Below, one piece after another: positions 1-64,000 of a stretch of DNA of 64,000 bases. The first letter of the stretch is position 1; the number at the start of each line of letters is the position of its first letter. Under the pieces are notes generated by a model. It was given only the letters and a program-made list of their open reading frames with translations, had not been told where the DNA came from and did no database searches. Origin of the DNA: Muribaculaceae bacterium Isolate-036 (Harlan) (lineage in GTDB: Bacteria > Bacteroidota > Bacteroidia > Bacteroidales > Muribaculaceae); the NCBI GenBank assembly GCA_003833075.1, contig RIAY01000001.1, positions 62,001 through 126,000 of the forward strand. The letters are read 5' to 3'. Both the position numbers and the translations under genes were made by a program.

Positions 1-1
1 T

Positions 2-1168
2 TCGTGCTGGATTGTTCACACCAATCCTGAAGTTCATAAAATATTGAATGACAACCTTGCTGATTCTCCTCTCTATAACGGTCAGATCAGAAGTATCGGT
101 CCGCGTTACTGTCCGAGCATAGAGACCAAGATCGTGACTTTTGCCGATAAGGATAGTCACCAGCTTTTCCTCGAGCCGGAGGGAGAGACCACGGAGGAAT
201 ATTATATTAACGGTTTTTCCAGCTCACTTCCTTGGCAGGTCCAGATGGAAGCTTTGCGTCATGTTCCGGCGTTGGAGAATGTTCAGTTCTATCGTCCCGG
301 CTATGCCATAGAATATGACTTCTTTGATCCGACCCAGCTTACCCATGATCTGCAGACGCGCCTTGTCGGCGGGCTTTATTTTGCCGGTCAGGTGAATGGA
401 ACTACCGGTTATGAGGAGGCTGCGGCACAGGGTCTGATGGCTGGCATCAATGCCGCGCGTCGCAGTCGCGGCGAGGAGGGGATTGTTCTCGGCAGAGAAC
501 AGGCGTATATAGGCGTGCTTATTGATGATCTTGTTACAAAGGGTGTCGATGAACCATATCGAATGTTCACATCGCGTGCTGAATACCGTATACTTCTTCG
601 TCAGGATGATGCAGACATGCGTCTTACTCCGCTCGGTTATGAAATTGGTCTTGCTACCCGGGAGCGTTATGATGCGATGCAGAGTAAGCGCGCCCAGCGC
701 GACGCATTGATTGCTTTCTGTGAGTCTTACCTTGTAAAAGGCACGGAAGAGATGAATGCATTCCTTGTGGAGAATGGAACAACTCCGCTTTCTGCATCCG
801 TGCGTCTCGTGGAGCTTGTGAAACGACCTCAGCTTTCGATCACCGCTCTTGCATGTAGCCTTTCGCGTCTTGCGAAGGAGATTGGCAGGATGGAGGAGGA
901 GAGACGGGAGGAGATTGTGGAGTCTGCCGAGATATTGATAAAATACGGCGGCTATATCTTGCGCGAGCGCGAGCTTGCCGAGAAGCAGTCAAGGCTCGAA
1001 TATGTCAGGATTCCGGAGTCGATGGACTTCGAGGGTCTGACCGCGTTGTCTACAGAGGCGAGACAGAAGCTGGCGAGGCAGCGTCCGGCAACAATCGGAC
1101 AGGCTTCGCGGATACCGGGGATTTCGCCGGCTGATATTAATGTGCTTCTGTTACTGTTGAATAGGTGA
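2..1168 (+). CDS. mnmG: tRNA uridine-5-carboxymethylaminomethyl modification enzyme MnmG, C-terminal part
   Basis: MnmG (GidA) works with MnmE to modify the wobble uridine of several tRNAs, using FAD. The gene is open at the left edge of the window: the frame is already coding at base 2 ([15 protein letters not shown]). About 388 residues remain of a protein that is usually near 620, so the FAD-binding GxGxxG end is missing. Visible family landmarks are the NGFSSSLP stretch, the [18 protein letters not shown] segment near residue 130 of the visible part, [22 protein letters not shown]-like text after it, and the helical C-terminal domain ending [17 protein letters not shown]. A TTG at 44 can be read as a start but is internal. 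The stop lies two bases before a parS-like palindrome, and mnmG is classically an origin-side gene. Confidence 0.97.
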   Translation, partial: [388 protein letters not shown]

Positions 1169-1170
1169 TA

Positions 1171-1190
1171 ATTGTTCCACGTGGAACAAT
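1171..1190. other. parS-like centromere site (20-bp perfect palindrome)
   Basis: The sequence ATTGTTCCACGTGGAACAAT is a perfect palindrome. Its core TGTTCCACGTGGAACA matches the widely conserved bacterial parS motif bound by ParB. It begins two bases after the mnmG stop codon. parS sites cluster near the replication origin, so the site suggests that this end of the window is origin-proximal. The ParB-binding role is inferred from the motif. Confidence 0.85.
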
Positions 1191-1198
1191 GCGCGAGG

Positions 1199-1268
1199 AT
1201 AGGGCGAGATGGGGATGAATAGGGATGTATGGGGCTGAATAGGGCTGGATGGGGCTGGATGGGGATGG
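1199..1268 (+). repeat. G-rich 10-bp tandem array, 7 units
   Basis: Seven consecutive 10-bp units fit the consensus ATRGGGMTGK (for example ATGGGGCTGG, ATAGGGATGT). The period is exact, with no spacer. The G runs recur every 10 bases, so four adjacent runs meet the simple G-quadruplex pattern. The array ends 35 bp before the apt start. Related arrays lie at 4172-4241, 19222-19261 and 24367-24444, all with the G-rich strand on top. Confidence 0.9.
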
Positions 1269-1303
1269 GTGTGTTAAAGGAAATATTAATTAAAGATAAA
1301 GAT

Positions 1304-1831
1304 ATGATGGAAATCGAAGAATTGAAGAAGATTATTCGGGATGTGCCCGATTTTCCCTCGAAGGGAATCCTGTTTCGCGACCTTACAACTATGATCAAGG
1401 ATGGCGAGGCTCTACATGTTACAGGCAAAGCCCTCGCGGACCTTTACCGCGATAAGGGCGTGACCAAGATCGTGGGTATCGAATCACGCGGATTCATCGG
1501 CGGCTCGATAATGGCGTATGAACTCGGTTGCGGATTTGTGCCTGCCCGTAAACCGGGTAAACTCCCCGCTGTGACTATCAAGAAAGCTTATGCAAAGGAG
1601 TATGGCGTGGATACCATCGAGATGCATAATGACGCAATTACGGAAGATGATGTCGTTGTCCTCCACGATGACCTGCTTGCTACCGGCGGTACCATGCGCG
1701 CATGCTATGACCTCGTGAAGACGATGAATCCGAAAAAAATATATATCAATTTTATCGTCGAACTTACCGATCTGAACGGTCGCGAGAATCTCCCGGAAGA
1801 TTGCGAAGTGCTCTCTCTTCTTAAATACTGA
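1304..1831 (+). CDS. apt: Adenine phosphoribosyltransferase
   Basis: Converts adenine and PRPP to AMP in the cytoplasm (purine salvage). The 175-residue product matches the family's usual length. The PRPP-binding loop is HDDLLATGGT at residues 121-130, and the ESRGFIGG motif lies near residue 60. The frame is open from 1229, but those first 25 codons are the translated G-rich 10-bp array and have no family similarity. The ATG at 1304, followed at once by a second ATG at 1307, gives the normal N-terminus (MEIEELKKIIRDVPDFP). The gene sits between mnmG and uvrC in the same direction. Its leader contains the parS-like site and the repeat array, so transcription or translation may be affected by that repeat. 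The family call is secure; the choice between the two adjacent ATGs is open. Confidence 0.96.
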   Translation: MMEIEELKKIIRDVPDFPSKGILFRDLTTMIKDGEALHVTGKALADLYRDKGVTKIVGIESRGFIGGSIMAYELGCGFVPARKPGKLPAVTIKKAYAKEYGVDTIEMHNDAITEDDVVVLHDDLLATGGTMRACYDLVKTMNPKKIYINFIVELTDLNGRENLPEDCEVLSLLKY

Positions 1832-1870
1832 TTCAATAAATATGACATTGATTCGATAAAGAAGGGTAGA

Positions 1871-1956
1871 ACCGGAGAACGCATTGAATCGGTGCATACG
1901 GAAATAACCGGAGAAAATATTGATTAGATGAATACGGATAAAACCGGAGAAAATAT
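1871..1956 (+). repeat. 36-bp tandem repeat spanning the uvrC start
   Basis: The 9-mer ACCGGAGAA recurs at 1871, 1907 and 1943, an exact 36-bp period. The first two units are similar along their whole length; the third diverges after about 14 bases, inside the uvrC frame. The annotated uvrC ATG (1928) lies inside unit two, where unit one has GTG. Because 36 bp equals 12 codons, unit gain or loss would keep the frame. Confidence 0.8.
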
Positions 1957-3922
1957 CGAAGCAACAGGAAACCCCGATGATGTCGGGGTTTCTTCATCTT
2001 CTGCAAGCCGTAGGAATATAAGGAAACTTCTCGCAGGAACAGGGAGAAATATCGATGAATTCGGAGGATTCGATATAGAGATAACTCCCGACCGGACAAA
2101 AGAGGATATATTCAATAACCGTCCCGGAGAACAGCTACGGGAGAAAATTCTGAATCTTCCGGAGCTGCCGGGAGTGTATATGTATCTTGACCGCTCCGGA
2201 AAAGTTATATATGTTGGTAAGGCGAAGCGTCTGAAGCGGAGAGTATCTTCTTATTTCAACCGCTATCATGAAGTGACGCGTACAAATCTTCTTGTGCGCA
2301 ATATCGTTGACATGCGTTTTATCGTGGTGCCGACGGAGGAAGATGCCCTTCATCTGGAGAACGCGATGATAAAGGAATATCAGCCGCGTTATAATGTCTT
2401 GCTGAAGGATGATAAGTCATACCCATGGATAGTGGTGACAAAAGAACTGTATCCGCGTGTGTTCATGACGAGAGAGAAGGGCATTCATGGCCGTTATTAC
2501 GGACCGTATGCCAATCAGGCGGCGGCAAAGGTGGTGCTTCAGTTGATACGTGAGGTTTACCCGCTGCGCAGTTGTCGTCATACGCTCGAAGAGAAGGGTA
2601 TCGCACGAAACAGATATTCGCTCTGTCTCGACTATCATATACATAAATGTCTCGGACCGTGTCGCGGACTTGTCAGTCCGGAGGACTATGGTAAATACAT
2701 AACGAGGGTGCGCCAGATACTCAACGGTGAGACTGTGGAACTCGAGAATGTTTTGAAGGATGAGATGTCGAGACTCAGTGAGGAGTGGAAATTCGAGGAA
2801 GCACAGGTTGTCAAAGAAAAATATGAGGCTGTAAGGAAATATAACGCCAAGAGTGTTATTGGCGAGGCTTCGGAAAGTTCGGCGGATATGTTCGCCTACG
2901 TGGAGAATGAAGACCGTGCTTTTGTGAATTTCATGCATCTCAACAGGGGAGCGGTGACACAGAGTCTTAATCTTGAGTATCGCCGTCAGAAAACAGATAT
3001 CACCCGGGAGGAGATTCTTTCCATGGCTGTTGCCGAGATAGGCGAGCGCTTTGACAGGGAATTCAAGGAGGTGATAGTGCCGTTTATGCCGGATGTGGAG
3101 TTCGAGGGAGTGAGATTTGTGGTGCCGTCACGAGGTGATAAAAAGAAAGTGCTGGATGTCGGTGTAAAGAATGCCACGCAATATATGCACGATGTCGAGA
3201 AGCAGGCGGAGAAACTGAATCCCGAGAGGGGTGTGGAGAAATTGATGGCGCAGATGAAAAGTGATTTCCGTCTGGAAACGGAGCCGCGCCATATAGAATG
3301 TTTTGACAACTCCAACATCCAGGGCACAAATCCGGTCGCGAGTTGTGTGGTCTTCCGGAATGGAAAACCGGCTCGTCGCGATTACCGCCATTTCAATATA
3401 AAGACTGTTGTCGGCGCAAACGATTTCGCTTCCATGAAAGAGGTCCTTCACCGTCGTTATACGCGTATGATGGCTGAAGGGGAGTCGTTGCCGCAGCTGG
3501 TTGTCGTCGATGGAGGCAAAGGACAGCTGAGTGCTGCCGTCGAGGCATTCGACGAGATGGGAATCCGGGGCATAGTCGCCCTTGTAGGCATAGCCAAGAG
3601 GCTCGAGGAGATTTATTTCCCCGGTGATTCACTGCCGCTCTACATCGACAAGAAATCGCAGAGTCTCAGGGTGATACAGGCATTGCGCGATGAAGCTCAC
3701 AGATTCGGCATCACCCATCATCGCAATCGGCGAAGCAAGTCTCAGACTGTTAGTGAATTGGATTCCATCAAGGGTATTGGTGACGCGACATCCGCCACAC
3801 TCATGAAAGAATTCAGGAGTCTTAAGCGCGTGAAAGAGGCGACGCTTGAGGATCTTGCCGCCGTGATCGGTAAGGCAAAAGCGACCTCTGTCTACAACCA
3901 TTTCCATTCTCCGGATAACTAA
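1928..3922 (+). CDS. uvrC: Excinuclease ABC subunit C
   Basis: UvrC makes the two incisions either side of a DNA lesion after UvrAB loading (nucleotide excision repair). Domains in order: GIY-YIG nuclease (LPGVYMYLDRSGKVIYVGKA, about residue 78 onward), a UVR motif for UvrB binding (WKFEEAQVVKEKYEAV, about 290-305), the RNase H-like second nuclease (ECFDNSNIQG and VVVDGGKGQL), and C-terminal helix-hairpin-helix DNA binding (LDSIKGIGDATS). At 664 residues it is about 50 longer than usual. The extra N-terminus is Ser/Asn/Thr-rich, has no family counterpart and begins inside a 36-bp tandem repeat, so the true start could be downstream. A hairpin terminator follows at 3981. Confidence 0.96.
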   Translation: MNTDKTGENIEATGNPDDVGVSSSSASRRNIRKLLAGTGRNIDEFGGFDIEITPDRTKEDIFNNRPGEQLREKILNLPELPGVYMYLDRSGKVIYVGKAKRLKRRVSSYFNRYHEVTRTNLLVRNIVDMRFIVVPTEEDALHLENAMIKEYQPRYNVLLKDDKSYPWIVVTKELYPRVFMTREKGIHGRYYGPYANQAAAKVVLQLIREVYPLRSCRHTLEEKGIARNRYSLCLDYHIHKCLGPCRGLVSPEDYGKYITRVRQILNGETVELENVLKDEMSRLSEEWKFEEAQVVKEKYEAVRKYNAKSVIGEASESSADMFAYVENEDRAFVNFMHLNRGAVTQSLNLEYRRQKTDITREEILSMAVAEIGERFDREFKEVIVPFMPDVEFEGVRFVVPSRGDKKKVLDVGVKNATQYMHDVEKQAEKLNPERGVEKLMAQMKSDFRLETEPRHIECFDNSNIQGTNPVASCVVFRNGKPARRDYRHFNIKTVVGANDFASMKEVLHRRYTRMMAEGESLPQLVVVDGGKGQLSAAVEAFDEMGIRGIVALVGIAKRLEEIYFPGDSLPLYIDKKSQSLRVIQALRDEAHRFGITHHRNRRSKSQTVSELDSIKGIGDATSATLMKEFRSLKRVKEATLEDLAAVIGKAKATSVYNHFHSPDN

Positions 3923-3980
3923 CAATTAGAAGAAAAATAACGAATCAGTTCTGGTTATTTGTATGGGGTCTGACGGGTAT

Positions 3981-4027
3981 AAACACGAATGCAGCCGGTT
4001 TCGCAACCAGCCGCATTCTCGTGTTTT
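3981..4027 (+). terminator. Probable terminator hairpin after uvrC
   Basis: AAACACGAATGC pairs with GCATTCTCGTGTTT (two-base bulge) around an inner stem GGTT/AACC with loop TCGC. It is followed by a T-rich stretch. The remaining interval to 4363 holds a G-rich array, a 20-bp palindrome and no credible gene. Confidence 0.6.
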
Positions 4028-4171
4028 CCATAATACTTTTTCGAACTAACCTAACATCATGAAACGATTTTCTTATGTCACTATAACATCGGCTTTATGA
4101 AAAAAGTTATTTCTTTCACAAAAAAAAGATGATTTTTTTATTTCGCTTCAGTTTCCGCTGTTGGGGGATAT

Positions 4172-4241
4172 ATGGGGGGATATGGGGCTGGATGGGGCTG
4201 TATAGGGCTGTATGGGGATGTATAGGGCTGTATGGGGATTC
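4172..4241 (+). repeat. G-rich 10-bp tandem array, 6 clean units
   Basis: Six exact 10-bp units (ATGGGGCTGG, ATGGGGCTGT, ATAGGGCTGT, ATGGGGATGT, ATAGGGCTGT, ATGGGGATTC) run from 4182, preceded by a degenerate G-rich unit. It belongs to the same family as the array before apt and lies in the 441-bp gap between uvrC and the OmpA-family lipoprotein gene. Confidence 0.9.
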
Positions 4242-4327
4242 TGATTGAGGCTTTCGGGCTTCGCGGCTTCACAGGGAACTGCGGCTTCAGAGAACATGAT
4301 GCGGACTCGGGTGTTTTTAAAGAGTAA

Positions 4328-4347
4328 GAAGCTGTTTAAACAGCTTC
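4328..4347. promoter_or_regulatory. 20-bp perfect palindrome upstream of the OmpA-family gene
   Basis: GAAGCTGTTTAAACAGCTTC is perfectly self-complementary and lies 16 bp before the ATG at 4364. It has no loop and no T run, so it looks more like a dimeric protein-binding site or an mRNA leader hairpin than a terminator. Its function is unknown. Confidence 0.6.
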
Positions 4348-4363
4348 CAAGGAAAACACATTA

Positions 4364-5149
4364 ATGAAAAACACAAAATTTGAGATTATGAAAAAGAGAG
4401 GATTTATTATGAAAGGTTCGGCTGCCGCTCTGGCGGCTGTGTTGCTCCTGTCGGGGTGCTCTTCGATTAAGAATACGTGGGACGGCATGAGCCAGACAGG
4501 ACAGGGTGCGACAGCTGGCGGAACAATAGGTGCAGCCGTTGGCACAGGAGTCGGAGCATTGATAGGCGGCGGCAAAGGCACCTGGATCGGAGCCCTTGTC
4601 GGTGGCGCGCTGGGTGCAGGAACAGGTGCTCTCGTCGGCAACCATATGGACAAACAGAAGAAAGCGCTCGAAGAGCAGCTCTCGCAGATGCAGGATCAGG
4701 AAAACCGGAACTCACAGGACATACAGGATATCAAGGTTCAGATGGTCAAAGACCGCAACGACCTTGATGCCATCAAACTTGTTCTTGGAGACGCCGTACT
4801 TTTCCAGACAGGCAAAAGCAATCTTTCCGCAGCCGCCGATGCCACGCTCAACCGAGTCGCATATAATCTGAAGCAGTTCCCCGACACCGATGTCACCGTA
4901 GTAGGATATACCGACAACACCGGCAGCGAGCAGCTCAACCAGAATCTTTCCGAGAAAAGAGCCGAGAGTGTGGTGAGCTATCTCGAATCGCAAGGCATCG
5001 CAGCATCTCGTCTGAAAGCAGTCGGGATGGGGGAGAACGATCCCGTGGCATCCAATTCTACAAGCGAAGGTCGTGCGCAGAACCGTCGCGTAGAGATGTT
5101 TATCACCGCTGACGCGCAGATGATCAGCAATGCTCGGCAAGGGAAATAA
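4364..5149 (+). CDS. OmpA-family outer-membrane lipoprotein with glycine zipper (YiaD-like)
   Basis: Likely anchored in the outer membrane by lipid and bound to peptidoglycan. A signal peptide ends in the lipobox LLLSGC. Next comes a glycine-zipper segment (GGTIGAAVGTGVGALIGG and ALVGGALGAGTGALVG, about residues 45-90), then a charged coiled-coil-like stretch (KKALEEQLSQMQDQENRNSQ), then the C-terminal OmpA domain (VVGYTDNTGSEQLN, and RAQNRRVEMFI near the end) that binds peptidoglycan. Three in-frame ATGs (4364, 4388, 4409) would all give workable signal peptides; 4388 or 4409 would give the more usual length. A perfect hairpin overlaps the stop codon. The gene stands alone, with a long leader that carries a palindrome and a repeat array. 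Confidence 0.92.
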   Translation: MKNTKFEIMKKRGFIMKGSAAALAAVLLLSGCSSIKNTWDGMSQTGQGATAGGTIGAAVGTGVGALIGGGKGTWIGALVGGALGAGTGALVGNHMDKQKKALEEQLSQMQDQENRNSQDIQDIKVQMVKDRNDLDAIKLVLGDAVLFQTGKSNLSAAADATLNRVAYNLKQFPDTDVTVVGYTDNTGSEQLNQNLSEKRAESVVSYLESQGIAASRLKAVGMGENDPVASNSTSEGRAQNRRVEMFITADAQMISNARQGK

Positions 5150-5163
5150 ATCTTCCCTTGCCG
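5135..5163 (+). terminator. Hairpin overlapping the stop codon of the OmpA-family gene
   Basis: CGGCAAGGGAA and TTCCCTTGCCG form a perfect 11-bp stem with a 7-base loop containing the TAA stop. There is no strong T tract after it, so termination efficiency is uncertain. Confidence 0.6.
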
Positions 5164-5522
5164 GGGGTTGTATTGCGTTTTGTATGCGATAAAAATGCGA
5201 TGGTTGGAAAAATGAAAGCGTATTGAAGTTTCAGCTAATAATTTGAATTAACAAAATTAACGCTCCGGATATTAAGGTAATTTAACATTAATTAACATCG
5301 GGGGGGTAGAACGATATTTTATTATTAACTTTACGCCCGAAAAATTGACTTTGCTTTGAACTTAACCGATCTAACATAATCGGCTATACTTTAAAGATGA
5401 TTTTTTGATGCCATCGCATGGCTTCCCCAACATTGTAACAGTAGGCATGAAGGTAGACTCGTAAAGAGTTTACCTCTTTGCCGGATTATATAATCACCAG
5501 GGAGTGAGCAAAAAACTACAGA
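5164..5522. other. Leader of the pilus locus, no gene seen
   Basis: No coding frame is credible here. It contains a run of seven G at about 5301-5307, a TAACTTTAC box at 5336 that loosely resembles the Bacteroidetes -7 element, and a short stem CCGAT/ATCGG near 5367-5385. It presumably holds the pilus operon promoter, but no single site is convincing. Confidence 0.5.
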
Positions 5523-6122
5523 ATGAAACACCTATTCTTCATCATTGTTGCGGCGCTGTCAGCTTCATTTTGCGCCCACGGTCAGGTAGCCGTCAAAACC
5601 AATCTGCTATATGATGCCACAACCACGCCCAATATCGGTGTCGAGGTCGGTGTCGGAGGTAAATCGACTGTAAATCTTGTCTATGGTCTTAACGCCTGGA
5701 GCTTCAATTCCGACAGCCACGGCAAGCGTTTCGCCAAGCACTGGGTGCTGATGCCGGAATACCGCTGGTGGCTGTGTTCCCGATTCAGCGGTCATTTCTT
5801 TGGTGTGCACGCCATGGCGGGGCAGTTGAACGCCGCCAATGTCGATCTTCCGTTGCCCGGAGGTTTCGTTAGCGGACTTAATCTTCGCGAAGCCGTGAAA
5901 GACGCCCGTTATCAGGGTCCCTTTGCCGGTGTCGGCGTGACCTACGGTTATCAGTGGGCACTTTCCCGCCATTGGAACATAGAGGCGGAGATCGGTGCCG
6001 GCTATGCCCACATGTGGTATGACAAATACCCCTGTGGCGAATGTGGGCTTCGAATGGAGAAAGGACACGCCAATTATCTTGGAGTCACCAAACTGGGGCT
6101 CTCGATTATGTATGTATTTTAA
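5523..6122 (+). CDS. DUF3575 outer-membrane beta-barrel protein of the pilus locus
   Basis: A 199-residue exported protein. The signal peptide (MKHLFFIIVAALSASFCAHG) is followed by the DUF3575 opening AVKTNLLYDATTTPNIGVEV. Alternating hydrophobic strands and a C-terminal Phe (LSIMYVF) fit a small outer-membrane barrel. Conserved-looking aromatic motifs include HWVLMPEYRWWLCSRFSGHF and YGYQWALSRHWNIEAE. DUF3575 genes are commonly first in Bacteroidia fimbrial loci, and here the gene leads the seven-gene set, with 13 bp to the next gene. The exact role in pilus assembly is not established; a scaffold or porin role is an inference. Confidence 0.85.
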   Translation: MKHLFFIIVAALSASFCAHGQVAVKTNLLYDATTTPNIGVEVGVGGKSTVNLVYGLNAWSFNSDSHGKRFAKHWVLMPEYRWWLCSRFSGHFFGVHAMAGQLNAANVDLPLPGGFVSGLNLREAVKDARYQGPFAGVGVTYGYQWALSRHWNIEAEIGAGYAHMWYDKYPCGECGLRMEKGHANYLGVTKLGLSIMYVF

Positions 6123-6135
6123 TTGAAGCAAGGGA

Positions 6136-7602
6136 ATGAAAACAACAATAGCAACACTTCTCGCCGCCATCGCTTTTCCGGCAATGGCAGCTGTTACATC
6201 CACCACCTCCCTGAAAGTGGAGAACCAGCAGGCACGCCGTGTGGACAGCGTGCTCAGGCTCACCGCCGACATCAATCTTGACGGGGTTTCACTACCCTCT
6301 ACACGTCAGTTTTTTCTCACTCCGGTTCTTGAAGACAATGCGGGTAATTCGGAGGTGCTCCCTTCTCTTCTTGTCAACGGACGCTCCATGCAGATAGCAT
6401 GGGAGCGCAAGAGTCTCGGCGGCAAATTCCGCGGCAGCCATGATGTGGCGAAAGCCGTGCGCCGCAACAACGGCAAGGCACAGACGGTGGAATATTCCGC
6501 CGAAGCAGTTCTTGAGAAATGGATGTGGAGACCTGATGCTTCCGTAAGATGGGTGGTCGACACCTGCGGATGCGGTCATGAGCAAGGTTCGCGTGCAGGC
6601 GAGCCTGCGCTGTTGGGTCTCAATCCCGCCGGCAAGATGCGCGTTGCATACGTCACACCGGCTGTTGCTCCCCTCCCGGTGTCTGTTCACGACGGCGAGG
6701 CTCATGTAAACTTCGAGGTCAACAAATCCGACCTTCATGACCAGCCATTCCGCTGCAAGAACGGAAAGGTGATCGACAACCGCGGGCAACTCCGCGTGAT
6801 CGATGACTCGATCCGTTACGCGCTCGCCGACAAGAATGTGGAGATCGCAGGGCTCAGCATCTGCGGTTACGCATCGCCCGAAGGCACTTACCTCTCCAAC
6901 GAACGACTTGCCACAGATCGTTCGCGCGCTCTGTCGCAATACATCACCGGACGCTACAACATACCCGCCGGTGTCAGCAAATATGACGCCGTAGCCGAGA
7001 ACTGGGAAGGTCTGCGTCGCATCGTGGAGACGACTCCCGCCCTCAGCGAGACGCAGCGTCGCGAACTGCTGGCACTCATCGACCGTCCCGTATACGGACC
7101 GTCAGACTACGATGCCAAAGACCGTGAACTCAAGACCGATCCCCGCTTTGCCGCGCTTTACAGAGAGACCATTCTTCCCGAATGGTATCCGTCATTGCGC
7201 ACCACAAAGTTCAAGATCACAACGCGTCTAAAACCCCTCTCCGACGAAGCTCTTGCCGAGGTGATACGCAGCACACCGGAGAAGATGTCGCTCAACCAGA
7301 TGTTCCGCGTGGCGCGTCTCTATCCTGAAGGTTCGGATGATTTCTACCGCGTGATGCAGACCGCGCTCGAATATTTCCCCGAAGACGAAACCGCCAACCT
7401 CAACATGGCGTCAGCAATGCTTCACAGAGGTGATCTTGAGGGAGCGCGCAAATATCTCGACAAGGCAGGTGACACCCCCGAGGCTCTCAATGCCCGAGGC
7501 ATCCTCGCCACATGGGAAGGTGAACTCAAAGAGGCTGACGCGCTCTTCCGCGCCGCCGGGGCTTTGCCCGAGGCGGCAAAGAACGCCGAGATGATCCGCT
7601 GA
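6136..7602 (+). CDS. DUF3868 / OmpA-like protein of the pilus locus
   Basis: A 488-residue exported protein with signal peptide MKTTIATLLAAIAFPAMAA. The N-terminal half (about 25-190) fits the DUF3868 beta-rich domain. A central OmpA-like segment (VEIAGLSICGYASPEGTYLS, about residues 235-260) could bind peptidoglycan. The C-terminal part has TPR-like helices (ETANLNMASAMLHRGDLEGA and following). It is tightly linked to the DUF3575 gene before it and precedes the shaft fimbrillin, the usual Bacteroidales pattern. Such proteins probably tie the pilus machinery to the cell wall; this is inferred from the domains and context. Confidence 0.85.
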   Translation: MKTTIATLLAAIAFPAMAAVTSTTSLKVENQQARRVDSVLRLTADINLDGVSLPSTRQFFLTPVLEDNAGNSEVLPSLLVNGRSMQIAWERKSLGGKFRGSHDVAKAVRRNNGKAQTVEYSAEAVLEKWMWRPDASVRWVVDTCGCGHEQGSRAGEPALLGLNPAGKMRVAYVTPAVAPLPVSVHDGEAHVNFEVNKSDLHDQPFRCKNGKVIDNRGQLRVIDDSIRYALADKNVEIAGLSICGYASPEGTYLSNERLATDRSRALSQYITGRYNIPAGVSKYDAVAENWEGLRRIVETTPALSETQRRELLALIDRPVYGPSDYDAKDRELKTDPRFAALYRETILPEWYPSLRTTKFKITTRLKPLSDEALAEVIRSTPEKMSLNQMFRVARLYPEGSDDFYRVMQTALEYFPEDETANLNMASAMLHRGDLEGARKYLDKAGDTPEALNARGILATWEGELKEADALFRAAGALPEAAKNAEMIR

Positions 7603-7715
7603 CTTGCGAAAACGATACCTGCAACACCTGAAACGAGGCACATCATGAATATTTGACTTGCCTGAATAAATAGAATTAACAACAATAATAATAATTTTCA
7701 CTAAAACTAAAGGAA

Positions 7716-9701
7716 ATGAGAAAAGAGTTTCTTTATGGCACGTTGGCTTTAGGACTGGTATTCACCGCCTGTAAGTCTGACGACCTGACAATTGAGGAAA
7801 ACAACGGTAACGGTGTTGCCGAGACTGCCCAGACCCTCTACGTCAAGATGGCGATCAAGGGTGGCAACCAGGCAGGCACCCGTGCCGGAACCGACGGCAA
7901 CCCTGTGGAAGGTACCGTAGACTTCGACAAGGGTGAAGGCGAATCTGAAGTTCAGAACGCGTATTTCGTATTCTACGACAACAACGGTAATGTTGTCGGC
8001 GACTATGTCCAGGTTGATCTTAAGAACCCGACTACGGCACCTACTCCCGACGGCATCGTCGAGAGTTATTATGAATCGGTGGTGTCGGTAGGAATTCGGA
8101 AGGGTGAGAACAATCCCACTCAGGTGGTCTGCTACATCAACCCCACTACTCCGGTTGACCTTACAAAACCGCTTTACGAAATTCAGACTGTGACTCGTAA
8201 GGCTGTGACACGCACAGACGGCAACACAACCTTGTTCCCCATGAGTAATTCAGTCTATTATGGCAGTAATGACGGCGAGATAGCACCGACTATCGCAGTG
8301 CCGATCAACGCCGACCAGCTTTTCGACTCTAAAGATGCAGCTCTTGCAGCTACAGACAAGACTATCGAGGTTTTTGTTGAGCGTTATGCCGCCAAGCTTG
8401 CATTCTCTCATAAGGATGTAAACCCCTTTACAACAACGTCTACAGTATATGCAACCGACGGAACATCCACAGATCCCGAGGTAGTTCTGACATTCGTTCC
8501 CGAAAGATGGGCGCTCAATGCAGAGGCTAAGGAGACTTTTGTCATCAAGTCTTTCCGTATGCCCAATGCGGCTGGCGGCATCATGACCGACAACTATACA
8601 TGGGCAGCTGCAAATGAAGTTATCAACAAAAACAGCGGCAACTGGGTATGGAACAATCCCGCCTATCACCGTTCTTACTGGGCTTGTTCTCCCGCATATT
8701 TCACTGCTAAATATCCCGAGGTTGCATCTGATGTAGATCCTGCCGTTCTTCATCAGAAATATTACTCTTATGCTGAGCTTGAGAATGGCACAGCAGGTTT
8801 CGACGCCGACAACAAAACTCCCCAGTATTTCAAAGAGACAACAGTGGGTCGCAAGGCTCTTGATTCAGAGAACCCGCAGGCTGCTGTGGCTTCAGTTATC
8901 CTCGTAGGTCACTATGAGCTTACAGTTGCCGGCGGCGACGCTGTGAAGAGCGCTTTCTACACTTATTCAAGAGGCAAATCCACCGAAAAGCCCGGTGTTT
9001 ACTTCCCCGCTCAGACCGGTACCGCCAACAGCACCGTGGCAGGTGGCGGCAGCATGATGATGCGCTTCCTTCAGGAGCTTACCTGTCTTTACAAGCGGGA
9101 GGGCGAAGTCTACACACGTTTCAACCCCAACAATGCGGCTGACCTTGCCACACTCGTTGGTGCACTTGAGATCAAGCGTCCGGATGCAGATGTTATCGGC
9201 GAGATGAAAGTTCCTTCACGTTATCTCACACTCCAGCTTACCGGCACAGGTTTTGACAATATTTATGTAGCGAACGGCGATGGTTACAAGGCAATCGGTG
9301 ACGGTGAGAACAAGATTTCACAGACTGAGGCAAACCAGGTGATCATGCAGCAGGTTCAGTTCTGCAACTACTATGCTTCAACTGAGGATGCTACAAATGC
9401 AAACGCAGGCGGAAAGGCATATTTCAACATCCCGGTTCTTCACTACGGATGGTATCGCGCAAGCAACGGGCATACCGCGACATCCAAGATCGACTGGAGC
9501 AACCTTCAGGTCGGTGACCTCGGTATTGTCCGCAACCACTCTTACAGCGTGAATGTTACAGCCATCAATGGTCTTGGCACAGCCATCAGCGACTATGAAG
9601 CTCCCATTGTTCCTCCGGCAGACACAAAAGAGCAGTATGTGTCTTACAAGGTCAACATCCTCAAGTGGGCTGTTGTTCCCGCGCAGAATGTAGAGCTTTA
9701 A
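7716..9701 (+). CDS. Major fimbrillin, Mfa1/FimA family (type V pilus shaft)
   Basis: A 661-residue lipoprotein precursor: signal peptide and lipobox VFTAC, so Cys19 would be lipidated. After the first strand comes AGTRAG with Arg56, the position at which type V pilins are cut by an Arg-specific protease to release the polymerising form. The C-terminal strand (YKVNILKWAVVPAQNVEL) has the alternating hydrophobic pattern of the donor strand that fills the groove of the neighbouring subunit. It has the Thr/Ala/Asn-rich composition of fimbrillins and is the first structural subunit in the locus. A GC-rich hairpin follows at 9732, which could lower read-through to the anchor and tip genes. Confidence 0.87.
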   Translation: MRKEFLYGTLALGLVFTACKSDDLTIEENNGNGVAETAQTLYVKMAIKGGNQAGTRAGTDGNPVEGTVDFDKGEGESEVQNAYFVFYDNNGNVVGDYVQVDLKNPTTAPTPDGIVESYYESVVSVGIRKGENNPTQVVCYINPTTPVDLTKPLYEIQTVTRKAVTRTDGNTTLFPMSNSVYYGSNDGEIAPTIAVPINADQLFDSKDAALAATDKTIEVFVERYAAKLAFSHKDVNPFTTTSTVYATDGTSTDPEVVLTFVPERWALNAEAKETFVIKSFRMPNAAGGIMTDNYTWAAANEVINKNSGNWVWNNPAYHRSYWACSPAYFTAKYPEVASDVDPAVLHQKYYSYAELENGTAGFDADNKTPQYFKETTVGRKALDSENPQAAVASVILVGHYELTVAGGDAVKSAFYTYSRGKSTEKPGVYFPAQTGTANSTVAGGGSMMMRFLQELTCLYKREGEVYTRFNPNNAADLATLVGALEIKRPDADVIGEMKVPSRYLTLQLTGTGFDNIYVANGDGYKAIGDGENKISQTEANQVIMQQVQFCNYYASTEDATNANAGGKAYFNIPVLHYGWYRASNGHTATSKIDWSNLQVGDLGIVRNHSYSVNVTAINGLGTAISDYEAPIVPPADTKEQYVSYKVNILKWAVVPAQNVEL

Positions 9702-9731
9702 TACTCAAAGGTTCTAATCCATATCAATACA

Positions 9732-9758
9732 GGGCGGCGGTGCCTGACCGCCCCGCCG
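9732..9758 (+). other. GC-rich hairpin between shaft and anchor genes
   Basis: GGCGGT pairs with ACCGCC around loop GCCTG, and the outer GGC pairs with GCC across a two-base bulge. No T tract follows. It may act as a partial terminator or an mRNA stability element that favours shaft expression over the downstream genes. Confidence 0.4.
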
Positions 9759-9825
9759 CTCACCGGAGGCTTCGCAGGCGCACTGCGCGCCGCAAGCCAT
9801 GAAACAAGTAATCAATTAAACGACA

Positions 9826-10848
9826 ATGCATATCAGGAAATTCAGAAACAAGCTCGTTATCGGCGCGGCGTCACTGCTCGCCATGATGACTGCCGGCTGC
9901 TCTATGGTGACCGACGCTCCGGAGGCTTGCCCCGCGCAGCTCCGCGTGAGGTTTGTCTACGATTACAACATCAAGTTTGCCGATGCTTTCGCCCACGAGG
10001 TGAAGTCGGTGTGCGTCTGGGCGTTCGACTCCGACGGCAGGCTTGTCTGGAGCGACAACGTCTCGGGGCCTCAGCTCTCGACCGGCGATTTCTATATCGA
10101 CACACCCCTCACCGAAGGTAAATACGACTTCGTGAGCTGGTGCGGACTCGAGGGCAACAGCGATTTCAGTCTCGCCACATACACACCCTCTTCGAAAGAG
10201 GAGCTGGAGGTGAAGCTCAACACTCTTGCCGAGAATGGCGAGAATGTATCGAAAAGTCATATCCCCGGTTTATATCACGGATATGTAAGCAATGTCGAAT
10301 ACAAGGTAGATCCCTTCGCACCCTCTTTCAAGACAGTGACAATCCCGCTGATGAAAGACACCAAGGATATCCGCGTGATGCTCCAGCATCTCGATGGCAG
10401 CGAGATCGACAACAAGGATTTCAGTTGCACGATCACTACAGATGATGCCAACCTTGCCTGGAACAACGCCTTGCTTCCCTCGCCGGTGGTGACATACAGC
10501 CCGTGGAACATCCGCTACGGTCAGACAGCAGCCCCCGGTGTCAGAACGATGACAACGGTATCCTCGCTGCTCTTTGACATGTCAACATCGCGTCTCTCCA
10601 CAGAGCGCGACGCCACACTGACGATACACCGCAACTGGGATGACCGCGACATAATCCGCATCAATCTCATAGACTATCTCCTGCTGGTAAAGGGTCATTA
10701 CGGCGACATGTCTGATCAGGAATATCTCGACCGTCAGGACGACTATTCCATGGTGTTCTTCATCGACCAGAACAGCAACTGGTATGCGGCAGGCGGCATA
10801 TTCATCAACAACTGGGCTGTGGTTCCCCCGCAGCATAACGAAATGTAA
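9826..10848 (+). CDS. FimB/Mfa2 family fimbrial anchor lipoprotein
   Basis: A 340-residue lipoprotein (signal and lipobox MMTAGC) with the family's typical opening CPAQLRVRFVYDYNIKFADA and VKSVCVWAFDSDGRLVW. FimB/Mfa2 proteins stay lipidated in the outer membrane, anchor the pilus and limit its length. Unlike the other four pilus lipoproteins here, it has no TRA/TRS motif near the N-terminus, which agrees with it not being cleaved. The C-terminus (IFINNWAVVPPQHNEM) resembles the donor-strand end of the shaft protein. It is followed after 24 bp by the next pilus gene. Confidence 0.88.
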   Translation: MHIRKFRNKLVIGAASLLAMMTAGCSMVTDAPEACPAQLRVRFVYDYNIKFADAFAHEVKSVCVWAFDSDGRLVWSDNVSGPQLSTGDFYIDTPLTEGKYDFVSWCGLEGNSDFSLATYTPSSKEELEVKLNTLAENGENVSKSHIPGLYHGYVSNVEYKVDPFAPSFKTVTIPLMKDTKDIRVMLQHLDGSEIDNKDFSCTITTDDANLAWNNALLPSPVVTYSPWNIRYGQTAAPGVRTMTTVSSLLFDMSTSRLSTERDATLTIHRNWDDRDIIRINLIDYLLLVKGHYGDMSDQEYLDRQDDYSMVFFIDQNSNWYAAGGIFINNWAVVPPQHNEM

Positions 10849-10872
10849 AATCAATTGAAACAGCAATTGAAC

Positions 10873-12660
10873 ATGATATTCAGAGGAAAGATATATAAGA
10901 TTCTGTCGGCGATGGCTATTGCTATGGTTGTGACGGGATGTTCCTATGTCGAGGATCCGGGCAATCCTTGCCCGAAGCCGGATATGGGGAGTGACGGCAA
11001 CGTCCATCTCAATTTCATGATGACCTCAGATGCAAAGCTGGTCAACGGAACACGCTCCGATGACCAGAACCATCCCGAGACCGGGTCTGATCTTGATTTG
11101 GAAGAGACTATCAATACCAATGACTTTGCTTTTTATATATTTCTCGGAAAGGCGGCAGATGGTGTTATTGACTGGGATAATGCCCCTCTGTTATATGCCA
11201 ACTACGACATAAATCACTCTACGGATCCTTATACAATGATAACCGGCAGTGGCGGCAGTTATAATGTCACGGTCACTCTCCCTACACCCACATTCGAGAA
11301 AATTCTTGGCAGAAGCCTTGATCCTGAGAGTTATGAGGCTGTTAATTTCCGTATAGTCCTGCTTGCAAATTCAACCGGCGGTTATGGGTCCGGAATCACA
11401 AATTACGAGAAGATAGAAGCAATTCCTGCTGAAACCACATATGGCGAAGTGATCGCGGCTTCGGAAAAGATCTATATGGAGAGTTCGTCAATACATGAGG
11501 CTTCCTTTGACAATCTCGGCGATACGTCAGATGGTGTTATTAAAGGTTACATTCCGATGTATGGGAATATTTTCACCCCGGTAACGGAGAAAGATTTATG
11601 CAGCAGTCGTCCGTTCGATGGTATTTTTCTCGGGAATGTCTTCATGTTGCGCTCGTTTGCAAAAGTTCGTATACATGACAATATCCGGGAAAAAAAGGAT
11701 GAGTTCCCGAGACTTCATTCGGCAATCCTTACGTATACGACACCGAACGCATATATGCTTCCTGCAGATGCCGCCTCTTATTTAAATGGCACACAGGTTC
11801 ATGCGATGCGGGAATGCAAGGAGAATTCATGGAACATCGCTTATGGCGGCGAGACCTCCCTGCAGTTGCCGTTTATTTCAGGCAAACGCAAGATTCTTAT
11901 AGGTTATCTGCCTGAGCAAGCAATCGGAACCGAGATGCCGAATCTCGAGATTCGTATACAGATTTCCCCCTTTGATGCCGCTGAATCAGTGACCGGAGGC
12001 GACAGGCTCACATATAAGCCTAACGGACAGGAAGATCTTGAAAAGCATACCCGCAAGTTCATCGTGCCGATGAGCGGCTACAAGGGCACTGCGTTTACCT
12101 GGGGCAGTCAGATTCTGAGAAATCATATCTATGACCTCAACGTGGATTTCAAGGATGGTACGGAGCTGACTTTGGCAGCGAACGTAAAGGACTGGGACCA
12201 GACGCGTCTGGAACTCGATTTCCAGCAGAATCCTATGGTGCCGCAGCCTGTGCGTTGGACTGACGGTACCTACGCGAGTGTGAACGCGGCTCAGGGGCAG
12301 ATTTTCCTCAAGCCGTGGGACAGCGAGTCCAACCGCGTGGCGGCGGAATGCACATTCGAGATCTCCGCGCCTAAAGGCGCGAGGTGGACCGCATATCTGA
12401 TTCCCGCCGGAGGAACGCCCGGTTCGTTCATGTTCAAGGTGGGCAGTGACGCGGAGGGAGACCTCCTCGAAGAGACTGTCAGCGGTAATACCGGCACTCC
12501 GGCACATCTGCATATAGTAAGTGTTGATCCGAATCCGACACAGAACAATTCGGCTATACTGCAGGTGATAGTGGGCATGGACGGAGGCACCCGCTTCATG
12601 GAGGCGCCAGTTGCCGGCGGTACAGTGAAAAACTGGACAATCAATCAGGCAAGACAGTAA
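10873..12660 (+). CDS. Pilus accessory/tip lipoprotein (fimbrillin-like)
   Basis: A 595-residue lipoprotein precursor. The frame opens with a TTG at 10855, but the ATG at 10873 gives a clean signal peptide ending VVTGC and is preferred. An NGTRSD motif (Arg61) occupies the place where the shaft protein has AGTRAG, so the same protease processing is likely. The middle is a long fimbrillin-like beta-rich region. After the NVKDWDQTRLELDF strand comes a C-terminal domain of about 140 residues beginning VRWTDGTYASVNAAQGQ and ending VKNWTINQARQ. Its position after the anchor gene suggests a minor subunit of the tip complex, like FimC-E or Mfa3-5. The specific role is not recognisable. Confidence 0.72.
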   Translation: MIFRGKIYKILSAMAIAMVVTGCSYVEDPGNPCPKPDMGSDGNVHLNFMMTSDAKLVNGTRSDDQNHPETGSDLDLEETINTNDFAFYIFLGKAADGVIDWDNAPLLYANYDINHSTDPYTMITGSGGSYNVTVTLPTPTFEKILGRSLDPESYEAVNFRIVLLANSTGGYGSGITNYEKIEAIPAETTYGEVIAASEKIYMESSSIHEASFDNLGDTSDGVIKGYIPMYGNIFTPVTEKDLCSSRPFDGIFLGNVFMLRSFAKVRIHDNIREKKDEFPRLHSAILTYTTPNAYMLPADAASYLNGTQVHAMRECKENSWNIAYGGETSLQLPFISGKRKILIGYLPEQAIGTEMPNLEIRIQISPFDAAESVTGGDRLTYKPNGQEDLEKHTRKFIVPMSGYKGTAFTWGSQILRNHIYDLNVDFKDGTELTLAANVKDWDQTRLELDFQQNPMVPQPVRWTDGTYASVNAAQGQIFLKPWDSESNRVAAECTFEISAPKGARWTAYLIPAGGTPGSFMFKVGSDAEGDLLEETVSGNTGTPAHLHIVSVDPNPTQNNSAILQVIVGMDGGTRFMEAPVAGGTVKNWTINQARQ

Positions 12661-12678
12661 GAACTTTGACTTCAAAAC

Positions 12679-12707
12679 TTCACGTTCCCTCCCCGGGGGA
12701 AAGTGAA
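12679..12707 (+). other. Intra-operon hairpin between pilus accessory genes
   Basis: TTCAC-G-TTCCC pairs with GGGAA-A-GTGAA around a GC-rich 7-base loop, with one internal mismatch. It lies between two pilus lipoprotein genes and lacks a T tract, so it may be an attenuator or stability hairpin. Confidence 0.4.
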
Positions 12708-12722
12708 TATAGATAAAGAGAA

Positions 12723-15233
12723 ATGAGATTAATAAATTTCAAAAATATAGTTTTCGGCTTCCTCTCTTCCGCAATGCTTTGCGGAGGATGCTCGGATGCC
12801 ATGGAAGACATTATTGACGCGCCATCTGAAAGCCTGACCTTGCGTTTTTACAGCGCAGGGGCAGGCACGCGCGCCGATATCGAGTCATCGGATGCAAGTC
12901 TTAACGAAAACCTCATATCCAATCTTGCGGTGGCGTTTTATCCGTCGGCTGCTTCCGACAGTAAGAATGCCGTTAAATTCAACCTCTTCAAGAATCTCGG
13001 TGCTACAGGCAAGGTGGAGCGTAAGATAATCATATCCGACGAGGAGGTGACTCTTCTCTTTGGCGGTACGGAGACCTCCGGCGCGACCTGCCGCGTCTAC
13101 GCTCTCGCCAACCTTTCGGATGAAGAGATCGCCACACTTGGCAAGACTCCCACGGTAGCAGCTATGAAAGAGCTTCGTGTGTCTTCGGAGTTCGACACGC
13201 AGCAGGTCCAGGAGTCGTTTGTGATGAGCGGCGACGCCACTGTGACCTACAATATTGACGCCTCCGGCAAAAAAACAGCCGTAGGAAATGTGCAGCTTGT
13301 GCGTTCCGCCGCCAAGATAACACTCAATATCAAGCTTCCGGAGAGTTATAAAGATCCCGGCACCGGAAATATATGGGAACCTATCGCTTCCCCGGCTACC
13401 GGCGCGATGAGAGTATTGCTTAACAACGGAGTGAAGAATTCGAGAGTTTTGGTTCCGCAGGAAGGTTATGATTTTAAGGATGAGGACTACTTCAACATCA
13501 CTACCGCCGACGCCACCTATGGCTTCGTTGACAACAGAGTCAACAACAGCGAGTATCCCAACAAGCAGAAAGTGCCGTTCTATACCTATCCCAACCGTTG
13601 GGAGAACACTCCCGGCGAGCGTCACCGCACGGCGCTGACACTCATTGTGCCCTGGCACAACACCACTACAGACACCTATCAGACATTCTATTACCGTGTG
13701 CCGGTAACGCCTGCCGAGATGCCCGGGCTGGTGTCAAACCACAGTTATCAGATCGACCTGAACGTCGGCATGCTCGGCTCCGCGATGCCCGAGACACCGG
13801 TTGAGATAACCGGCAACTACCGCGTAGTCGACTGGGCACGCGAAACCATCGATGTCAACATCAAGGACTACCGCTACCTCGTGGTCAGCCCCACAACCTA
13901 CCGCATGGACAACGCCGAAGATTTCACGCTCAACTTCTATTCCTCCCATCCGGTGGAAGTGGATGACATAACCATGACATACCAGCGGTTCTCGTATATT
14001 ACAGAGACAGGAAATTCTGAAATGGGGACTGTTGTGTATTTCCCCACATCCAAAGAGGTGATAGACCGTTCTGTAACGCCGGATGGAATCAAGATGGTGG
14101 AATACAGCGAGAACATAACCACAGCACCCAATTCAAAACAGTATAGTTTCAGCCTTAAGCATAAGCTTGAGGTGTGGACACCGCTGGATAAAGATGGTAT
14201 AATTGTACCCCAGACGGGATACCGAAACCTTTCCGATACGACAAATATTCAGAATTCCATACAAAAATATCTTAGAAGCGATTCACCGGAACCTGCTTAT
14301 TCACCGTATACATTCAAGGTGACACTGCGCCATAAGGATAATCCGGAATTCAAGGCATCCTTTACAGTCGTTCAATATCCTGCAATGTATATTCAGGCTG
14401 ACAAGAATCCGGGAGGGGAATATAGGACAAGTCCTTTAAGTTCTTCAAGTTTTGGATATGTTTTTGTAAATCCAGAATATACCCCTGCGGGACGGTTCAT
14501 TCCGGCATATTGGACAAATAGTTCCGACTTAGGAGGTGTTCATGGTATAACAAGCAATGCAACTAATAAAAACCCTAATATGTATGTCATAAATCTAACG
14601 GCATTATCCGGTAATTATGAAAGTTATATAATAGGTGACCCACGTGCTCTAAATGTGAATAATAATCTTGTTGGAAATCCCGGACAACTTACTGCTGTAG
14701 CTTCCCCGACGATACAAGACTGGGCAGTAGAAGCTGAAGCTTTATACAACGAGTCTAATCAGAAACGTAGACTTCAATGGTATTATCCAACTCAGGAAGG
14801 GAGTTCAACAAGAAATATGATTGCTCCGAAAATTAGAGTTGCATCTTCATATGGTGTTTGTAATAATGGGACTTCGACTCAGAATCTCCGAAGAAGATGT
14901 GCAAGTTATCAGGAGCAAGGTTTTCCGGCTGGAAGATGGCGTGTTCCTACATACAGTGAAGTGGAATTTATTGTAAAGCTGTCTACAAAAGGAATTATAC
15001 CATTATTATTTACAAAAGGTGCTACATATCTAACTGCTCAAGGTTTTGTCAGAGTAGAAGATGATGATAAAGGATCCATTGCATTATTGACAAATACAAC
15101 TTCTGGATCAGTCCGTGCCGTCTATGATGAATGGTATTGGGAGAAAGAGACGAACTATGTGCTGCAGAACAATTCAAGCGGAGGCTATGACTTCACTTGG
15201 GGTGACATGCCGATGCGGAATCCTCAGAACTGA
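12723..15233 (+). CDS. Large pilus tip lipoprotein, DUF4906-like, with variant C-terminal module
   Basis: An 836-residue lipoprotein precursor (lipobox LCGGC). The GAGTRAD motif puts the likely processing Arg at residue 50. Fimbrillin-like beta domains fill the first two-thirds (for example HSYQIDLNVGMLG and NYRVVDWARETIDVNIKDYR), then a region resembling DUF4906 proteins. Residues of about 565-800 are encoded by markedly A+T-rich DNA (about 14420-15115) and include GRWRVPTYSEVEFIVKLS, which resembles the fold found in FISUMP/DUF1566 and sulfatase-modifying-like domains. The normal composition returns for the last 40 codons. This pattern suggests a replaceable adhesin module at the pilus tip. 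The next gene follows within 36 bp. Confidence 0.72.
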   Translation: MRLINFKNIVFGFLSSAMLCGGCSDAMEDIIDAPSESLTLRFYSAGAGTRADIESSDASLNENLISNLAVAFYPSAASDSKNAVKFNLFKNLGATGKVERKIIISDEEVTLLFGGTETSGATCRVYALANLSDEEIATLGKTPTVAAMKELRVSSEFDTQQVQESFVMSGDATVTYNIDASGKKTAVGNVQLVRSAAKITLNIKLPESYKDPGTGNIWEPIASPATGAMRVLLNNGVKNSRVLVPQEGYDFKDEDYFNITTADATYGFVDNRVNNSEYPNKQKVPFYTYPNRWENTPGERHRTALTLIVPWHNTTTDTYQTFYYRVPVTPAEMPGLVSNHSYQIDLNVGMLGSAMPETPVEITGNYRVVDWARETIDVNIKDYRYLVVSPTTYRMDNAEDFTLNFYSSHPVEVDDITMTYQRFSYITETGNSEMGTVVYFPTSKEVIDRSVTPDGIKMVEYSENITTAPNSKQYSFSLKHKLEVWTPLDKDGIIVPQTGYRNLSDTTNIQNSIQKYLRSDSPEPAYSPYTFKVTLRHKDNPEFKASFTVVQYPAMYIQADKNPGGEYRTSPLSSSSFGYVFVNPEYTPAGRFIPAYWTNSSDLGGVHGITSNATNKNPNMYVINLTALSGNYESYIIGDPRALNVNNNLVGNPGQLTAVASPTIQDWAVEAEALYNESNQKRRLQWYYPTQEGSSTRNMIAPKIRVASSYGVCNNGTSTQNLRRRCASYQEQGFPAGRWRVPTYSEVEFIVKLSTKGIIPLLFTKGATYLTAQGFVRVEDDDKGSIALLTNTTSGSVRAVYDEWYWEKETNYVLQNNSSGGYDFTWGDMPMRNPQN

Positions 15234-15268
15234 TATTGAATATTGTTTTTTCGGAAGAAGATAAGAAG

Positions 15269-17302
15269 ATGATAAAAAGACTGACTACATATATCGCGGT
15301 TGCGGCTTCGCTGGCGCTTGGAGCGTGCTCGGAGGAGACCCTGCGCCCGGATGTGCCGGATGCCGGCGGGGGAGAGGGAGTGCGAGTGAGCATAGCCATC
15401 CCTGACATGCCCAGACTTGCCACCCGTGCGTTTGGTGACACACCCGCCGCCGATCTCAAACTTACCGTGTTTGAATTCGAGATGGGCTCAGACCCTACGA
15501 ATATATTCCTCACGAAGATATATCAGGCGGAGACGCTGACGCAGACGAATGTGACTAATGGCGCGACCGTAGATTTCAGAATCAATGACCTGCTGATGAC
15601 AGAGAGTCCGCGTGTGCTCCATTTCGTGGTAGCTCCGCAACATCTCGATGCGAGATATGCCTCGGAGGCTGTTGTCTTCTCCAACCTCTCGGTGCGAGAC
15701 AATTCGCAGGCGTACTGGGGACGCGTGGAGTTCCCAAACGGTTACGGAACCGTCGACAAAGACATGAAACCGCAGCTCACCGATGAGGCAAAACAGAAGC
15801 TGACAGGTGTGAACGTATTGCGTAATTTCGCCAAAGTTTCGGTGGAGGTTGCCACTGCTGCGACTTCCAATTTCCAGCTTACAGGTTTCGAATTGGTGAA
15901 TGTGCCGACATCCGGAACAGTCGCACCCTATAATTCGGGCAGACAGAAGTTCCCGCGGATGTTTGATGACGCAGGGACGATGCTCGGTTACCTTGCTGTT
16001 GCCGGCAACGGAAGCGGTCAGCAGGGATACAGCGGCATCATGCCCGCGAACTGCGGCTTCCGTAACCTTGAGGAGAATTTCAGCCCCGTTGCCGACGGCG
16101 GACGCCCCGCATGGTCGACCCGCGACGCATATCTCTACGAGCACCCGTTTGAATCTACACGCCGCACTTACGTGATTCTCCGGGGTAATTACCGCCCCAC
16201 TACAACCGATGCCTGGCAGACATGCTATTACAAGATAGACCTTGTGCGCCTTAACGAAGAGAGCGGCATGACGGAATATTACGACATTCTCCGCAACTAT
16301 GACTTCCACATCAACGTGACGGGTGTCTCTGCACCCGGAGCGTCTACCGCTTCGGAGGCAATCTCTGGCGTGAGCTACAACAATATCTCCGCCGATGTGG
16401 ATGCGCGCGATATGCTCCAGATTTCCGACGGAGCGAATATCGTGGAGGTGAGCAAGACGAATATCATCTTCACCAATACCACGCCTGTCGAGTTCCTTTA
16501 CAGATATTCACCCGTGGGTGGCTTCTCATCGGAGACGACCAACGCGAAACTTCATACCAACGGTCTGAATGCCGGAGACGTGATAGCTTCGGTAACTGCT
16601 CCGGAGGTATACACCGATGCCGACGGCGTAGTGTGGGTGAAGCGGGTGATTACGCCTAAACCGATACCGGAAGCCGGAACAAGGGAGCAGAGTTTTTATG
16701 TGGTGGATGCCGACGGTCTGGGACGCGAGATAAGACTTGTGGCACATGTGCCATACGACTATTCCGATATTGAGGTATATCCCGGCTCGGAAAATGACCG
16801 TCCGACATCGGCTGCCGGACAGGGCACTGTCAGTCCCCTTTCAGGTCAGCCTTTTACAGTCTATTTCAACCTTCCCGCCGGTATGCCCGAGGCGATGTTC
16901 CCTTTGACCTTCATACTCGAGAGCAACCGGCAGAATATGGAGAATAACCCGATTGGAACACTTGTGGTGACTTCCGGTCAGACGGGTTTCCCGACAACGG
17001 AAGTTTATGAAGTGCCGCGAATCAAATACCGCAAGACGGTGAGCTATGCCGAATATCTCTACAAGACCGATGCCAATAATAATCTGATAACGGACGGTGC
17101 GGGGAATTACGTGGAGAATACCGACCATACGGTGCGTTGCCGATTCCGCACCATCAACTCACTTGCCGAACTTCCGGGAGCACCGATGCAGACCGTGACA
17201 TATTTGCTCATCAGCAACGACTATTTCAATTGCACCGGAGAAAATACGCAAGCGGCGGTGCCGACATGGCCGGGAGTCGCGACTTTCACCCGAACCCGCT
17301 GA
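15269..17302 (+). CDS. Pilus accessory/tip lipoprotein
   Basis: A 677-residue lipoprotein precursor. The frame is open from 15236, but the ATG at 15269 gives a standard signal peptide with lipobox LALGAC and is preferred. An ATRAF motif (Arg53) matches the processing motif of the other pilus subunits. The body is beta-rich and fimbrillin-like, with a middle strand NYDFHINVTGVSAPG resembling the usual end of a first fimbrillin domain. The final third (PGSENDRPTSAAGQGTVSPL onward) is a separate beta domain that ends with a Cys-containing tail. It is the last gene of the pilus operon, and a strong hairpin follows. Tip or minor-subunit function is inferred from position. Confidence 0.7.
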   Translation: MIKRLTTYIAVAASLALGACSEETLRPDVPDAGGGEGVRVSIAIPDMPRLATRAFGDTPAADLKLTVFEFEMGSDPTNIFLTKIYQAETLTQTNVTNGATVDFRINDLLMTESPRVLHFVVAPQHLDARYASEAVVFSNLSVRDNSQAYWGRVEFPNGYGTVDKDMKPQLTDEAKQKLTGVNVLRNFAKVSVEVATAATSNFQLTGFELVNVPTSGTVAPYNSGRQKFPRMFDDAGTMLGYLAVAGNGSGQQGYSGIMPANCGFRNLEENFSPVADGGRPAWSTRDAYLYEHPFESTRRTYVILRGNYRPTTTDAWQTCYYKIDLVRLNEESGMTEYYDILRNYDFHINVTGVSAPGASTASEAISGVSYNNISADVDARDMLQISDGANIVEVSKTNIIFTNTTPVEFLYRYSPVGGFSSETTNAKLHTNGLNAGDVIASVTAPEVYTDADGVVWVKRVITPKPIPEAGTREQSFYVVDADGLGREIRLVAHVPYDYSDIEVYPGSENDRPTSAAGQGTVSPLSGQPFTVYFNLPAGMPEAMFPLTFILESNRQNMENNPIGTLVVTSGQTGFPTTEVYEVPRIKYRKTVSYAEYLYKTDANNNLITDGAGNYVENTDHTVRCRFRTINSLAELPGAPMQTVTYLLISNDYFNCTGENTQAAVPTWPGVATFTRTR

Positions 17303-17349
17303 ATCGCCCGATATCTGAAACGATAAAATAACGAAATAATCATTGACAG

Positions 17350-17400
17350 ACCACCCTTCCGTCGGGAATTGAGACGAAAGGGTGGTTGTCGCGTTTTTTC
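17350..17400 (+). terminator. Terminator of the pilus operon
   Basis: ACCACCCTTCCGTC pairs with GACGAAAGGGTGGT (one mismatch), followed by a T6 run at 17394-17399. The T run also overlaps the upstream promoter region of the SulP gene. Confidence 0.75.
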
Positions 17401-17419
17401 GCGGTTGGAATATTTTTTG

Positions 17420-17428
17420 TAATTTTGC
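17420..17428 (+). promoter_or_regulatory. -7 promoter element before the SulP gene
   Basis: TAATTTTGC matches the Bacteroidetes -7 consensus TAnnTTTGC. The expected -33 region overlaps the T run of the preceding terminator. It lies 27 bp before the start codon. Confidence 0.7.
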
Positions 17429-17454
17429 ATCCTCACAGGTAAATACAGAAAGAA

Positions 17455-19173
17455 ATGAAATTATCAGGTATGACGGATTTTCATCCGGCATTAATCGCGG
17501 CGTGCAAGAATTATTCCGCCGCAAAATTCAGAAGCGACCTTGTCGCCGGTATCGTTGTGGGCATAGTAGCCCTCCCTCTCGCCATCGCATTCGCCATCGC
17601 CAGCGGTGTGAGTCCTACGGTTGGTCTGATCACAGCCGTGATCGGCGGTTTCATCGTGTCGGCGTGCGGCGGCAACTCTGTGCAGATCGGCGGTCCTACA
17701 GGCGCGTTTATCGTTATCATCTACAACATAATACAGCTATACGGCATTTCCGGTCTTGCCATAGCGACATTCATGGCGGGATGTATACTGCTGCTTATGG
17801 GTTTCTTCAAGCTCGGCACGGTGATAAAGTTCATTCCCTATCCGATTGTTGTGGGATTCACCGCCGGTATCGCGCTCACTATCTTCTCCACGCAGATGCC
17901 TGATTTCTTCGGACTCACCATCAACGAAGCCGTGCCCGGTGATTTCATCGGAAAATGGCGGGTATATATCGCCAATTTCAACACCATTGATCTCTCCACG
18001 CTCCTGATCGGGCTGCTGTCGCTTCTCATCATCATTCTGACACCGAAAGTGTCGAAGCGCATTCCCGGCGCCCTGACCGCCATAGTGCTTGTCACAGTTG
18101 TGGTGTGGGTGATGCGCGAGGTGTTCGGCATTACCGGCATCCAGACAATCGGAGACCGCTTCGGCAATCTGACTCCCGAATTGCCGGAGGCAGCGAAGAT
18201 CGGCTTGAACATGGAATCGGTCAACCTCCTTCTGCCGTCGGCATTCACGATAGCGATGCTCGGTGCCATTGAGAGCCTTTTGAGCGCGACAGTGGCGGAC
18301 GGACGTACCGGAGACCGCACCAACTGCAACACTGAGCTGATCGGACAAGGTCTGGCAAATGTGGTGGTACCGATTTTCGGAGGAATACCTGTAACCGGCG
18401 CCATAGCCCGCACCATGACCAACATCACCAACGGCGGCCGCACTCCCGTTGCCGGCATTGTGCATGCCGTGGTGCTTCTTGCGGTATTCATGTTCGCGAT
18501 GCCGCTTATCAATCATGTGCCCATGTCCTGTCTGGCGGCTGTGCTGATAATGGTAAGCTACAATATGAGCGGATGGCGCACTGTGGTGGGGATGGCTCAT
18601 GATCCCAAAGGGGATATATGGGTGCTTGTGGTGACATTCCTGCTGACTGTTATATTCAATCTGACAATCGCCATAGAAATAGGTTTGCTGCTGGCTGTCG
18701 TGGTTTTCCTGCGACGCATCACCGAGAACACCACCATCAAGGTCTACGGCGAGCAGCTCGATGCCGCTGCCGGCACCGACATGACGCAGCATGAGGTGCT
18801 TGACCTTAAGCCGGGTGTCTCGGTATATGAGATCGACGGTCCTTTCTTCTTCGGCGCCGCCACCAAATTCGACGAAATAGTGCGCCACAGTCTTCAGGAG
18901 AATCCGAAAGTGCGGATAATCAGGATGCGTAAGGTGCCGTTCATAGACTCCACCGGTCTCCATAACCTGCAGCTTCTTATCGAATCGTCGCACCGTGAAG
19001 GAATACGGATCGTTCTATCCGGCGTGCGAGACAACGTTCGCGCCGCTCTTCATAACGCCGGCATTGACAGCCTTGTAGGTGCGGAGAATATCTGTGACCA
19101 TATCTCAAAAGCGGTTGTGGTGGCAAATTCCATAGCTGATGGCGAATTGTCGGATAAAATGATTGCTCTTTAA
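17455..19173 (+). CDS. SulP-family anion transporter with STAS domain
   Basis: A 572-residue inner-membrane protein. The membrane part has the SulP signature region (LVAGIVVGIVALPLAIAFAI near residue 30, then IGGPTGAFIVIIY near 77) and repeated hydrophobic helices to about residue 425. The C-terminal STAS domain (about 455-560) contains IIRMRKVPFIDSTGLHNLQL. Family members carry sulfate, bicarbonate or other anions by proton or sodium coupling; substrate cannot be read from the sequence. It has its own promoter box and stands alone between the pilus operon and rnr. Confidence 0.92.
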   Translation: MKLSGMTDFHPALIAACKNYSAAKFRSDLVAGIVVGIVALPLAIAFAIASGVSPTVGLITAVIGGFIVSACGGNSVQIGGPTGAFIVIIYNIIQLYGISGLAIATFMAGCILLLMGFFKLGTVIKFIPYPIVVGFTAGIALTIFSTQMPDFFGLTINEAVPGDFIGKWRVYIANFNTIDLSTLLIGLLSLLIIILTPKVSKRIPGALTAIVLVTVVVWVMREVFGITGIQTIGDRFGNLTPELPEAAKIGLNMESVNLLLPSAFTIAMLGAIESLLSATVADGRTGDRTNCNTELIGQGLANVVVPIFGGIPVTGAIARTMTNITNGGRTPVAGIVHAVVLLAVFMFAMPLINHVPMSCLAAVLIMVSYNMSGWRTVVGMAHDPKGDIWVLVVTFLLTVIFNLTIAIEIGLLLAVVVFLRRITENTTIKVYGEQLDAAAGTDMTQHEVLDLKPGVSVYEIDGPFFFGAATKFDEIVRHSLQENPKVRIIRMRKVPFIDSTGLHNLQLLIESSHREGIRIVLSGVRDNVRAALHNAGIDSLVGAENICDHISKAVVVANSIADGELSDKMIAL

Positions 19174-19192
19174 AGAAAATTTGGTAACTTTG
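19163..19192 (+). promoter_or_regulatory. Promoter for rnr
   Basis: TTG at 19163 is separated by 19 bases from TAACTTTG at 19185-19192, fitting the Bacteroidetes -33/-7 layout. It starts inside the last codons of the SulP gene. The transcript would carry the G-rich array at 19222 in its leader. Confidence 0.65.
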
Positions 19193-19221
19193 AGGGGGGT
19201 AAAGGCGTTTATTCCGTATAG

Positions 19222-19261
19222 ATGGGGCTGAATGGGGCGGTATAGGGATGGATGGGGATGC
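19222..19261 (+). repeat. G-rich 10-bp tandem array, 4 units, in the rnr leader
   Basis: Units ATGGGGCTGA, ATGGGGCGGT, ATAGGGATGG and ATGGGGATGC are contiguous. Four G runs at 10-base spacing could form a quadruplex in the rnr mRNA leader. It ends 40 bp before the start codon. Confidence 0.88.
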
Positions 19262-19301
19262 TCCCGAACGACCCGCTTAAAACGACTAAGGTATCAAAGT
19301 T

Positions 19302-21587
19302 ATGAAAAAGAGTAAAAACAATGGTGCGCGCCGGTTGAGAAAGCGCGAACTGCAGCAGAAAATAATGGAATTTCTGCTGAAACAAAATAAACAATCATTC
19401 AATTACAAGCAGATCGCTTTCGCGATTGAGGCAACCAATCCGCAAAGCCGTCTCGATATAATCAATCTCCTCGACGAACTTGTCGCCGCCGAGGAGATTC
19501 AGGAGGTGGGTCTTGGGAAATACAAGGCTTTCTCCAACCGTGGAACAGAAAATGTCGGCGTGTTCGTGCGCCGCTCCAACGGCAAGAATGCCGTTGTCAT
19601 CGACGACGAGCAGATCATGGTCGCCGAGCGTAACTCGATGCATGCCCTCAACGGAGACAAGGTGCGCGTGATGGTATCCGCCGCACGTGCCGGGCGCGAC
19701 CCCGAGGCGCAGGTCATCGAGATTCTTGAGGCAAAAGACCAGGTCTTCATCGGTACGCTGAAAGTAGACAAGACATATTCAGCGCTCGTGACTGATTCAA
19801 AATTCCTCGCCGCCGACATAATAATACCCCGCAACAAGCTCAAAGGGGGTAAGTCGGGCGACAAGGCGATAGCGCGTATAACCTGCTGGAAAGACGACGA
19901 GATGAATCCGCGCGGCGAAGTGGTCGACATCCTCGGCAGGAAAGGGGAGAACACCGCTGAGATGCATGCCATTCTCGCAGAGTTCGGTCTTCCGTACAAA
20001 TATCCTGAGAATGTGGAGAAAGCCGCCGATAAGATCGATGCCGGCATAACACCCGAAGAGGTGGCGAAGCGCGAGGACTTCCGCAATGTCACCACTTTCA
20101 CCATAGACCCTCGTGACGCAAAAGACTTCGATGATGCTCTCTCCATCCGTCAGCTTGCCAACGGCAACTGGGAGGTCGGCGTGCACATCGCCGATGTCAC
20201 GCATTATGTGCGTCCCGGCTCGGTGATAGACAAAGAGGCTCAGAAACGCGCCACAAGCGTCTATCTTGTGGATCGCACTATCCCCATGCTTCCCGAAAGG
20301 CTCTCGAACGGCATATGCTCGCTGCGTCCCGATGAGGAGAAACTGACTTTCTCAGCTATCTTCGAACTCGACTCCAAGGCGAATGTGGTCAACAGCCGCA
20401 TAGGACGTACCGCGATACGCAGCGACCGTCGTTTCACATACGAAGAGGCTCAGGAGATAATAGAGAAGGTCGATGCCGGAGAGAAGGTGGAGGAAACCGA
20501 TGCAGAGGGCCGCAGGAACTTCCCACGCGAGATATGTGTGCTCAACGAGCTTGCCAGACAGCTTCGCCGCCGCCGCTATGATGCAGGCGCTCTTGAATTC
20601 GACCGTGCCGAAGTGCGTTTCGAGATCGATGAGACAGGAAAACCGGTAAGTGTCTATTTCAAGGAATCGAAAGACGCAAACAAGCTTATCGAGGAATTCA
20701 TGCTGCTCGCGAACCTGACTGTGGCTGAATCCATAGGGAAAGTGGCGAAAGGGAAGAAAGCGAAATCGTTCGTTTACCGCATACACGAAAATCCTAATCC
20801 CGAGAAAATCGGTAATCTGGCTCTTATCGCCTCCCGTTTCGGATATAAGGTGGCTACAGAGGGGCGCGCCAAGGAGATCAACAAGAGTGTGAACCGCCTG
20901 CTCAAGGACGTGAAAGGGAAAGGGGAGGAGAACATGCTCTCGATCCTTGCGATACGCTCTATGGCGAAGGCTGTCTACACCACCGACAACGTGGGTCATT
21001 ACGGTCTGGCGATGGATTATTACACGCACTTCACATCGCCGATACGCCGTTATCCCGACATGATGGTGCACCGCTTGCTCGCCAAGTATGCCGACGGAGG
21101 CAGAAGTGTCGACAAGTTGAAATTAGAGGATGAATGCCGGCACTCCTCCGATATGGAGCAGCTTGCCGCCAACGCCGAGCGCGCCTCGATACGTTACAAG
21201 CAGGTGGAATTCATGCAGGACCGTCTGGGCGAGATATATGACGGGGTGATTTCCGGCGTGACCGAGTGGGGTTTCTATGTGGAGCTTACCGATTCGATGT
21301 GCGAAGGGCTTGTGCCTGTGCGTGACCTTGCCGACGATTATTACGACTATGACGAGAAGAGCTACTGCCTGAAAGGGCGTCGCCACGGTAATGTATACAC
21401 CCTTGGCGACATGGTGAAGGTGCAGGTGGCGAGGGCGGACCTGGACCGCAAGCAGCTCGACTTCGCGCTGATCTCCGACAGCGGCAACCCGAACCGTCCC
21501 CTCGAACAGCGCAAACCCGGCAAGCGCAACGAACCCTGCAAACCCTCCAGATCAAAAGGTCGTGGCAAGGGCAAACGCCGCAAATAA
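19302..21587 (+). CDS. rnr: Ribonuclease R
   Basis: A 3'-to-5' exoribonuclease that degrades structured RNA and takes part in rRNA and tmRNA quality control. Order: N-terminal basic winged-helix region (RRLRKRELQQKIMEFLLKQN), cold-shock-type OB domains (about 80-240), the RNB catalytic domain with TIDPRDAKDFDDAL (about 265, metal-binding Asp residues present) and YTHFTSPIRRYPDMMVHRLL, an S1 domain (EIYDGVISGVTEWGFYVEL), and a basic C-terminal tail (KRNEPCKPSRSKGRGKGKRRK region). The length of 761 residues is typical. A promoter and a G-rich array precede it. Confidence 0.97.
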   Translation: MKKSKNNGARRLRKRELQQKIMEFLLKQNKQSFNYKQIAFAIEATNPQSRLDIINLLDELVAAEEIQEVGLGKYKAFSNRGTENVGVFVRRSNGKNAVVIDDEQIMVAERNSMHALNGDKVRVMVSAARAGRDPEAQVIEILEAKDQVFIGTLKVDKTYSALVTDSKFLAADIIIPRNKLKGGKSGDKAIARITCWKDDEMNPRGEVVDILGRKGENTAEMHAILAEFGLPYKYPENVEKAADKIDAGITPEEVAKREDFRNVTTFTIDPRDAKDFDDALSIRQLANGNWEVGVHIADVTHYVRPGSVIDKEAQKRATSVYLVDRTIPMLPERLSNGICSLRPDEEKLTFSAIFELDSKANVVNSRIGRTAIRSDRRFTYEEAQEIIEKVDAGEKVEETDAEGRRNFPREICVLNELARQLRRRRYDAGALEFDRAEVRFEIDETGKPVSVYFKESKDANKLIEEFMLLANLTVAESIGKVAKGKKAKSFVYRIHENPNPEKIGNLALIASRFGYKVATEGRAKEINKSVNRLLKDVKGKGEENMLSILAIRSMAKAVYTTDNVGHYGLAMDYYTHFTSPIRRYPDMMVHRLLAKYADGGRSVDKLKLEDECRHSSDMEQLAANAERASIRYKQVEFMQDRLGEIYDGVISGVTEWGFYVELTDSMCEGLVPVRDLADDYYDYDEKSYCLKGRRHGNVYTLGDMVKVQVARADLDRKQLDFALISDSGNPNRPLEQRKPGKRNEPCKPSRSKGRGKGKRRK

Positions 21588-21608
21588 CCTGATTGTCCAC
21601 AAAGCAAG

Positions 21609-21716
21609 GTCTTTAAGGTCTTTAGGGTCTTTAGGGTCTTTAGGGTCTTTAGGGTCTTTAAGGTCTTTAGGGTCTTTAGGGACTTTAAGGACTTTAAAGA
21701 CCTTAAGGACATTAGA
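21609..21716 (+). repeat. 9-bp tandem array, 12 units
   Basis: Twelve contiguous units of consensus GTCTTTAGG, with drift at the right end (GACTTTAAG, GACATTAGA). It occupies most of the 177-bp gap between rnr and the glycosidase gene. Because 9 bp is three codons, open frames appear on both strands (Ser-Leu-Gly or Thr-Leu-Lys repeats), but they are repeat artefacts. Confidence 0.92.
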
Positions 21717-21764
21717 AAATGAGAATGGGGAAGGATTAATCTTGAATGATAATTATAACAACTT

Positions 21765-24071
21765 ATGAAAGCTTATAGATATTTGATGGCTGTGCCGGTG
21801 CTGGCTTTTGCGGCGAATGCTTTTGCCGCGGACCCGGTGATTGTCGAGACCGAGGCTTACCGCTGGGCGGGTGACACCATTTTTCAGAATGAATTCAAGG
21901 CATGGGCTGTAAGTCCCTATGAACTCAAGTCGACATATAAGGGACGCCCTGGTTATTATATGCCTGTCGACCAGAGCTGGAAGAGGAAAAACGACCTCTC
22001 TTCCTATCCGAAACTGAAGTCGAACAACCTCCTGCATGAGGCTCTGTATAACATGGCGCTCGACGAGATGGTGAATGCCGTGGAGCCTGATACCACCCTG
22101 CGCACAGGTAAGGAGTGGTCGGGAGTGTGGACCCGCGATGTGAGCTATTCCATCATCCTCTCCATGGCTTACATGCAGCCGGAAGCTTCGATGATTTCGC
22201 TGATGAAGAAGGTTAACCCGAGCGGGCAGATCATCCAGGATACCGGTTCGGGCGGTGCGTGGCCCATCTCTACCGACCGCTTGGTGTGGGCGCTTGCCGC
22301 TTATGAGATTTATAAAGTGACGGGAGACCGCAAATGGCTCGAGAAGGTATATCCGATCGCCCTCCGTTCTCTGGAGAAGGATGAGAAGACGGTGATGAGT
22401 GAACGCGGACTCGTGAAGGGTGAGACCTCTTTTATCGACTGGCGCGAGCAGAGCCATCCGAAATGGATGCAGACCGTAGACATCTCGCAGAGCGAGGCGA
22501 TGGGCACCAACGTGATGTATGCCGCCACGCTCCGCGCTGTCGGGGAGATGGCGCAGGTGCTCGGCAAGAAGAGAGAGGCTGACAAGCTTTTCGCCAAATC
22601 CGATGCGCTTGCCGCCAACATCGACAAGACGTTCTGGATGCCAGACAAGGGGTATTACGGGATGTATACCTACGGACGCGGTAGCAGAATTCTGAATCCG
22701 CGTGCAGAGTCGCTCGGCGAGGCTCTTGCCATCCTCTACGACATAGCTCCGAAAGAGCATCAGAAATCTATCTCCGAAAACAGTCCGCAGACGCCATTCG
22801 GCGCACCTGTTTTCTATCCGCAGATTTCCGACATGCCCAACTACCATAACAACGCTCTCTGGCCCTGGGTGGCGTCATACTGGACTCTCGCTCAAGCTAA
22901 GGCGGGTAACGAGCGGGGTGTGCTGGAGGGTATAGGCTCCGTATATCGTCCCGCAGCCCTTTTCTGCACGAACAAGGAGAATCTCAATCTTGACAACGGC
23001 GATATATTCACAGAGCTGAACTCCTCGAACATGCTTTGGTGTCTTGCAGGTAATATAGCGCTGACAACACGCGTGCTCTTCGGAATACATTTCGAAAAAG
23101 ATGGTCTTGTGATAGAGCCGTTCGTGCCGGAAGTGCTTGCCGGTAAACGTACTCTCGAGGGTTTCCCCTACAGAGGCGCGAAGCTCGACATTACAGTCGA
23201 AGGTTACGGCAACAGTGTGAAAGAATTGATTGTAAACGGAAAGAACATCTATCCGGAAAAGGGGAAGCTTATTCCGGCAAAGATGCTGAAGAATGGCGGC
23301 GACATCATCGTGCGGCTTGACAATCAGCCTATTCCGGAAATGAAGGTCAACAGCGTTCCCAACGTCAAGGCCCCTCTGACTCCTGTGACATGGCTTGCCA
23401 ACAATCCGGCTCTCGACGGTGAGGGCGTGCCTGTGAACAATCAGCTCGAATGGAATCCTATCGAATATATAGCAAAATATATCGTGCTGAAAGACGGTGA
23501 GCCGGTGGCGGAGACCCGCGAGACATCGTATGCGGCTGTCACTCCCGGCGAATGGCAGGTGATAGGTGTTTCCGGCAGCGGGGTGCAGTCGTTCGCTTCC
23601 GAACCGCGCAGCAACCGCCCGACTGTGATTGTGGAGTTTCCGGGTGAGACAGTGAGAATGAAGTCTGCTGAGGTAAGCTATTTGCCCGAAGCGGCAATTG
23701 CCGGTTTTACGGGAGCCGGTTTTGTTGAGACCGACAGGTCTTCGGCACCCGCGGAGGTGACAGTGGATATTCCCGAGGAGGGTGTGTATTCGTTCAGCCT
23801 GCGTTATGCCAACGGCAACGGACCGGTTAACACGGAGAACAAGGCTGCGGTGCGCACTCTTACACTCGATGGCAACAAGGCTGGAACAATTGTGATGCCG
23901 CACCGCGGACGTGGCAACTGGAACGACTGGGGCATGAGCAATCAGATTGTGTTACCTCTTGAAAAAGGGCGACATACGCTCGGAGTGCGTTATCTCCCGG
24001 AAGACGAAAACATGAATATCTCTACCAACCATGCGCTGCTTGACCATCTGCGTGTTGAACACGTGAAATGA
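21765..24071 (+). CDS. Secreted (alpha/alpha)6-barrel glycoside hydrolase with C-terminal beta domain
   Basis: A 768-residue protein with a Sec signal peptide (MKAYRYLMAVPVLAFAANAFA). Residues of about 75-440 look like a six-hairpin glycosidase: EWSGVWTRDVSYSIILSMAY near 118, SFIDWREQSHPKWMQ near 225 and YHNNALWPWVASYWTLAQ near 345. These acidic and aromatic motifs resemble the MGH1/GH63-type or related debranching families; the exact GH family and the sugar cannot be fixed by eye. A domain with a fibronectin-like strand pattern follows, and the last 140 residues (from about 625) look like a carbohydrate-binding jelly roll (ALLDHLRVEHV end). It stands alone; no SusC/SusD pair is nearby. Confidence 0.8.
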   Translation: MKAYRYLMAVPVLAFAANAFAADPVIVETEAYRWAGDTIFQNEFKAWAVSPYELKSTYKGRPGYYMPVDQSWKRKNDLSSYPKLKSNNLLHEALYNMALDEMVNAVEPDTTLRTGKEWSGVWTRDVSYSIILSMAYMQPEASMISLMKKVNPSGQIIQDTGSGGAWPISTDRLVWALAAYEIYKVTGDRKWLEKVYPIALRSLEKDEKTVMSERGLVKGETSFIDWREQSHPKWMQTVDISQSEAMGTNVMYAATLRAVGEMAQVLGKKREADKLFAKSDALAANIDKTFWMPDKGYYGMYTYGRGSRILNPRAESLGEALAILYDIAPKEHQKSISENSPQTPFGAPVFYPQISDMPNYHNNALWPWVASYWTLAQAKAGNERGVLEGIGSVYRPAALFCTNKENLNLDNGDIFTELNSSNMLWCLAGNIALTTRVLFGIHFEKDGLVIEPFVPEVLAGKRTLEGFPYRGAKLDITVEGYGNSVKELIVNGKNIYPEKGKLIPAKMLKNGGDIIVRLDNQPIPEMKVNSVPNVKAPLTPVTWLANNPALDGEGVPVNNQLEWNPIEYIAKYIVLKDGEPVAETRETSYAAVTPGEWQVIGVSGSGVQSFASEPRSNRPTVIVEFPGETVRMKSAEVSYLPEAAIAGFTGAGFVETDRSSAPAEVTVDIPEEGVYSFSLRYANGNGPVNTENKAAVRTLTLDGNKAGTIVMPHRGRGNWNDWGMSNQIVLPLEKGRHTLGVRYLPEDENMNISTNHALLDHLRVEHVK

Positions 24072-24077
24072 AAAAAA

Positions 24078-24110
24078 TTTGGTGGAATAAAAAAAAAGTT
24101 GTAATTTTGC
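24078..24110 (+). promoter_or_regulatory. Promoter of the SRP RNA - tRNA-Thr unit
   Basis: TTTG at 24078-24081 and TAATTTTGC at 24102-24110 are separated by 20 bases, an almost ideal Bacteroidetes promoter. The SRP RNA 5' helix begins two bases after the -7 box ends. Confidence 0.85.
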
Positions 24111-24111
24111 A

Positions 24112-24210
24112 GCGGGTGAGTCCTTCACGACCAGCTCCCCGTAAATCCCCCAGGTCTTGACCGAAGCAAGGGTAGCGGGTTGAGCGGTGCGATGGAGTAA
24201 GCTCGCCCGC
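24112..24210 (+). ncRNA. ffs: Signal recognition particle RNA, small bacterial type (4.5S-like)
   Basis: A 99-nt RNA that folds as one long hairpin. The ends pair (GCGGGTGAG with CTCGCCCGC, one G-U), inner helices follow (GCTC/GAGC, CCCG/CGGG, CCC/GGG), and the tip shows the conserved symmetric loop CAGG on the 5' side and AGCA on the 3' side, then AAGGGTAGCGGG. The tip itself is TCTTGACCGA at 24155-24164, where E. coli has TCCGGAAGGA, so the usual GGAA loop is replaced by TGAC (URRC class). The RNA binds Ffh and targets membrane proteins. It is transcribed together with the tRNA that starts two bases later. Confidence 0.85.
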
Positions 24211-24212
24211 CT

Positions 24213-24286
24213 GCCTCTTTAGCTCAGTTGGCCAGAGCACGTGATTTGTAATCTCGGGGTCGTTGGTTCGAATCCGACAAGAGGCT
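24213..24286 (+). tRNA. tRNA-Thr (anticodon TGT)
   Basis: A cloverleaf of 74 nt: acceptor GCCTCTT/AAGAGGC (perfect), D stem GCTC/GAGC, anticodon loop TTTGTAA with anticodon TGT, T arm GTTGG-TTCGAAT-CCGAC (one G-U), discriminator T, no encoded CCA. The anticodon stem CGTGA/TCTCG carries a central U-U mismatch (positions 29-41). It begins two bases after the SRP RNA. Confidence 0.95.
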
Positions 24287-24366
24287 CGAAATGTTTTTCA
24301 TAATTTTGTTTTGGCGGTGTGTTTTCGTTTGAAAAACATGCCGTTTTTTCTTTCTTCCTTGGGGAA

Positions 24367-24444
24367 ATGGGGCGGAATGGGGCGGAATGAGGGAAATGGG
24401 GGAAATGGGGATGGATAGGGATGTATGGGGCGGAATGAGGAGGT
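24367..24444 (+). repeat. G-rich 10-bp tandem array, 8 units
   Basis: Units such as ATGGGGCGGA, ATGGGGATGG and ATAGGGATGT repeat with a 10-bp period, with two 9-bp units in the middle. It belongs to the same family as the arrays before apt, the OmpA-family gene and rnr. It merges at its right end with an 8-bp array. Confidence 0.85.
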
Positions 24445-24496
24445 ATTTAGGTATTCAGATATTCGGGTATTCAGGTATTCAGATAATCAGGTATGT
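24441..24496 (+). repeat. 8-bp tandem array, 7 units, running into a start codon
   Basis: Units AGGTATTT, AGGTATTC, AGATATTC, GGGTATTC, AGGTATTC, AGATAATC and AGGTATGT are contiguous. The last unit contains the ATG of the DUF4286 gene at 24493. Confidence 0.85.
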
Positions 24497-24801
24497 TGAT
24501 ACATAACGCTACATTTATGGTTGATCCGCAACGGGGCGCGGAGTTCCTGGAGTGGTTCGCGCCGCTGGCGCGTAAGGCGGGTCCGGAAGGGAAGTCCCGT
24601 CTGTCGGTGATGAGACAGGCTGGTGGCGAAACCGCCGGTGAAACCCAGGCTCTGTGCGTAGCCTTTCAGGGGGAGTTCGAGTCTATGGAAGATGTCGCGG
24701 CTTGGACGTCTAAACGTCTGCGCCCGCTTGTGGCTGCTTTTGAACGCCGCTTTGCACCGGATGCGATGGTGTTTACTTCTGTGTTTGAAACGATTTTTTA
24801 A
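24493..24801 (+). CDS. DUF4286 family protein
   Basis: A small 102-residue cytoplasmic protein. It opens MLIHNATFMVDPQRGAEFLEW, matching the Bacteroidetes DUF4286 pattern (Asn-Thr-Thr-like strand, then a Glu-Phe-Leu-x-Trp helix), and ends FERRFAPDAMVFTSVFETIF. DUF4286 genes are often beside ruvC in Bacteroidales, as here. The fold is probably ferredoxin-like (dimeric alpha-beta barrel type); the function is unknown. The start codon lies within an 8-bp tandem array, so expression may vary with repeat number. Confidence 0.8.
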   Translation: MLIHNATFMVDPQRGAEFLEWFAPLARKAGPEGKSRLSVMRQAGGETAGETQALCVAFQGEFESMEDVAAWTSKRLRPLVAAFERRFAPDAMVFTSVFETIF

Positions 24802-24830
24802 TGGAAACGACACCCGGAAGCAGTGTGTCG

Positions 24831-24886
24831 GGAACCGGACATTGTAACTGGAACCGGACGTCGTAATGGAAACCGGACATCGTAAT
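24831..24886 (+). repeat. 18-20-bp tandem repeat before ruvC, 3 units
   Basis: Three copies of GGAA(A)CCGGAC-RTYGTAA, starting at 24831, 24850 and 24868, end 9 bp before the ruvC start. The unit lengths are 19, 18 and 20 bases. Confidence 0.8.
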
Positions 24887-24895
24887 ATGTAGAGG

Positions 24896-25489
24896 ATGAA
24901 TGACGAGGTAAGGAAATATGAGCGCATAATCATGGGTATCGACCCGGGTACGAATGTCATGGGTTATGGCGTGTTGGGCGTGAATGGGAAAAAAGTGGAG
25001 GTTGTGGTGATGGGGGTGATCCAGTTGAGCAAGTTCGAAAGCCATTATAAGCGGCTTCACCGCATTTTCGAGCGCGTAACAGGACTCGTGGAGCAGTATC
25101 TTCCCGATGAACTCGCTATCGAGGCTCCTTTTTTCGGGAAAAACGTGCAGTCAATGCTTAAGCTCGGCAGGGCGCAGGGTGTGGCGATGGCTGCTGCTCT
25201 GTGCCGCGACATACCTATTGCCGAATATGCGCCATTGACTATCAAGCAGGCGGTGACCGGTGCCGGATCCGCCTCCAAGGAGCGCGTGGCAGAGATGCTG
25301 CGCCGTCTTCTGAACATCCCGTCGGAAAAAATGCCCCATCTTCTGGATGCTACGGATGCCCTTGCCGCCGCGCTGACGCATTTCTACGAGACCGGTAAGC
25401 CGCAGATCGCAAAAGGTCCGAAGTCCTGGGCGGATTTCCTCTCGAAAAATCCCGACAGAATAGCTCCGAGAAGAGGAAAACAGGAGTGA
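24896..25489 (+). CDS. ruvC: Crossover junction endodeoxyribonuclease RuvC
   Basis: Resolves Holliday junctions with RuvAB by symmetric cleavage. The RNase H-like fold is clear: GIDPGT (first Asp, residue 16) near the N-terminus, the glutamate in [11 protein letters not shown] (about residue 70), and the closing Asp pair in [13 protein letters not shown] (about 150-155), so all catalytic acids are present. The length of 197 residues is slightly above the E. coli length owing to an N-terminal extension and a basic tail. It follows DUF4286 with a repeat-filled gap of 94 bp. Confidence 0.96.
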
Positions 25490-25622
25490 GAGGATAGTTC
25501 CGGGAGGTGAGTAAGTCGGTGAACAGACTCTTAATGATGGCAAATGGCATGTATCATATGTTAAAAAGCGGAATGATGCCGAACAATAGGTAAATTTATT
25601 TCCTTAATAAGAAAGAATTACA

Positions 25623-25631
25623 TATATTTGC
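25623..25631 (+). promoter_or_regulatory. -7 promoter element before deoC
   Basis: TATATTTGC fits TAnnTTTGC. It lies 62 bp before the deoC start; the -33 element is not clear. Confidence 0.6.
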
Positions 25632-25693
25632 GAGTTAAAACAATTTTAGAATAAAGGTTTAATTTTTTTACACCGACAAAAAACGACATAAAA

Positions 25694-26572
25694 ATGGACA
25701 GATACCAGAAGACACTTGCTGAAAGCCAGGTCATCGAGAATGACGAGGTTGTAGCAGCTGAAGTAAAGAAGATAGTTGAAAATTCAGGGAAGTATGCCAC
25801 TCCGGAGGTATATCAGTTCCTTTTCAGTTCCATCGACCTGACAACGCTCAGCACGGAAGACAGCGTGAAGAGTGTGTCTGAATTCACACAGAGAGTCAAC
25901 GATTTCGATAATGATTATCCTCAGTTCAAGAATGTCGCCGCCATTTGTGTATACAGCAATTTCGCAGAGGTGGTAAAGGCTAATCTTGACGTAGAGGGTG
26001 TTGACATCGCTGTGGTTGCGGGCGGTTTCCCCTCAAGCCAGACATTCGATGCTGTCAAAGTGGCTGACGTGGCAATGGCTGTGGAAGGCGGTGCCAACGA
26101 GGTTGACATTGTGATGAATGTGGGACGTTTCCTTGATGAGAATTATGAGGATCTCTGCGACGAGATCATAGAGCTGAAGCATACCTGCCGCGATGCGAAA
26201 CTCAAGGTTATCCTTGAGACAGGCTGTCTGAAGACCGCCGCCAATATCAAGAAAGCGTCAATTCTTTCGATGTACAGCGGTGCGGATTTCATCAAGACAT
26301 CGACAGGAAAAATCTATACAGGGGCTTCGCTTGAAGCGGCATATGTGATGTGTCAGTGCATCAAGGAATATTATCAGAAGACCGGCAACAAGGTCGGTTT
26401 CAAGGCAGCAGGCGGGGTTCGCACTTCAGAAGAGGCACTTCATTATTATGCAATAGTGAAAGAGGTTCTCGGCGACGAATGGCTCAATCATGATCTCTTC
26501 CGTCTCGGCGCGAGCAGTCTTGCCAACAGCCTGCTTGCCACTATGACCGGGGAAGAGGTGAAATATTTCTAA
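25694..26572 (+). CDS. deoC: Deoxyribose-phosphate aldolase
   Basis: Splits 2-deoxyribose-5-phosphate to glyceraldehyde-3-phosphate and acetaldehyde, the last step of deoxynucleoside breakdown. A TIM barrel of 292 residues; the Schiff-base lysine is in ADFIKTSTGK (about residue 196), and the conserved VGFKAAGGVRTSEEAL (second catalytic Lys) follows near 233. The N-terminal 60 residues are longer than in E. coli but usual for Bacteroidetes. It has its own promoter box. It sits 18 bp upstream of a secreted nuclease gene and leads into the predicted nucleic-acid uptake genes, which fits a role in using sugar from scavenged DNA. Confidence 0.95.
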   Translation: MDRYQKTLAESQVIENDEVVAAEVKKIVENSGKYATPEVYQFLFSSIDLTTLSTEDSVKSVSEFTQRVNDFDNDYPQFKNVAAICVYSNFAEVVKANLDVEGVDIAVVAGGFPSSQTFDAVKVADVAMAVEGGANEVDIVMNVGRFLDENYEDLCDEIIELKHTCRDAKLKVILETGCLKTAANIKKASILSMYSGADFIKTSTGKIYTGASLEAAYVMCQCIKEYYQKTGNKVGFKAAGGVRTSEEALHYYAIVKEVLGDEWLNHDLFRLGASSLANSLLATMTGEEVKYF

Positions 26573-26590
26573 TCTCCATATCCACCTCAA

Positions 26591-27646
26591 ATGAAACTTA
26601 ACAGACTAACCGCATTGGCACTGACACTCCTGATCGGAGTGTCAGCGTGTCTGTGCGTTAACGCACAGACACGAAAGCAATACCGCACTTTCGGTGTAGC
26701 TTTCTATAACCTTGAGAACCTTTTCGACACTATAAACAACAATGGGAAATACGATAAAGAGTTTTCCCCTTCCGGCTCCAACAAATGGGATGGCAAGAAG
26801 TATTGGTCGAAGATAAAGAATCTCTCTTATGCCATATCGCAGATGACCACAAAGACTACTCCGATTGGTCCTGCGGTTATCGGCGTGAGCGAGATCGAGA
26901 ACATCACCGTGCTTCAGGATCTTGTAAAAGCCGATGCTATCAGAGAATGGAATCTCCAGATATGCCATCATGATTCTCCGGATGCGCGTGGCGTGGATGT
27001 GGGTCTTCTTTACAACCCAAAGCTTTTCCGCGTCATCAACGTGACAAACCACAGGCTCGTGGTGCCGGAACTTCCGAAGTTCAAGACCCGTGACCAGATG
27101 TGTGTGGTAGGTCTGATGGGTGGCCGCCGCATCGCCATCATCGTGAACCACTGGCCTTCGCGTCGCGGAGGCGAGAAGGAGAGCAGCTGGCTGCGTGAGG
27201 CAGCCGCGTCGCTGAGCCGCTCAATTGCCGATTCCCTCTACAAAATCGATCCGAAGATGGGTGTGGTGGTTATGGGCGACCTTAATGACGACCCTCACAA
27301 CAAGAGCGTTGCCGAGACACTGGGCGCGGTGAAGAAAATCGAGAACACGCCTGACGGCGGTTTCTTCAACCCCTTCTGGGAGAAACTTGACAAAGGCATA
27401 GGTTCCTATATCTATCGCGGCGGATGGGATCTCTTCGACCAGATTATCGTAAACAAGAATCTTGTTGACGGTGCATGCGGGTTGAAATATCGCAGCGCGG
27501 AGGTGCTCAACAAGCAGTTCCTGCTGCAGAGCGACGGTAAGTATCGCGGCTATCCTCACCGCACATTCTCCGGCGGGGCGTGGACCAACGGCTATTCAGA
27601 CCATCTGCCGACGGAGATTTTCCTTGTGCAGGAGGTTGTGAAATAA
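26591..27646 (+). CDS. Secreted endonuclease/exonuclease/phosphatase-family protein
   Basis: A 351-residue EEP-fold protein with a signal peptide ending near CVNAQ. The metal- and phosphate-binding motifs of the fold are present in order: AFYNLENLFD (about 38), GVSEIEN (about 98), the NHWPSRRGG histidine motif (about 182), GDLNDDP (about 229) and the closing YSDHLP near 340. Members hydrolyse phosphodiester bonds in nucleic acids or phospholipids; the neighbours (deoC upstream, TonB receptor and endonuclease I genes downstream) favour nucleic acid. The signal-peptide codons hold two abutting hairpins, including a 28-bp perfect palindrome. It lies 18 bp after deoC and 41 bp before the receptor gene, so it is probably co-transcribed with both. 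Confidence 0.88.
   Translation: MKLNRLTALALTLLIGVSACLCVNAQTRKQYRTFGVAFYNLENLFDTINNNGKYDKEFSPSGSNKWDGKKYWSKIKNLSYAISQMTTKTTPIGPAVIGVSEIENITVLQDLVKADAIREWNLQICHHDSPDARGVDVGLLYNPKLFRVINVTNHRLVVPELPKFKTRDQMCVVGLMGGRRIAIIVNHWPSRRGGEKESSWLREAAASLSRSIADSLYKIDPKMGVVVMGDLNDDPHNKSVAETLGAVKKIENTPDGGFFNPFWEKLDKGIGSYIYRGGWDLFDQIIVNKNLVDGACGLKYRSAEVLNKQFLLQSDGKYRGYPHRTFSGGAWTNGYSDHLPTEIFLVQEVVK
26621..26673 (+). repeat. Two abutting hairpins inside the signal-peptide coding region
   Basis: Hairpin one: CTGACACTCC and GGAGTGTCAG (10-bp stem, loop TGATC) at 26621-26645. Hairpin two begins at the next base: a 28-bp perfect palindrome at 26646-26673, centred on GTTAAC with arms starting CGTGTCTGTGC. Both lie within codons 11-28 of the EEP-family gene, and the palindrome encodes the same peptide (CLCVNAQTR) on both strands. 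Confidence 0.9.
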
Positions 27647-27687
27647 CGAATAAAGACAACAATAATACTAAAACAGACTTTTTAATT

Positions 27688-30471
27688 ATGCGAATTAAAT
27701 TATCATTGCTGATGTTGCTGTGTATGGCACTTCCGTCGCTTGCCGCCACGGGCCTTACCGGCACTTTGGTCGATGCCCGCACAGGCAAGGCTGTCGCTGA
27801 CGCCAATATCCTTCTGCGCGACCAGGCAATCTTCGTGACGAGCGGAACGGACGGAACGTTCACCATATCCAACGCCGCTCCCGGCACCGATGTGCTGCAG
27901 ATCATAGCCTATGGCTATTCGGACGCCTATAAGGACGTGACCATAGTCAAAGATATCGTAAAGAATATCGGCGAGATCAGACTCGATCCCTCCGGTTTCG
28001 ACGGTTCGGCTCTCGACAGCGACAACTTCCTTTTCGACGAGGAGGAGATTCTCGATGAAGAGGGATCCGGTCAGAACGTAGGCACGATCCTTGGCGCCAC
28101 CGATGATATCTATTACCAGACATCGAACTATGACTTCTCCACTCTGCGTTTCCGCTGGCGCGGTTATGACTCGAACTGGAACACCGGATACATCAACGGT
28201 ATCAACTTCAACGACGCCATGCGCGGAAGGTTCAATTTCTCCGGTCTCGGCGGCATGACCTCAAGCGCATTCCGCAACCGCTCCACCGACATAGGTCTTG
28301 ACGCTGCTCCTTTCGGCTACGGCAATATCGGAGGCTCAAGCAACTTCACTACTTATGCTTCGGAATACGCGCCCGGATTCAAAGGAAGTCTGGCTTATAC
28401 CAACTCAAGCTATATGCTCAGAGCGATGTTCCAGTATTCCACAGGTCTCAACTCCAAGGGATGGGCGTTCTCTACCAGCATCATCGGCAGATATGCCCCG
28501 GAAGGCATAATCGAGGGTACGTTCTACAACTCACTCGGTCTGCAGTTCAGCCTCCAGAAGGTATTCAACGAGCATCATTCACTCAACCTCACCGCATGGG
28601 GTGCTCCCACACAGCGTGCGACCAACAGCGCCGCAACCCAGGAGGCTTACGACCTCGCTGGCACGAATCTTTATAACCCGGCGTGGGGTTATCTCGATGG
28701 CAAGAAGAAATCTTCAAGAATCGTGGAATCCGTTGATCCTTCCGTAATCTTCAACTGGGTGTGGAAACCCAAGATGGGCACTCAGCTCAATACCGGTATC
28801 GCATTCCGCAACAACAGATATTCAAGCTCTGCTCTGAACTGGTATCAGACTGCCGACCCGCGTCCAGACTATTACCGCTATCTCCCATCGTATTACACTC
28901 CCGACGCGGATCCCTTTACCGATCCCGAGCTTTATGCCGCGCAGAAAGAGGTTTATGACTTCGTTGCCGACTGGTGGGGAGGAGACAAGGCTCACCGTCA
29001 GATCGACTGGAACCGTCTCTATCAGACCAATCTTCTCAACCGTCAGCAGTTTGACCGCAATCCGGAACTCGTAGGTCAGTCAAGCTATATCCTCGAGAAC
29101 CGTCATTCGAATCTCACATCCTGGATGTTCAATTCATATCTCGACCACCGCATCAACGACAACATGACGCTTCAGGGTGGTCTCAGCGTGAACTACAGCG
29201 ACGGTCACTATTACAAGACAGTGCGTGATCTGCTCGGAGGTGAGTTCTGGCGTGACATCGACAACTTCTCGGAACGTGACTTCGCAGGAAATCCCAATAT
29301 CCTGCAGAATGACATGCGCAATCCCAACCGCAAGGTATATGAAGGCGATGTGTTCGGTTATGACTATAATATCCGCAGTATCAATGCCCGCGCATGGCTG
29401 CAGAACCAGATCACAACCGCCCACTGGAACGTGAACTATGGTCTTGAGGTCAGTTTCACTGACTTCGTGCGTCATGGCAACATGCAGAACGGCCGCGCAC
29501 CCGAGAACTCACTCGGCACCGGCAAGCACCACTCTTTCGACAATGCCGCCCTCAAGGCAGGCGCGACCTACAAACTCGACGGACGCAACTATTTCACAGC
29601 CCACGCATCATACGGCACACGCGCCCCGATGCCTGACTACAGCTATGTCTCTCCCCGCACAAAAGACACTTCTGTGCAGGGTCTCAAATCAGAGCGTTTC
29701 TTCACCGCCGACCTTTCTTACACCTGGAACTATGCGCGTTTCCGCGGTTCTGTGACCGGTTTCTACACACGCATGTGGAACGGCATCAAGCGTTCAGGTT
29801 TCTATGACTACCAGCTCAACACATTCATGAACTACTCGATGTCGGGTATGGAGACTGAATACAAGGGTATCGAGTTAGGTATGGAATACAAGATTCTAAG
29901 CAATCTCTCGGTATCAGCTGCCGGAACATTCTCTCGCTATACTTACGAGAACGACCCTCTTGGCGTGCGCAGTTACGAAAACGGTTCGCAGGAAGACGTG
30001 ACACGCCGCGTTTATCTTAAGAACTATCATATCGGAGGCACACCCCAGCAGGCTTATTCTATCGGCTTGAACTATAATATCAAACAATGGTTCTTTGAAG
30101 TGAATGGTCAGTGGTTCGGCGACAACTGGATCGACCTTTCACCAGCTCGCCATGAGGAGATGCCCGGACTCTGGAAATTCTGCACTTCCGAGGAGGAATA
30201 TATCCAGCGCCGCAACGAAATCACCCGTCAGGACAAACTCAACTCGGAATGGGTGATGAACCTCTCTATCGGCAAGGTGATCTACACCAAGTTCGGTTCT
30301 GTCAACTTCAATCTCAATGTCAACAACCTTCTCAACAACCGCAATATTCAGACAGGCGGCTATCAGGAGGGTAAGTTCGACTATACCGACTACAACGTGA
30401 ACAAATTCCCCAACAAGATCTATTATGCCCAGGGCATACGTGTCTTCTTCAATGTGGGAATCAGATTTTAA
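27688..30471 (+). CDS. TonB-dependent receptor with carboxypeptidase-like N-terminal domain
   Basis: A 927-residue outer-membrane receptor. The ATG at 27688 gives a proper signal peptide (MRIKLSLLMLLCMALPSLA); the frame is open further upstream, but that part overlaps the preceding gene. After the signal comes a carboxypeptidase regulatory-like domain (GLTGTLVDARTGKAVADANI), then an acidic linker (FLFDEEEILDEEG), a plug (FRWRGYDSNWNTGYINGINF) and a long beta-barrel with aromatic-rich strands, ending GIRVFFNVGIRF. The receptor would import a bound ligand with TonB energy. Lipoprotein genes with OB-fold domains follow directly, taking the place a SusD protein has in glycan loci. The ligand is inferred to be nucleic-acid fragments from the surrounding nucleases. 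Confidence 0.85.
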   Translation: MRIKLSLLMLLCMALPSLAATGLTGTLVDARTGKAVADANILLRDQAIFVTSGTDGTFTISNAAPGTDVLQIIAYGYSDAYKDVTIVKDIVKNIGEIRLDPSGFDGSALDSDNFLFDEEEILDEEGSGQNVGTILGATDDIYYQTSNYDFSTLRFRWRGYDSNWNTGYINGINFNDAMRGRFNFSGLGGMTSSAFRNRSTDIGLDAAPFGYGNIGGSSNFTTYASEYAPGFKGSLAYTNSSYMLRAMFQYSTGLNSKGWAFSTSIIGRYAPEGIIEGTFYNSLGLQFSLQKVFNEHHSLNLTAWGAPTQRATNSAATQEAYDLAGTNLYNPAWGYLDGKKKSSRIVESVDPSVIFNWVWKPKMGTQLNTGIAFRNNRYSSSALNWYQTADPRPDYYRYLPSYYTPDADPFTDPELYAAQKEVYDFVADWWGGDKAHRQIDWNRLYQTNLLNRQQFDRNPELVGQSSYILENRHSNLTSWMFNSYLDHRINDNMTLQGGLSVNYSDGHYYKTVRDLLGGEFWRDIDNFSERDFAGNPNILQNDMRNPNRKVYEGDVFGYDYNIRSINARAWLQNQITTAHWNVNYGLEVSFTDFVRHGNMQNGRAPENSLGTGKHHSFDNAALKAGATYKLDGRNYFTAHASYGTRAPMPDYSYVSPRTKDTSVQGLKSERFFTADLSYTWNYARFRGSVTGFYTRMWNGIKRSGFYDYQLNTFMNYSMSGMETEYKGIELGMEYKILSNLSVSAAGTFSRYTYENDPLGVRSYENGSQEDVTRRVYLKNYHIGGTPQQAYSIGLNYNIKQWFFEVNGQWFGDNWIDLSPARHEEMPGLWKFCTSEEEYIQRRNEITRQDKLNSEWVMNLSIGKVIYTKFGSVNFNLNVNNLLNNRNIQTGGYQEGKFDYTDYNVNKFPNKIYYAQGIRVFFNVGIRF

Positions 30472-30536
30472 TCAATGAGAGATGTGTAATTGTGAAAATG
30501 TGATTATACATTGATTCATAATAAGTATAAATAAAG

Positions 30537-31577
30537 ATGAAAAATATAAAGATCATACTTTCGATGCTTGTTCTGATGACCCTGGGTCTCGGAGCGTGCA
30601 ACGATGAACTGGCGCAGCCGCCCGTAATAATTCCTGAGGGGGGCATCGGAACCGGAGCATGGGATAATCCCATGACAGTTTATCAGGTAGGTCTCGGCAG
30701 TGTCAACAATGCTTTTGAGTCTTGCTGGGTTAAGGGATATATTGTCGGTTATGTGAATATAGATGTTGCGAATGTGCTTAAAGACGAGACTGCTGTGTTC
30801 ACGACTCCCGCAACAGTGAAGACCAATATCCTTCTTGCTGCCACAGCCGATGAGAAAGATTGGACAAAATGTATTCCGGTGCAGCTTCCGAGTGGTCCGG
30901 TTCGCAATGCTCTCAATGTTGCCGATCATGCCGATAATATGGGTAAAGAAGTATGCATACTTGGTTCAACCGGTTCTAAGTATTGCTCGGCATACGGACT
31001 CCGCAGCGCAAGTGCTTACAAATGGGGAGATAAAGGCGATGAAAGTATAGACAACAAGAAACCCGAAACACCAGTTGTTACCGGTCAGACAATATATTCT
31101 GCGCTTGACGCATCTGACTCATCTCTTGATCCGGAATGGACAATAGAGAATGTGTCTCTTGCGACCGGCTTAAATTATGTCTGGAGCTGGAAAGACTACA
31201 ACGGTCAGTATTATCTCAATGCCAGCGCGTATGCTCATAACAAGGCTAATGCCGCCCTGGCTTATTGCTATTCTCCGGTGATATCGCTTGATGGCTTTGC
31301 TACGGCAGCTTTCAGTTTCGAACATGCCGCAAAATTTCAGACCACTATCAAGGAACTTTGCAAGGCTGTGGTTCGTGCCGAGGGCGCGACCGAATGGACC
31401 GATCTTGAAATTCCTACATGGCCTGGAACCACAAGCTGGGCATTTGTCAACAGTGGAGAGATTGATCTCTCGGCTTATGTTGGCAAGAAAGTGCAGATCG
31501 GTTTCAAATATGAGTCTTCAGACGCTGGAGCCGACACATGGGAAATTAAGAACGTGAAAGTGACAGGCACAAAATAA
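30537..31577 (+). CDS. Surface lipoprotein, DUF6359-like OB-fold plus choice-of-anchor J domain
   Basis: A 346-residue lipoprotein (lipobox LGLGAC). Residues of about 35-160 form an OB-fold-like domain (NPMTVYQVGLG, SCWVKGYIVGYVN, WTKCIPVQLPSG), of the type seen in DUF6359 and YhcR nuclease OB domains. Residues of about 185-346 form a jelly-roll choice-of-anchor J domain (WSWKDYNGQYYLNASAY, EHAAKFQTTIKELC). It contains no catalytic motif that I can see. It lies 65 bp after the receptor and 21 bp before the next lipoprotein, whose last two domain types match it closely. A substrate-capturing role is an inference. Confidence 0.78.
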   Translation: MKNIKIILSMLVLMTLGLGACNDELAQPPVIIPEGGIGTGAWDNPMTVYQVGLGSVNNAFESCWVKGYIVGYVNIDVANVLKDETAVFTTPATVKTNILLAATADEKDWTKCIPVQLPSGPVRNALNVADHADNMGKEVCILGSTGSKYCSAYGLRSASAYKWGDKGDESIDNKKPETPVVTGQTIYSALDASDSSLDPEWTIENVSLATGLNYVWSWKDYNGQYYLNASAYAHNKANAALAYCYSPVISLDGFATAAFSFEHAAKFQTTIKELCKAVVRAEGATEWTDLEIPTWPGTTSWAFVNSGEIDLSAYVGKKVQIGFKYESSDAGADTWEIKNVKVTGTK

Positions 31578-31598
31578 TCGCCAAAAACAATCATAAAA

Positions 31599-33815
31599 AT
31601 GAAAAATATTAAAGCATTATACCTTGGAATGGCGATGGCGGCAGCCGCCGCTACCCTGACTTCCTGCCAGGCAGACATGGACGCTCCCGCGCTCGTGGAG
31701 CCGAAGGCAACAATGGAAGCCAACACCACCATATCGGAGTTCAAGACCGCTTTTGCTGATCAGACGGTGAAGTGCCCGATGAAGGACGAGGCTACACAGA
31801 CTCCTTATATAATCCATGGCCGTGTGGTTTCGAGTGATGCCACCGGAAATATCTACAAGTCTATCGTGATTCAGGACGAGACGGCGGCTATTGCCTTGTC
31901 CGTGAATCAGGGCTCGACTTATACGGACTACCGTATCGGTCAGGATGTGGTGCTGAACGCCACCGGACTCTATATCGGTTATTACAACGGTCTGCAGCAG
32001 ATAGGCTGGCTTGACGAGTATAACGGCGCTCCTTCGCTTACTTTCATGGCGTGGGATTTCTTCCTCGCTCACTCCGAGCTGAACGGTTTCCCGAATCCTG
32101 ACGTGAAGTATGTGGCGCAGGACGCGCAGTGGCCTGCCGACGCTCCCTACTGCATCGTGACAACATTTTCGCAGCTTCCCTCTACCGGCGAGGCGTTCCG
32201 CAACATGCAGAGCCAGCTTGTGGAATTCCGCAACGTGCATTTCGAGGAAGGTGGCAAGGAAACATACGCTCCTTATCAGGAGAGTGTGAACCGCACTCTT
32301 GTCGATGCCAACGGCGGAACGCTCACCGTGCGTACTTCAGGATATTCGAATTTCTACAACGAGCTGATTCCCGAAGGTTCGGGCAATGTGCGCGGCATCC
32401 TCTCTTATTACGGCGACGGATGGCAGCTTCTTCTCCGGGGTCTCGGCGATGTGATGATCACCGAGAAAGGTCAGAAGAACGACCCCTATACGGTTGAAGA
32501 GGCTATGGGTGTCATGGATCAGGGCGCTTCCGGCTGGGTGAAAGGTTTCATCGTAGGCTCTGTAAAGGGTGGAGTGAATGACGTGACATCCAACAATGAT
32601 GTTATTTTCGGTACTGACGCGGAGATGGACAACAACATCCTTATCGCCGCTTCCGCCGACGAGACGGACTGGACCAAGTGTATCGCGGTAGAGCTTCCAC
32701 AGGGTTCCGCATTCCGTGCGGCGGTAAATCTTGTCGACAATCCCGGTGTGCTCGGCAAATCGATTCTCGTAAGAGGTGATCTCGCCAAGTTCCTCGGCAT
32801 GCCCGGTATCACCGGCAACGGCGGCACCGCAGCCGACGTGGAGGTTGAAGGCGTGACAATCGGCGGCGGAACTCCGGCTCCGGGACCCGGCGAGGGTATC
32901 CCGGCAGGTGACGGTACAAAAGAAAGACCGTATAATACCGACCAGATCAAGGCTGTAACTGCAGACGCGACAGGTGTATGGGTCGAAGGTTATGTAGCAG
33001 GTTATGTAGCAGATAAAACATGGGATTCTGCAGTGTTCGGGGCAACTCCCTCAGATGGAGATAATTATAAGAACGCAACAAACGTGATCTTCTCGATGGT
33101 GGCGCCTCCTGAGGCTAATGCTTCCAACTCTGCACCAATAGGTCTTAAGAATGTAGGGGAGGTGAGAACCACACTTGGTATTTCCAAGAATCCTTCAATC
33201 TATGGTGCCCGTGTGAAAGTGAAAGGTGACTTGAAAAAATATTTCGGCATGATGAGTGTCAGGGACGTTACAGAATATGAGATTGTTTCAGGTGACACCC
33301 CGACTCCTCCGGAGCCATCGGGAGAGGACGTGGTTTATAAATCGCTTGAAGCAAGCTTGACATCCCTTCCGTCTGACTGGACTATCGATAATGTCACTCT
33401 TCCGGCTGGAAAGTCAGAATTGTGGTCTTGGAAAGAGTATAACGGCAAAGGCTATCTCAATGCCACCGGTTTTGGGGCAACGAGCGAAGGTCTTTCATAC
33501 GCCATTACTCCGGTAATAGACCTTTCCGGATATAAATCGGCAAAAGCTTCTTTCCGTCATGCTGCAAAATTCCAGACCACTATCAAGCAGCTCTGTGGGT
33601 TTGTTGTGCGTGATGCGGGTTCTTCCGCATGGACAGAGCTGACAATACAGGAATGGCCTCCGCTGGACAACAAATGGACATTTGTCAGCTCCGGTGAAAT
33701 GGATCTTTCCGCTTTCGCAGGCAAGAAGATTCAGGTTGCGTTCAAATACGGCTGCTCTGCTGCCGGCGCCGACCAATGGGAGATCAATGATCTTGAAGTG
33801 AAGGCGTCCAGATAA
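31599..33815 (+). CDS. Surface lipoprotein, DUF5689 plus two OB-fold domains plus choice-of-anchor J domain
   Basis: A 738-residue lipoprotein (lipobox TLTSC). Domains: DUF5689 (about 40-270: TPYIIHGRVVSSDATGNIYK, VIQDETAAIALSV), a first OB-like DUF6359 domain (about 285-420: NDPYTVEEAM, SGWVKGFIVGSVKGG), a proline/glycine linker, a second OB-like domain (about 440-575: KERPYNTDQIKAV, GVWVEGYVAGYVADKTWD), and a C-terminal choice-of-anchor J domain (about 590-738: RHAAKFQTTIKQLCGFVVRD). The anchor-J module is closely similar to that of the preceding protein, so one probably arose from the other by duplication. DUF5689 is also OB-fold-like. Nucleic-acid binding at the surface is inferred. A strong terminator follows. 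Confidence 0.8.
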   Translation: MKNIKALYLGMAMAAAAATLTSCQADMDAPALVEPKATMEANTTISEFKTAFADQTVKCPMKDEATQTPYIIHGRVVSSDATGNIYKSIVIQDETAAIALSVNQGSTYTDYRIGQDVVLNATGLYIGYYNGLQQIGWLDEYNGAPSLTFMAWDFFLAHSELNGFPNPDVKYVAQDAQWPADAPYCIVTTFSQLPSTGEAFRNMQSQLVEFRNVHFEEGGKETYAPYQESVNRTLVDANGGTLTVRTSGYSNFYNELIPEGSGNVRGILSYYGDGWQLLLRGLGDVMITEKGQKNDPYTVEEAMGVMDQGASGWVKGFIVGSVKGGVNDVTSNNDVIFGTDAEMDNNILIAASADETDWTKCIAVELPQGSAFRAAVNLVDNPGVLGKSILVRGDLAKFLGMPGITGNGGTAADVEVEGVTIGGGTPAPGPGEGIPAGDGTKERPYNTDQIKAVTADATGVWVEGYVAGYVADKTWDSAVFGATPSDGDNYKNATNVIFSMVAPPEANASNSAPIGLKNVGEVRTTLGISKNPSIYGARVKVKGDLKKYFGMMSVRDVTEYEIVSGDTPTPPEPSGEDVVYKSLEASLTSLPSDWTIDNVTLPAGKSELWSWKEYNGKGYLNATGFGATSEGLSYAITPVIDLSGYKSAKASFRHAAKFQTTIKQLCGFVVRDAGSSAWTELTIQEWPPLDNKWTFVSSGEMDLSAFAGKKIQVAFKYGCSAAGADQWEINDLEVKASR

Positions 33816-33842
33816 TCTGACAAAAACAATTAGCGATAACTG

Positions 33843-33877
33843 AAATCCCCCGGTGTGACTGTCGCACCGGGGGATTT
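33843..33877 (+). terminator. Terminator after the lipoprotein pair
   Basis: AAATCCCCCGGTG pairs perfectly with CACCGGGGGATTT (13-bp stem, 9-base loop), followed by TGT and an A/T-rich stretch. It closes the deoC-to-lipoprotein transcription unit. Confidence 0.8.
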
Positions 33878-34004
33878 TGTATGGAATTTATGCGGGAATG
33901 TTAAAAAACATTCTGAATGTGAAAGAATAAATATGTGTTTCAACGTTTATTATCTTGAATGAATCGTATTCCCGCGAGGGGAATGATAAAACTCCATATT
34001 GCGA

Positions 34005-35717
34005 ATGAAGAGATTTTACATGACACTGATGCTGGTGCTGTTTGTGTGTGCCGGCGCGTCTGCCGAATTTAAAAACGGCTATTATGATAAAATGAACGGT
34101 AAAAGCGGCGCCGCTCTCAAGGCGGCTGCCAAGGAGTGTGTGCGCACACATCAGACTCTTGTATATTCCGATCTGCCGACATATTGGCAGTATTCGGATG
34201 TCTATCCAGAACTTGTTGACGGTTGCAAACGCTGGTGGGATATGTATTCGGATGCGGTGTATCTCATAAAAAGAGGGCAGACCGGCAAGAGCAGTTTCTC
34301 GGCAAATAAGATGCAACGGGAACACAGCGTGCCTAAATCCTGGTGGAAGCAGAGCGGCTCGGTGGAATATACGCCGGCTTATTCCGATATGTGGAATCTC
34401 TTTCCCTCCGATGGCGCAGCAAATCAAGCTAAGCTGAATTATCCGCTTGGTCTGACAGCCTCTGCAAATTTCAATAACGGAGTGACGAAAGTGGGCGGTG
34501 CGCAGACCGGTTACGGCGGCGGAAGCCGTTACGTGTTTGAACCCGATGATGAATACAAGGGAGACTTTGCAAGGGCTTATATGTATGTGGCAACGGTATA
34601 TGACGACATAAACTGGGTGATCAATTACATGTATAAGAAAGAGGCTTACCCCACATTGGTGCCCTGGGCGAGGGAGATGCTGCTGCAGTGGTGCCGTCAG
34701 GATCCGGTGAGCCAGAAGGAGATCGACCGCAATAATGTGGTGGAGCAGTATCAGGGTAACCGTAATCCTTTTGTGGATTTTCCCGAACTGGCGGAATATG
34801 TATGGGGCACGCGCACCACTGAGGTATTCTATGTGGACCAGCAGGAGGGTAGTGATCCCACACCTCCGATAACCGGAGATCCTGAAATCACGTCGCCGGT
34901 CAATGGAGAGGCTCTCGATTTCGGGCAGGTGGCTGTGGGTCGTTCCGAGACCCGCGTGCTTCAGATTGTAGGAAAAAATCTTACGTCAGCTCTTTCGGTA
35001 AGGGTGAGTGGTGCGGACAAGAATATGTTTGTTCCCGAAATTACCAAAGAGATTCCGGCGGCTACGATAAACCAGAACCAGGGTTATCTGCTGAACATCA
35101 CCTACACTCCGACGGCTGTCGGACGGCATGAGGCGAAAATAATGCTTTATGACGGAGGACTGACCGGTTCTATCGCCGTAACGCTCAAAGGTGAGGCTCT
35201 TCCGATGCCGACGTTCACTACGCTTACAGCCTTGCAGCCTACGGATGTGACAGCCAATTCATATACAGCCCACTGGAATTCGGTTCCTGAGGGTGAGATA
35301 GCTGATTATTATGTTCTGACGCGCACGCGTCTTGTAGACGGCAATCAGGAGACGGAAACATATGAAACTGGGGAGACAAGCTATGTGATCAGCGACCGAG
35401 ATCCATCTGTTGCCGAGACTTATTATGTGCAATACTCGCGTCTCGGGATGCTTTCGGAGCCTTCCAACGAGATTTATGTTGCTGCGGGAAGTTCGGTGGA
35501 GGAGTTGTATGTGTCCGCGCCGATGCAGATTTATACGGTAAACGGCGGATTCATGATCAAGCTTAATGGCGAGAGCAAACCTATGCATGTCTATGATGTC
35601 AACGGCACGGAAGTGATATATGTCGCGACTCCGGTCGATGGCGATATCTTCCTCCTTCCGCAGGGCGCATATATCGTCACTGCCGAGGGCATGCGCCCCG
35701 TCAAGATCATTATCTGA
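34005..35717 (+). CDS. Secreted endonuclease I family protein, copy A, with Ig-like domains and type IX-like tail
   Basis: A 570-residue exported nuclease. The frame is open from a TTG at 33999; the ATG at 34005 gives the signal peptide MKRFYMTLMLVLFVCAGASA. The endonuclease I domain (about 25-270) has the His-containing REHSVPKSWWKQ motif, then DMWNLFPSDGAANQAKLNYP, and VEQYQGNRNPFVDFPELAEY. Next are an immunoglobulin-like/HYDIN-type domain (ALDFGQVAVGRSETRVLQIV), a fibronectin-like domain, and a short C-terminal domain (MHVYDVNGTEVIYVA, GAYIVTAEGMRPVKI) resembling type IX secretion sorting domains. The enzyme would cut DNA or RNA outside the cell. Two paralogues follow downstream. Confidence 0.85.
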   Translation: MKRFYMTLMLVLFVCAGASAEFKNGYYDKMNGKSGAALKAAAKECVRTHQTLVYSDLPTYWQYSDVYPELVDGCKRWWDMYSDAVYLIKRGQTGKSSFSANKMQREHSVPKSWWKQSGSVEYTPAYSDMWNLFPSDGAANQAKLNYPLGLTASANFNNGVTKVGGAQTGYGGGSRYVFEPDDEYKGDFARAYMYVATVYDDINWVINYMYKKEAYPTLVPWAREMLLQWCRQDPVSQKEIDRNNVVEQYQGNRNPFVDFPELAEYVWGTRTTEVFYVDQQEGSDPTPPITGDPEITSPVNGEALDFGQVAVGRSETRVLQIVGKNLTSALSVRVSGADKNMFVPEITKEIPAATINQNQGYLLNITYTPTAVGRHEAKIMLYDGGLTGSIAVTLKGEALPMPTFTTLTALQPTDVTANSYTAHWNSVPEGEIADYYVLTRTRLVDGNQETETYETGETSYVISDRDPSVAETYYVQYSRLGMLSEPSNEIYVAAGSSVEELYVSAPMQIYTVNGGFMIKLNGESKPMHVYDVNGTEVIYVATPVDGDIFLLPQGAYIVTAEGMRPVKIII

Positions 35718-35722
35718 TTTTA

Positions 35723-35774
35723 TTCCGCTAACGCGTCATAACCCTTGATGCCGGGTGTAGACGCGTTAGCGGAA
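35723..35774 (+). terminator. Terminator hairpin after endonuclease I copy A
   Basis: TTCCGCTAACGCGTC pairs perfectly with GACGCGTTAGCGGAA (15 bp) around a 22-base loop. The flanks are TTTA on the left and AATAAAA on the right. Confidence 0.7.
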
Positions 35775-35820
35775 ATAAAATCTCCAGCTAAGATAAAATC
35801 TCCAGCTAAGATAAAATCTC
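35775..35820 (+). repeat. 18-bp tandem repeat, 2.5 units
   Basis: Two identical copies of ATAAAATCTCCAGCTAAG, then a third that stops after ATAAAATCTC. It lies between the hairpin after endonuclease copy A and the transposase-like gene. Confidence 0.9.
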
Positions 35821-35899
35821 AAGGCTTTAGATTCTTAATTCAGGCTTAAATAATTATTTAAACTGAGATTTGTAGTTTAATTCTGCTTTCAGTAAATGA

Positions 35900-35925
35900 G
35901 TTTTAATGGATTTGTCCATTAAAAC
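35900..35925. repeat. 11-bp inverted repeat upstream of the transposase-like gene
   Basis: GTTTTAATGGA and TCCATTAAAAC form a perfect 11-bp stem with loop TTTG. It lies 66 bp before the transposase-like start. It could be a terminator read from either side or part of the element's end. Confidence 0.55.
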
Positions 35926-35990
35926 CTCTCCTTGCTCTTCTTCCTTTCCAATCAATCATTTCAATCATTTAATTTCAATAATACCGATTT

Positions 35991-37469
35991 ATGAAAGATT
36001 CATCCGGCTGCATTTCCGCTGACCGCAATTACGGCAATCTGCCCCCGAATATTAATCCGGATATGGAAAATATTATATTTGTAAGTTATGATATGGTTCA
36101 GGATGCCCGCGAGCCTGATGGAGATTTCTGCAAGCCGGATGCCCGGATTTCTGATGGGAATTTCTGCATGCCGGATGGGGATTACTGCGAGCCGGATGCG
36201 CTGGAGGAGGGAGAAGATGGCGTGTGTCTCCGGGATGTTGCTGCAGAAGATGGCTGCCCATACTTATCCGGCAACCCAGGGAATGCAGGAAAGGGGAATG
36301 TAGGGAAGGAGAATGGCGTGAATTATCCTTTCGGGAAAGAGCTTAAAAGAAGAAATACACGTAGAGCAAAATTCAAGGATTATCGTTCTCCCGGGTTTTA
36401 TATGATTACTGTCAACGCCCAAAAGAAAACACCTCTGTTTTGCCGGATTTATGCTTCCGGTCATTCAGGAGCGGCTAATGAAAGAATAGATTCCATTGTA
36501 CCGAAGGGAGTGGCAAATGAAAGAATAGCCTCTTTTGTGCCGGCAGGAGGCGGTGCCGGGACGGGAGCTTTGCTGCCGGTTATCGAATATTCCGATCTCG
36601 GATGTATCATAAGAGATAAGATCGAGACAATGCCGGATTATACGCCGCAACTGGAGATTGTAAGGTATGTGGTGATGCCGGATCATTTGCATATCCTTGT
36701 CAGAATCAAATCTACCCTTGAGCGACATCTGGGACGTGTGGTCGGCGGTTTTATGGGCGGGTGTACGGCTATGGCGAGAAAGGCGGGGCTGATAGCCCGG
36801 GAGGATTCTCTCTTTACCGAGAAGTTTCATGACAGAATCGTATGCCGTGCAGGTCAGATCGCGCGTCTGGTAAATTATATCAATGATAATCCGAGGAGGC
36901 TGTTGATCAAAAGAATGCATCCGGAGCTGTTCAGGAGGTATCTGCATGTCAGAATCGGTGAAAGGGAGTATGCGGCTTATGGAAATATATTTCTGCTGAA
37001 GCATTTTGACCTGTTGCCGGTAAGAATACACAGAAGGTGGTCGCCGGGTGAGTTTGATGAATATGAAAGGGGATGCATGTCACAGATAGAAAATGGCGCT
37101 GTTCCGGTTTCTCCATTCATACACAGGCGCGAGAAGACTATACGTGACAAGACTGTCGATTGCGGTGGAAATCTCATAATAATCAGGGATATAGGCTTTG
37201 AAGAACGCTTCAAGCCCCAGGGACGGGAGTTTGAGATGTGTGCTTCGGGACGACTTCTTCTTTTGGCACCGTGGCCCGATAATACGGGAAGGAGGAGCAC
37301 TGCCGGCAGTCGCGAGTTTCATTCAATGAATGATATGGCTTTTGAAATCTCAAAGTTGCCTGCGGATATCCGGATGGCTATAGTTATGAGAGAAACAGAG
37401 ACGAATAGAGACGAACTGAGAAAAACTGAAAGAAACTTAGAAAAACTGAGAGGAACTGAGAGAAACTGA
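35991..37469 (+). CDS. REP-associated-type (Y1/HUH) transposase-like protein with repeat-rich N-terminus
   Basis: A 492-residue protein. Residues of about 125-310 match the Y1 transposase fold: FYMITVNAQKKTPLF, the HUH motif MPDHLHILV (His232, His234) and the likely catalytic Tyr296 in NYINDNPRR. All key residues are present. The N-terminal 110 residues hold Pro-Asp-Gly-Asp repeats (PDGDFCKPD, PDGDYCEPD). An insert near 160-190 carries two copies of an ANERI(D/A)S(I/F)VP unit. The C-terminal 190 residues (GRLLLLAPWPD) are an unassigned domain, ending in a TERNLEKLRGTERN repeat tail. It lacks clear insertion-sequence ends and interrupts a run of nuclease paralogues. Such single-copy enzymes in other bacteria move REP palindromes. 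Confidence 0.75.
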   Translation: MKDSSGCISADRNYGNLPPNINPDMENIIFVSYDMVQDAREPDGDFCKPDARISDGNFCMPDGDYCEPDALEEGEDGVCLRDVAAEDGCPYLSGNPGNAGKGNVGKENGVNYPFGKELKRRNTRRAKFKDYRSPGFYMITVNAQKKTPLFCRIYASGHSGAANERIDSIVPKGVANERIASFVPAGGGAGTGALLPVIEYSDLGCIIRDKIETMPDYTPQLEIVRYVVMPDHLHILVRIKSTLERHLGRVVGGFMGGCTAMARKAGLIAREDSLFTEKFHDRIVCRAGQIARLVNYINDNPRRLLIKRMHPELFRRYLHVRIGEREYAAYGNIFLLKHFDLLPVRIHRRWSPGEFDEYERGCMSQIENGAVPVSPFIHRREKTIRDKTVDCGGNLIIIRDIGFEERFKPQGREFEMCASGRLLLLAPWPDNTGRRSTAGSREFHSMNDMAFEISKLPADIRMAIVMRETETNRDELRKTERNLEKLRGTERN

Positions 37470-37511
37470 GAAAAACTTATAAGCAATTGATGTTTATTCA
37501 ACGGATTTGTT

Positions 37512-37520
37512 TATATTTGC
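37512..37520 (+). promoter_or_regulatory. -7 promoter element before endonuclease I copy B
   Basis: TATATTTGC fits the Bacteroidetes -7 consensus and lies 51 bp before the start codon. Confidence 0.65.
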
Positions 37521-37571
37521 AGTTCTGAACTAATTAACCTAATCAAATACTTATTTAGACCTGAATCGATC

Positions 37572-39185
37572 ATGAACGCACGATTAAGCAGTTTGGCGGG
37601 AGCGTCCTTATGCGCTTTGGCTCTCGCGACACCGGCAGTCGCTGACGCACCTGCCGGGTATTATGATTCTCTCGAAGGGAAAACCGGTGTGGCATTGAAG
37701 AAAGCCGTCAAGGCGATAGTGAGGAAACATACGGTGATTTCGTATGGCGACGCTACCTGGAACGCTTTCCGTAAGACGGATGTCAGGGTTGTCAACGGCA
37801 AGGAATGCTGGTGGGATATGTATAGCTCCAATAATGTAGCCGTTTCATCCGGACACCCGGGGATGAATATTGAGCATTCCGTGGCAAATTCCTGGTGGGG
37901 CGGAACAAAGAATGACGCATATAAGGATATTGTCCATCTGAATCCGTCTGATAAGGATGGCAACAGCCGTAAAAGCAATTATCCTCTTACGGAACTTTCC
38001 AAATGTTCCTGGACAAACGGAGTTGTCAATGTGGGTTCTCCGAAGTCCGGTCAGGGTGGAGGAAGCAGCAACGGTTTTGAGCCTCATGATGACTACAAGG
38101 GAGATTTCGCCAGAACATACATGTATATGTTTGTGGTGTATGATGACATAAACTGGGGACGTACAAGCGGGGGACATAACGTGGAGTGGATGTTCACGGC
38201 GAGTCCGTTTGAGCTTAAGCCGTGGGCTAAAGAGCTTCTTCTTCGCTGGTCGGCAAATGATGCGGTAAGCCAGAAGGAGCGTGACCGCAACGATGGTGTC
38301 TACAGTCAGCAGAAAAACAGGAATCCCTTTATTGACCTCCCTGATCTTGCCGATTATATATGGGGAAGCAAGGCAGGGGAGCCATACCATGTGGATGGTG
38401 CTCATGAGCCGGATCCCGGTCCTGTAGACCCGGACCCGATAGACCCGGATCCGGTTGATCCCGACCCTGTTGACCCTTCACCCGAAGATCCGGCTCTTGT
38501 GCCCGGAACTTATGTTCTGGTTGCTTCCCAGTCTGATATTCGTGCCGGAGAGAGTTATCTGATCTTAGGGTCAGACTCTCATGTTGCAATGACTCTTGAG
38601 CAGAATAAGGAAAAGACATATTTTGAGCCGACAGAGACAATCGTCATAAATGACGGAATGATTGAGAAGGCGCCTTCAGACGCCGCGCTGATTACGCTCG
38701 AAACCCTTGGCGACGGATATGCCCTCAAGGCATCCGATCTTGGCGGCAATGTCAAAGGTTATCTTTTCAGTTCGGCGAACAAGACAATAAACCTGACTGA
38801 TTATTCCACTACGAAGGGAGTGAAGGCAAAACTGACGTATTCCGCGCAGGGAGTGTCGGTGGTATACGGACCTACGGTCAGCAGCGGAGCGGGTGCTTTG
38901 TATTACAACAAGAGTGCGAGACGGTTCACGACTTACACCAGCAGCGGTCAGGAGCGACTTGATTTCTACCGCAAGGTGAAAGACGCGTCAGGGATTGAAG
39001 ACGTGACGGACGAAGACGACAGCGTCATGGTCGAGGTCTGGGGCAATAATATCCTTGTGCCCGACGGCGCGGAAATATATGATCTCAACGGGCGTCGACT
39101 CGCGAGCGGCGAAAATCTTGCAAGAGGGATATATATAGTGAGCTCGCCAGCGTTCAGCAAGTGTGTCAAGGTGATGATAAAATGA
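37572..39185 (+). CDS. Secreted endonuclease I family protein, copy B
   Basis: A 537-residue exported nuclease. The signal peptide (MNARLSSLAGASLCALALAT) is followed by the endonuclease I domain (about 28-280) with NIEHSVANSWWGG, DIVHLNPSDKDGNSRKSNYP and QKNRNPFIDLPDLADYIWG. A linker of Asp-Pro repeats (DPDPVDPDPVDP, about 285-305) leads to a beta-rich domain of about 170 residues (YVLVASQSDIRAGESYLILG) and a type IX-like C-terminal sorting segment (EIYDLNGRRLASGENLARGI). It is more similar to copy C than to copy A in the catalytic motif. It has its own promoter and is 45 bp upstream of copy C. Confidence 0.85.
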   Translation: MNARLSSLAGASLCALALATPAVADAPAGYYDSLEGKTGVALKKAVKAIVRKHTVISYGDATWNAFRKTDVRVVNGKECWWDMYSSNNVAVSSGHPGMNIEHSVANSWWGGTKNDAYKDIVHLNPSDKDGNSRKSNYPLTELSKCSWTNGVVNVGSPKSGQGGGSSNGFEPHDDYKGDFARTYMYMFVVYDDINWGRTSGGHNVEWMFTASPFELKPWAKELLLRWSANDAVSQKERDRNDGVYSQQKNRNPFIDLPDLADYIWGSKAGEPYHVDGAHEPDPGPVDPDPIDPDPVDPDPVDPSPEDPALVPGTYVLVASQSDIRAGESYLILGSDSHVAMTLEQNKEKTYFEPTETIVINDGMIEKAPSDAALITLETLGDGYALKASDLGGNVKGYLFSSANKTINLTDYSTTKGVKAKLTYSAQGVSVVYGPTVSSGAGALYYNKSARRFTTYTSSGQERLDFYRKVKDASGIEDVTDEDDSVMVEVWGNNILVPDGAEIYDLNGRRLASGENLARGIYIVSSPAFSKCVKVMIK

Positions 39186-39230
39186 AGGCAATGATGAATT
39201 GCCGGTTAATGTAAATTAAAACAACAGCTT

Positions 39231-41063
39231 ATGAGAAATCTGATATCAGGTATAATGGTGACTGCCGGAGCGCTGTCGCTGATGGGGGAGATTCCGGCGG
39301 GATATTACCGCGAACTGGAAGGAAAAAGCGGAGAGGAACTGAAGGCAGCAGTAAGGAAGGTGGCGATTCCGGAAGATTTCGTGTCGATCGCCTATGGCGA
39401 CGGCACCACATCTTTCAAGACATGGCAGGCATTTGAATTTACCGATATCAGGATGATACAGGGCAGAAAGGCATGGTGGGACATGTATTCAAACAAACTT
39501 GTATATGTGGAATCGGGTCACAACTCGCTTAACATAGAGCATTCCGTAGCCAACTCATGGTGGGGCGGGAAAGAGGGAAGCGAAGCCGCCTATCAGGATC
39601 TGTTTCATCTTAATCCCTCAAATTCAGATGCCAACAATGCCAAGTCGAACAACCCGATAGGGATCGTTGGAGGCAATCCGGCATTCGACAACGGACTGGT
39701 GCTTATCGGAGCGCCTGCCGCCGGATACGGAGGGGGTGCGTCCAAGGTGTTTGAACCTGCCGATGAATACAAGGGTGATTTCGCCCGCGCCTATCTCTAT
39801 ATCCTGACCGCCTATGATGCTATTCCGTGGAAAACGGACAAAGGTGGAGAGGCTCTTTATACGATAACCGACGGCACGATAGACCTTCAGCCCTGGGCTG
39901 CCTCCATGCTTCTGAAATGGGCGGCGGAAGACCCTGTCGATGACAAGGAGCTTAACCGCAACGAACAGATCTACGGCATCCAGAAAAACCGCAATCCGTT
40001 TATCGACTTTCCCTCACTCGCCGAGTATATATGGGGTGACCGCAAGGGTAGCGCATTCACGTTGGAGGGGAATGCCGCCGATGCCGTGAATCGTCCGGCG
40101 GATCCGGCAGTTCAGGATGCGCGACTCACGGATGTCAACACATATGCGGCGGATTACTGGGGTAGCCGCAATCTGGTGTTTGATATAGCAGAAGGTGATC
40201 TCTGGATAAGCCTTGACGGAGGTTCGTATCAGAGATATGGCGACAGAATCTCGATACCGGCGGGAACTGTCAACGGCGAGACTCACATCGTCAAGGCATA
40301 TGCCATGAAAGAGACCGGAGGTAAGAATCTGCGCAGTTCGGTTGTGACAGTGACCATGACTGCGAAAGATCCCTCCGTGACCGACTATTCCACTTCGGTA
40401 TGGACACCTGCGGCTACAGGCGATGCCATAGATCCGGAGAGTCTTTATGTAATAATCTCCGCCGACAACAGACATGTGATGGGATGCACTTTCCAGTCGA
40501 ACGGGTTCATGCCCGATTGTGGTAGTGCTGAATACCGGAATCAGGACATGGATTCGGAAATAACGGTAATTCCCAACGAATCAGCAGTTGTCAGATTCAG
40601 GACAGCCGGAGCTTCCGCATATACGATGCAGGTGCTTGATGTGCATGGCAATTCCAAGGGATACTGGACATCCACAGCGGCAAAAAAAATGAACCTTGAC
40701 CCGAATCAGGGAACATCCGCCGGTGTGAAGGTGCTTGGAGACGGAACGGTCGAGATCGATTTCGGCTCCACACCCGGAAAACTATGCTACAACAAAAGCC
40801 AGCCCCGTTTCCTGAATTATACGTCATCACAAGGGAAAGTGATGCTTTACCGCCTCAAAGGCTCCGATGACACCGGATCTGGAGTGGATGAGACAATCCG
40901 AGATGACGAACCGGTGGTTGTCGACGGGCGCGATATAATAGTTCCCGCCGGAGGAGTTGTCTACGACCTCAACGGACGCCGCGTCTCCGGCATCGGACTC
41001 CAGCCGGGAATATATGTCGCGGTAAAGGCGAACGGCGAGGCTGTCAAGGTCTATATCCGCTGA
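39231..41063 (+). CDS. Secreted endonuclease I family protein, copy C
   Basis: A 610-residue exported nuclease. A short signal-like N-terminus (MRNLISGIMVTAGALSLMG) precedes the GYYRELEGKSGEELK opening shared with the other two copies. The catalytic region has NIEHSVANSWWGG, DLFHLNPSNSDANNAKSNNP and QKNRNPFIDFPSLAEYIWG. A chitobiase-like beta domain follows (about 280-390), then a domain related to that of copy B (LYVIISADNRHVMG, LCYNKSQPRFLNYTSSQG), and a type IX-like tail (VVYDLNGRRVSGIGLQPGIY). Probably co-transcribed with copy B. Two hairpins follow the gene. Confidence 0.85.
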   Translation: MRNLISGIMVTAGALSLMGEIPAGYYRELEGKSGEELKAAVRKVAIPEDFVSIAYGDGTTSFKTWQAFEFTDIRMIQGRKAWWDMYSNKLVYVESGHNSLNIEHSVANSWWGGKEGSEAAYQDLFHLNPSNSDANNAKSNNPIGIVGGNPAFDNGLVLIGAPAAGYGGGASKVFEPADEYKGDFARAYLYILTAYDAIPWKTDKGGEALYTITDGTIDLQPWAASMLLKWAAEDPVDDKELNRNEQIYGIQKNRNPFIDFPSLAEYIWGDRKGSAFTLEGNAADAVNRPADPAVQDARLTDVNTYAADYWGSRNLVFDIAEGDLWISLDGGSYQRYGDRISIPAGTVNGETHIVKAYAMKETGGKNLRSSVVTVTMTAKDPSVTDYSTSVWTPAATGDAIDPESLYVIISADNRHVMGCTFQSNGFMPDCGSAEYRNQDMDSEITVIPNESAVVRFRTAGASAYTMQVLDVHGNSKGYWTSTAAKKMNLDPNQGTSAGVKVLGDGTVEIDFGSTPGKLCYNKSQPRFLNYTSSQGKVMLYRLKGSDDTGSGVDETIRDDEPVVVDGRDIIVPAGGVVYDLNGRRVSGIGLQPGIYVAVKANGEAVKVYIR

Positions 41064-41067
41064 AACC

Positions 41068-41127
41068 GCCGGCAGTAGCCGGCTGAGCATACAATTTCAG
41101 CGAAGGGGTTGCCGCCCCTTGAAATTC
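41068..41127 (+). terminator. Paired hairpins after endonuclease I copy C
   Basis: GCCGGC-AGTA-GCCGGC at 41068-41083 and, just after, AATTTCA..AAGGGG pairing with CCCCTT..GAAATT (three-base bulge) at 41093-41126. The stems are good but lack a long T tract. Confidence 0.55.
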
Positions 41128-41149
41128 GATAATTATTTAAAAGAAATAG

Positions 41150-41186
41150 ATTCCCCATATGCTTTATAGCAGATGGGGAATTTTTG
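41150..41186 (+). terminator. Terminator upstream of korA
   Basis: ATTCCCCAT pairs with ATGGGGAAT, with an inner GCT/AGC stem, followed directly by TTTTTG. It separates the nuclease genes from korAB. Confidence 0.7.
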
Positions 41187-41282
41187 TTGCTAAAATATTT
41201 GTGGAATTGGGGAATAAGATGTTATTTTGCCAAACAATCTTCAGATTGACAAATACCAAAAAACACAATAACAACCTTCGTT

Positions 41283-43136
41283 ATGTTACAGGAAACGAAT
41301 GTAAAGACCATCGACAAGGTGGTGATTCGCTTTGCCGGCGACTCAGGCGACGGCATGCAGCTTGCGGGAAATATCTTTTCCAACATTTCCGCCGGAGAAG
41401 GAAACCAGATCTCCACGTTCCCGGATTATCCGGCAGAGATCCGCGCGCCCCAGGGTTCGCTGAGCGGAGTGTCGGGCTATCAGGTGAGTGTGGGTAAGGA
41501 TGTGCACACCCCCGGCGACCAGGCTGATGTGCTTGTCGCGATGAATCCCGCCGCCCTCAAGACCAATCTCCGCTATCTCAAGCCAGATGGGATCATCGTA
41601 TGCGACGGAGACTCGTTCACCGAGCAGAATCTCAAAAAGGCGGAATATTCCACAGCGGATCCGGTAGCCGAACTCGGCATCAATCCGGCGCGGATCATGC
41701 TCGTGCCGATGACCACGCTTCTTAAGTCCACACTTGCCGATTCCGGTCTTGACCAGAAAGGTATGATGAAGTGCAAGAACATGCTTGCACTGGGCATCAT
41801 CTGCTGGCTGTTTGACCGTCCGGTAGAGGGCGTGCTCAAAAAACTTCAGGCAAAATTCGCCAAGAAGCCGGCAGTATACGAAGCTAACGCAAAGGTTGTG
41901 AAAGCCGGATGGGATTATGGTCACAACACGCACAGCTCCATGCCTGTATACCGCATCGAGACAGCTTCGGCGGAGAAAGGCACCTATATAGACGTTACCG
42001 GAAACACCGCTACCGCCTGGGGGCTTATAATGGCATCCGAGAAGAGCGGACGTCCTCTTTTCCTGGGTTCTTATCCTATTACCCCCGCCACCGACATACT
42101 CCACGAGCTTGCCAAACGCAAAGACCTCGGTGTCAAAGCATGTCAGATGGAAGATGAGATTGCCGGCGTATGTTCCGCAATAGGAGCGTCATATGCCGGT
42201 CACCTCGCGGTGACATCCACGTCAGGTCCCGGTCTTGCGTTGAAATCGGAGGCTATCGGACTTGCCGTCATGGCAGAGCTTCCGCTTGTGGTTATCGATG
42301 TTCAGCGCGGAGGTCCCTCCACCGGTCTTCCTACCAAAACAGAGCAGACCGACCTCATGCAGGCTCTTTACGGCCGCAACGGCGAGTCGCCTCTCTGTGT
42401 GCTATCGGCGGTCAGTCCTACCGACTGCTTCGAGATGGCGTTTCAGGCATGTCGCATAGCCATTGAACACATGACCCCCGTCATTCTTCTTACCGACGCC
42501 TTTATCGGCAACGGTTCATCGGCGTGGCGTGTGCCCGAGAAAGACGATTATCCGGAAATCAAGGTGCCGCTCGTATCTGCGGAACGTCTGGAACAAGGCT
42601 GGAAACCGTATGACCGCGACAACGACACGCTGGTGAGATACTGGTCAATTCCCGGCATGGAAAAAGGCATGCACCGTGTGGGCGGTCTTGAGAAAGATTA
42701 CGACACATCTGTCATCTCGACAGATGCCAGGAACCACGCACGCATGGTCGAGACACGCCGGGAGAAAGTGGCGCGTATAGCACGCGATATACCCAGGATG
42801 CAGCCGATGTTCGATGAAGATGCCGACACTATCCTTCTCGGCTGGGGAGGCACATACGGTCATCTGCTGACAGCAGCCACAGAACTCAACGCCTCCGGCC
42901 GCAAGGTCGCCTTCTGGCAATTCCGCTATATCAATCCTCTGCCCGAGAACGCGATAGAGGTTCTTTCGAAATACAAACGCATCATTGTAGCCGAGCTCAA
43001 CACGGGTATGTTCGCAGACTATCTGCAGATGCATCTGCCCGGCAAGGAGGTTCTCCGCATCAACAAGGTCGAAGGACAGCCCTTCCTCGTAAGCGAGGTG
43101 GTGGAAGGAGTGATCTCGCATATGGAAAACAGATAA
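41283..43136 (+). CDS. korA: 2-oxoacid:ferredoxin oxidoreductase, fused gamma-alpha subunit (KorA-type)
   Basis: Oxidative decarboxylation of a 2-oxoacid (probably 2-oxoglutarate) to acyl-CoA with reduction of ferredoxin. The N-terminal gamma domain (about 10-190) has VVIRFAGDSGDGMQLAGNIF. The alpha domain (about 225-610) has FLGSYPITPATDILHELA, EDEIAGVCSAIGASYAG and TSTSGPGLALKSEAIGLAV, the pyrimidine-binding side of the thiamine diphosphate site. The 617-residue fused form is the usual Bacteroidetes type. The beta subunit gene follows after 31 bp. The choice between oxoglutarate and another oxoacid is made by family resemblance only. Confidence 0.92.
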   Translation: MLQETNVKTIDKVVIRFAGDSGDGMQLAGNIFSNISAGEGNQISTFPDYPAEIRAPQGSLSGVSGYQVSVGKDVHTPGDQADVLVAMNPAALKTNLRYLKPDGIIVCDGDSFTEQNLKKAEYSTADPVAELGINPARIMLVPMTTLLKSTLADSGLDQKGMMKCKNMLALGIICWLFDRPVEGVLKKLQAKFAKKPAVYEANAKVVKAGWDYGHNTHSSMPVYRIETASAEKGTYIDVTGNTATAWGLIMASEKSGRPLFLGSYPITPATDILHELAKRKDLGVKACQMEDEIAGVCSAIGASYAGHLAVTSTSGPGLALKSEAIGLAVMAELPLVVIDVQRGGPSTGLPTKTEQTDLMQALYGRNGESPLCVLSAVSPTDCFEMAFQACRIAIEHMTPVILLTDAFIGNGSSAWRVPEKDDYPEIKVPLVSAERLEQGWKPYDRDNDTLVRYWSIPGMEKGMHRVGGLEKDYDTSVISTDARNHARMVETRREKVARIARDIPRMQPMFDEDADTILLGWGGTYGHLLTAATELNASGRKVAFWQFRYINPLPENAIEVLSKYKRIIVAELNTGMFADYLQMHLPGKEVLRINKVEGQPFLVSEVVEGVISHMENR

Positions 43137-43167
43137 CGGAAGTATAACCCAATCAAAAACTCTAACA

Positions 43168-44193
43168 ATGGAAGAGACAAAGACCACGGGCTATACGCCC
43201 GCCGATTATAAGAACAGCCAGAACGCCCGCTGGTGTCCCGGCTGCGGAGACCATGCCATTCTCAATGTGCTTCACAAAGCGATGGCGGTGATAGGAGTCG
43301 CTCCCAAAGACACAGCCGTAATATCAGGTATCGGCTGCTCCTCGCGTCTTCCCTATTATATGAACACATACGGCATGCATACCATCCATGGTCGTGCGGC
43401 TGCAATCGCAACCGGTGTCAAGACCGCCAACCCTGAGCTTACAGTATGGCAGATATCAGGCGACGGCGACGGACTCGCCATCGGCGGCAATCACTTCATT
43501 CATGCAGTGCGCCGCAATGTGGATATCAACATGCTTCTTTTCAACAACAAGATATACGGTCTTACCAAAGGACAGTATTCACCGACATCCGACCGCGGGG
43601 CTGTGACGAAATCGAGTCCTTACGGCACTGTCGAGGATCCCTTCATTCCCGCAGAATTGTGTTTCGGCGCGAGGGGTAACTTCTTTGCCCGCGGCATAGA
43701 CATCACACTCGACATCACACGCGACTGCATGGTTGCCGCGGCACGTCACAAGGGTGCGGCTGTCGTTGAGGTTCTTCAGAACTGCGTGATATTCAACAAC
43801 GGCGTGCATTCATATTTTACGGACAAAGATCAGCGAGCCGACCATACTATTCTTCTACGTCACGGCGAGAAGATGCTTTTCGGAAAGAATATGGACAAAG
43901 GTCTGGTCCAGGACGGTTTCGGACTGAAGGCGGTGACAGTGGGTGAAGACGGCTATACAATCGAGGATGTGCTGGTGCATGACGCTCATTGCGAGCAGAA
44001 CTTCCTGCAGCAGCAACTCGCTATGATGGACGGACACGAGCTCCCTGTGGCACTGGGTGTCATCCGCGACTATCAGGCGCCTTCGTATGAGACGGAGGTC
44101 GAGCGTCAGGTCGCAGAGGTCAGTGAGAAGAAAGGTTTCACCTCTCTGCGCGACATGATACTAAAGACCTGCGAAAGCTGGACAATAGAATAA
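43168..44193 (+). CDS. korB: 2-oxoacid:ferredoxin oxidoreductase beta subunit (KorB-type)
   Basis: Partner of the KorA-type subunit; it binds thiamine diphosphate and, in this family, helps form the active enzyme in the cytoplasm. Of 341 residues, the first Cys motif WCPGCGDHAILNVLHKA lies near residue 20 and the diphosphate-Mg motif GDGDGLAIGGNHFIHAVRRN near 100, followed by NNKIYGLTKGQYSPTS. The length and order with KorA are standard. A separate 4Fe-4S subunit is not encoded next to it in the window. A strong hairpin follows. Confidence 0.93.
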   Translation: MEETKTTGYTPADYKNSQNARWCPGCGDHAILNVLHKAMAVIGVAPKDTAVISGIGCSSRLPYYMNTYGMHTIHGRAAAIATGVKTANPELTVWQISGDGDGLAIGGNHFIHAVRRNVDINMLLFNNKIYGLTKGQYSPTSDRGAVTKSSPYGTVEDPFIPAELCFGARGNFFARGIDITLDITRDCMVAAARHKGAAVVEVLQNCVIFNNGVHSYFTDKDQRADHTILLRHGEKMLFGKNMDKGLVQDGFGLKAVTVGEDGYTIEDVLVHDAHCEQNFLQQQLAMMDGHELPVALGVIRDYQAPSYETEVERQVAEVSEKKGFTSLRDMILKTCESWTIE

Positions 44194-44235
44194 TACAGAG
44201 TGAATATTCCGGTTCCTGTAAACCGGAGCAATGAT

Positions 44236-44281
44236 AAATTTGCTTTTGTGTATAAAATCATGCACAAAAGCAAATTTTTTG
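44236..44281 (+). terminator. Terminator after korB
   Basis: AAATTTGCTTTTGTG pairs perfectly with CACAAAAGCAAATTT (15 bp, 12-base loop), followed by TTTTG. A smaller hairpin (CCGGTT/AACCGG) precedes it at 44209-44226. Confidence 0.8.
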
Positions 44282-44389
44282 TGCACATTTTAATGAAAAA
44301 TTTCCATAATTGAAATATTTTGATTTACTTTGCACTCTGAAATAAAGAAAAATAAGAAAAATTATTAACATCTAAAAAATCTTATTGAT

Positions 44390-44626
44390 ATGTCAGACAT
44401 TGAAAAAAGAGTAAAAGAGATCATTGTAGACAAACTCACAGTAGATGAGAACGAAGTAACTCCTACCGCTGAATTCAGCAAAGATCTCGGCGCAGACTCA
44501 CTCGACACCGTAGAGCTCATCATGGAGTTCGAGAAAGAATTTGACATTACTATTCCCGACGCAGAGGCAGAGAAGATCTCGACTGTTGGCGACGCCATCA
44601 GCTATATCGAGGAACACAGCAAATAA
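44390..44626 (+). CDS. acpP: Acyl carrier protein
   Basis: Carries growing fatty-acid chains on a 4'-phosphopantetheine arm. The 78-residue acidic protein has the attachment serine in [19 protein letters not shown] (Ser of DSL, residue 36). The next gene, fabF, follows after 9 bp, the standard fatty-acid synthesis pair. A T-rich stretch with TTTACTTTGC about 60 bp upstream is a possible promoter but does not match the -7 consensus exactly. Confidence 0.97.
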
Positions 44627-44635
44627 TCAAGTTTC

Positions 44636-45901
44636 ATGGAATTAAAGAGAGTTGTAATAACGGGACTCGGGGCTTTGACTCCGATCGGCAACGATGTGGC
44701 GACGACCTGGGAGAATGCCAAGGCCGGCAAGAGCGGTGCCTCCCCGATTACACACTTCGACGCAGCCAAATTCAAGACACAGTTCGCATGCGAGGTCAAG
44801 GATTTTGATCCTTCCGCGCATTTCGACCGCAAGAAAGCCCGTCAGCTTGACCTTTACGCCATGTATGCGCTTAAGGCTGCCGACGAGGCAATAGAAGATG
44901 CAGGTCTTGAAGGCGAAGGAGTCGACAAGAATCGTGTCGGCGTTATTTTCGCGGCAGGTATCGGCGGACTTCACACATTCGAGGAGGAAGCCGGATATTT
45001 CGCACTTCACGGCTCGGAGCAGGGACCCAAATACAATCCCTTCTTCATCCCCAAGATGATTGCCGACATCGCAGCCGGCCACATCTCTATCGAGCATGAG
45101 TTCAGAGGTCCGAATTTCGCGACAGTATCGGCTTGCGCTTCTTCCAACCATGCCCTTATCGACGCATACAACTATATCCGTCTGGGCATGGCGGACGCTA
45201 TTGTGGCAGGCGGCGCCGAAGCAGCGGTTTTCCCCGCAGGAGTAGGTGGCTTCAATTCCATGAAGGCACTCTCTACCCGTAATGAAGAATGTGAAAAGGC
45301 ATCCCGTCCGTTCAGCGGTTCCCGCGACGGTTTTGTAATTGGCGAAGGTGCTGCCGCTCTTGTTCTTGAAGAGCTTGAGCACGCCAAAGCACGCGGCGCG
45401 CATATTTACGCGGAGGTTGCCGGAGGAGGTATGAGTGCCGACGCATATCATATCACCGCCACTCATCCCGATGGACTCGGTGCCGTAATCGGCATGGAGA
45501 ACGCACTTAAGGATGCCGGCATGAAGCCGGAGGATATCGATTACATCAACATGCACGGCACATCGACTCCCGTCGGAGACATCGGTGAGGTCAAGGCTAT
45601 CCAGAAAGTTTTCGGAGAGCATGCATACAAGATGAATCTCAGCTCCACCAAGTCGATGACCGGTCACCTTCTCGGTGCAGCCGGCGCGCTTGAGGCTGTT
45701 CTCAGTGTCAAGTCTCTCAACGACAATATTGTTCCTCCCACGATCAATCATGAGGAGGGTGATAATGACCCTGAAATCGATTATAACCTCAACTTCACAT
45801 TCAACGAGGCTCAGCCCCGTGAAATCAACGCCGTTCTCTCGAACACGTTCGGTTTCGGAGGTCATAACGCTTCAGTGATCCTCAAGAAATATAAAGGCTA
45901 A
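44636..45901 (+). CDS. fabF: 3-oxoacyl-[acyl-carrier-protein] synthase II
   Basis: Condenses malonyl-ACP with acyl-ACP in fatty-acid elongation. The Cys-His-His triad of KAS II is visible: TVSACASSNHALIDAYNYI (Cys near 166), MHGTSTPVGD (His near 305) and STKSMTGHLLGAAGALEAV (His near 342, with the preceding Lys). The length of 421 residues is usual. Tightly coupled to acpP. A classic terminator follows, so the unit is acpP-fabF; the rnc gene that often follows in Bacteroidales is absent here. Confidence 0.97.
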   Translation: MELKRVVITGLGALTPIGNDVATTWENAKAGKSGASPITHFDAAKFKTQFACEVKDFDPSAHFDRKKARQLDLYAMYALKAADEAIEDAGLEGEGVDKNRVGVIFAAGIGGLHTFEEEAGYFALHGSEQGPKYNPFFIPKMIADIAAGHISIEHEFRGPNFATVSACASSNHALIDAYNYIRLGMADAIVAGGAEAAVFPAGVGGFNSMKALSTRNEECEKASRPFSGSRDGFVIGEGAAALVLEELEHAKARGAHIYAEVAGGGMSADAYHITATHPDGLGAVIGMENALKDAGMKPEDIDYINMHGTSTPVGDIGEVKAIQKVFGEHAYKMNLSSTKSMTGHLLGAAGALEAVLSVKSLNDNIVPPTINHEEGDNDPEIDYNLNFTFNEAQPREINAVLSNTFGFGGHNASVILKKYKG

Positions 45902-45922
45902 GAGTCTTTATCATATCAACAG

Positions 45923-45958
45923 AAGGGAGATTCCACATTTGCGGAATCTCCCTTTTTT
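45923..45958 (+). terminator. Rho-independent terminator of acpP-fabF
   Basis: AAGGGAGATTCC pairs perfectly with GGAATCTCCCTT around an 8-base loop, followed by a T run of seven in all. Confidence 0.9.
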
Positions 45959-46050
45959 TGATGTAGCCGCGTAAGTCCGGTTTCGTGATTTTATTGCATG
46001 AACAGGGATATATTTGGAAGCCGGGAAGTGTGAATGTCAGTTTTTTTTAT

Positions 46051-46059
46051 TAAATTTGT
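46051..46059 (+). promoter_or_regulatory. -7 promoter element before gyrB
   Basis: TAAATTTGT fits TAnnTTTG. It abuts an ATG at 46060, so transcription would start at or after that codon. This supports the downstream ATG at 46096 as the true gyrB start. Confidence 0.65.
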
Positions 46060-46095
46060 ATGTTAAAACCAAGACTGACAAAGATACTGCACAAT

Positions 46096-48054
46096 ATGGC
46101 AACAGAAGAAGAAGAGAAAAGATATCAAGCGGATAATATCCAGGTGCTTGAGGGACTTGAGGCGGTGCGCAAACGTCCGTCGATGTATATCGGCGACACA
46201 GGCGTGCGCGGCTTGCATCATCTGGTTTACGAGGTGGTCGACAACTCTATCGACGAGGCTCTCGCCGGTTTTGCCAGCCATATAGAAGTGAGCATTCTTG
46301 AGGACAATTCCATCAAGGTCGTTGACAATGGCCGAGGCATACCGGTAGACATGCATGAAAAGATGCACAAGCCTGCTCTTGAGGTCGTTCTGACAGTGCT
46401 TCACGCCGGTGGTAAGTTCGACAAAGGTTCGTATAAGGTGTCCGGCGGTCTGCACGGTGTCGGCGTAAGCTGCGTGAACGCGTTGTCCGACTATCTGCGA
46501 GCCGAGATTCACCGCGACGGCAAGGTGCATATGCAGGAATATGCTTATGGAAAGCCCACGTGCGACCTCACAGTCGTTTCCGAGACGGACCATACGGGAA
46601 CCACAATCCTTTTCCATCCTGACGCCACAATCTTCAGCGAGACGGTATATGACTACGAGACACTCGCCAACCGTCTGCGCGACCTCGCATTTCTTAACGC
46701 GGGAATAACACTGACACTCACCGACGAGCGCGTACGTGACGAAGAAGGAAACCCGAGACGTGATGTTTTCCACAGTGCCGAAGGTCTCAAAGAATTCGTG
46801 AAATATATCGATGAGGGGAAAGAACCTCTGATTGAAGACATCATACACCTCAACACGGAGCGTGGCGGTGTCCCGATCGAGGTGGCAATGACCTATAACA
46901 CCGACTTCAACGAGAATATTTATTCTTACGTCAACAATATCAATACCATAGAGGGCGGTACGCATCTTACCGGTTTCCGCCGCGGTCTCACGTCTACACT
47001 CAAGAAATATGCAGATGACAACCATCTTCTGGAAAAGCTGAAGATAGAGCTTTCAAAAGAAGACTTCCGTGACGGACTGACAGCTGTGATTTCCGTAAAG
47101 GTCGCTGAACCGCAGTTCGAAGGTCAGACAAAGACCAAGCTTGGCAACAATGAGGTCGGAGGAGTCGTTCAGAGTGCGGTGAGCGAGGCTTTGCGTTATT
47201 ATCTTGAGGAGCACCCTGCGCAGGCAAAGGCGATAGTCAACAAGGTTGTGCTTGCGGCGCAGGCACGTCATGCCGCCTACAGTGCCAGAATGCGCGTGCA
47301 GAGCAAGAGCCCGTTGTCGGGCGCGGGTCTTCCCGGCAAGCTTGCTCCCTGCAAGAGCCGTGATGCCGTGGAATGCGAGCTTTTCCTTGTCGAGGGAGAT
47401 TCGGCGGGAGGTTCCGCAAAGCAGGGCCGTAACCCGAGATATCAGGCAATTCTTCCTCTTCGCGGAAAGATCCTGAATGTTGAGAAAGCGATGGAGCATA
47501 AAGTGCTCAATTCCGATGAAATCGTCAATATATACAAGGCACTCGGCGTGACCATCGGCACGGAAGAGGATTCAAAAGCCCCCAACATGTCGAAACTCCG
47601 CTATCACAAGATTGTGATCATGACCGATGCTGATGTCGACGGTGCCCACATTGCAACACTGCTCATGACATTCTTCTACCGCCGTATGCGTCCGATCATA
47701 GACAACGGCTATCTTTATATCGCGACTCCGCCGCTTTACAAATGCTCCCTCAAAGGGAAGAAGAATGTAGAGGAATATTGCTGGACAGACCAGCAGGTAC
47801 AACGCTTTGTCGATGACAAATGCAACGGAGAGCGCAACAGGCTTGTTCTGCAGCGATACAAAGGTCTTGGTGAGATGAATCCCGAGCAGCTCTGGGAAAC
47901 CACCATGGATCCGGAAAACCGTATGCTCAAGCAGGTGACGCTGACTAACGCCGCCGAAGCCGACCGCACATTCTCCGTGCTGATGGGCGAGGAGGTTGCA
48001 CCGCGCCGCGATTTCATAGAGGCTCACGCTTCTTATGCGAATATAGACGCTTAA
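46096..48054 (+). CDS. gyrB: DNA gyrase subunit B
   Basis: ATPase subunit of gyrase, which introduces negative supercoils. Starting at 46096 gives 652 residues (MATEEEEKRYQADNIQVLEG); the frame extends to an ATG at 46060, but that sits directly after the -7 box. The GHKL ATP site is seen in YEVVDNSIDEALAGF and VVDNGRGIPVD, with GGLHGVGVSCVNALS after it. The Toprim motif ELFLVEGDSAGGSAKQGRNP and TDADVDGAHIATLLM follow, and YANIDA closes the protein. The length and motifs suit GyrB rather than ParE. It converges with the glycosyltransferase gene, 16 bp away. Confidence 0.96.
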   Translation: MATEEEEKRYQADNIQVLEGLEAVRKRPSMYIGDTGVRGLHHLVYEVVDNSIDEALAGFASHIEVSILEDNSIKVVDNGRGIPVDMHEKMHKPALEVVLTVLHAGGKFDKGSYKVSGGLHGVGVSCVNALSDYLRAEIHRDGKVHMQEYAYGKPTCDLTVVSETDHTGTTILFHPDATIFSETVYDYETLANRLRDLAFLNAGITLTLTDERVRDEEGNPRRDVFHSAEGLKEFVKYIDEGKEPLIEDIIHLNTERGGVPIEVAMTYNTDFNENIYSYVNNINTIEGGTHLTGFRRGLTSTLKKYADDNHLLEKLKIELSKEDFRDGLTAVISVKVAEPQFEGQTKTKLGNNEVGGVVQSAVSEALRYYLEEHPAQAKAIVNKVVLAAQARHAAYSARMRVQSKSPLSGAGLPGKLAPCKSRDAVECELFLVEGDSAGGSAKQGRNPRYQAILPLRGKILNVEKAMEHKVLNSDEIVNIYKALGVTIGTEEDSKAPNMSKLRYHKIVIMTDADVDGAHIATLLMTFFYRRMRPIIDNGYLYIATPPLYKCSLKGKKNVEEYCWTDQQVQRFVDDKCNGERNRLVLQRYKGLGEMNPEQLWETTMDPENRMLKQVTLTNAAEADRTFSVLMGEEVAPRRDFIEAHASYANIDA

Positions 48055-48070
48055 CAACCGCTACGGCTGA

Positions 48071-49336
48071 TTACTGATTCAGGAGCTTCCTGAAGAGCCG
48101 GATATATTTTTCAGCCACAGTATTTTCGGCGAATTTCTCGATAACGGACTGCTGCATAGTCTGTATGACGCTGTTACGATTGTTAATTCCCCATAGAATG
48201 CCTTCCGCGATGCGGAGGGCATTCTCTTTTCTGTTGTCGCTCCAGGGTGCGAGATAACCGGTAGACAGATGGTCGATTATATCCGGTTGTCCTCCATGGT
48301 CGAGAGCTACCGGCACGCATCCCCATGCCTGCCCCTCGATGAGGGTTCCCGGCAGTGTCTCCCATTCGGAAGTAGAGACAACTACGCTTCCCGATTCATA
48401 TATATCGCGGATTTCTTCAGGAGAGATTCTGCCCAGATGTGTGTGGCGTATTGCCACCCCCTTCAGCGCATCCGGATCCTTAAGTGAGCCGAAAGTCACA
48501 AGTTCCAGCCTTTTTGCCTCTTGCGGATATTTATCCGCAAGAATCTTCGTTGCCTCGACAAGAGTGTGATGATCCTTGACCGGGTCGTCAATGCGGGCTG
48601 CACCGAATATGATTCTTGCCGAATCCCGGTTGCCTGAAACGGCAGTCTTGGTTGGCAAAGAAATTGTTGTAGTGTCGAATGCGTTGGGAATCACGGATAT
48701 GTCGGAGTCATGCATCAGCGATGATTTCCGTGCCGTATCGGCAAGCCATGTGCTTACGGCAACAAAATTGATATTAACGCTATCGTAGAGATTCCTTTTG
48801 TGTTGCCACACCTTGTGTGAGAGATCGTTTTTCGAGGCTTTATGCTCCAGTAAAGGGCAGTCGCCGCATTCCCCGCGGGGCCCCAGGAATTTTTGGCAAT
48901 ATCCGGCATGATGACAGATGCCGGTCATGTTCCACATGTCGTGCATTGTCCACACAAGCGGTTTCCCGAGAGCAGCGAGTTTTCTGATGCCCTTTAATGA
49001 AACGACTCCCTGATTCACCCAGTTAAGGCATATCACATCCGCTTCCCTGACAAAGGGTATCCTGTGAAGCGGCAGTCCGTCGGATGCCGTGTCAATACGG
49101 AAAAGAGTCTTGCGGTTGAACCCATTGCCCGCAAATATTCTTAGTCGTTCGGCAAGAAACGGAACAAGTGATTTATTCTGAGAGGCAGCTTCTATGACAT
49201 GCGGAGAGCCGCTCTTCTTTTCAGTCACAATCATGCGCGCATCCATGCCGTTGGCACGCAATGCGTTCATCAGCCGGAAAGTCACTACCGCCGCCCCTCC
49301 GGTAGAGTCGGATTTGCATATGAGTGCTATCTTCAT
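48071..49336 (-). CDS. Glycosyltransferase, GT4 family
   Basis: A 421-residue cytoplasmic or membrane-associated glycosyltransferase with the GT-B fold. The N-terminal half opens MKIALICKSDSTGGAAVVTF and includes VWTMHDMWNMTGICHHAGYC, then a Cys-rich stretch (CQKFLGPRGECGDCPL). The C-terminal nucleotide-sugar side has IIFGAARIDDPVKDHHTLV, SEWETLPGTLIEGQAWGCVPV (the acidic EGQA region of GT4) and GGQPDIIDHLSTGYL. The donor and acceptor cannot be told. Its ATG overlaps the folA stop in an ATGA arrangement, so it is translated from the folA message. Surface polysaccharide synthesis is the likely use. Confidence 0.87.
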   Translation of the reverse strand: MKIALICKSDSTGGAAVVTFRLMNALRANGMDARMIVTEKKSGSPHVIEAASQNKSLVPFLAERLRIFAGNGFNRKTLFRIDTASDGLPLHRIPFVREADVICLNWVNQGVVSLKGIRKLAALGKPLVWTMHDMWNMTGICHHAGYCQKFLGPRGECGDCPLLEHKASKNDLSHKVWQHKRNLYDSVNINFVAVSTWLADTARKSSLMHDSDISVIPNAFDTTTISLPTKTAVSGNRDSARIIFGAARIDDPVKDHHTLVEATKILADKYPQEAKRLELVTFGSLKDPDALKGVAIRHTHLGRISPEEIRDIYESGSVVVSTSEWETLPGTLIEGQAWGCVPVALDHGGQPDIIDHLSTGYLAPWSDNRKENALRIAEGILWGINNRNSVIQTMQQSVIEKFAENTVAEKYIRLFRKLLNQ

Positions 49337-49926
49337 TTTCTGGAGAATGATACGAATCTATATTTAAGTCCCTTGACAGAAGTCATCCATTCGGAACATT
49401 CCGATATCTTCCATTCTTCCTGCGACAATTCGGGGAAGAACGTGTCTGCATCCGGAACAGTTGTGTCAACCTGAGTGACGATGATATCCGTGCAATAGGG
49501 GAGAGCCGTTTTGTATATGCTCGCGCCGCCAATGATTACCGGAGTCTCGGATGCCGGACATGCGGCTATCGCCATCTCCACGGAGCCGAACACCTCGGCA
49601 CCCTCAGCCACATACCCGCTGTTTGCTGAAACGACCATATTTCTTCTTCCCGGCAATGGACGCCTCGGAAGGGACTCCCACGTTTTGCGACCCATTACAA
49701 TCGGATTGCCAAGAGTCGTTGCCTTGAAATGGGCGAGATCTTCGGGAAGATGCCAGGGGAGGGTTCCTTGGCGCCCTATCGCACGGTCATTTGCCATCGC
49801 CACTATGGCTTTCAATCTGCGGAGACGTCTGCTTTCCGAATTGAAAGTTGAAAAAGGTATCGCCCCCTCTATATTCTTTTCCGAAATCATGTCGGGATCG
49901 GAAGGGTAAAGGCTGATTATTTCCAT
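49333..49926 (-). CDS. folA: Dihydrofolate reductase
   Basis: Reduces dihydrofolate to tetrahydrofolate with NADPH. The DHFR core starts at about residue 38 (RLKAIVAMANDRAIGRQGTLPWHLPEDLAHFK), with PIVMGRKTWESLPRRPLPGRRN and VIIGGASIYKTAL after it; the active-site acid is in the PEDLAHFK segment. The start at 49926 (ATG) is preferred to a TTG at 49935, but either way there is an N-terminal extension of about 35 residues without a counterpart in usual 160-residue DHFRs. An in-frame ATG at residue 13 may be the real start. It overlaps the glycosyltransferase gene by four bases. The thyA gene that often accompanies folA is not present. Confidence 0.93.
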   Translation of the reverse strand: MEIISLYPSDPDMISEKNIEGAIPFSTFNSESRRLRRLKAIVAMANDRAIGRQGTLPWHLPEDLAHFKATTLGNPIVMGRKTWESLPRRPLPGRRNMVVSANSGYVAEGAEVFGSVEMAIAACPASETPVIIGGASIYKTALPYCTDIIVTQVDTTVPDADTFFPELSQEEWKISECSEWMTSVKGLKYRFVSFSRK

Positions 49927-49987
49927 AACAGTCAAAAAAAACGATTAATTCGATAGTAAAATTAATAAAATTATCGAAATATTTCCT

Positions 49988-49996
49988 TAATTTTGC
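49988..49996 (+). promoter_or_regulatory. -7 promoter element before the Na/Pi cotransporter gene
   Basis: TAATTTTGC matches the Bacteroidetes -7 consensus. It leaves a leader of about 125 bases before the start codon. Just upstream is a short inverted repeat TTCGATA/TATCGAA. Confidence 0.7.
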
Positions 49997-50126
49997 AAAA
50001 ATCCAAGTCGAGGATTCATATAAACATACACATGTCTCTGAATGTTAATAGTAATGGGTATGGGATGGCCTGATTTGAGATTATGTAAATGTATAAACAA
50101 GAACAATTCACAACCGCAAAATTTAG

Positions 50127-51914
50127 ATGAGTTATACTGTTGTTGATTTTATCAGCCTTCTCGGATCAGTCTGTCTCTTCCTGTATGGAATGAAGGTGAT
50201 GAGCGAAGGGCTTCAGAAAGTTGCCGGTGACAGGCTTCGCAACATTCTCGGCGCGATGACGCGCAACCGCATCACCGGAGTGTTGACGGGTATCACCATT
50301 ACTGCACTTATTCAGAGTTCAAGCGCATCCACGGTGATGGTTGTGAGCTTTGTGAATGCCGGTCTGATGAGCCTTGAGCAATCAATGGCGGTGATTTTCG
50401 GTGCCAATGTCGGCACCACGGCAACAACCTGGATTATTTCCGCATTCTCTTTCGAAGTCAGTATCTCGGACTACAGCATCCTGCTTCTTGCCATAGGCGT
50501 TCCCATGCTCTTCATGAAGAAGAGCGGCTACAAGAGCTTCGGCGAGTTTCTGATAGGGTTCTGTTTCCTTTTCATGGGTCTTGACCTTATAAGCAAATAT
50601 GTTCCGAATCTTCAGGAGAATCCGGAGATGCTCGCGTTTCTCGCCAACTATACCAACCTCGGAGTCGGCTCGGTGCTTATATTTTTCACGATAGGCATTA
50701 TCGTGACCATGGTAGCGCAGAGTTCCGCAGCCACATTCGCCATAACGCTTATCATGTGTTCGCAGGGATGGATTTCTTTCGCTCTCGGATGCGCGATAAT
50801 TCTCGGAGGCAACATCGGAACCACCATCACACCTGTGCTTGCGTCGCTTAGCGGTAATCTTGCAGCCAAAAGAACTGCGATGGGGCATGTACTTTTCAAT
50901 GTGCTCGGCTCTCTGATAGTGTTGTGCCTTTTCCATCCTTTCTGCGAGCTTGTAGCCGATATAACGCAGGCATGCGACGGTATCAATCCTCTTCAGATCA
51001 GTCAGGCTCAGGAAGCAGGGATGCGCGATACCACCCTGTTTACAGAGAAAGGGGGCATGACGGCGCGCGCCCAGAGTTGCATCGCGTTCGGTCTTGCGAT
51101 GTTCCCGACGGTGTTCAATGCCTGCAACCTGCTTGTGATGATATGGTTCACTAAGTTATATGTCAAGATTGTATGCTGGATCATGCCTACCCGTCATAAA
51201 GACGAGGAGGAGGAATTTACCCTCAAATATATCGGCCGTGGTATTCTTTCGGCTTCCGAGCTTAACATAACACAGGCGCAGAAAGAAATTGTGCTTTACG
51301 GGAAAAGAGTTGACAGAATGCTTGGAATGGCGCGTCAGCTTATACATACCGATCCCAAGGATGACAAATATACGGAAATCTACAGTCGTCTTGAGAAATA
51401 TGAAGAGATTTCAGACCGTATGGAGATAGAGATCGGAAGCTATCTGAATAAAGTAGCCGAGGGGCGCCTTAGTCCCGAGGGTAAGATGAGAGTGGCAGGA
51501 ATGCTTCGTGTCATAAGTGAGATAGAATCAATAGCAGACGGATGTTTCAATGTAGCCAAGACCCTGCAGCGTAAAGTGCAGAATCATGTTGAGTTCGCCC
51601 AGCCTGTGATGCATGAGATAGACCAGATGTATGACATGGTTACCGATGCTATGAAAAATATGCTCGGACTGCTTGAGGATATGGAGACACCGGAAAGCTC
51701 CAAGGTTGTGGCAGCTTATAACAAAGAGCGTGAAATCAACAATCTCAGGAATAAACTCCGCGATGGCAATATCTTCAATATCAATAATAAAGAATATGGC
51801 TATCAGGAGGGTATATTCTTTATGGATCTCATTGGCGAGGCTGAGAAACTCGGAGACTACATGCTTAATGTGGTGGAAGGTGTGAAACATCAGTTCAAAC
51901 CGGTGCTGAACTGA
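50127..51914 (+). CDS. Na/phosphate cotransporter family protein (NptA/YjbB-like) with PhoU-like domain
   Basis: A 595-residue inner-membrane protein. The two inverted Na/Pi-cotransporter repeats carry the signature ALIQSSSASTVMVVSF (about residue 60) and MVAQSSAATFAITLIM (about 200), each in a re-entrant loop. About eight hydrophobic segments fill the first 350 residues. The cytoplasmic C-terminal part (about 380-590) is helical and PhoU-like (MLGMARQLIHTDP, RVISEIESIADGCFNVAKTL). It likely moves phosphate with sodium; direction (uptake or export) is not clear. Its own promoter is seen. It is followed by a 176-bp inverted repeat. Confidence 0.9.
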   Translation: MSYTVVDFISLLGSVCLFLYGMKVMSEGLQKVAGDRLRNILGAMTRNRITGVLTGITITALIQSSSASTVMVVSFVNAGLMSLEQSMAVIFGANVGTTATTWIISAFSFEVSISDYSILLLAIGVPMLFMKKSGYKSFGEFLIGFCFLFMGLDLISKYVPNLQENPEMLAFLANYTNLGVGSVLIFFTIGIIVTMVAQSSAATFAITLIMCSQGWISFALGCAIILGGNIGTTITPVLASLSGNLAAKRTAMGHVLFNVLGSLIVLCLFHPFCELVADITQACDGINPLQISQAQEAGMRDTTLFTEKGGMTARAQSCIAFGLAMFPTVFNACNLLVMIWFTKLYVKIVCWIMPTRHKDEEEEFTLKYIGRGILSASELNITQAQKEIVLYGKRVDRMLGMARQLIHTDPKDDKYTEIYSRLEKYEEISDRMEIEIGSYLNKVAEGRLSPEGKMRVAGMLRVISEIESIADGCFNVAKTLQRKVQNHVEFAQPVMHEIDQMYDMVTDAMKNMLGLLEDMETPESSKVVAAYNKEREINNLRNKLRDGNIFNINNKEYGYQEGIFFMDLIGEAEKLGDYMLNVVEGVKHQFKPVLN

Positions 51915-51950
51915 CATGTTGATAATTCAATAGGCAAGAATCAATTACTT

Positions 51951-52126
51951 AAGTAAGTGTTGGAAATTAGCTTATATTAAATTTTAGGAGATTTTGAGAT
52001 GATTTCATGATTCCGAAGAAGGAGCATAGCGGGCGACTGATGAGAAATCATGAAAGCATCCAAAAGATTCAAAATTTAAATAAGCACAGCATTTACTTAT
52101 TATAAACTAATTTTCAATACTTACTT
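51951..52126. repeat. 176-bp imperfect inverted repeat, MITE-like or large hairpin
   Basis: Outer arms AAGTAAGTGTTGGAAATTAG (51951-51970) and CTAATTTTCAATACTTACTT (52107-52126) pair with only two G-U positions. Inner arms at 51971-52012 and 52046-52084 are also mostly complementary, with small bulges. A 22-base insert lies on the right side, and the loop is near GGAGCATAGCGGGCGACTG. It fills the gap between the Na/Pi cotransporter and guanylyltransferase genes and has no coding potential. Its A+T content is higher than its surroundings. Confidence 0.7.
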
Positions 52127-52149
52127 ATAAAATATAAACAACAGTAAAG

Positions 52150-53235
52150 ATGAATCCTCATAGATATTGCGTCGTGATGTGTGGCGGCGTGGGTACCCGT
52201 TTCTGGCCATTCAGCCGGAGCGGCATGCCCAAACAATTCCTCGACTTCTTCGGAACCGGTCGCAGTCTGTTACAGATGACCGTGGACCGTATCCGGCCCC
52301 TTGTTGATCCTTCAAGAATAATTCTTGTGACCAACAGCGCATATGCTTCCATAATCCGTGAGCAATTGCCCGATATCAAGGAAAGCAACATCCTGCTTGA
52401 ACCGGCACGCCGTAACACGGCGCCATGTCTCTGCTGGGCTGCGCGCCATATCCAGGCTCTGGATTCCGAGGCGTCTATTGTGGCGCTCCCCTCGGATCAC
52501 CTTATACTCAAGGAGGATGTGTTCCGTCAGACTCTTGAAGATGGTTTTGACTTCGTGGAGAAAGGAGACCGCCTGCTTACCCTCGGATTGAATCCCACCG
52601 CGCCTGCCACAGGTTACGGTTATATACAGCGTGGAGTGGCAGTGGAGAATTTTCCGGGCATATGCAAGGTGAAATCATTTACGGAGAAACCGAACCTTGA
52701 AATGGCAAAGGTCTTTATATCCACCGGTGAGTTCTTCTGGAATGCGGGAATATTCCTGTGGAGAGCCGACAGTATCCTTCGCGCCTTTGACAGATACGAC
52801 AGGGAGACCGCAGCGGTATTCGATGCCGGAGTCGGGGTATACGGTACGCCGGGAGAAATGAATTTCATCAACACATCTTTCCCGAACACCCCCTCGATTT
52901 CCATAGACTATTCGATTATGGAAAAGGCGGATAATGTATATGTGAAGACAGCTGACCTCGGATGGAGCGATCTTGGTTCGTGGAAAGCTCTTTATGACGC
53001 CTCCCCCCATAATGCTGACGGAAATGTGAGCCAGAACTGCAAGGTTCTGACATATGACTGCCGAGACACAATATTTGCCGTAGGCGATGACAAGATAGTC
53101 GTGGCGTCAGGTCTTGACAACTATATAGTTGCTGAGAACGGGAACGCACTGATGATTTATCCGATTGAAGAAGAGCAGAGAATACGCAATATCGTCAACG
53201 ATGTCCGTGCCAGATTCGGTGAGGATTACGTATGA
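52150..53235 (+). CDS. manC: Mannose-1-phosphate guanylyltransferase
   Basis: Makes GDP-mannose from mannose-1-phosphate and GTP for surface glycans and GDP-fucose. The Rossmann-like nucleotidyltransferase fold starts YCVVMCGGVGTRFWPFSRSG; the PKQFLDFFGTGRSLLQMT region follows, with ILLEPARRNTAPCL near 80, LPSDHLI near 112, GYGYIQRG near 155, and the FTEKP motif near 177, then FFWNAGIFLWRAD. There is no C-terminal phosphomannose isomerase domain (361 residues), so the protein is of the short type. The symbol is by function. Its leader contains the long inverted repeat, so the two may be linked in regulation. Confidence 0.93.
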   Translation: MNPHRYCVVMCGGVGTRFWPFSRSGMPKQFLDFFGTGRSLLQMTVDRIRPLVDPSRIILVTNSAYASIIREQLPDIKESNILLEPARRNTAPCLCWAARHIQALDSEASIVALPSDHLILKEDVFRQTLEDGFDFVEKGDRLLTLGLNPTAPATGYGYIQRGVAVENFPGICKVKSFTEKPNLEMAKVFISTGEFFWNAGIFLWRADSILRAFDRYDRETAAVFDAGVGVYGTPGEMNFINTSFPNTPSISIDYSIMEKADNVYVKTADLGWSDLGSWKALYDASPHNADGNVSQNCKVLTYDCRDTIFAVGDDKIVVASGLDNYIVAENGNALMIYPIEEEQRIRNIVNDVRARFGEDYV

Positions 53236-53306
53236 CATAAGGGATAAAATATCTCAAAGAAGGATGTAAAAATAGTTTTTTACAACTGCAAACGATACAA
53301 AAATGT

Positions 53307-53336
53307 AACGGGTCATGCCAAAAGGGATGACCCGTT
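53307..53336 (+). terminator. Hairpin after the guanylyltransferase gene
   Basis: AACGGGTCAT pairs perfectly with ATGACCCGTT (10-bp stem, loop GCCAAAAGGG), followed by ATTG. The T tract is weak. Confidence 0.6.
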
Positions 53337-53337
53337 A

Positions 53338-53369
53338 TTGTCAGATTGGAAAAACTTTACTAATTTTGC
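53338..53369 (+). promoter_or_regulatory. Promoter for the WYL regulator gene
   Basis: TTG at 53338 and TAATTTTGC at 53361-53369 are separated by 20 bases, a good Bacteroidetes promoter. It starts right after the terminator stem. Confidence 0.75.
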
Positions 53370-53415
53370 GGGAAAAGCAGTTATATAATACACTAATCAA
53401 GCAGTTCAATCAGAC

Positions 53416-54330
53416 ATGACCAGCAACTTGTTTAAGAGGTATGTATGGTTGATAGATGTAGTCAACCAGGCAGGGAAACTAACCTACGAAGAGATTTCAA
53501 GCCTATGGGAAAGGTCTCCGCTGAATGAAGACCGTTCGCCATTGGCACTCCGTACATTTCATAATCACCGCTATGTGGTGGATAAGCTGTTCGGAATCAC
53601 CATCGCTTGCAAGCGAAAGGGAGGCAACTATTATTATCTTAAGGATAATGCCGATGCCAAGTATTCGACGCAACTTAAGATATGGATGCTTCAGACGCTC
53701 AGCAACTCACATGCACTTGAATCGGAAAAGAGATGTCGCGACCGCGTGCTCGCCAATGACAATCCCGATGAGAAGTTCGGTCTTGCAGCCGCAATCGAGG
53801 CTATGGAAAAGAATGTATGCGTAAGGATAGTCAATTCCATTCCCAAGACACCGGAGCATCTGACCGAATTCACTCTTGAACCTTATTGCGTGAGATTCTG
53901 GGGCAATTCATGGTATATTCTCGGCAAGATACACGGACGCAAGGACATGCTTGTGTTTGATCTTTCAAGAGTGCTCAATCTTGAGATCTCGAATATAAAA
54001 TTCAATTATGACGAGAACTTCGAGCCGGAGAAATTCTTCGAGAACTATTATGGAATGGATGTTGACACAGAGCTTGAACCTGTCACGGTGCGTCTGCGCA
54101 TTGGTGACGGTACCCGCGATCTTATCCGCACCCAGATTCTTCATGATTCGCAGAAAGAGGTGATGGCTGATTTCGATTCCTCGATATTCGAGTATCATCT
54201 TGTCCCCGGCGAGGAATTCAAACGCCGTATTCTTCTTATGGGGGATGACGCGGAGGTTGTCAGCCCGCAGGAACTGCGCGATGAGATGGGAGAGATAATC
54301 TGCCGGATGTCGAAAAAATATACCCGCTGA
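53416..54330 (+). CDS. WYL-domain transcriptional regulator
   Basis: A 304-residue cytoplasmic protein. The N-terminal 90 residues hold a helix-turn-helix-like segment (ISSLWERSPLNEDRSPLALRTFHNHRY). The WYL domain (about 130-230) has the motif VRFWGNSWYILGKIHGRKDM, with FDLSRVLNLEI after it. A WCX-like C-terminal extension (VTVRLRIGDGTRDLI onward) completes the standard architecture. WYL proteins sense ligands such as oligonucleotides or modified nucleotides and often control DNA-damage or defence genes; the target here is unknown. It has its own promoter and terminator. Confidence 0.87.
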   Translation: MTSNLFKRYVWLIDVVNQAGKLTYEEISSLWERSPLNEDRSPLALRTFHNHRYVVDKLFGITIACKRKGGNYYYLKDNADAKYSTQLKIWMLQTLSNSHALESEKRCRDRVLANDNPDEKFGLAAAIEAMEKNVCVRIVNSIPKTPEHLTEFTLEPYCVRFWGNSWYILGKIHGRKDMLVFDLSRVLNLEISNIKFNYDENFEPEKFFENYYGMDVDTELEPVTVRLRIGDGTRDLIRTQILHDSQKEVMADFDSSIFEYHLVPGEEFKRRILLMGDDAEVVSPQELRDEMGEIICRMSKKYTR

Positions 54331-54354
54331 GAAGAGGAAAAAAACAGTGGAAAT

Positions 54355-54392
54355 AAAAAATGCCTGATATTTTCATGTCAGGCATTTTTTTT
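54355..54392. terminator. Terminator after the WYL gene (usable from both sides)
   Basis: A run of A then TGCCTGA pairs with TCAGGCA followed by T8, with an 10-base loop. The A and T runs on both sides make it a possible bidirectional terminator. Confidence 0.85.
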
Positions 54393-54432
54393 GTATTTTC
54401 GTGAGGTAAAACCTTTGAACAGATTCTTAGTT

Positions 54433-55500
54433 ATGAATAGATACAATCATCGTGGCTTACATATATTCCGTTATCTGATGTTCTTTATACCGCTGTTTTG
54501 GGCAGGATGTGTGAAGAATGAGATAAAGGTGGAATATCAGCTTCCGTCAAATGTCAATGACGCATACAGAATGGTATATTATGCATCGGATCCGGTGAAA
54601 GGGTGGTTTGTGGAGACCGTAGCTGCCGTGCAGGGGGGGAAGGCTCAGGTGATATGTGTCACGGCGAATCCGACAATAGTATATATACCGGGGGCTGGTT
54701 CTGTGCCTAAAGCAGCGTTTTATGCGGAAAGGGGAGACAAGATAAAGATTACCGGCGAAGGCTCTGATCCATACTCATGGAGTATTTCCGGCAACAGGCT
54801 CACGGAGGAATGGAACGTATGGCGTCTTGATAATAAAACGGTGTTGTCATCCGGCGATTACAGTAAGATAAATACGGCTGTCGAGAAATATGTAAAGGCA
54901 AATCCGGATAATCCATTGTCCACGCTGCTGCTGCTCATTTATTTCAACAGGCGTGAAGATGATTCCCGATTCCGTGGATTATGGCAGGTGCTGAAGGGGA
55001 AGGCTCTTGAACCCAAGTGGATGCAACTGGTCGGACGTGGTGACATGCCAGGCGGCTCACCTGTGGTGCCACATAAGGTTCAAGAGATGATCTTGCATAC
55101 ATTCGGCAATGGAGTTGACACTCTGCATATCGGAAACCAACCGGTGCTGCTGTATTTCTGGAGAGAGAAAGACGCGGGGAGGGAAGACAGGCTGATTCTG
55201 CTGAAGAAACTTGTTGAAGACTTTCCTGACTCGACTTCCCGTATCATCGCCGATGTGTGTTTTGATCCCGATTCCATCGGGTGGATGTCGGTGGTGCGGA
55301 AGGATTCATTGTCGAAGGTTGTCAGGGGGTGGAATTTCCACGCCGAGACCGATTCTCTGATGATAAGGGCAGGTGTCTCGCGCACTCCCTGGTTTATGGT
55401 TTTCGATGAGTCCGGTAAGGCAGTTTATGTCGGTGACAAGAGTGATGACGCTGACAAGGCTTTCAGGAAGACTGCGGATAAGAAAGCCCCCAAAAAATAA
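54433..55500 (+). CDS. Thioredoxin-like (TlpA/DUF4369) lipoprotein lacking the CxxC motif
   Basis: A 355-residue lipoprotein. The frame is open from TTG at 54391; the ATG at 54433 gives a signal peptide with lipobox FWAGC. An N-terminal DUF4369-like region (about 40-130) is followed by helices (LSTLLLLIYFNRREDDS) and a thioredoxin-like C-terminal domain (about 235-345). There the first strand reads QPVLLYFWREKDAGRED, where active family members have WCxxC, so both catalytic cysteines are missing. The cis-Pro loop is kept (SRTPWFMVFDESGKAVYVG). It is likely a binding or structural relative rather than a redox enzyme. The comM gene follows after 12 bp. Confidence 0.78.
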   Translation: MNRYNHRGLHIFRYLMFFIPLFWAGCVKNEIKVEYQLPSNVNDAYRMVYYASDPVKGWFVETVAAVQGGKAQVICVTANPTIVYIPGAGSVPKAAFYAERGDKIKITGEGSDPYSWSISGNRLTEEWNVWRLDNKTVLSSGDYSKINTAVEKYVKANPDNPLSTLLLLIYFNRREDDSRFRGLWQVLKGKALEPKWMQLVGRGDMPGGSPVVPHKVQEMILHTFGNGVDTLHIGNQPVLLYFWREKDAGREDRLILLKKLVEDFPDSTSRIIADVCFDPDSIGWMSVVRKDSLSKVVRGWNFHAETDSLMIRAGVSRTPWFMVFDESGKAVYVGDKSDDADKAFRKTADKKAPKK

Positions 55501-55512
55501 CGGTAAAAAGAG

Positions 55513-57063
55513 ATGCTTATGCTGACAAAAGTATATTCCGCCGCAATCAACGGCATAGATGCCTTTCCGGTGACAATAGAGACAGTCATGACAAACGGAA
55601 TAGGTTTTTCGATAGTGGGTATGGCGGATCAGTCTGTCAGGGAAAGCTATCAGCGCATCGCCGCGGCATTGCAGTATTCCGGTTTTTCGTTTCCTCATTT
55701 CCGGATAACGGTAAACCTTTCACCGGCTGACGAACGCAAGGAAGGAGCGTCTTTCGATCTTCCGATCGCAATAGGCCTTCTGACATCCTCGGAGATGATC
55801 AAGTGTGACAACCTCGGCGAATACATGATGATGGGGGAACTAAGCCTCGACGGCTCGGTTATGCCCGTAAAAGGAGCGTTGCCTATGGCAATAAAGGCGA
55901 GGGAGATGGGCTTCAAACGGCTTATTGTTCCAGAGGCAAACGTGACAGAAGCTGCCGTTGTCAATAAGATTGACGTATTCGGGGTGAAAAATCTCGCGCA
56001 GGTGGCGGCGTTGCTTGGTGGCACTTCGGATCTTCAGCCCGTCAGGATAAACACACGCGAACTCTTTACCCGCCAGTTTGAGGAATTCGATTTCGATTTT
56101 TCAGAAGTGAAGGGGCAGGAGAGTGTCAAACGCGCGTTTGAAGTGGCATGTGCCGGAGGGCATAACATATTGATGGTCGGTCCTCCCGGGGCTGGCAAGT
56201 CAATGATGGCAAAACGCCTTCCATCAATCTTACCGCCGTTGAGCATGGCAGAGGCACTCGAGACAACGAAAATACATTCTGTTGCCGGCAAGCTCTCCCG
56301 CGGTGCTATGCTCATGACCCGGCGGCCGTTCCGCACGCCGCATCATACCGTCTCTCCCGTGGCACTTGTAGGGGGAGGTGCCAATCCGATGCCGGGTGAG
56401 ATTTCGCTGGCTCATAACGGCGTGTTGTTTCTCGATGAATTTCCCGAGTTTCCGCGCCATGTGCTCGAAGTGATGCGACAGCCGATTGAAGACAGGGTGA
56501 TAACGGTTGCGAGAGCCAAATATACTGTAAATTACCCGGCAAGTTTCATGCTTGTCGCCTCCATGAATCCATGTCCCTGCGGTTATTATGGTCATCCGAC
56601 CAAATCCTGTACGTGCACCCCCGGACAGGTATCAAAATATATGAACAAGATTTCCGGACCATTGCTTGACCGCATAGACATACAGGTGGAGATAGAACCG
56701 GTGGCATTTGACGATATTGCCGACAAGGCTCCGGCGGAAAGTTCTGTGTCGATACGTGACCGTGTGATGAAGGCAAGAACCATACAGCAGGAGAGATACC
56801 GTAATCTTCCCGGAATACATTGCAACGCACAGATGAATTCAAGGTTGCTTCATGAATACGCGTGGCCTGACGAGGAGGGACTTTCAAAACTTAAAGAGCG
56901 CATGACGCGCCTTAACATGTCGGCACGTGCCTTCGACCGGATTCTTCGTGTGGCACGCACAATTGCCGATCTTGATTCATCCGAGAGGGTTGAATCGCGA
57001 CATATAGCGGAGGCGATAGGCTACCGTTCCCTCGACCGGGCTTCATATGGCAAGACTTTCTGA
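55513..57063 (+). CDS. comM: ComM/YifB-family Mg-chelatase-like AAA ATPase
   Basis: A hexameric helicase-like ATPase that aids branch migration during natural transformation in species where it has been studied. The N-terminal Lon-protease-like ChlI domain (GFSIVGMADQSVRESYQRIA, then ELSLDGSVMPVKGALPMA) is followed by the AAA core with Walker A MVGPPGAGKSMMAKRLPSIL (about residue 220), Walker B GVLFLDEFPEF (about 305), and a Cys cluster (NPCPCGYYGHPTKSCTC) that may bind zinc. The C-terminal domain ends with the usual YRSLDR motif. The length of 516 residues is typical. It lies 12 bp after the TlpA-like lipoprotein gene. Confidence 0.93.
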   Translation: MLMLTKVYSAAINGIDAFPVTIETVMTNGIGFSIVGMADQSVRESYQRIAAALQYSGFSFPHFRITVNLSPADERKEGASFDLPIAIGLLTSSEMIKCDNLGEYMMMGELSLDGSVMPVKGALPMAIKAREMGFKRLIVPEANVTEAAVVNKIDVFGVKNLAQVAALLGGTSDLQPVRINTRELFTRQFEEFDFDFSEVKGQESVKRAFEVACAGGHNILMVGPPGAGKSMMAKRLPSILPPLSMAEALETTKIHSVAGKLSRGAMLMTRRPFRTPHHTVSPVALVGGGANPMPGEISLAHNGVLFLDEFPEFPRHVLEVMRQPIEDRVITVARAKYTVNYPASFMLVASMNPCPCGYYGHPTKSCTCTPGQVSKYMNKISGPLLDRIDIQVEIEPVAFDDIADKAPAESSVSIRDRVMKARTIQQERYRNLPGIHCNAQMNSRLLHEYAWPDEEGLSKLKERMTRLNMSARAFDRILRVARTIADLDSSERVESRHIAEAIGYRSLDRASYGKTF

Positions 57064-57215
57064 TATTACATGCATACGCGGTCTCTGAAAGCCGCCAAAA
57101 TTTTTACCTGCTCCAATTGACTGTCTATCACTAAAAAAACGTAGGAATCCTTAACAATTTTTCAGATACTGTAAACCTTTTCTTATTCAGAATGATTATA
57201 AGTAATAAAAAGAAC

Positions 57216-57224
57216 TAAATTTGT
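57216..57224 (+). promoter_or_regulatory. -7 promoter element before the second TonB receptor gene
   Basis: TAAATTTGT fits TAnnTTTG and lies 72 bp before the start codon. Confidence 0.6.
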
Positions 57225-57296
57225 ACGTTATTTAGAATAATTCTTAGAAAGACTCCTCATACTGATGTTTCAGAGTGAGGAAAATGTATTAACCCC

Positions 57297-59165
57297 ATGC
57301 TTATGTTGACACCATTATTGCTTTTTGCGTCGGTAGCCGCACTCTCAGATTCCGAGATTCCGGCAGATACCGTAACATTGCCCGATGTCGTTGCTGCGGC
57401 GCCTGCCAAGACAAATGTGACATTGCTTCCGTTGAACACGAATATAGTGACCGAAGAGGTAATTGACAAATCGGCGGAAACATCCTTGCTGCCAATTCTT
57501 GTCAATAAGGTCCCCGGTCTGTTTGTGACCGAACGCGGTTTCGCGGGCTACGGAGCCTCGGGAGGTTCTGCAGGAACCGTAAACATACGTGGTGTGGGTC
57601 AGGGAAACAAAGTGCTTTTTCTTGTGGACGGACAGCCGCAGTGGGCAGGAGTTTTCGGACATGCCATGCCCGACACTTATGTCACCAACGGAGTGGAACG
57701 CGTCGAGATAGTAAAGGGTCCGTCATCGTTAATCTATGGCTCCAATGCCATGGGTGGTTCTGTGAATATCATTACCCGCCGTCACCTGCAGGATGGTTTC
57801 ACTGGGCGAGCCCATGCTGAATTCGGGTCGTTCACAACCCAGAAGTTCGGACTGACAACCGGCTATCGCAAAGGTAAGTTCGGTGTTACAGTGGCGGGAG
57901 CTCTTGACCGCTCTAACGGCTATCGCGAAAACAGCGAGTTCTGGAATGCCAACGAGTTCATACAGTTTCAGTATAATCCCGTCAAGGAATGGGAAGTGGG
58001 GACAACCGTGGAGATGAATCAGACCAAAGCGAACAATCCCGGCACAGAGCAGGCTCCACTTGTGAGCATGTGGACCAAAGTGAACCGGGGTACAGCCTCA
58101 GTATACGCCAAAGACAACTATGAAAAGGCATCAGGAGGCGTGCAGGCATTCATCAACTGGGGCCGCAACTGGGTTGACGATGGTTATGCCCCTGATGCCA
58201 CACCTACGGACTATATATTCAACTCCACAGATTATAACATGGGGTTCACGCTTTACCAGACCCTCAATCTCTGGCAAGGCAACGATCTTTCCGCCGGCAT
58301 CGACTTCATGCATTGGGGCGGTCATGTGTGGAATACAGGTAAGGAAGACATATCCATGCGCAGTTCCGAGTTCAAAGGAAGTGAGAATGAAATCGCAGGC
58401 TATGTGATGATGCAGCAGGGATTATGGAATGACCTCCTTTCACTCAATGCCGGGGTGCGTCTGCAGCATGGATCGCAATATGGCAACGAATGGGTTCCGC
58501 AGGCAGGTTTCATACTCAAGCCATATGCCGGAGGTTCGCTGAAATTCTCATTCGGCAAAGGTTTCAGGGCGCCAAATCTGAGAGAACTTTATCTATACCC
58601 GCCGGCAAACGCGGATCTGAAGCCCGAATATATGTGGAATTATGACGTTGAGTTCAGGCAATGGTTGTTTGACAACCGTTTCAATATAGGGTTGTCGTTC
58701 TTCTTTATCGATGGCAAAAATATGATTCAGACTGCCCGAGTTGACGGCAGACCGCGCAATGTGAATACAGGAACGTTCATAAACAAAGGGTTCGAGGTCG
58801 ATGCCGCCTATCAGATTTCCGACGAATGGAGCGCAAGCGCGAACTACAGCTATCTCCACACAACCAACGACAATCTTCTTGGCGCACCCAAGAACAAGCT
58901 AAACGCCGAGGTATGCTATACGCCCGGAAACCTTGAGCTGACACTTGAATCCAACACGATATGGAGCCTTTACACCGGAGCCCCCGACGGACACACGCAG
59001 AGCTATTCTCTGCTCAATCTGAGAGCCGGATATACATTCCGTACCAAAGTCGATGTAAAACCCTTCCTGAAACTCGATAATATCCTCAACAAGCACTACG
59101 AAATAATGTACGGCTGTCCGATGCCAGGCATGACGGTCATGGGAGGCGTTGAAATCAAGTTCTGA
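57297..59165 (+). CDS. TonB-dependent receptor (BtuB/hemin-type)
   Basis: A 622-residue outer-membrane receptor with a short signal peptide (MLMLTPLLLFASVAALS). It lacks an N-terminal carboxypeptidase-like domain, unlike the other receptor in the window. The plug has VNIRGVGQGNKVLFLVDGQP and ERVEIVKGPSSLIYGSNAMG, both typical of small-ligand receptors for metal chelates, heme or cobalamin. The barrel ends with a Phe (GGVEIKF) and a TonB-box-like C-terminal block (FGKGFRAPNLRELYLYPP, FLKLDNILNKHYEIMYG). The ligand cannot be deduced. It converges with the LexA-like repressor gene, six bases away. Confidence 0.88.
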   Translation: MLMLTPLLLFASVAALSDSEIPADTVTLPDVVAAAPAKTNVTLLPLNTNIVTEEVIDKSAETSLLPILVNKVPGLFVTERGFAGYGASGGSAGTVNIRGVGQGNKVLFLVDGQPQWAGVFGHAMPDTYVTNGVERVEIVKGPSSLIYGSNAMGGSVNIITRRHLQDGFTGRAHAEFGSFTTQKFGLTTGYRKGKFGVTVAGALDRSNGYRENSEFWNANEFIQFQYNPVKEWEVGTTVEMNQTKANNPGTEQAPLVSMWTKVNRGTASVYAKDNYEKASGGVQAFINWGRNWVDDGYAPDATPTDYIFNSTDYNMGFTLYQTLNLWQGNDLSAGIDFMHWGGHVWNTGKEDISMRSSEFKGSENEIAGYVMMQQGLWNDLLSLNAGVRLQHGSQYGNEWVPQAGFILKPYAGGSLKFSFGKGFRAPNLRELYLYPPANADLKPEYMWNYDVEFRQWLFDNRFNIGLSFFFIDGKNMIQTARVDGRPRNVNTGTFINKGFEVDAAYQISDEWSASANYSYLHTTNDNLLGAPKNKLNAEVCYTPGNLELTLESNTIWSLYTGAPDGHTQSYSLLNLRAGYTFRTKVDVKPFLKLDNILNKHYEIMYGCPMPGMTVMGGVEIKF

Positions 59166-59171
59166 TGCTTT

Positions 59172-59840
59172 TCAGATGGTGGAATACTGCCGGATGCCGG
59201 TGATTACGCGGTAGAGTCCGTATATGCTCTCTGTGGGGATCAGAAACGGGGGATAGGCAGGATTGTAGCTGCGAGCCTCGATATATTCCATTGGACAGTC
59301 CGGGAGGACGACACTGTCTCCGGCGGGGTAGATCACTTTCACGACAACGCCGTTTTCTGTGTCTATAACCATTGGGTGTCCCCATGGGATGAAGGCTTTC
59401 TCGTTGATGCGTTTTATGAATAGTATGGAGCCGTCCTTGAATTCTGGCTCCATGCTGTCACCGGTAATGCGTATGCCGAAATCAACGCCCGGGACAGGAG
59501 ATACAACCTTCTCGCAGTCGCGCAACATCACCCCCCGGCTCCATTGCTGCAGACAGCCCGCGTATGCCTCTACAGGAAGCATCGGCACTACATAACCCTT
59601 GCTGAGATCGGGGGATTCATCGTCAGAGGCGACAAGCATCTCTCCTTCGCCATACATAAGCCAGTCGCGGTTTACGTCGGGAAACAAGTCGAATACTACT
59701 TTGAGACGCTCTTTAGGCATCCCTTTGCGCATGGCTCCAATATAGGTAGGGGTAACTCCAAGATGGCGGGCGAATTCAGTCTGTGTCATATGCTTTGCCT
59801 TGAGCAGCTGAATGAGTCTCTGTTTCATAGTCTCCTCCAT
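59172..59840 (-). CDS. LexA/CI-like self-cleaving transcriptional repressor (HTH + peptidase S24)
   Basis: A 222-residue regulator. Residues of about 5-60 form an HTH (MTQTEFARHLGVTPTYIGAM). After a linker comes the S24 peptidase domain with the catalytic serine in ITGDSMEPEF (Ser129) and the lysine in GVVVKVIYP (Lys168). An Ala94-Gly95 bond lies in VEAYAGCLQ. The spacing Gly95 to Ser129 (34 residues) equals that of E. coli LexA (85 to 119), and Ser to Lys is 39 against 37, so self-cleavage is plausible. There is no phage gene nearby. It starts 13 bp from a 21-bp inverted repeat that contains -7-like boxes, suggesting autoregulation. Confidence 0.85.
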   Translation of the reverse strand: MEETMKQRLIQLLKAKHMTQTEFARHLGVTPTYIGAMRKGMPKERLKVVFDLFPDVNRDWLMYGEGEMLVASDDESPDLSKGYVVPMLPVEAYAGCLQQWSRGVMLRDCEKVVSPVPGVDFGIRITGDSMEPEFKDGSILFIKRINEKAFIPWGHPMVIDTENGVVVKVIYPAGDSVVLPDCPMEYIEARSYNPAYPPFLIPTESIYGLYRVITGIRQYSTI

Positions 59841-59852
59841 AGTGATATAGAT

Positions 59853-59899
59853 AAAATATTAGCTTTGCAAAAAATTAGTTTTTGCAAAGCTAATATTTT
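59853..59899 (-). promoter_or_regulatory. 21-bp perfect inverted repeat with -7 boxes: operator/promoter of the repressor gene
   Basis: Two 21-base arms (59853-59873 and 59879-59899) are exact complements with a 5-base spacer ATTAG. Each arm contains TAGCTTTGC, which fits the Bacteroidetes -7 consensus, facing both ways. The arm on the minus strand lies 40-50 bp upstream of the repressor ATG. As RNA it could also form a strong hairpin after rsmA, so a terminator role is not excluded. Confidence 0.75.
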
Positions 59900-59934
59900 T
59901 TATTGTTATTGCCAAATAAAAATAGAGCTGTATT

Positions 59935-60729
59935 TCAAGAAAAAGGCTTCAACTCACGGGTAAGTGATATGAATTGCTCCACAGAGAGCCGTTCGGGGCG
60001 TAAAGAGAGTATCTCGCTGTCCGGAGCCATGCCGCTTTGCGCAATGAGAGACGCAAGGGAATTTCGCAGTGTCTTGCGCCGCTGCCCGAAAGCGGTCTTT
60101 ACCACAGTCTTGAAGAATGCTTCGTCAACGCCGAGTGACTCACGGCTGTTGCGTGTAAGGCGCAATACGCCGCTTCTGACTTTTGGCGGCGGCGCGAATA
60201 CATGCGGTTCTACGTTGAAGAGATATTCGCAGTCGTACCATGCCTGCAGCAATACGGACAATATGCCGTATACTTTAGAACCCGGTCCGGAGCATATCCT
60301 CTCTGCCACTTCCTTTTGAAGCATGCCTGCCACAACCGGGATTTTTTCCTTGTAATCAAGAACCTTGAAAAATATCTGTGAGGAGATGTTATAAGGGTAG
60401 TTTCCTATGAGCGCGAACGGACCCGAGTAGATCTCCTCCAGATCCATTTTCAGAAAATCCCCCTCTACTACGTTCAGACCGGGGTAGATCTTGTCAAGGT
60501 ATTCCACGCTTTCGTGGTCAAGCTCAACGGCTGTCAGTTCCCTGCCTGTATTCATGAGATATTTTGTCATCATGCCCATTCCCGGTCCTATTTCAAGAAT
60601 GGGAAGTGAGCCATATGCGGCAGAGGCAGCGGGAAGCTGCTCTGCCGAAATGGTTTCAGAAATGCGGCGTGCGATTTCCTCGTCTTTAAGGAAATGCTGC
60701 CCGAGGTTCTTTTTAGCTCTTACCTGCAT
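59935..60729 (-). CDS. rsmA: 16S rRNA dimethyladenosine transferase RsmA (KsgA)
   Basis: Dimethylates A1518 and A1519 of 16S rRNA during ribosome assembly, using SAM. The ATG at 60729 is preferred over a TTG at 60738 and gives the standard opening MQVRAKKNLGQHFLKDEEIA (264 residues). SAM-binding motif PILEIGPGMGMMTKYLM, acidic GDFLKMDLEE and catalytic NYPYNISSQIF are present. The C-terminal helical domain ends LRPERLSVEQFISLTREL. The gene is 16 bp downstream of the peptidase gene on the same strand. Confidence 0.96.
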   Translation of the reverse strand: MQVRAKKNLGQHFLKDEEIARRISETISAEQLPAASAAYGSLPILEIGPGMGMMTKYLMNTGRELTAVELDHESVEYLDKIYPGLNVVEGDFLKMDLEEIYSGPFALIGNYPYNISSQIFFKVLDYKEKIPVVAGMLQKEVAERICSGPGSKVYGILSVLLQAWYDCEYLFNVEPHVFAPPPKVRSGVLRLTRNSRESLGVDEAFFKTVVKTAFGQRRKTLRNSLASLIAQSGMAPDSEILSLRPERLSVEQFISLTRELKPFS

Positions 60730-60745
60730 ATGGTTCAAACGCCTA

Positions 60746-61975
60746 TTATTTTATTTTCTTGGCGATTGAGGCAGGGATTGCTTCCTTGCGCACGCCGATA
60801 TTCATGGTCTTCTCAAGGAAATAGGGTACGGAAACATAGAAGAAACCATCGTAAACCTGGTTTGTATCCCATGAATTTTTCACTTTGTAATATTTGTTTC
60901 CTTCCTGATCTGTGGCATAACCTACAATCACCATTCCGTGGTCATCGGTTGTCTCATAATTGTCGAAACCCTGCTGGCGGAGTTCCTGGGTGATTTCTTT
61001 CTCTTTGACAGGACCTTTGATTTTGAAACGTTCGCTGGAGCGGTCTTTGTCGGAAAGTTTCACCCAACGTGAAAGTTCAGAGTCTGTCATGTCCTTTTCC
61101 TCCTTTTCAGCCGGATTCACGGCATAACCGTCTGTCCATTTGAATCCTCCTTCCGACACGTCGGCTCCCCAGAAAACTGTATATCCCTTGTCGAGGGCGT
61201 TGTCGGTTATTGCCCGAAGGTCGGCGAGAGGTACGTTCACATTCTCGCTCCAAAGCCAGTTGTCCGGAATTTCAAGAGCGAATTTCTCATAGAAAGGGTG
61301 ATGTGTGTAGCTTGTGAATATCTCGAAATTATCCGGCTCTATGCCTATCTCTTTCGCGAAGCTCTGAGGAGTGTAGGTCTTTCCCTTGTATGTGAAATTC
61401 TCAGGCACTGCGCCAAGATATGCGTCAAGAATGCCGATGAATCCGGGAAGCCATGCGGTTGTCAGCTTTTTGGTGCGCTGACCGTTGCGCATCACTGCGT
61501 CAAGATAGCTTTTAAGTGCGTCCGCCATCTCGTAGTGAGAATGTTTTTTCTCGCCATAGTTTAGTCCTGCATAAGCTTCTTCAGGCATCGCGCCGTAGCG
61601 GCGGGTCATTTCAAGCACATCCTCAAACGAACCTCCCTGAGCGAAGTTTATCTGACCGTTTGTGCGGATATATTTTTTTGCCTTGTCGATATATGCGTTG
61701 CGCACAACGAACATTTCCGACAGGTCGAGTTCCCCTTTGCCTCTGCGAAGCAGGTCGTCTTCGATTGTAGAGATTCCGGAGAACGCCCAGCATGTTCCGG
61801 ATTTGTTCTGGTCTTTTACCGGAGTGGTAGGGATAATTTTCACATCAGTGAACGTGAAACCTGTGGAATCGGGATTCACGACTTTAGCATCGTCCATTTC
61901 CGGAGCCTGAAAATAGGTGGCATTTGCAACGCCTGATGCCAGAAGGGCACCGGCAAAAAGAATTATCTTCTTCAT
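60746..61975 (-). CDS. Exported papain-family (C1B, bleomycin-hydrolase-like) peptidase
   Basis: A 409-residue cysteine peptidase with an N-terminal signal peptide (MKKIILFAGALLASGVANA), so it acts outside the cytoplasm. The catalytic Cys is in DQNKSGTCWAFSGISTIED (about residue 63), His in DDHGMVIVGYATD (about 345), and Asn in YKVKNSWDTN (about 365). The order and insertions match aminopeptidase C/bleomycin hydrolase, but those enzymes are usually cytoplasmic and hexameric; the exported form is common in Bacteroidetes. The Gln in the oxyanion hole (DQNKSGTCW) is present. It heads the rsmA gene on the same strand. Confidence 0.9.
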   Translation of the reverse strand: MKKIILFAGALLASGVANATYFQAPEMDDAKVVNPDSTGFTFTDVKIIPTTPVKDQNKSGTCWAFSGISTIEDDLLRRGKGELDLSEMFVVRNAYIDKAKKYIRTNGQINFAQGGSFEDVLEMTRRYGAMPEEAYAGLNYGEKKHSHYEMADALKSYLDAVMRNGQRTKKLTTAWLPGFIGILDAYLGAVPENFTYKGKTYTPQSFAKEIGIEPDNFEIFTSYTHHPFYEKFALEIPDNWLWSENVNVPLADLRAITDNALDKGYTVFWGADVSEGGFKWTDGYAVNPAEKEEKDMTDSELSRWVKLSDKDRSSERFKIKGPVKEKEITQELRQQGFDNYETTDDHGMVIVGYATDQEGNKYYKVKNSWDTNQVYDGFFYVSVPYFLEKTMNIGVRKEAIPASIAKKIK

Positions 61976-62043
61976 GGTGTTATTGTTTTTTAATGGTGTT
62001 ATTGTTTTTTATATGTATGCGATTGATTCATCCATCAAATTTA
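61974..62043 (-). promoter_or_regulatory. Leader of the peptidase gene: duplicated 19-mer and -7 box
   Basis: The 19-mer ATGGTGTTATTGTTTTTTA occurs twice in tandem (61974-61992 and 61993-62011, plus-strand reading), the first copy overlapping the start codon. On the minus strand TAAATTTG at 62043-62036 fits the -7 consensus. Confidence 0.6.
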
Positions 62044-62201
62044 CTACAAATTATTGAAATTTAAAAATGTGAGGTGTGATAGAATTGGCGCGGAATTTGT
62101 TAATAAAAGTAGGGTAGATCCCGTAAACCGCGGTAAACCGGAATTCCGGGAGATAAATGTTAAGTCTAAAAAAGAGAAATTATTAAAAATAAATCAGAAA
62201 A

Positions 62202-62792
62202 ATGGATAAGCTTAGTTATGCATGGGGTCTTGCAATGGGAAAACAATTGCAGGCAATGGGTGTGAAAGAAATAAATTCAGAGGAATTCAAGGATGGAGTG
62301 AAGGTCGCTTTCGATGGCGGCGAACCCAAAATGCCGGTGGAAGAGGCACAGAAACTTATCAACGACTATCTTCAGGATCTTGAGAAGAAAGCTGAGGCTA
62401 TGGCTCGCGAAGAGGGTGAGAAATTCCTTGCAGAGAACGGCAAGAAAGAGAATGTGCGCTCTACAGCAAGCGGTCTGCAGTATGTAGTGGAGAAAGAGGG
62501 TGACGGCGCACAGCCTTCGGCATCTGATGAGGTCACTGTGCATTACACAGGCAAGCTCCTCAACGGCACGGTCTTTGACAGTTCTGTCAACCGCGGTGAG
62601 CCCGCCACATTCCCCCTTAACCGCGTTATTCCCGGCTGGACAGAGGGTGTTCAGCTTATGAAGGAAGGCGCGAAATATACATTCTTCATTCCGTCGGATC
62701 TCGCATATGGAGCAGGTGGCGTGCCGAATGTGATTCCTCCTCATTCAACCCTGATTTTCGAGGTAGAACTCATCAAGGTAAACAAAAAATAG
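62202..62792 (+). CDS. FKBP-type peptidyl-prolyl isomerase, cytoplasmic copy
   Basis: A 196-residue FkpA/Mip-like protein without a signal peptide (MDKLSYAWGLAMGKQLQAMG). The N-terminal 90 residues are helical and charged, a dimerisation arm. The FKBP domain (about 95-195) starts YVVEKEGDGAQPSASDEVTV and holds FDSSVNRGEPATFPLNRVIPGW and DLAYGAGGVPNVIPPHSTLI, with the ligand-pocket Tyr, Phe, Asp and Trp present. It catalyses proline isomerisation and helps folding. The next gene, a lipoprotein FKBP, starts one base after its stop. Confidence 0.92.
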   Translation: MDKLSYAWGLAMGKQLQAMGVKEINSEEFKDGVKVAFDGGEPKMPVEEAQKLINDYLQDLEKKAEAMAREEGEKFLAENGKKENVRSTASGLQYVVEKEGDGAQPSASDEVTVHYTGKLLNGTVFDSSVNRGEPATFPLNRVIPGWTEGVQLMKEGAKYTFFIPSDLAYGAGGVPNVIPPHSTLIFEVELIKVNKK

Positions 62793-62793
62793 T

Positions 62794-63324
62794 ATGAAGA
62801 AATTTTTTTATGCAGCATTGGCGGTCGGCGCGGTTGCGATGATTGCCTCGTGTAAGAAGACTGCGGAAAAGAATGCCGACACACAGTCAGACAGCGCAGT
62901 GGTGGAGGTAGTTGACGAGGTTGTGACAGATTCTGTGGCAGATCGCTTCCGCAATCCTGAATATCAGGCGGAGTTCGCTACTGATTCAACTTATGTACGT
63001 ACGCCATCCGGTCTTAAATACATGATCGAGAAGGAGGGCACAGGCGCAATGCCGGGTGCTACGGATCAGGTCACGGTGCATTACACCGGTCGTCTGCTTG
63101 ACGGTTCTGTATTTGACAGTTCTGTTATGCGCGGCGAACCTGCCACATTCCCCCTCAATGGTGTCATAGCAGGTTGGACAGAGGGTCTGCAGCTTATGAA
63201 GGAGGGTTCGAAATATGTCTTCTATATTCCTTCTGACCTTGCTTATGGCGCGCGTGGAGCAGGCAACGACATTCCTCCCTATGCCGACCTTATCTTCGAA
63301 GTTGAACTCATCAAGGTAAACTGA
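62794..63324 (+). CDS. FKBP-type peptidyl-prolyl isomerase, lipoprotein copy
   Basis: A 176-residue lipoprotein (signal and lipobox MIASC). After an acidic linker (DSAVVEVVDEVVTDSVAD) comes an FKBP domain closely similar to that of the preceding gene (DQVTVHYTGRLLDGSVFDSS, GEPATFPLNGVIAGWTEGLQ, DLAYGARGAGNDIPPYADLI). The pair looks like a local duplication in which one copy lost the helical arm and gained a lipoprotein signal, so one works inside the cell and the other in the periplasm. One base separates the two genes, and one base separates it from the next. Confidence 0.92.
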   Translation: MKKFFYAALAVGAVAMIASCKKTAEKNADTQSDSAVVEVVDEVVTDSVADRFRNPEYQAEFATDSTYVRTPSGLKYMIEKEGTGAMPGATDQVTVHYTGRLLDGSVFDSSVMRGEPATFPLNGVIAGWTEGLQLMKEGSKYVFYIPSDLAYGARGAGNDIPPYADLIFEVELIKVN

Positions 63325-63325
63325 T

Positions 63326-63517
63326 ATGACCCGGCTGTTTAAAACGGGTTTGTCGGCACTTGCGGTCATTGCAGTGTCAGCTGCGATGATGTCATGTCAG
63401 GGGCGCACGATGAAGAATATGGAGTCGACCGGAGAGACTGTGGAAGTCTCCGTTTCTGACGCTCCTGTGGCGGATGCCGACACAACGGTCGCCGATTCTA
63501 CAGTGGAATTGAACTGA
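63326..63517 (+). CDS. Small lipoprotein of unknown function
   Basis: A 63-residue product with a clear lipoprotein signal (LSALAVIAVSAAMMSC) and an acidic Thr/Val/Ala-rich tail (STGETVEVSVSDAPVADADT). The tail resembles the acidic linker of the FKBP lipoprotein before it, but there is no FKBP domain. It starts one base after the FKBP stop, so it is part of the same operon. I do not recognise a function. A strong terminator follows. Confidence 0.65.
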   Translation: MTRLFKTGLSALAVIAVSAAMMSCQGRTMKNMESTGETVEVSVSDAPVADADTTVADSTVELN

Positions 63518-63521
63518 TTAC

Positions 63522-63576
63522 GTCATAAAAATCAAAGAGGTCTGCGATTATCGCAGACCTCTTTGATTTTTATGAC
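63522..63576. terminator. Bidirectional terminator, 26-bp perfect inverted repeat
   Basis: Arms at 63522-63547 and 63551-63576 are exact complements with a 3-base spacer TTA. The A-rich and T-rich outer ends serve both the FKBP operon from the left and der from the right, eight bases before the der stop. Confidence 0.9.
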
Positions 63577-63583
63577 TTAGATA

Positions 63584-64000
63584 TTATTTCTCTCGCATGA
63601 AGATTGAAATCGGGGTTCCGTTGAAATCCCAGTGTTCGCGAATCTTATTCTCAAGGAAACGTCGGTAAGGCTCCTTGACCCATTGGGGAAGATTGCAGAA
63701 AAATACGAATGTAGGGATAATCGAATCTTTGAGCATGGTGACATACTTGATTTTCACGAATTTTCCCTTGTTGCTCGGAGGCGGAGTTATAGCTACCTGC
63801 TCAAGCATGTATGAGTTGAGCTGTGAGGTGGGAATCGTGCGGCGGCGGTTCTCAAATACCTGCACCGCTGTTTCAAGCACCTTGAAAATACGCTGTTTTG
63901 TCAGTGCGGAGGTGAAAAGGATGGGAAAGTCTGTGAACGGTGCGAATTTCGAACGTATCGCCTGCTCGAAATTCTTCTGCGCCGCCAGACTTTTGTCAGC
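63584..64000 (-). CDS. der: GTPase Der (EngA), C-terminal part
   Basis: Essential GTPase for 50S ribosome assembly. The gene runs off the right edge; the last 138 codons are present. Frame reading continues past the edge: [30 protein letters not shown] is the end of the second GTP-binding domain (SAL/SAK loop) joined to the KH-like domain ([22 protein letters not shown], ending [13 protein letters not shown]). The KH-like domain matches Der in length and in the final GxPI motif. The G1-G3 motifs lie outside the window. Confidence 0.92.

Follow-up and report, generated by a model that had tools for sequence, protein, structure and literature searches.

A candidate outer-membrane DNA-uptake locus in Muribaculaceae with counterparts of Riemerella transformation proteins

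Introduction

Polysaccharide utilisation loci of the SusC-SusD type encode a TonB receptor, a surface lipoprotein and secreted depolymerases in a single run of genes. In Bacteroides, BtuB and BtuG form receptor-lipoprotein complexes for cobalamin, and the extracellular nucleases ExeM/NucH combine an OB-type domain with an EEP domain. The route of DNA across the outer membrane of Bacteroidota is an open question, on which the receptor-lipoprotein pair described below bears.

The closest described system is that of Riemerella anatipestifer, in which markerless deletion of either RA0C_RS04915 or RA0C_RS04920 lowers transformation from 5.4e-5 to below detection, according to the sections available of PMC8459023. 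In a literature search, genetics on this pair was found only there, as a requirement for natural transformation. Searches for DUF5689, DUF6359, PF18942, PF19886 and PF19580, preprints excluded, returned nothing beyond the same paper, and prior description elsewhere is possible. The authors' model for DNA crossing the outer membrane is, in their own words, speculative. Section 20 of that paper describes homologues of all four new proteins as widespread in Bacteroidetes and later, inconsistently, places RS04915 homologues in Flavobacteriaceae only; Flavobacterium johnsoniae carries all the homologues, yet the authors could not transform it, a point against the reading proposed below. Mutations in tonBA and tonBB also reduce transformation in Riemerella, although the authors ascribe the tonBB effect to iron (PMC8383284, available in part).

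The window analysed here is a stretch of 64,000 nucleotides from Muribaculaceae bacterium Isolate-036. Its locus at 25694-41063 is read, with a probability of roughly 0.7, as a module for DNA uptake across the outer membrane, akin to that on which R. anatipestifer depends for transformation and enlarged in Muribaculaceae by nucleases and deoC. New here are the obligate pairing of receptor and lipoprotein, the nuclease cassette, the domain fusions and the place of the module in gut Bacteroidales.

Gene content of the locus

Profile matches bear out the gene set named by the sequence-only reading, with all genes on the forward strand and the order kept among Muribaculaceae-type relatives. The gene for deoxyribose-phosphate aldolase, deoC (25694..26572; TIGR00126, 150.8 bits, cut-off 117.3), opens a tight run, lies 18 bases ahead of the next gene and is the single deoC match of its own genome. 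It is followed by a secreted nuclease/phosphatase of the EEP family (26591..27646; PF19580, 363 bits, cut-off 27), for which inspection by eye suggests a possible lipid anchor, and which contains the motifs SEIEN, GDLNDD and SDHLP, which we take to be catalytic. The third gene (27688..30471; the query used in searches started one codon ahead, at 27685) encodes a TonB-dependent-receptor-like outer-membrane barrel of 927 residues with an N-terminal CarboxypepD_reg domain.

Two lipoprotein genes follow. The small lipoprotein (30537..31577) consists of DUF6359 and choice-of-anchor J (PF19886, 105.5 bits; NF038128, 48.7 bits), with a lipobox, LGAC, read by eye. The large one (31599..33815) carries DUF5689 and two DUF6359 stretches (PF18942, 183 bits; PF19886, 162 bits) and ends in choice-of-anchor J (residues 588-734, 39.1 bits, cut-off 30); its lipobox cysteine is identical across 21 aligned rows. 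Three secreted Endonuclease I proteins, each matching PF04231 above its cut-off of 25 bits, complete the locus: (a) at 34005..35717 (153 bits, EHSVPKSW), (b) at 37572..39185 (135 bits, EHSVANSW) and (c) at 39231..41063 (119 bits, EHSVANSW). The EHS motif shared by all three is presumably functional. Endonuclease I (a) has a weak choice-of-anchor D-like middle and matches solved Endonuclease I chains weakly (E 0.008-0.03); in 22 of the 24 relatives with long enough sequence, its gene follows the lipoprotein genes.

Searches of solved structures by sequence gave no informative relative for the receptor, the lipoproteins or the EEP protein. Two AlphaFold models of middling confidence (pLDDT 73.6 and 67.8) match OB-fold domains for DUF5689/DUF6359 and solved TonB-dependent transporters for the receptor barrel, suggesting that the large lipoprotein is an OB-fold binding protein. 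The structural alignments of the receptor start at residues 124-142, where the pLDDT of the model is below 50.

Like a SusC-SusD locus, the run joins a TonB receptor to surface lipoproteins and secreted depolymerases, but nucleases take the place of carbohydrate-active enzymes, of which none was found among the nine genes scanned from 25694 to 41063. At E 0.1, neither the receptor nor the lipoproteins matched models for SusC/RagA or SusD, in agreement with the earlier suggestion that the pair stands in for SusC-SusD. The lipoprotein family and cargo of BtuB-BtuG are also other than those considered here. ExeM/NucH is echoed by partial NF033681 matches in a receptor-adjacent T9SS protein and in the Riemerella-type EEP; unlike in those enzymes, OB domains and nucleases are here mainly separate proteins, and a receptor is present.

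Relation to the Riemerella genes

In a single-contig genome of Riemerella type (G200), recA and dinB are followed by three genes (among them sdhA), comEC, two further genes, a divergent EEP gene, the receptor gene and the DUF5689 lipoprotein gene. This order fits the tags RS04870 (RecA), RS04895 (ComEC), RS04910, RS04915 and RS04920, counted in fives, as given in the accessible part of PMC8459023. RS04910 is, by our reading, the EEP gene; sections 17 and 18 of that paper do not list it as a transformation gene, which counts against the uptake reading. The G200 lipoprotein scores 599 bits against NF052645 (lipo_M949_1556; cut-off 475), a family whose name derives from an R. anatipestifer gene.

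Exactly three of the 14 open reading frames of at least 90 residues in the G200 stretch match the window: the EEP protein (33% identity, E 1e-65), the receptor (28% across its full length, E 8e-95) and the large lipoprotein (31% across 288 residues, E 4e-26). By sequence similarity, the three window proteins are thus putative counterparts of RA0C_RS04910, RA0C_RS04915 and RA0C_RS04920. Both sets share a receptor in which only CarboxypepD_reg is recognised and Pfam Plug finds no match, a DUF5689 lipoprotein with a choice-of-anchor J end, and a PF19580 EEP neighbour. The low identity of 28-33% counts against the uptake reading, as does the score of the window lipoprotein against NF052645 (151 bits, under the cut-off), by which it is a homologue outside that subfamily. 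In further contrast to Riemerella, the window EEP gene is co-directional with the receptor gene, the large lipoprotein carries DUF6359 stretches, and the locus is extended by deoC, another lipoprotein and three Endonuclease I genes; that Endonuclease I is absent from the Riemerella-type stretch read is a further point against.

Pairing of receptor and lipoprotein across genomes

Profiles of the receptor and of DUF5689 were scored in a class-wide sample of 149 Bacteroidia genomes. The receptor reaches at least 512 bits in 29 genomes, the next best score being 149 bits, and DUF5689 reaches at least 115 bits in the identical 29 genomes; in the remaining 120 it does not exceed 65 bits. The co-occurrence on which the sequence-only reading depended was therefore found, and the comparison shows that the DUF5689 lipoprotein and the receptor form an obligate pair across the sample. 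The two genes adjoin in 27 of the 29 genomes; in the genome studied here the small lipoprotein gene lies between them, and in another (G072) they are on separate contigs. Its range takes in both gut Bacteroidales and Cytophagales. In a tree of 50 receptors, the window receptor falls among Muribaculaceae-type rows and that of locus L103 among rows of family f23 (all row labels our own), with several deep forks open and the distant paralogues without a firm place.

Association with nucleases

Nucleases of several families are found at 21 of 28 orthologue loci and, as weak matches of 21-27 bits, in 2 of 20 control regions, which were shifted stretches of the same genomes (Fisher p 8e-6; the training set of the nuclease HMMs came partly from these same loci). 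DUF5689 is fused to Endonuclease I in Flammeovirga and, with a partial match of 48 bits, to PLDc_2 in a relative. Gene order, the variety of nuclease families and domain fusion together show by comparison that the pair is nuclease-associated. With the pairing, this enrichment supports the earlier proposal of a locus for nucleic-acid capture, cutting and import, although the absence of a nuclease within the stretch read at seven of the 28 loci counts against a DNA-uptake module.

Proposed working and alternatives

Because the counterparts of its receptor and large lipoprotein are required for Riemerella transformation, the module most likely imports DNA, and the cluster as a whole probably captures, cuts and imports it. 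Extracellular DNA would be cut by the secreted Endonuclease I proteins and held over the receptor by the OB-fold lipoproteins (DUF5689/DUF6359) on the cell surface, and TonB-driven transport through the receptor would pull DNA or fragments into the periplasm, where the EEP enzyme may trim it after import; cutting and import could follow one another in this order. Two fates are envisaged. ComEC may hand on single-stranded DNA to DprA and RecA, leading to recombination; alternatively, breakdown in the periplasm may yield nucleosides, the deoxyribose of which would go via DeoC. The imported DNA may thus serve gene exchange, food or both. Three secreted DNases would be expected to destroy transforming DNA, which speaks against the module. 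For this family, deoC and the three DNases tip the balance towards import of fragments, with more of the DNA going to catabolism than in Riemerella. It is about an even chance that an importer shared by many Bacteroidota, made of a TonB-driven receptor and an OB-fold lipoprotein and coupled to lineage-specific secreted nucleases, feeds the same imported DNA into recombination or catabolism, and that gut commensals with this importer (Muribaculaceae, some Bacteroides and Prevotella) have cryptic competence or feed on DNA. For gut bacteria this leads to two claims that can be tested, namely that DNA is taken up by way of the receptor and that it then serves gene exchange or food; both matter for gene flow in the gut.

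Pure nutrient scavenging, in which extracellular DNA or RNA would be cut, imported as fragments and catabolised without any connection to recombination in the lineage studied, is the alternative that survives best, with the odds somewhat against it. It draws on the three Endonuclease I genes and on deoC, first in the run and ahead of the EEP gene in 23 of 25 Muribaculaceae-type loci, and present in 28 of 29 genomes with the receptor versus 89 of 120 without it (p 0.006, kinship not corrected for); Bacteroidota are also reported to degrade DNA in sediments (PMC8289736, available in part). The link of deoC to the locus is confined to Muribaculaceae-type loci, however, none of the 28 class loci having deoC within its stretch, and profile scans of the run turned up neither a nucleoside transporter nor a phosphorylase. 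Of the earlier scavenging reading, capture, cutting and import are upheld; use as food is not. The role proven for this pair in Riemerella is transformation (PMC8459023, as far as available), which the earlier reading did not raise.

That long DNA is imported for natural transformation proper, with the nucleases only shaping or clearing it, is rather unlikely, even though the Riemerella counterparts are essential and the genome studied here encodes ComEC and DprA. The same window encodes a YifB-type ATPase at 55513-57063; in Riemerella, deleting its family member RS07335 cuts transformation from 5.4e-5 to 4.2e-7 (PMC8459023, available sections). Against this, three DNases adjoin the receptor, and no report of transformation in Muribaculaceae was found, the literature retrieved making no mention of Bacteroidales. 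ComEC is near universal (145 of 149 Bacteroidia genomes), so its presence decides nothing; with HHH_3 in 149 of 149, the rest of the transformation pathway, as tested, does not track the module, a point against the DNA-uptake reading as well. ComEC, HHH_3 and deoC (117 of 149) were rejected as phylogenetic markers of transformation versus feeding, being too common. In the family of genome G020, receptor and ComEC each occur in 56 of 60 genomes (two lack both, two only the receptor and two only ComEC), from which, some genomes being incomplete, no inference is drawn. In G200 the pair lies about 4.4 kb from comEC, and in G149 the distance is 12 kb; such linkage was rejected as a general feature, comEC and the pair being on separate contigs in the genome studied here (C19 and C1) and in G020.

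The DNase BT3563 of B. thetaiotaomicron may have gene neighbours that resemble this locus. What adjoins it is not stated in the available parts of PMC8470499, PMC10994844 and PMC12502800. BT3563 breaks down matrix DNA in bile-dependent biofilms (PMC11078008, available in part), and secreted nucleases could likewise serve biofilm or host-DNA degradation, with the receptor importing products incidentally; this is improbable, as it leaves unexplained why receptor and DUF5689 occur in exactly the same genomes. A glycan, cofactor or peptide cargo with incidental nuclease neighbours is very improbable, for although the receptor has no solved relative by sequence and its listed fold matches are mainly cobalamin, metal and siderophore transporters, the nuclease enrichment over controls, the two kinds of DUF5689-nuclease fusion and the Riemerella genetics (PMC8459023, in part) oppose it.

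Transcription and secretion features

Sigma-70 and terminator scans gave counts close to those of shuffled sequence. The Bacteroides-type -33/-7 promoter pattern matched twice in the window, both times outside the locus, a count also reached in 19 of 100 shuffles. Directly 3' of Endonuclease I (a), on the forward strand, an inverted repeat with 27-nt arms that are 81% complementary (35718..35779) is a possible transcript end, absent from the terminator scan output. The type A tail profiles PF18962 and TIGR04183 had no match on the three window Endonuclease I proteins, and in a tail comparison their type IX-like tails matched weakly (E 0.19-2.3). Among 37 Endonuclease I tails, the window's three included, 10 matched at E <0.01, versus none of the tails of other genes, and SprA is encoded in the same genome.

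Organization of the locus

Profile matches place all genes of the set claimed by the sequence-only reading on the + strand at 25694-41063 of the window. In order, these are deoC, the EEP nuclease (PF19580), the TonB-dependent-receptor-like barrel, a small lipoprotein, a large DUF5689 lipoprotein, Endonuclease I (a), a REP-type transposase-like ORF, and Endonuclease I (b) and (c). Successive genes from deoC through the large lipoprotein are separated by 18, 41, 65 and 21 bases, and a further 189 bases lie between that lipoprotein gene and Endonuclease I (a), which has an inverted repeat at its 3' side. PF04231 has no matches in the whole genome (3.48 Mb, 68 contigs) other than these three Endonuclease I proteins, each of which carries the EHS motif.

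The ORF that separates two of the Endonuclease I genes (35991-37469) resembles a REP-associated tyrosine transposase (NF047646, 44 bits against a cut-off of 80). Direct repeats of 18 bp lie ahead of it (35768-35823) and repeats of 10 bp at its end (37389-37487), and it has no match in the 25 relatives at E 1e-8. A FimD-family fimbrial tip adhesin is found at 12723-15233 of the window (439 bits, cut-off 170).

Conservation and pairing

Searching named genome contigs at the protein level yielded 25 loci, two of which, L014 and L026, come from the same MAG; the closest named relatives of the window organism are Muribaculaceae-type metagenome bins. Except in L022 and L027, deoC and the EEP gene lie upstream of the receptor (23 of the 25 loci). 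Endonuclease I (a) lies downstream in 22 of the 24 with a long enough stretch. The outer flanks, ruvC and korA, are kept in fewer of the 25. In the family to which the window belongs, 87 of 118 genomes, spread over 21 of 26 genera, carry the receptor.

Across a class sample of 149 Bacteroidia genomes, in raw counts uncorrected for kinship, the receptor profile reaches at least 512 bits in 29 genomes, and the next best scores 149 bits. The co-occurrence expected from the sequence-only reading holds for receptor and lipoprotein: DUF5689 scores at least 115 bits in exactly those 29 genomes and at most 65 bits in the others. The two genes are adjacent in 27 of the 29, counting one genome (G096) with a receptor split over contigs, where the DUF5689 gene adjoins the receptor end. 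In the window's own genome one small lipoprotein gene intervenes, and in G072 the two genes are on different contigs. Shared occurrence and adjacency therefore show that receptor and DUF5689 lipoprotein are an obligate pair. The DUF5689 domain alone is not confined to the pair, given that it also matches in two control genomes, Bacteroides ihuae and Bacillus subtilis; the latter match passes the cut-off and is far from any TonB receptor.

Nucleases beside the pair

At least one nuclease accompanies the pair in 21 of 28 orthologue loci outside the window's genome and none in 7; PF19580 EEP is present in 20. Among 20 regions elsewhere in the same genomes, none has a nuclease match above 30 bits and two have weak matches of 21-27 bits (Fisher p 8e-6 against the orthologue loci, a generous figure because the self-built HMMs were trained partly on the tested loci). 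The further nuclease depends on lineage and may be Endonuclease_NS, a type IX-tailed EEP, a PLD-like protein with a type IX tail, or Endonuclease I. Flammeovirga kamogawensis encodes a fusion of DUF5689 with Endonuclease I, and in G063 a PLD-like domain is joined to a partial match of DUF5689. Runs of receptor, DUF5689, endonuclease and EEP genes occur in Aureibacter and Flammeovirga, and Bacteroides finegoldii has receptor, DUF5689 and EEP genes together with an Endonuclease_NS protein.

A 27-kb B. finegoldii record labelled plasmid (NZ_OY725948.1) carries receptor, DUF5689 and EEP near bglX, and may be a piece of chromosome. Genome G194, from another sampled family, has two receptor copies. 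The copy at G194:C16:136000-155900 clusters with B. finegoldii with full support and has the Bacteroides-type gene set, which would reflect either between-family transfer or contamination.

Probable transport and possible fates of DNA

The module probably moves DNA over the outer membrane (probability about 0.7), a step that in Riemerella is used for transformation. According to the portions of PMC8459023 used here, RA0C_RS04915, a CarboxypepD_reg outer-membrane protein, and RS04920, with DUF5689, DUF5017 and choice-of-anchor J domains, are encoded by adjoining genes. Each is essential for natural transformation, which falls from 5.4e-5 to below the limit of about 4e-10 in markerless deletions. 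RS04910 is absent from the transformation genes listed in those portions, which counts against a role of the EEP protein in transformation. Transformation is also reduced in tonBA and tonBB mutants, the tonBB effect being attributed to iron by the authors (PMC8383284, in part).

These tags were reached through genome G200, which we infer to be Riemerella. Its order is recA, dinB, three genes (one sdhA), comEC, two genes, EEP, receptor and DUF5689 lipoprotein, in agreement with tags RS04870, RS04895, RS04910, RS04915 and RS04920, counting in fives. The G200 lipoprotein scores 599 bits against NF052645, above the cut-off, and carries a trace of DUF5017, as named for RS04920 in the same portions of PMC8459023. 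Among the 14 ORFs of at least 90 aa in the G200 stretch, only EEP (33%), receptor (28%) and lipoprotein (31%) match the window. A YifB-type AAA ATPase at 55513-57063 of the window is of the same family as RS07335, deletion of which is reported to reduce Riemerella transformation (PMC8459023, in part).

In Muribaculaceae, feeding, as proposed by the sequence-only reading, and transformation are possible and compatible fates of about equal standing. deoC and the three secreted DNases point to catabolism; deoC is mildly enriched, in 28 of 29 receptor-positive against 89 of 120 receptor-negative genomes (p 0.006, uncorrected). ComEC and DprA are present in the window's own genome; since ComEC is found in 145 of the 149 genomes, its presence proves nothing about the fate of the DNA.

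Relation to earlier work and a distant receptor relative

A literature search on DUF5689 and related family names, outside which lay preprints and most subscription papers, found none beyond PMC8459023. Its section 20 states that homologues of the four new proteins are widespread in Bacteroidetes, yet that RS04915 homologues were found only in Flavobacteriaceae. Given both statements, its authors may have known part of the set outside Flavobacteriaceae. The portions of that paper used here describe neither the obligate pairing nor the fusions, the nuclease cassette or the Muribaculaceae locus.

A distant receptor relative with a Pfam Plug domain (23% identity) lies in the window's own genome at G000:C5:11758-16542 (locus L085:5759-10543, - strand). 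The protein after it, of 678 aa, has a lipobox, judged by eye, and no Pfam match. In six other genomes (G045, G018, G007, G056, G022 and G064), a reading frame of 575-819 aa that weakly matches DUF5689 lies at most 3 kb from the distant receptor. The distant receptor and its neighbor could possibly constitute a second, related uptake pair.
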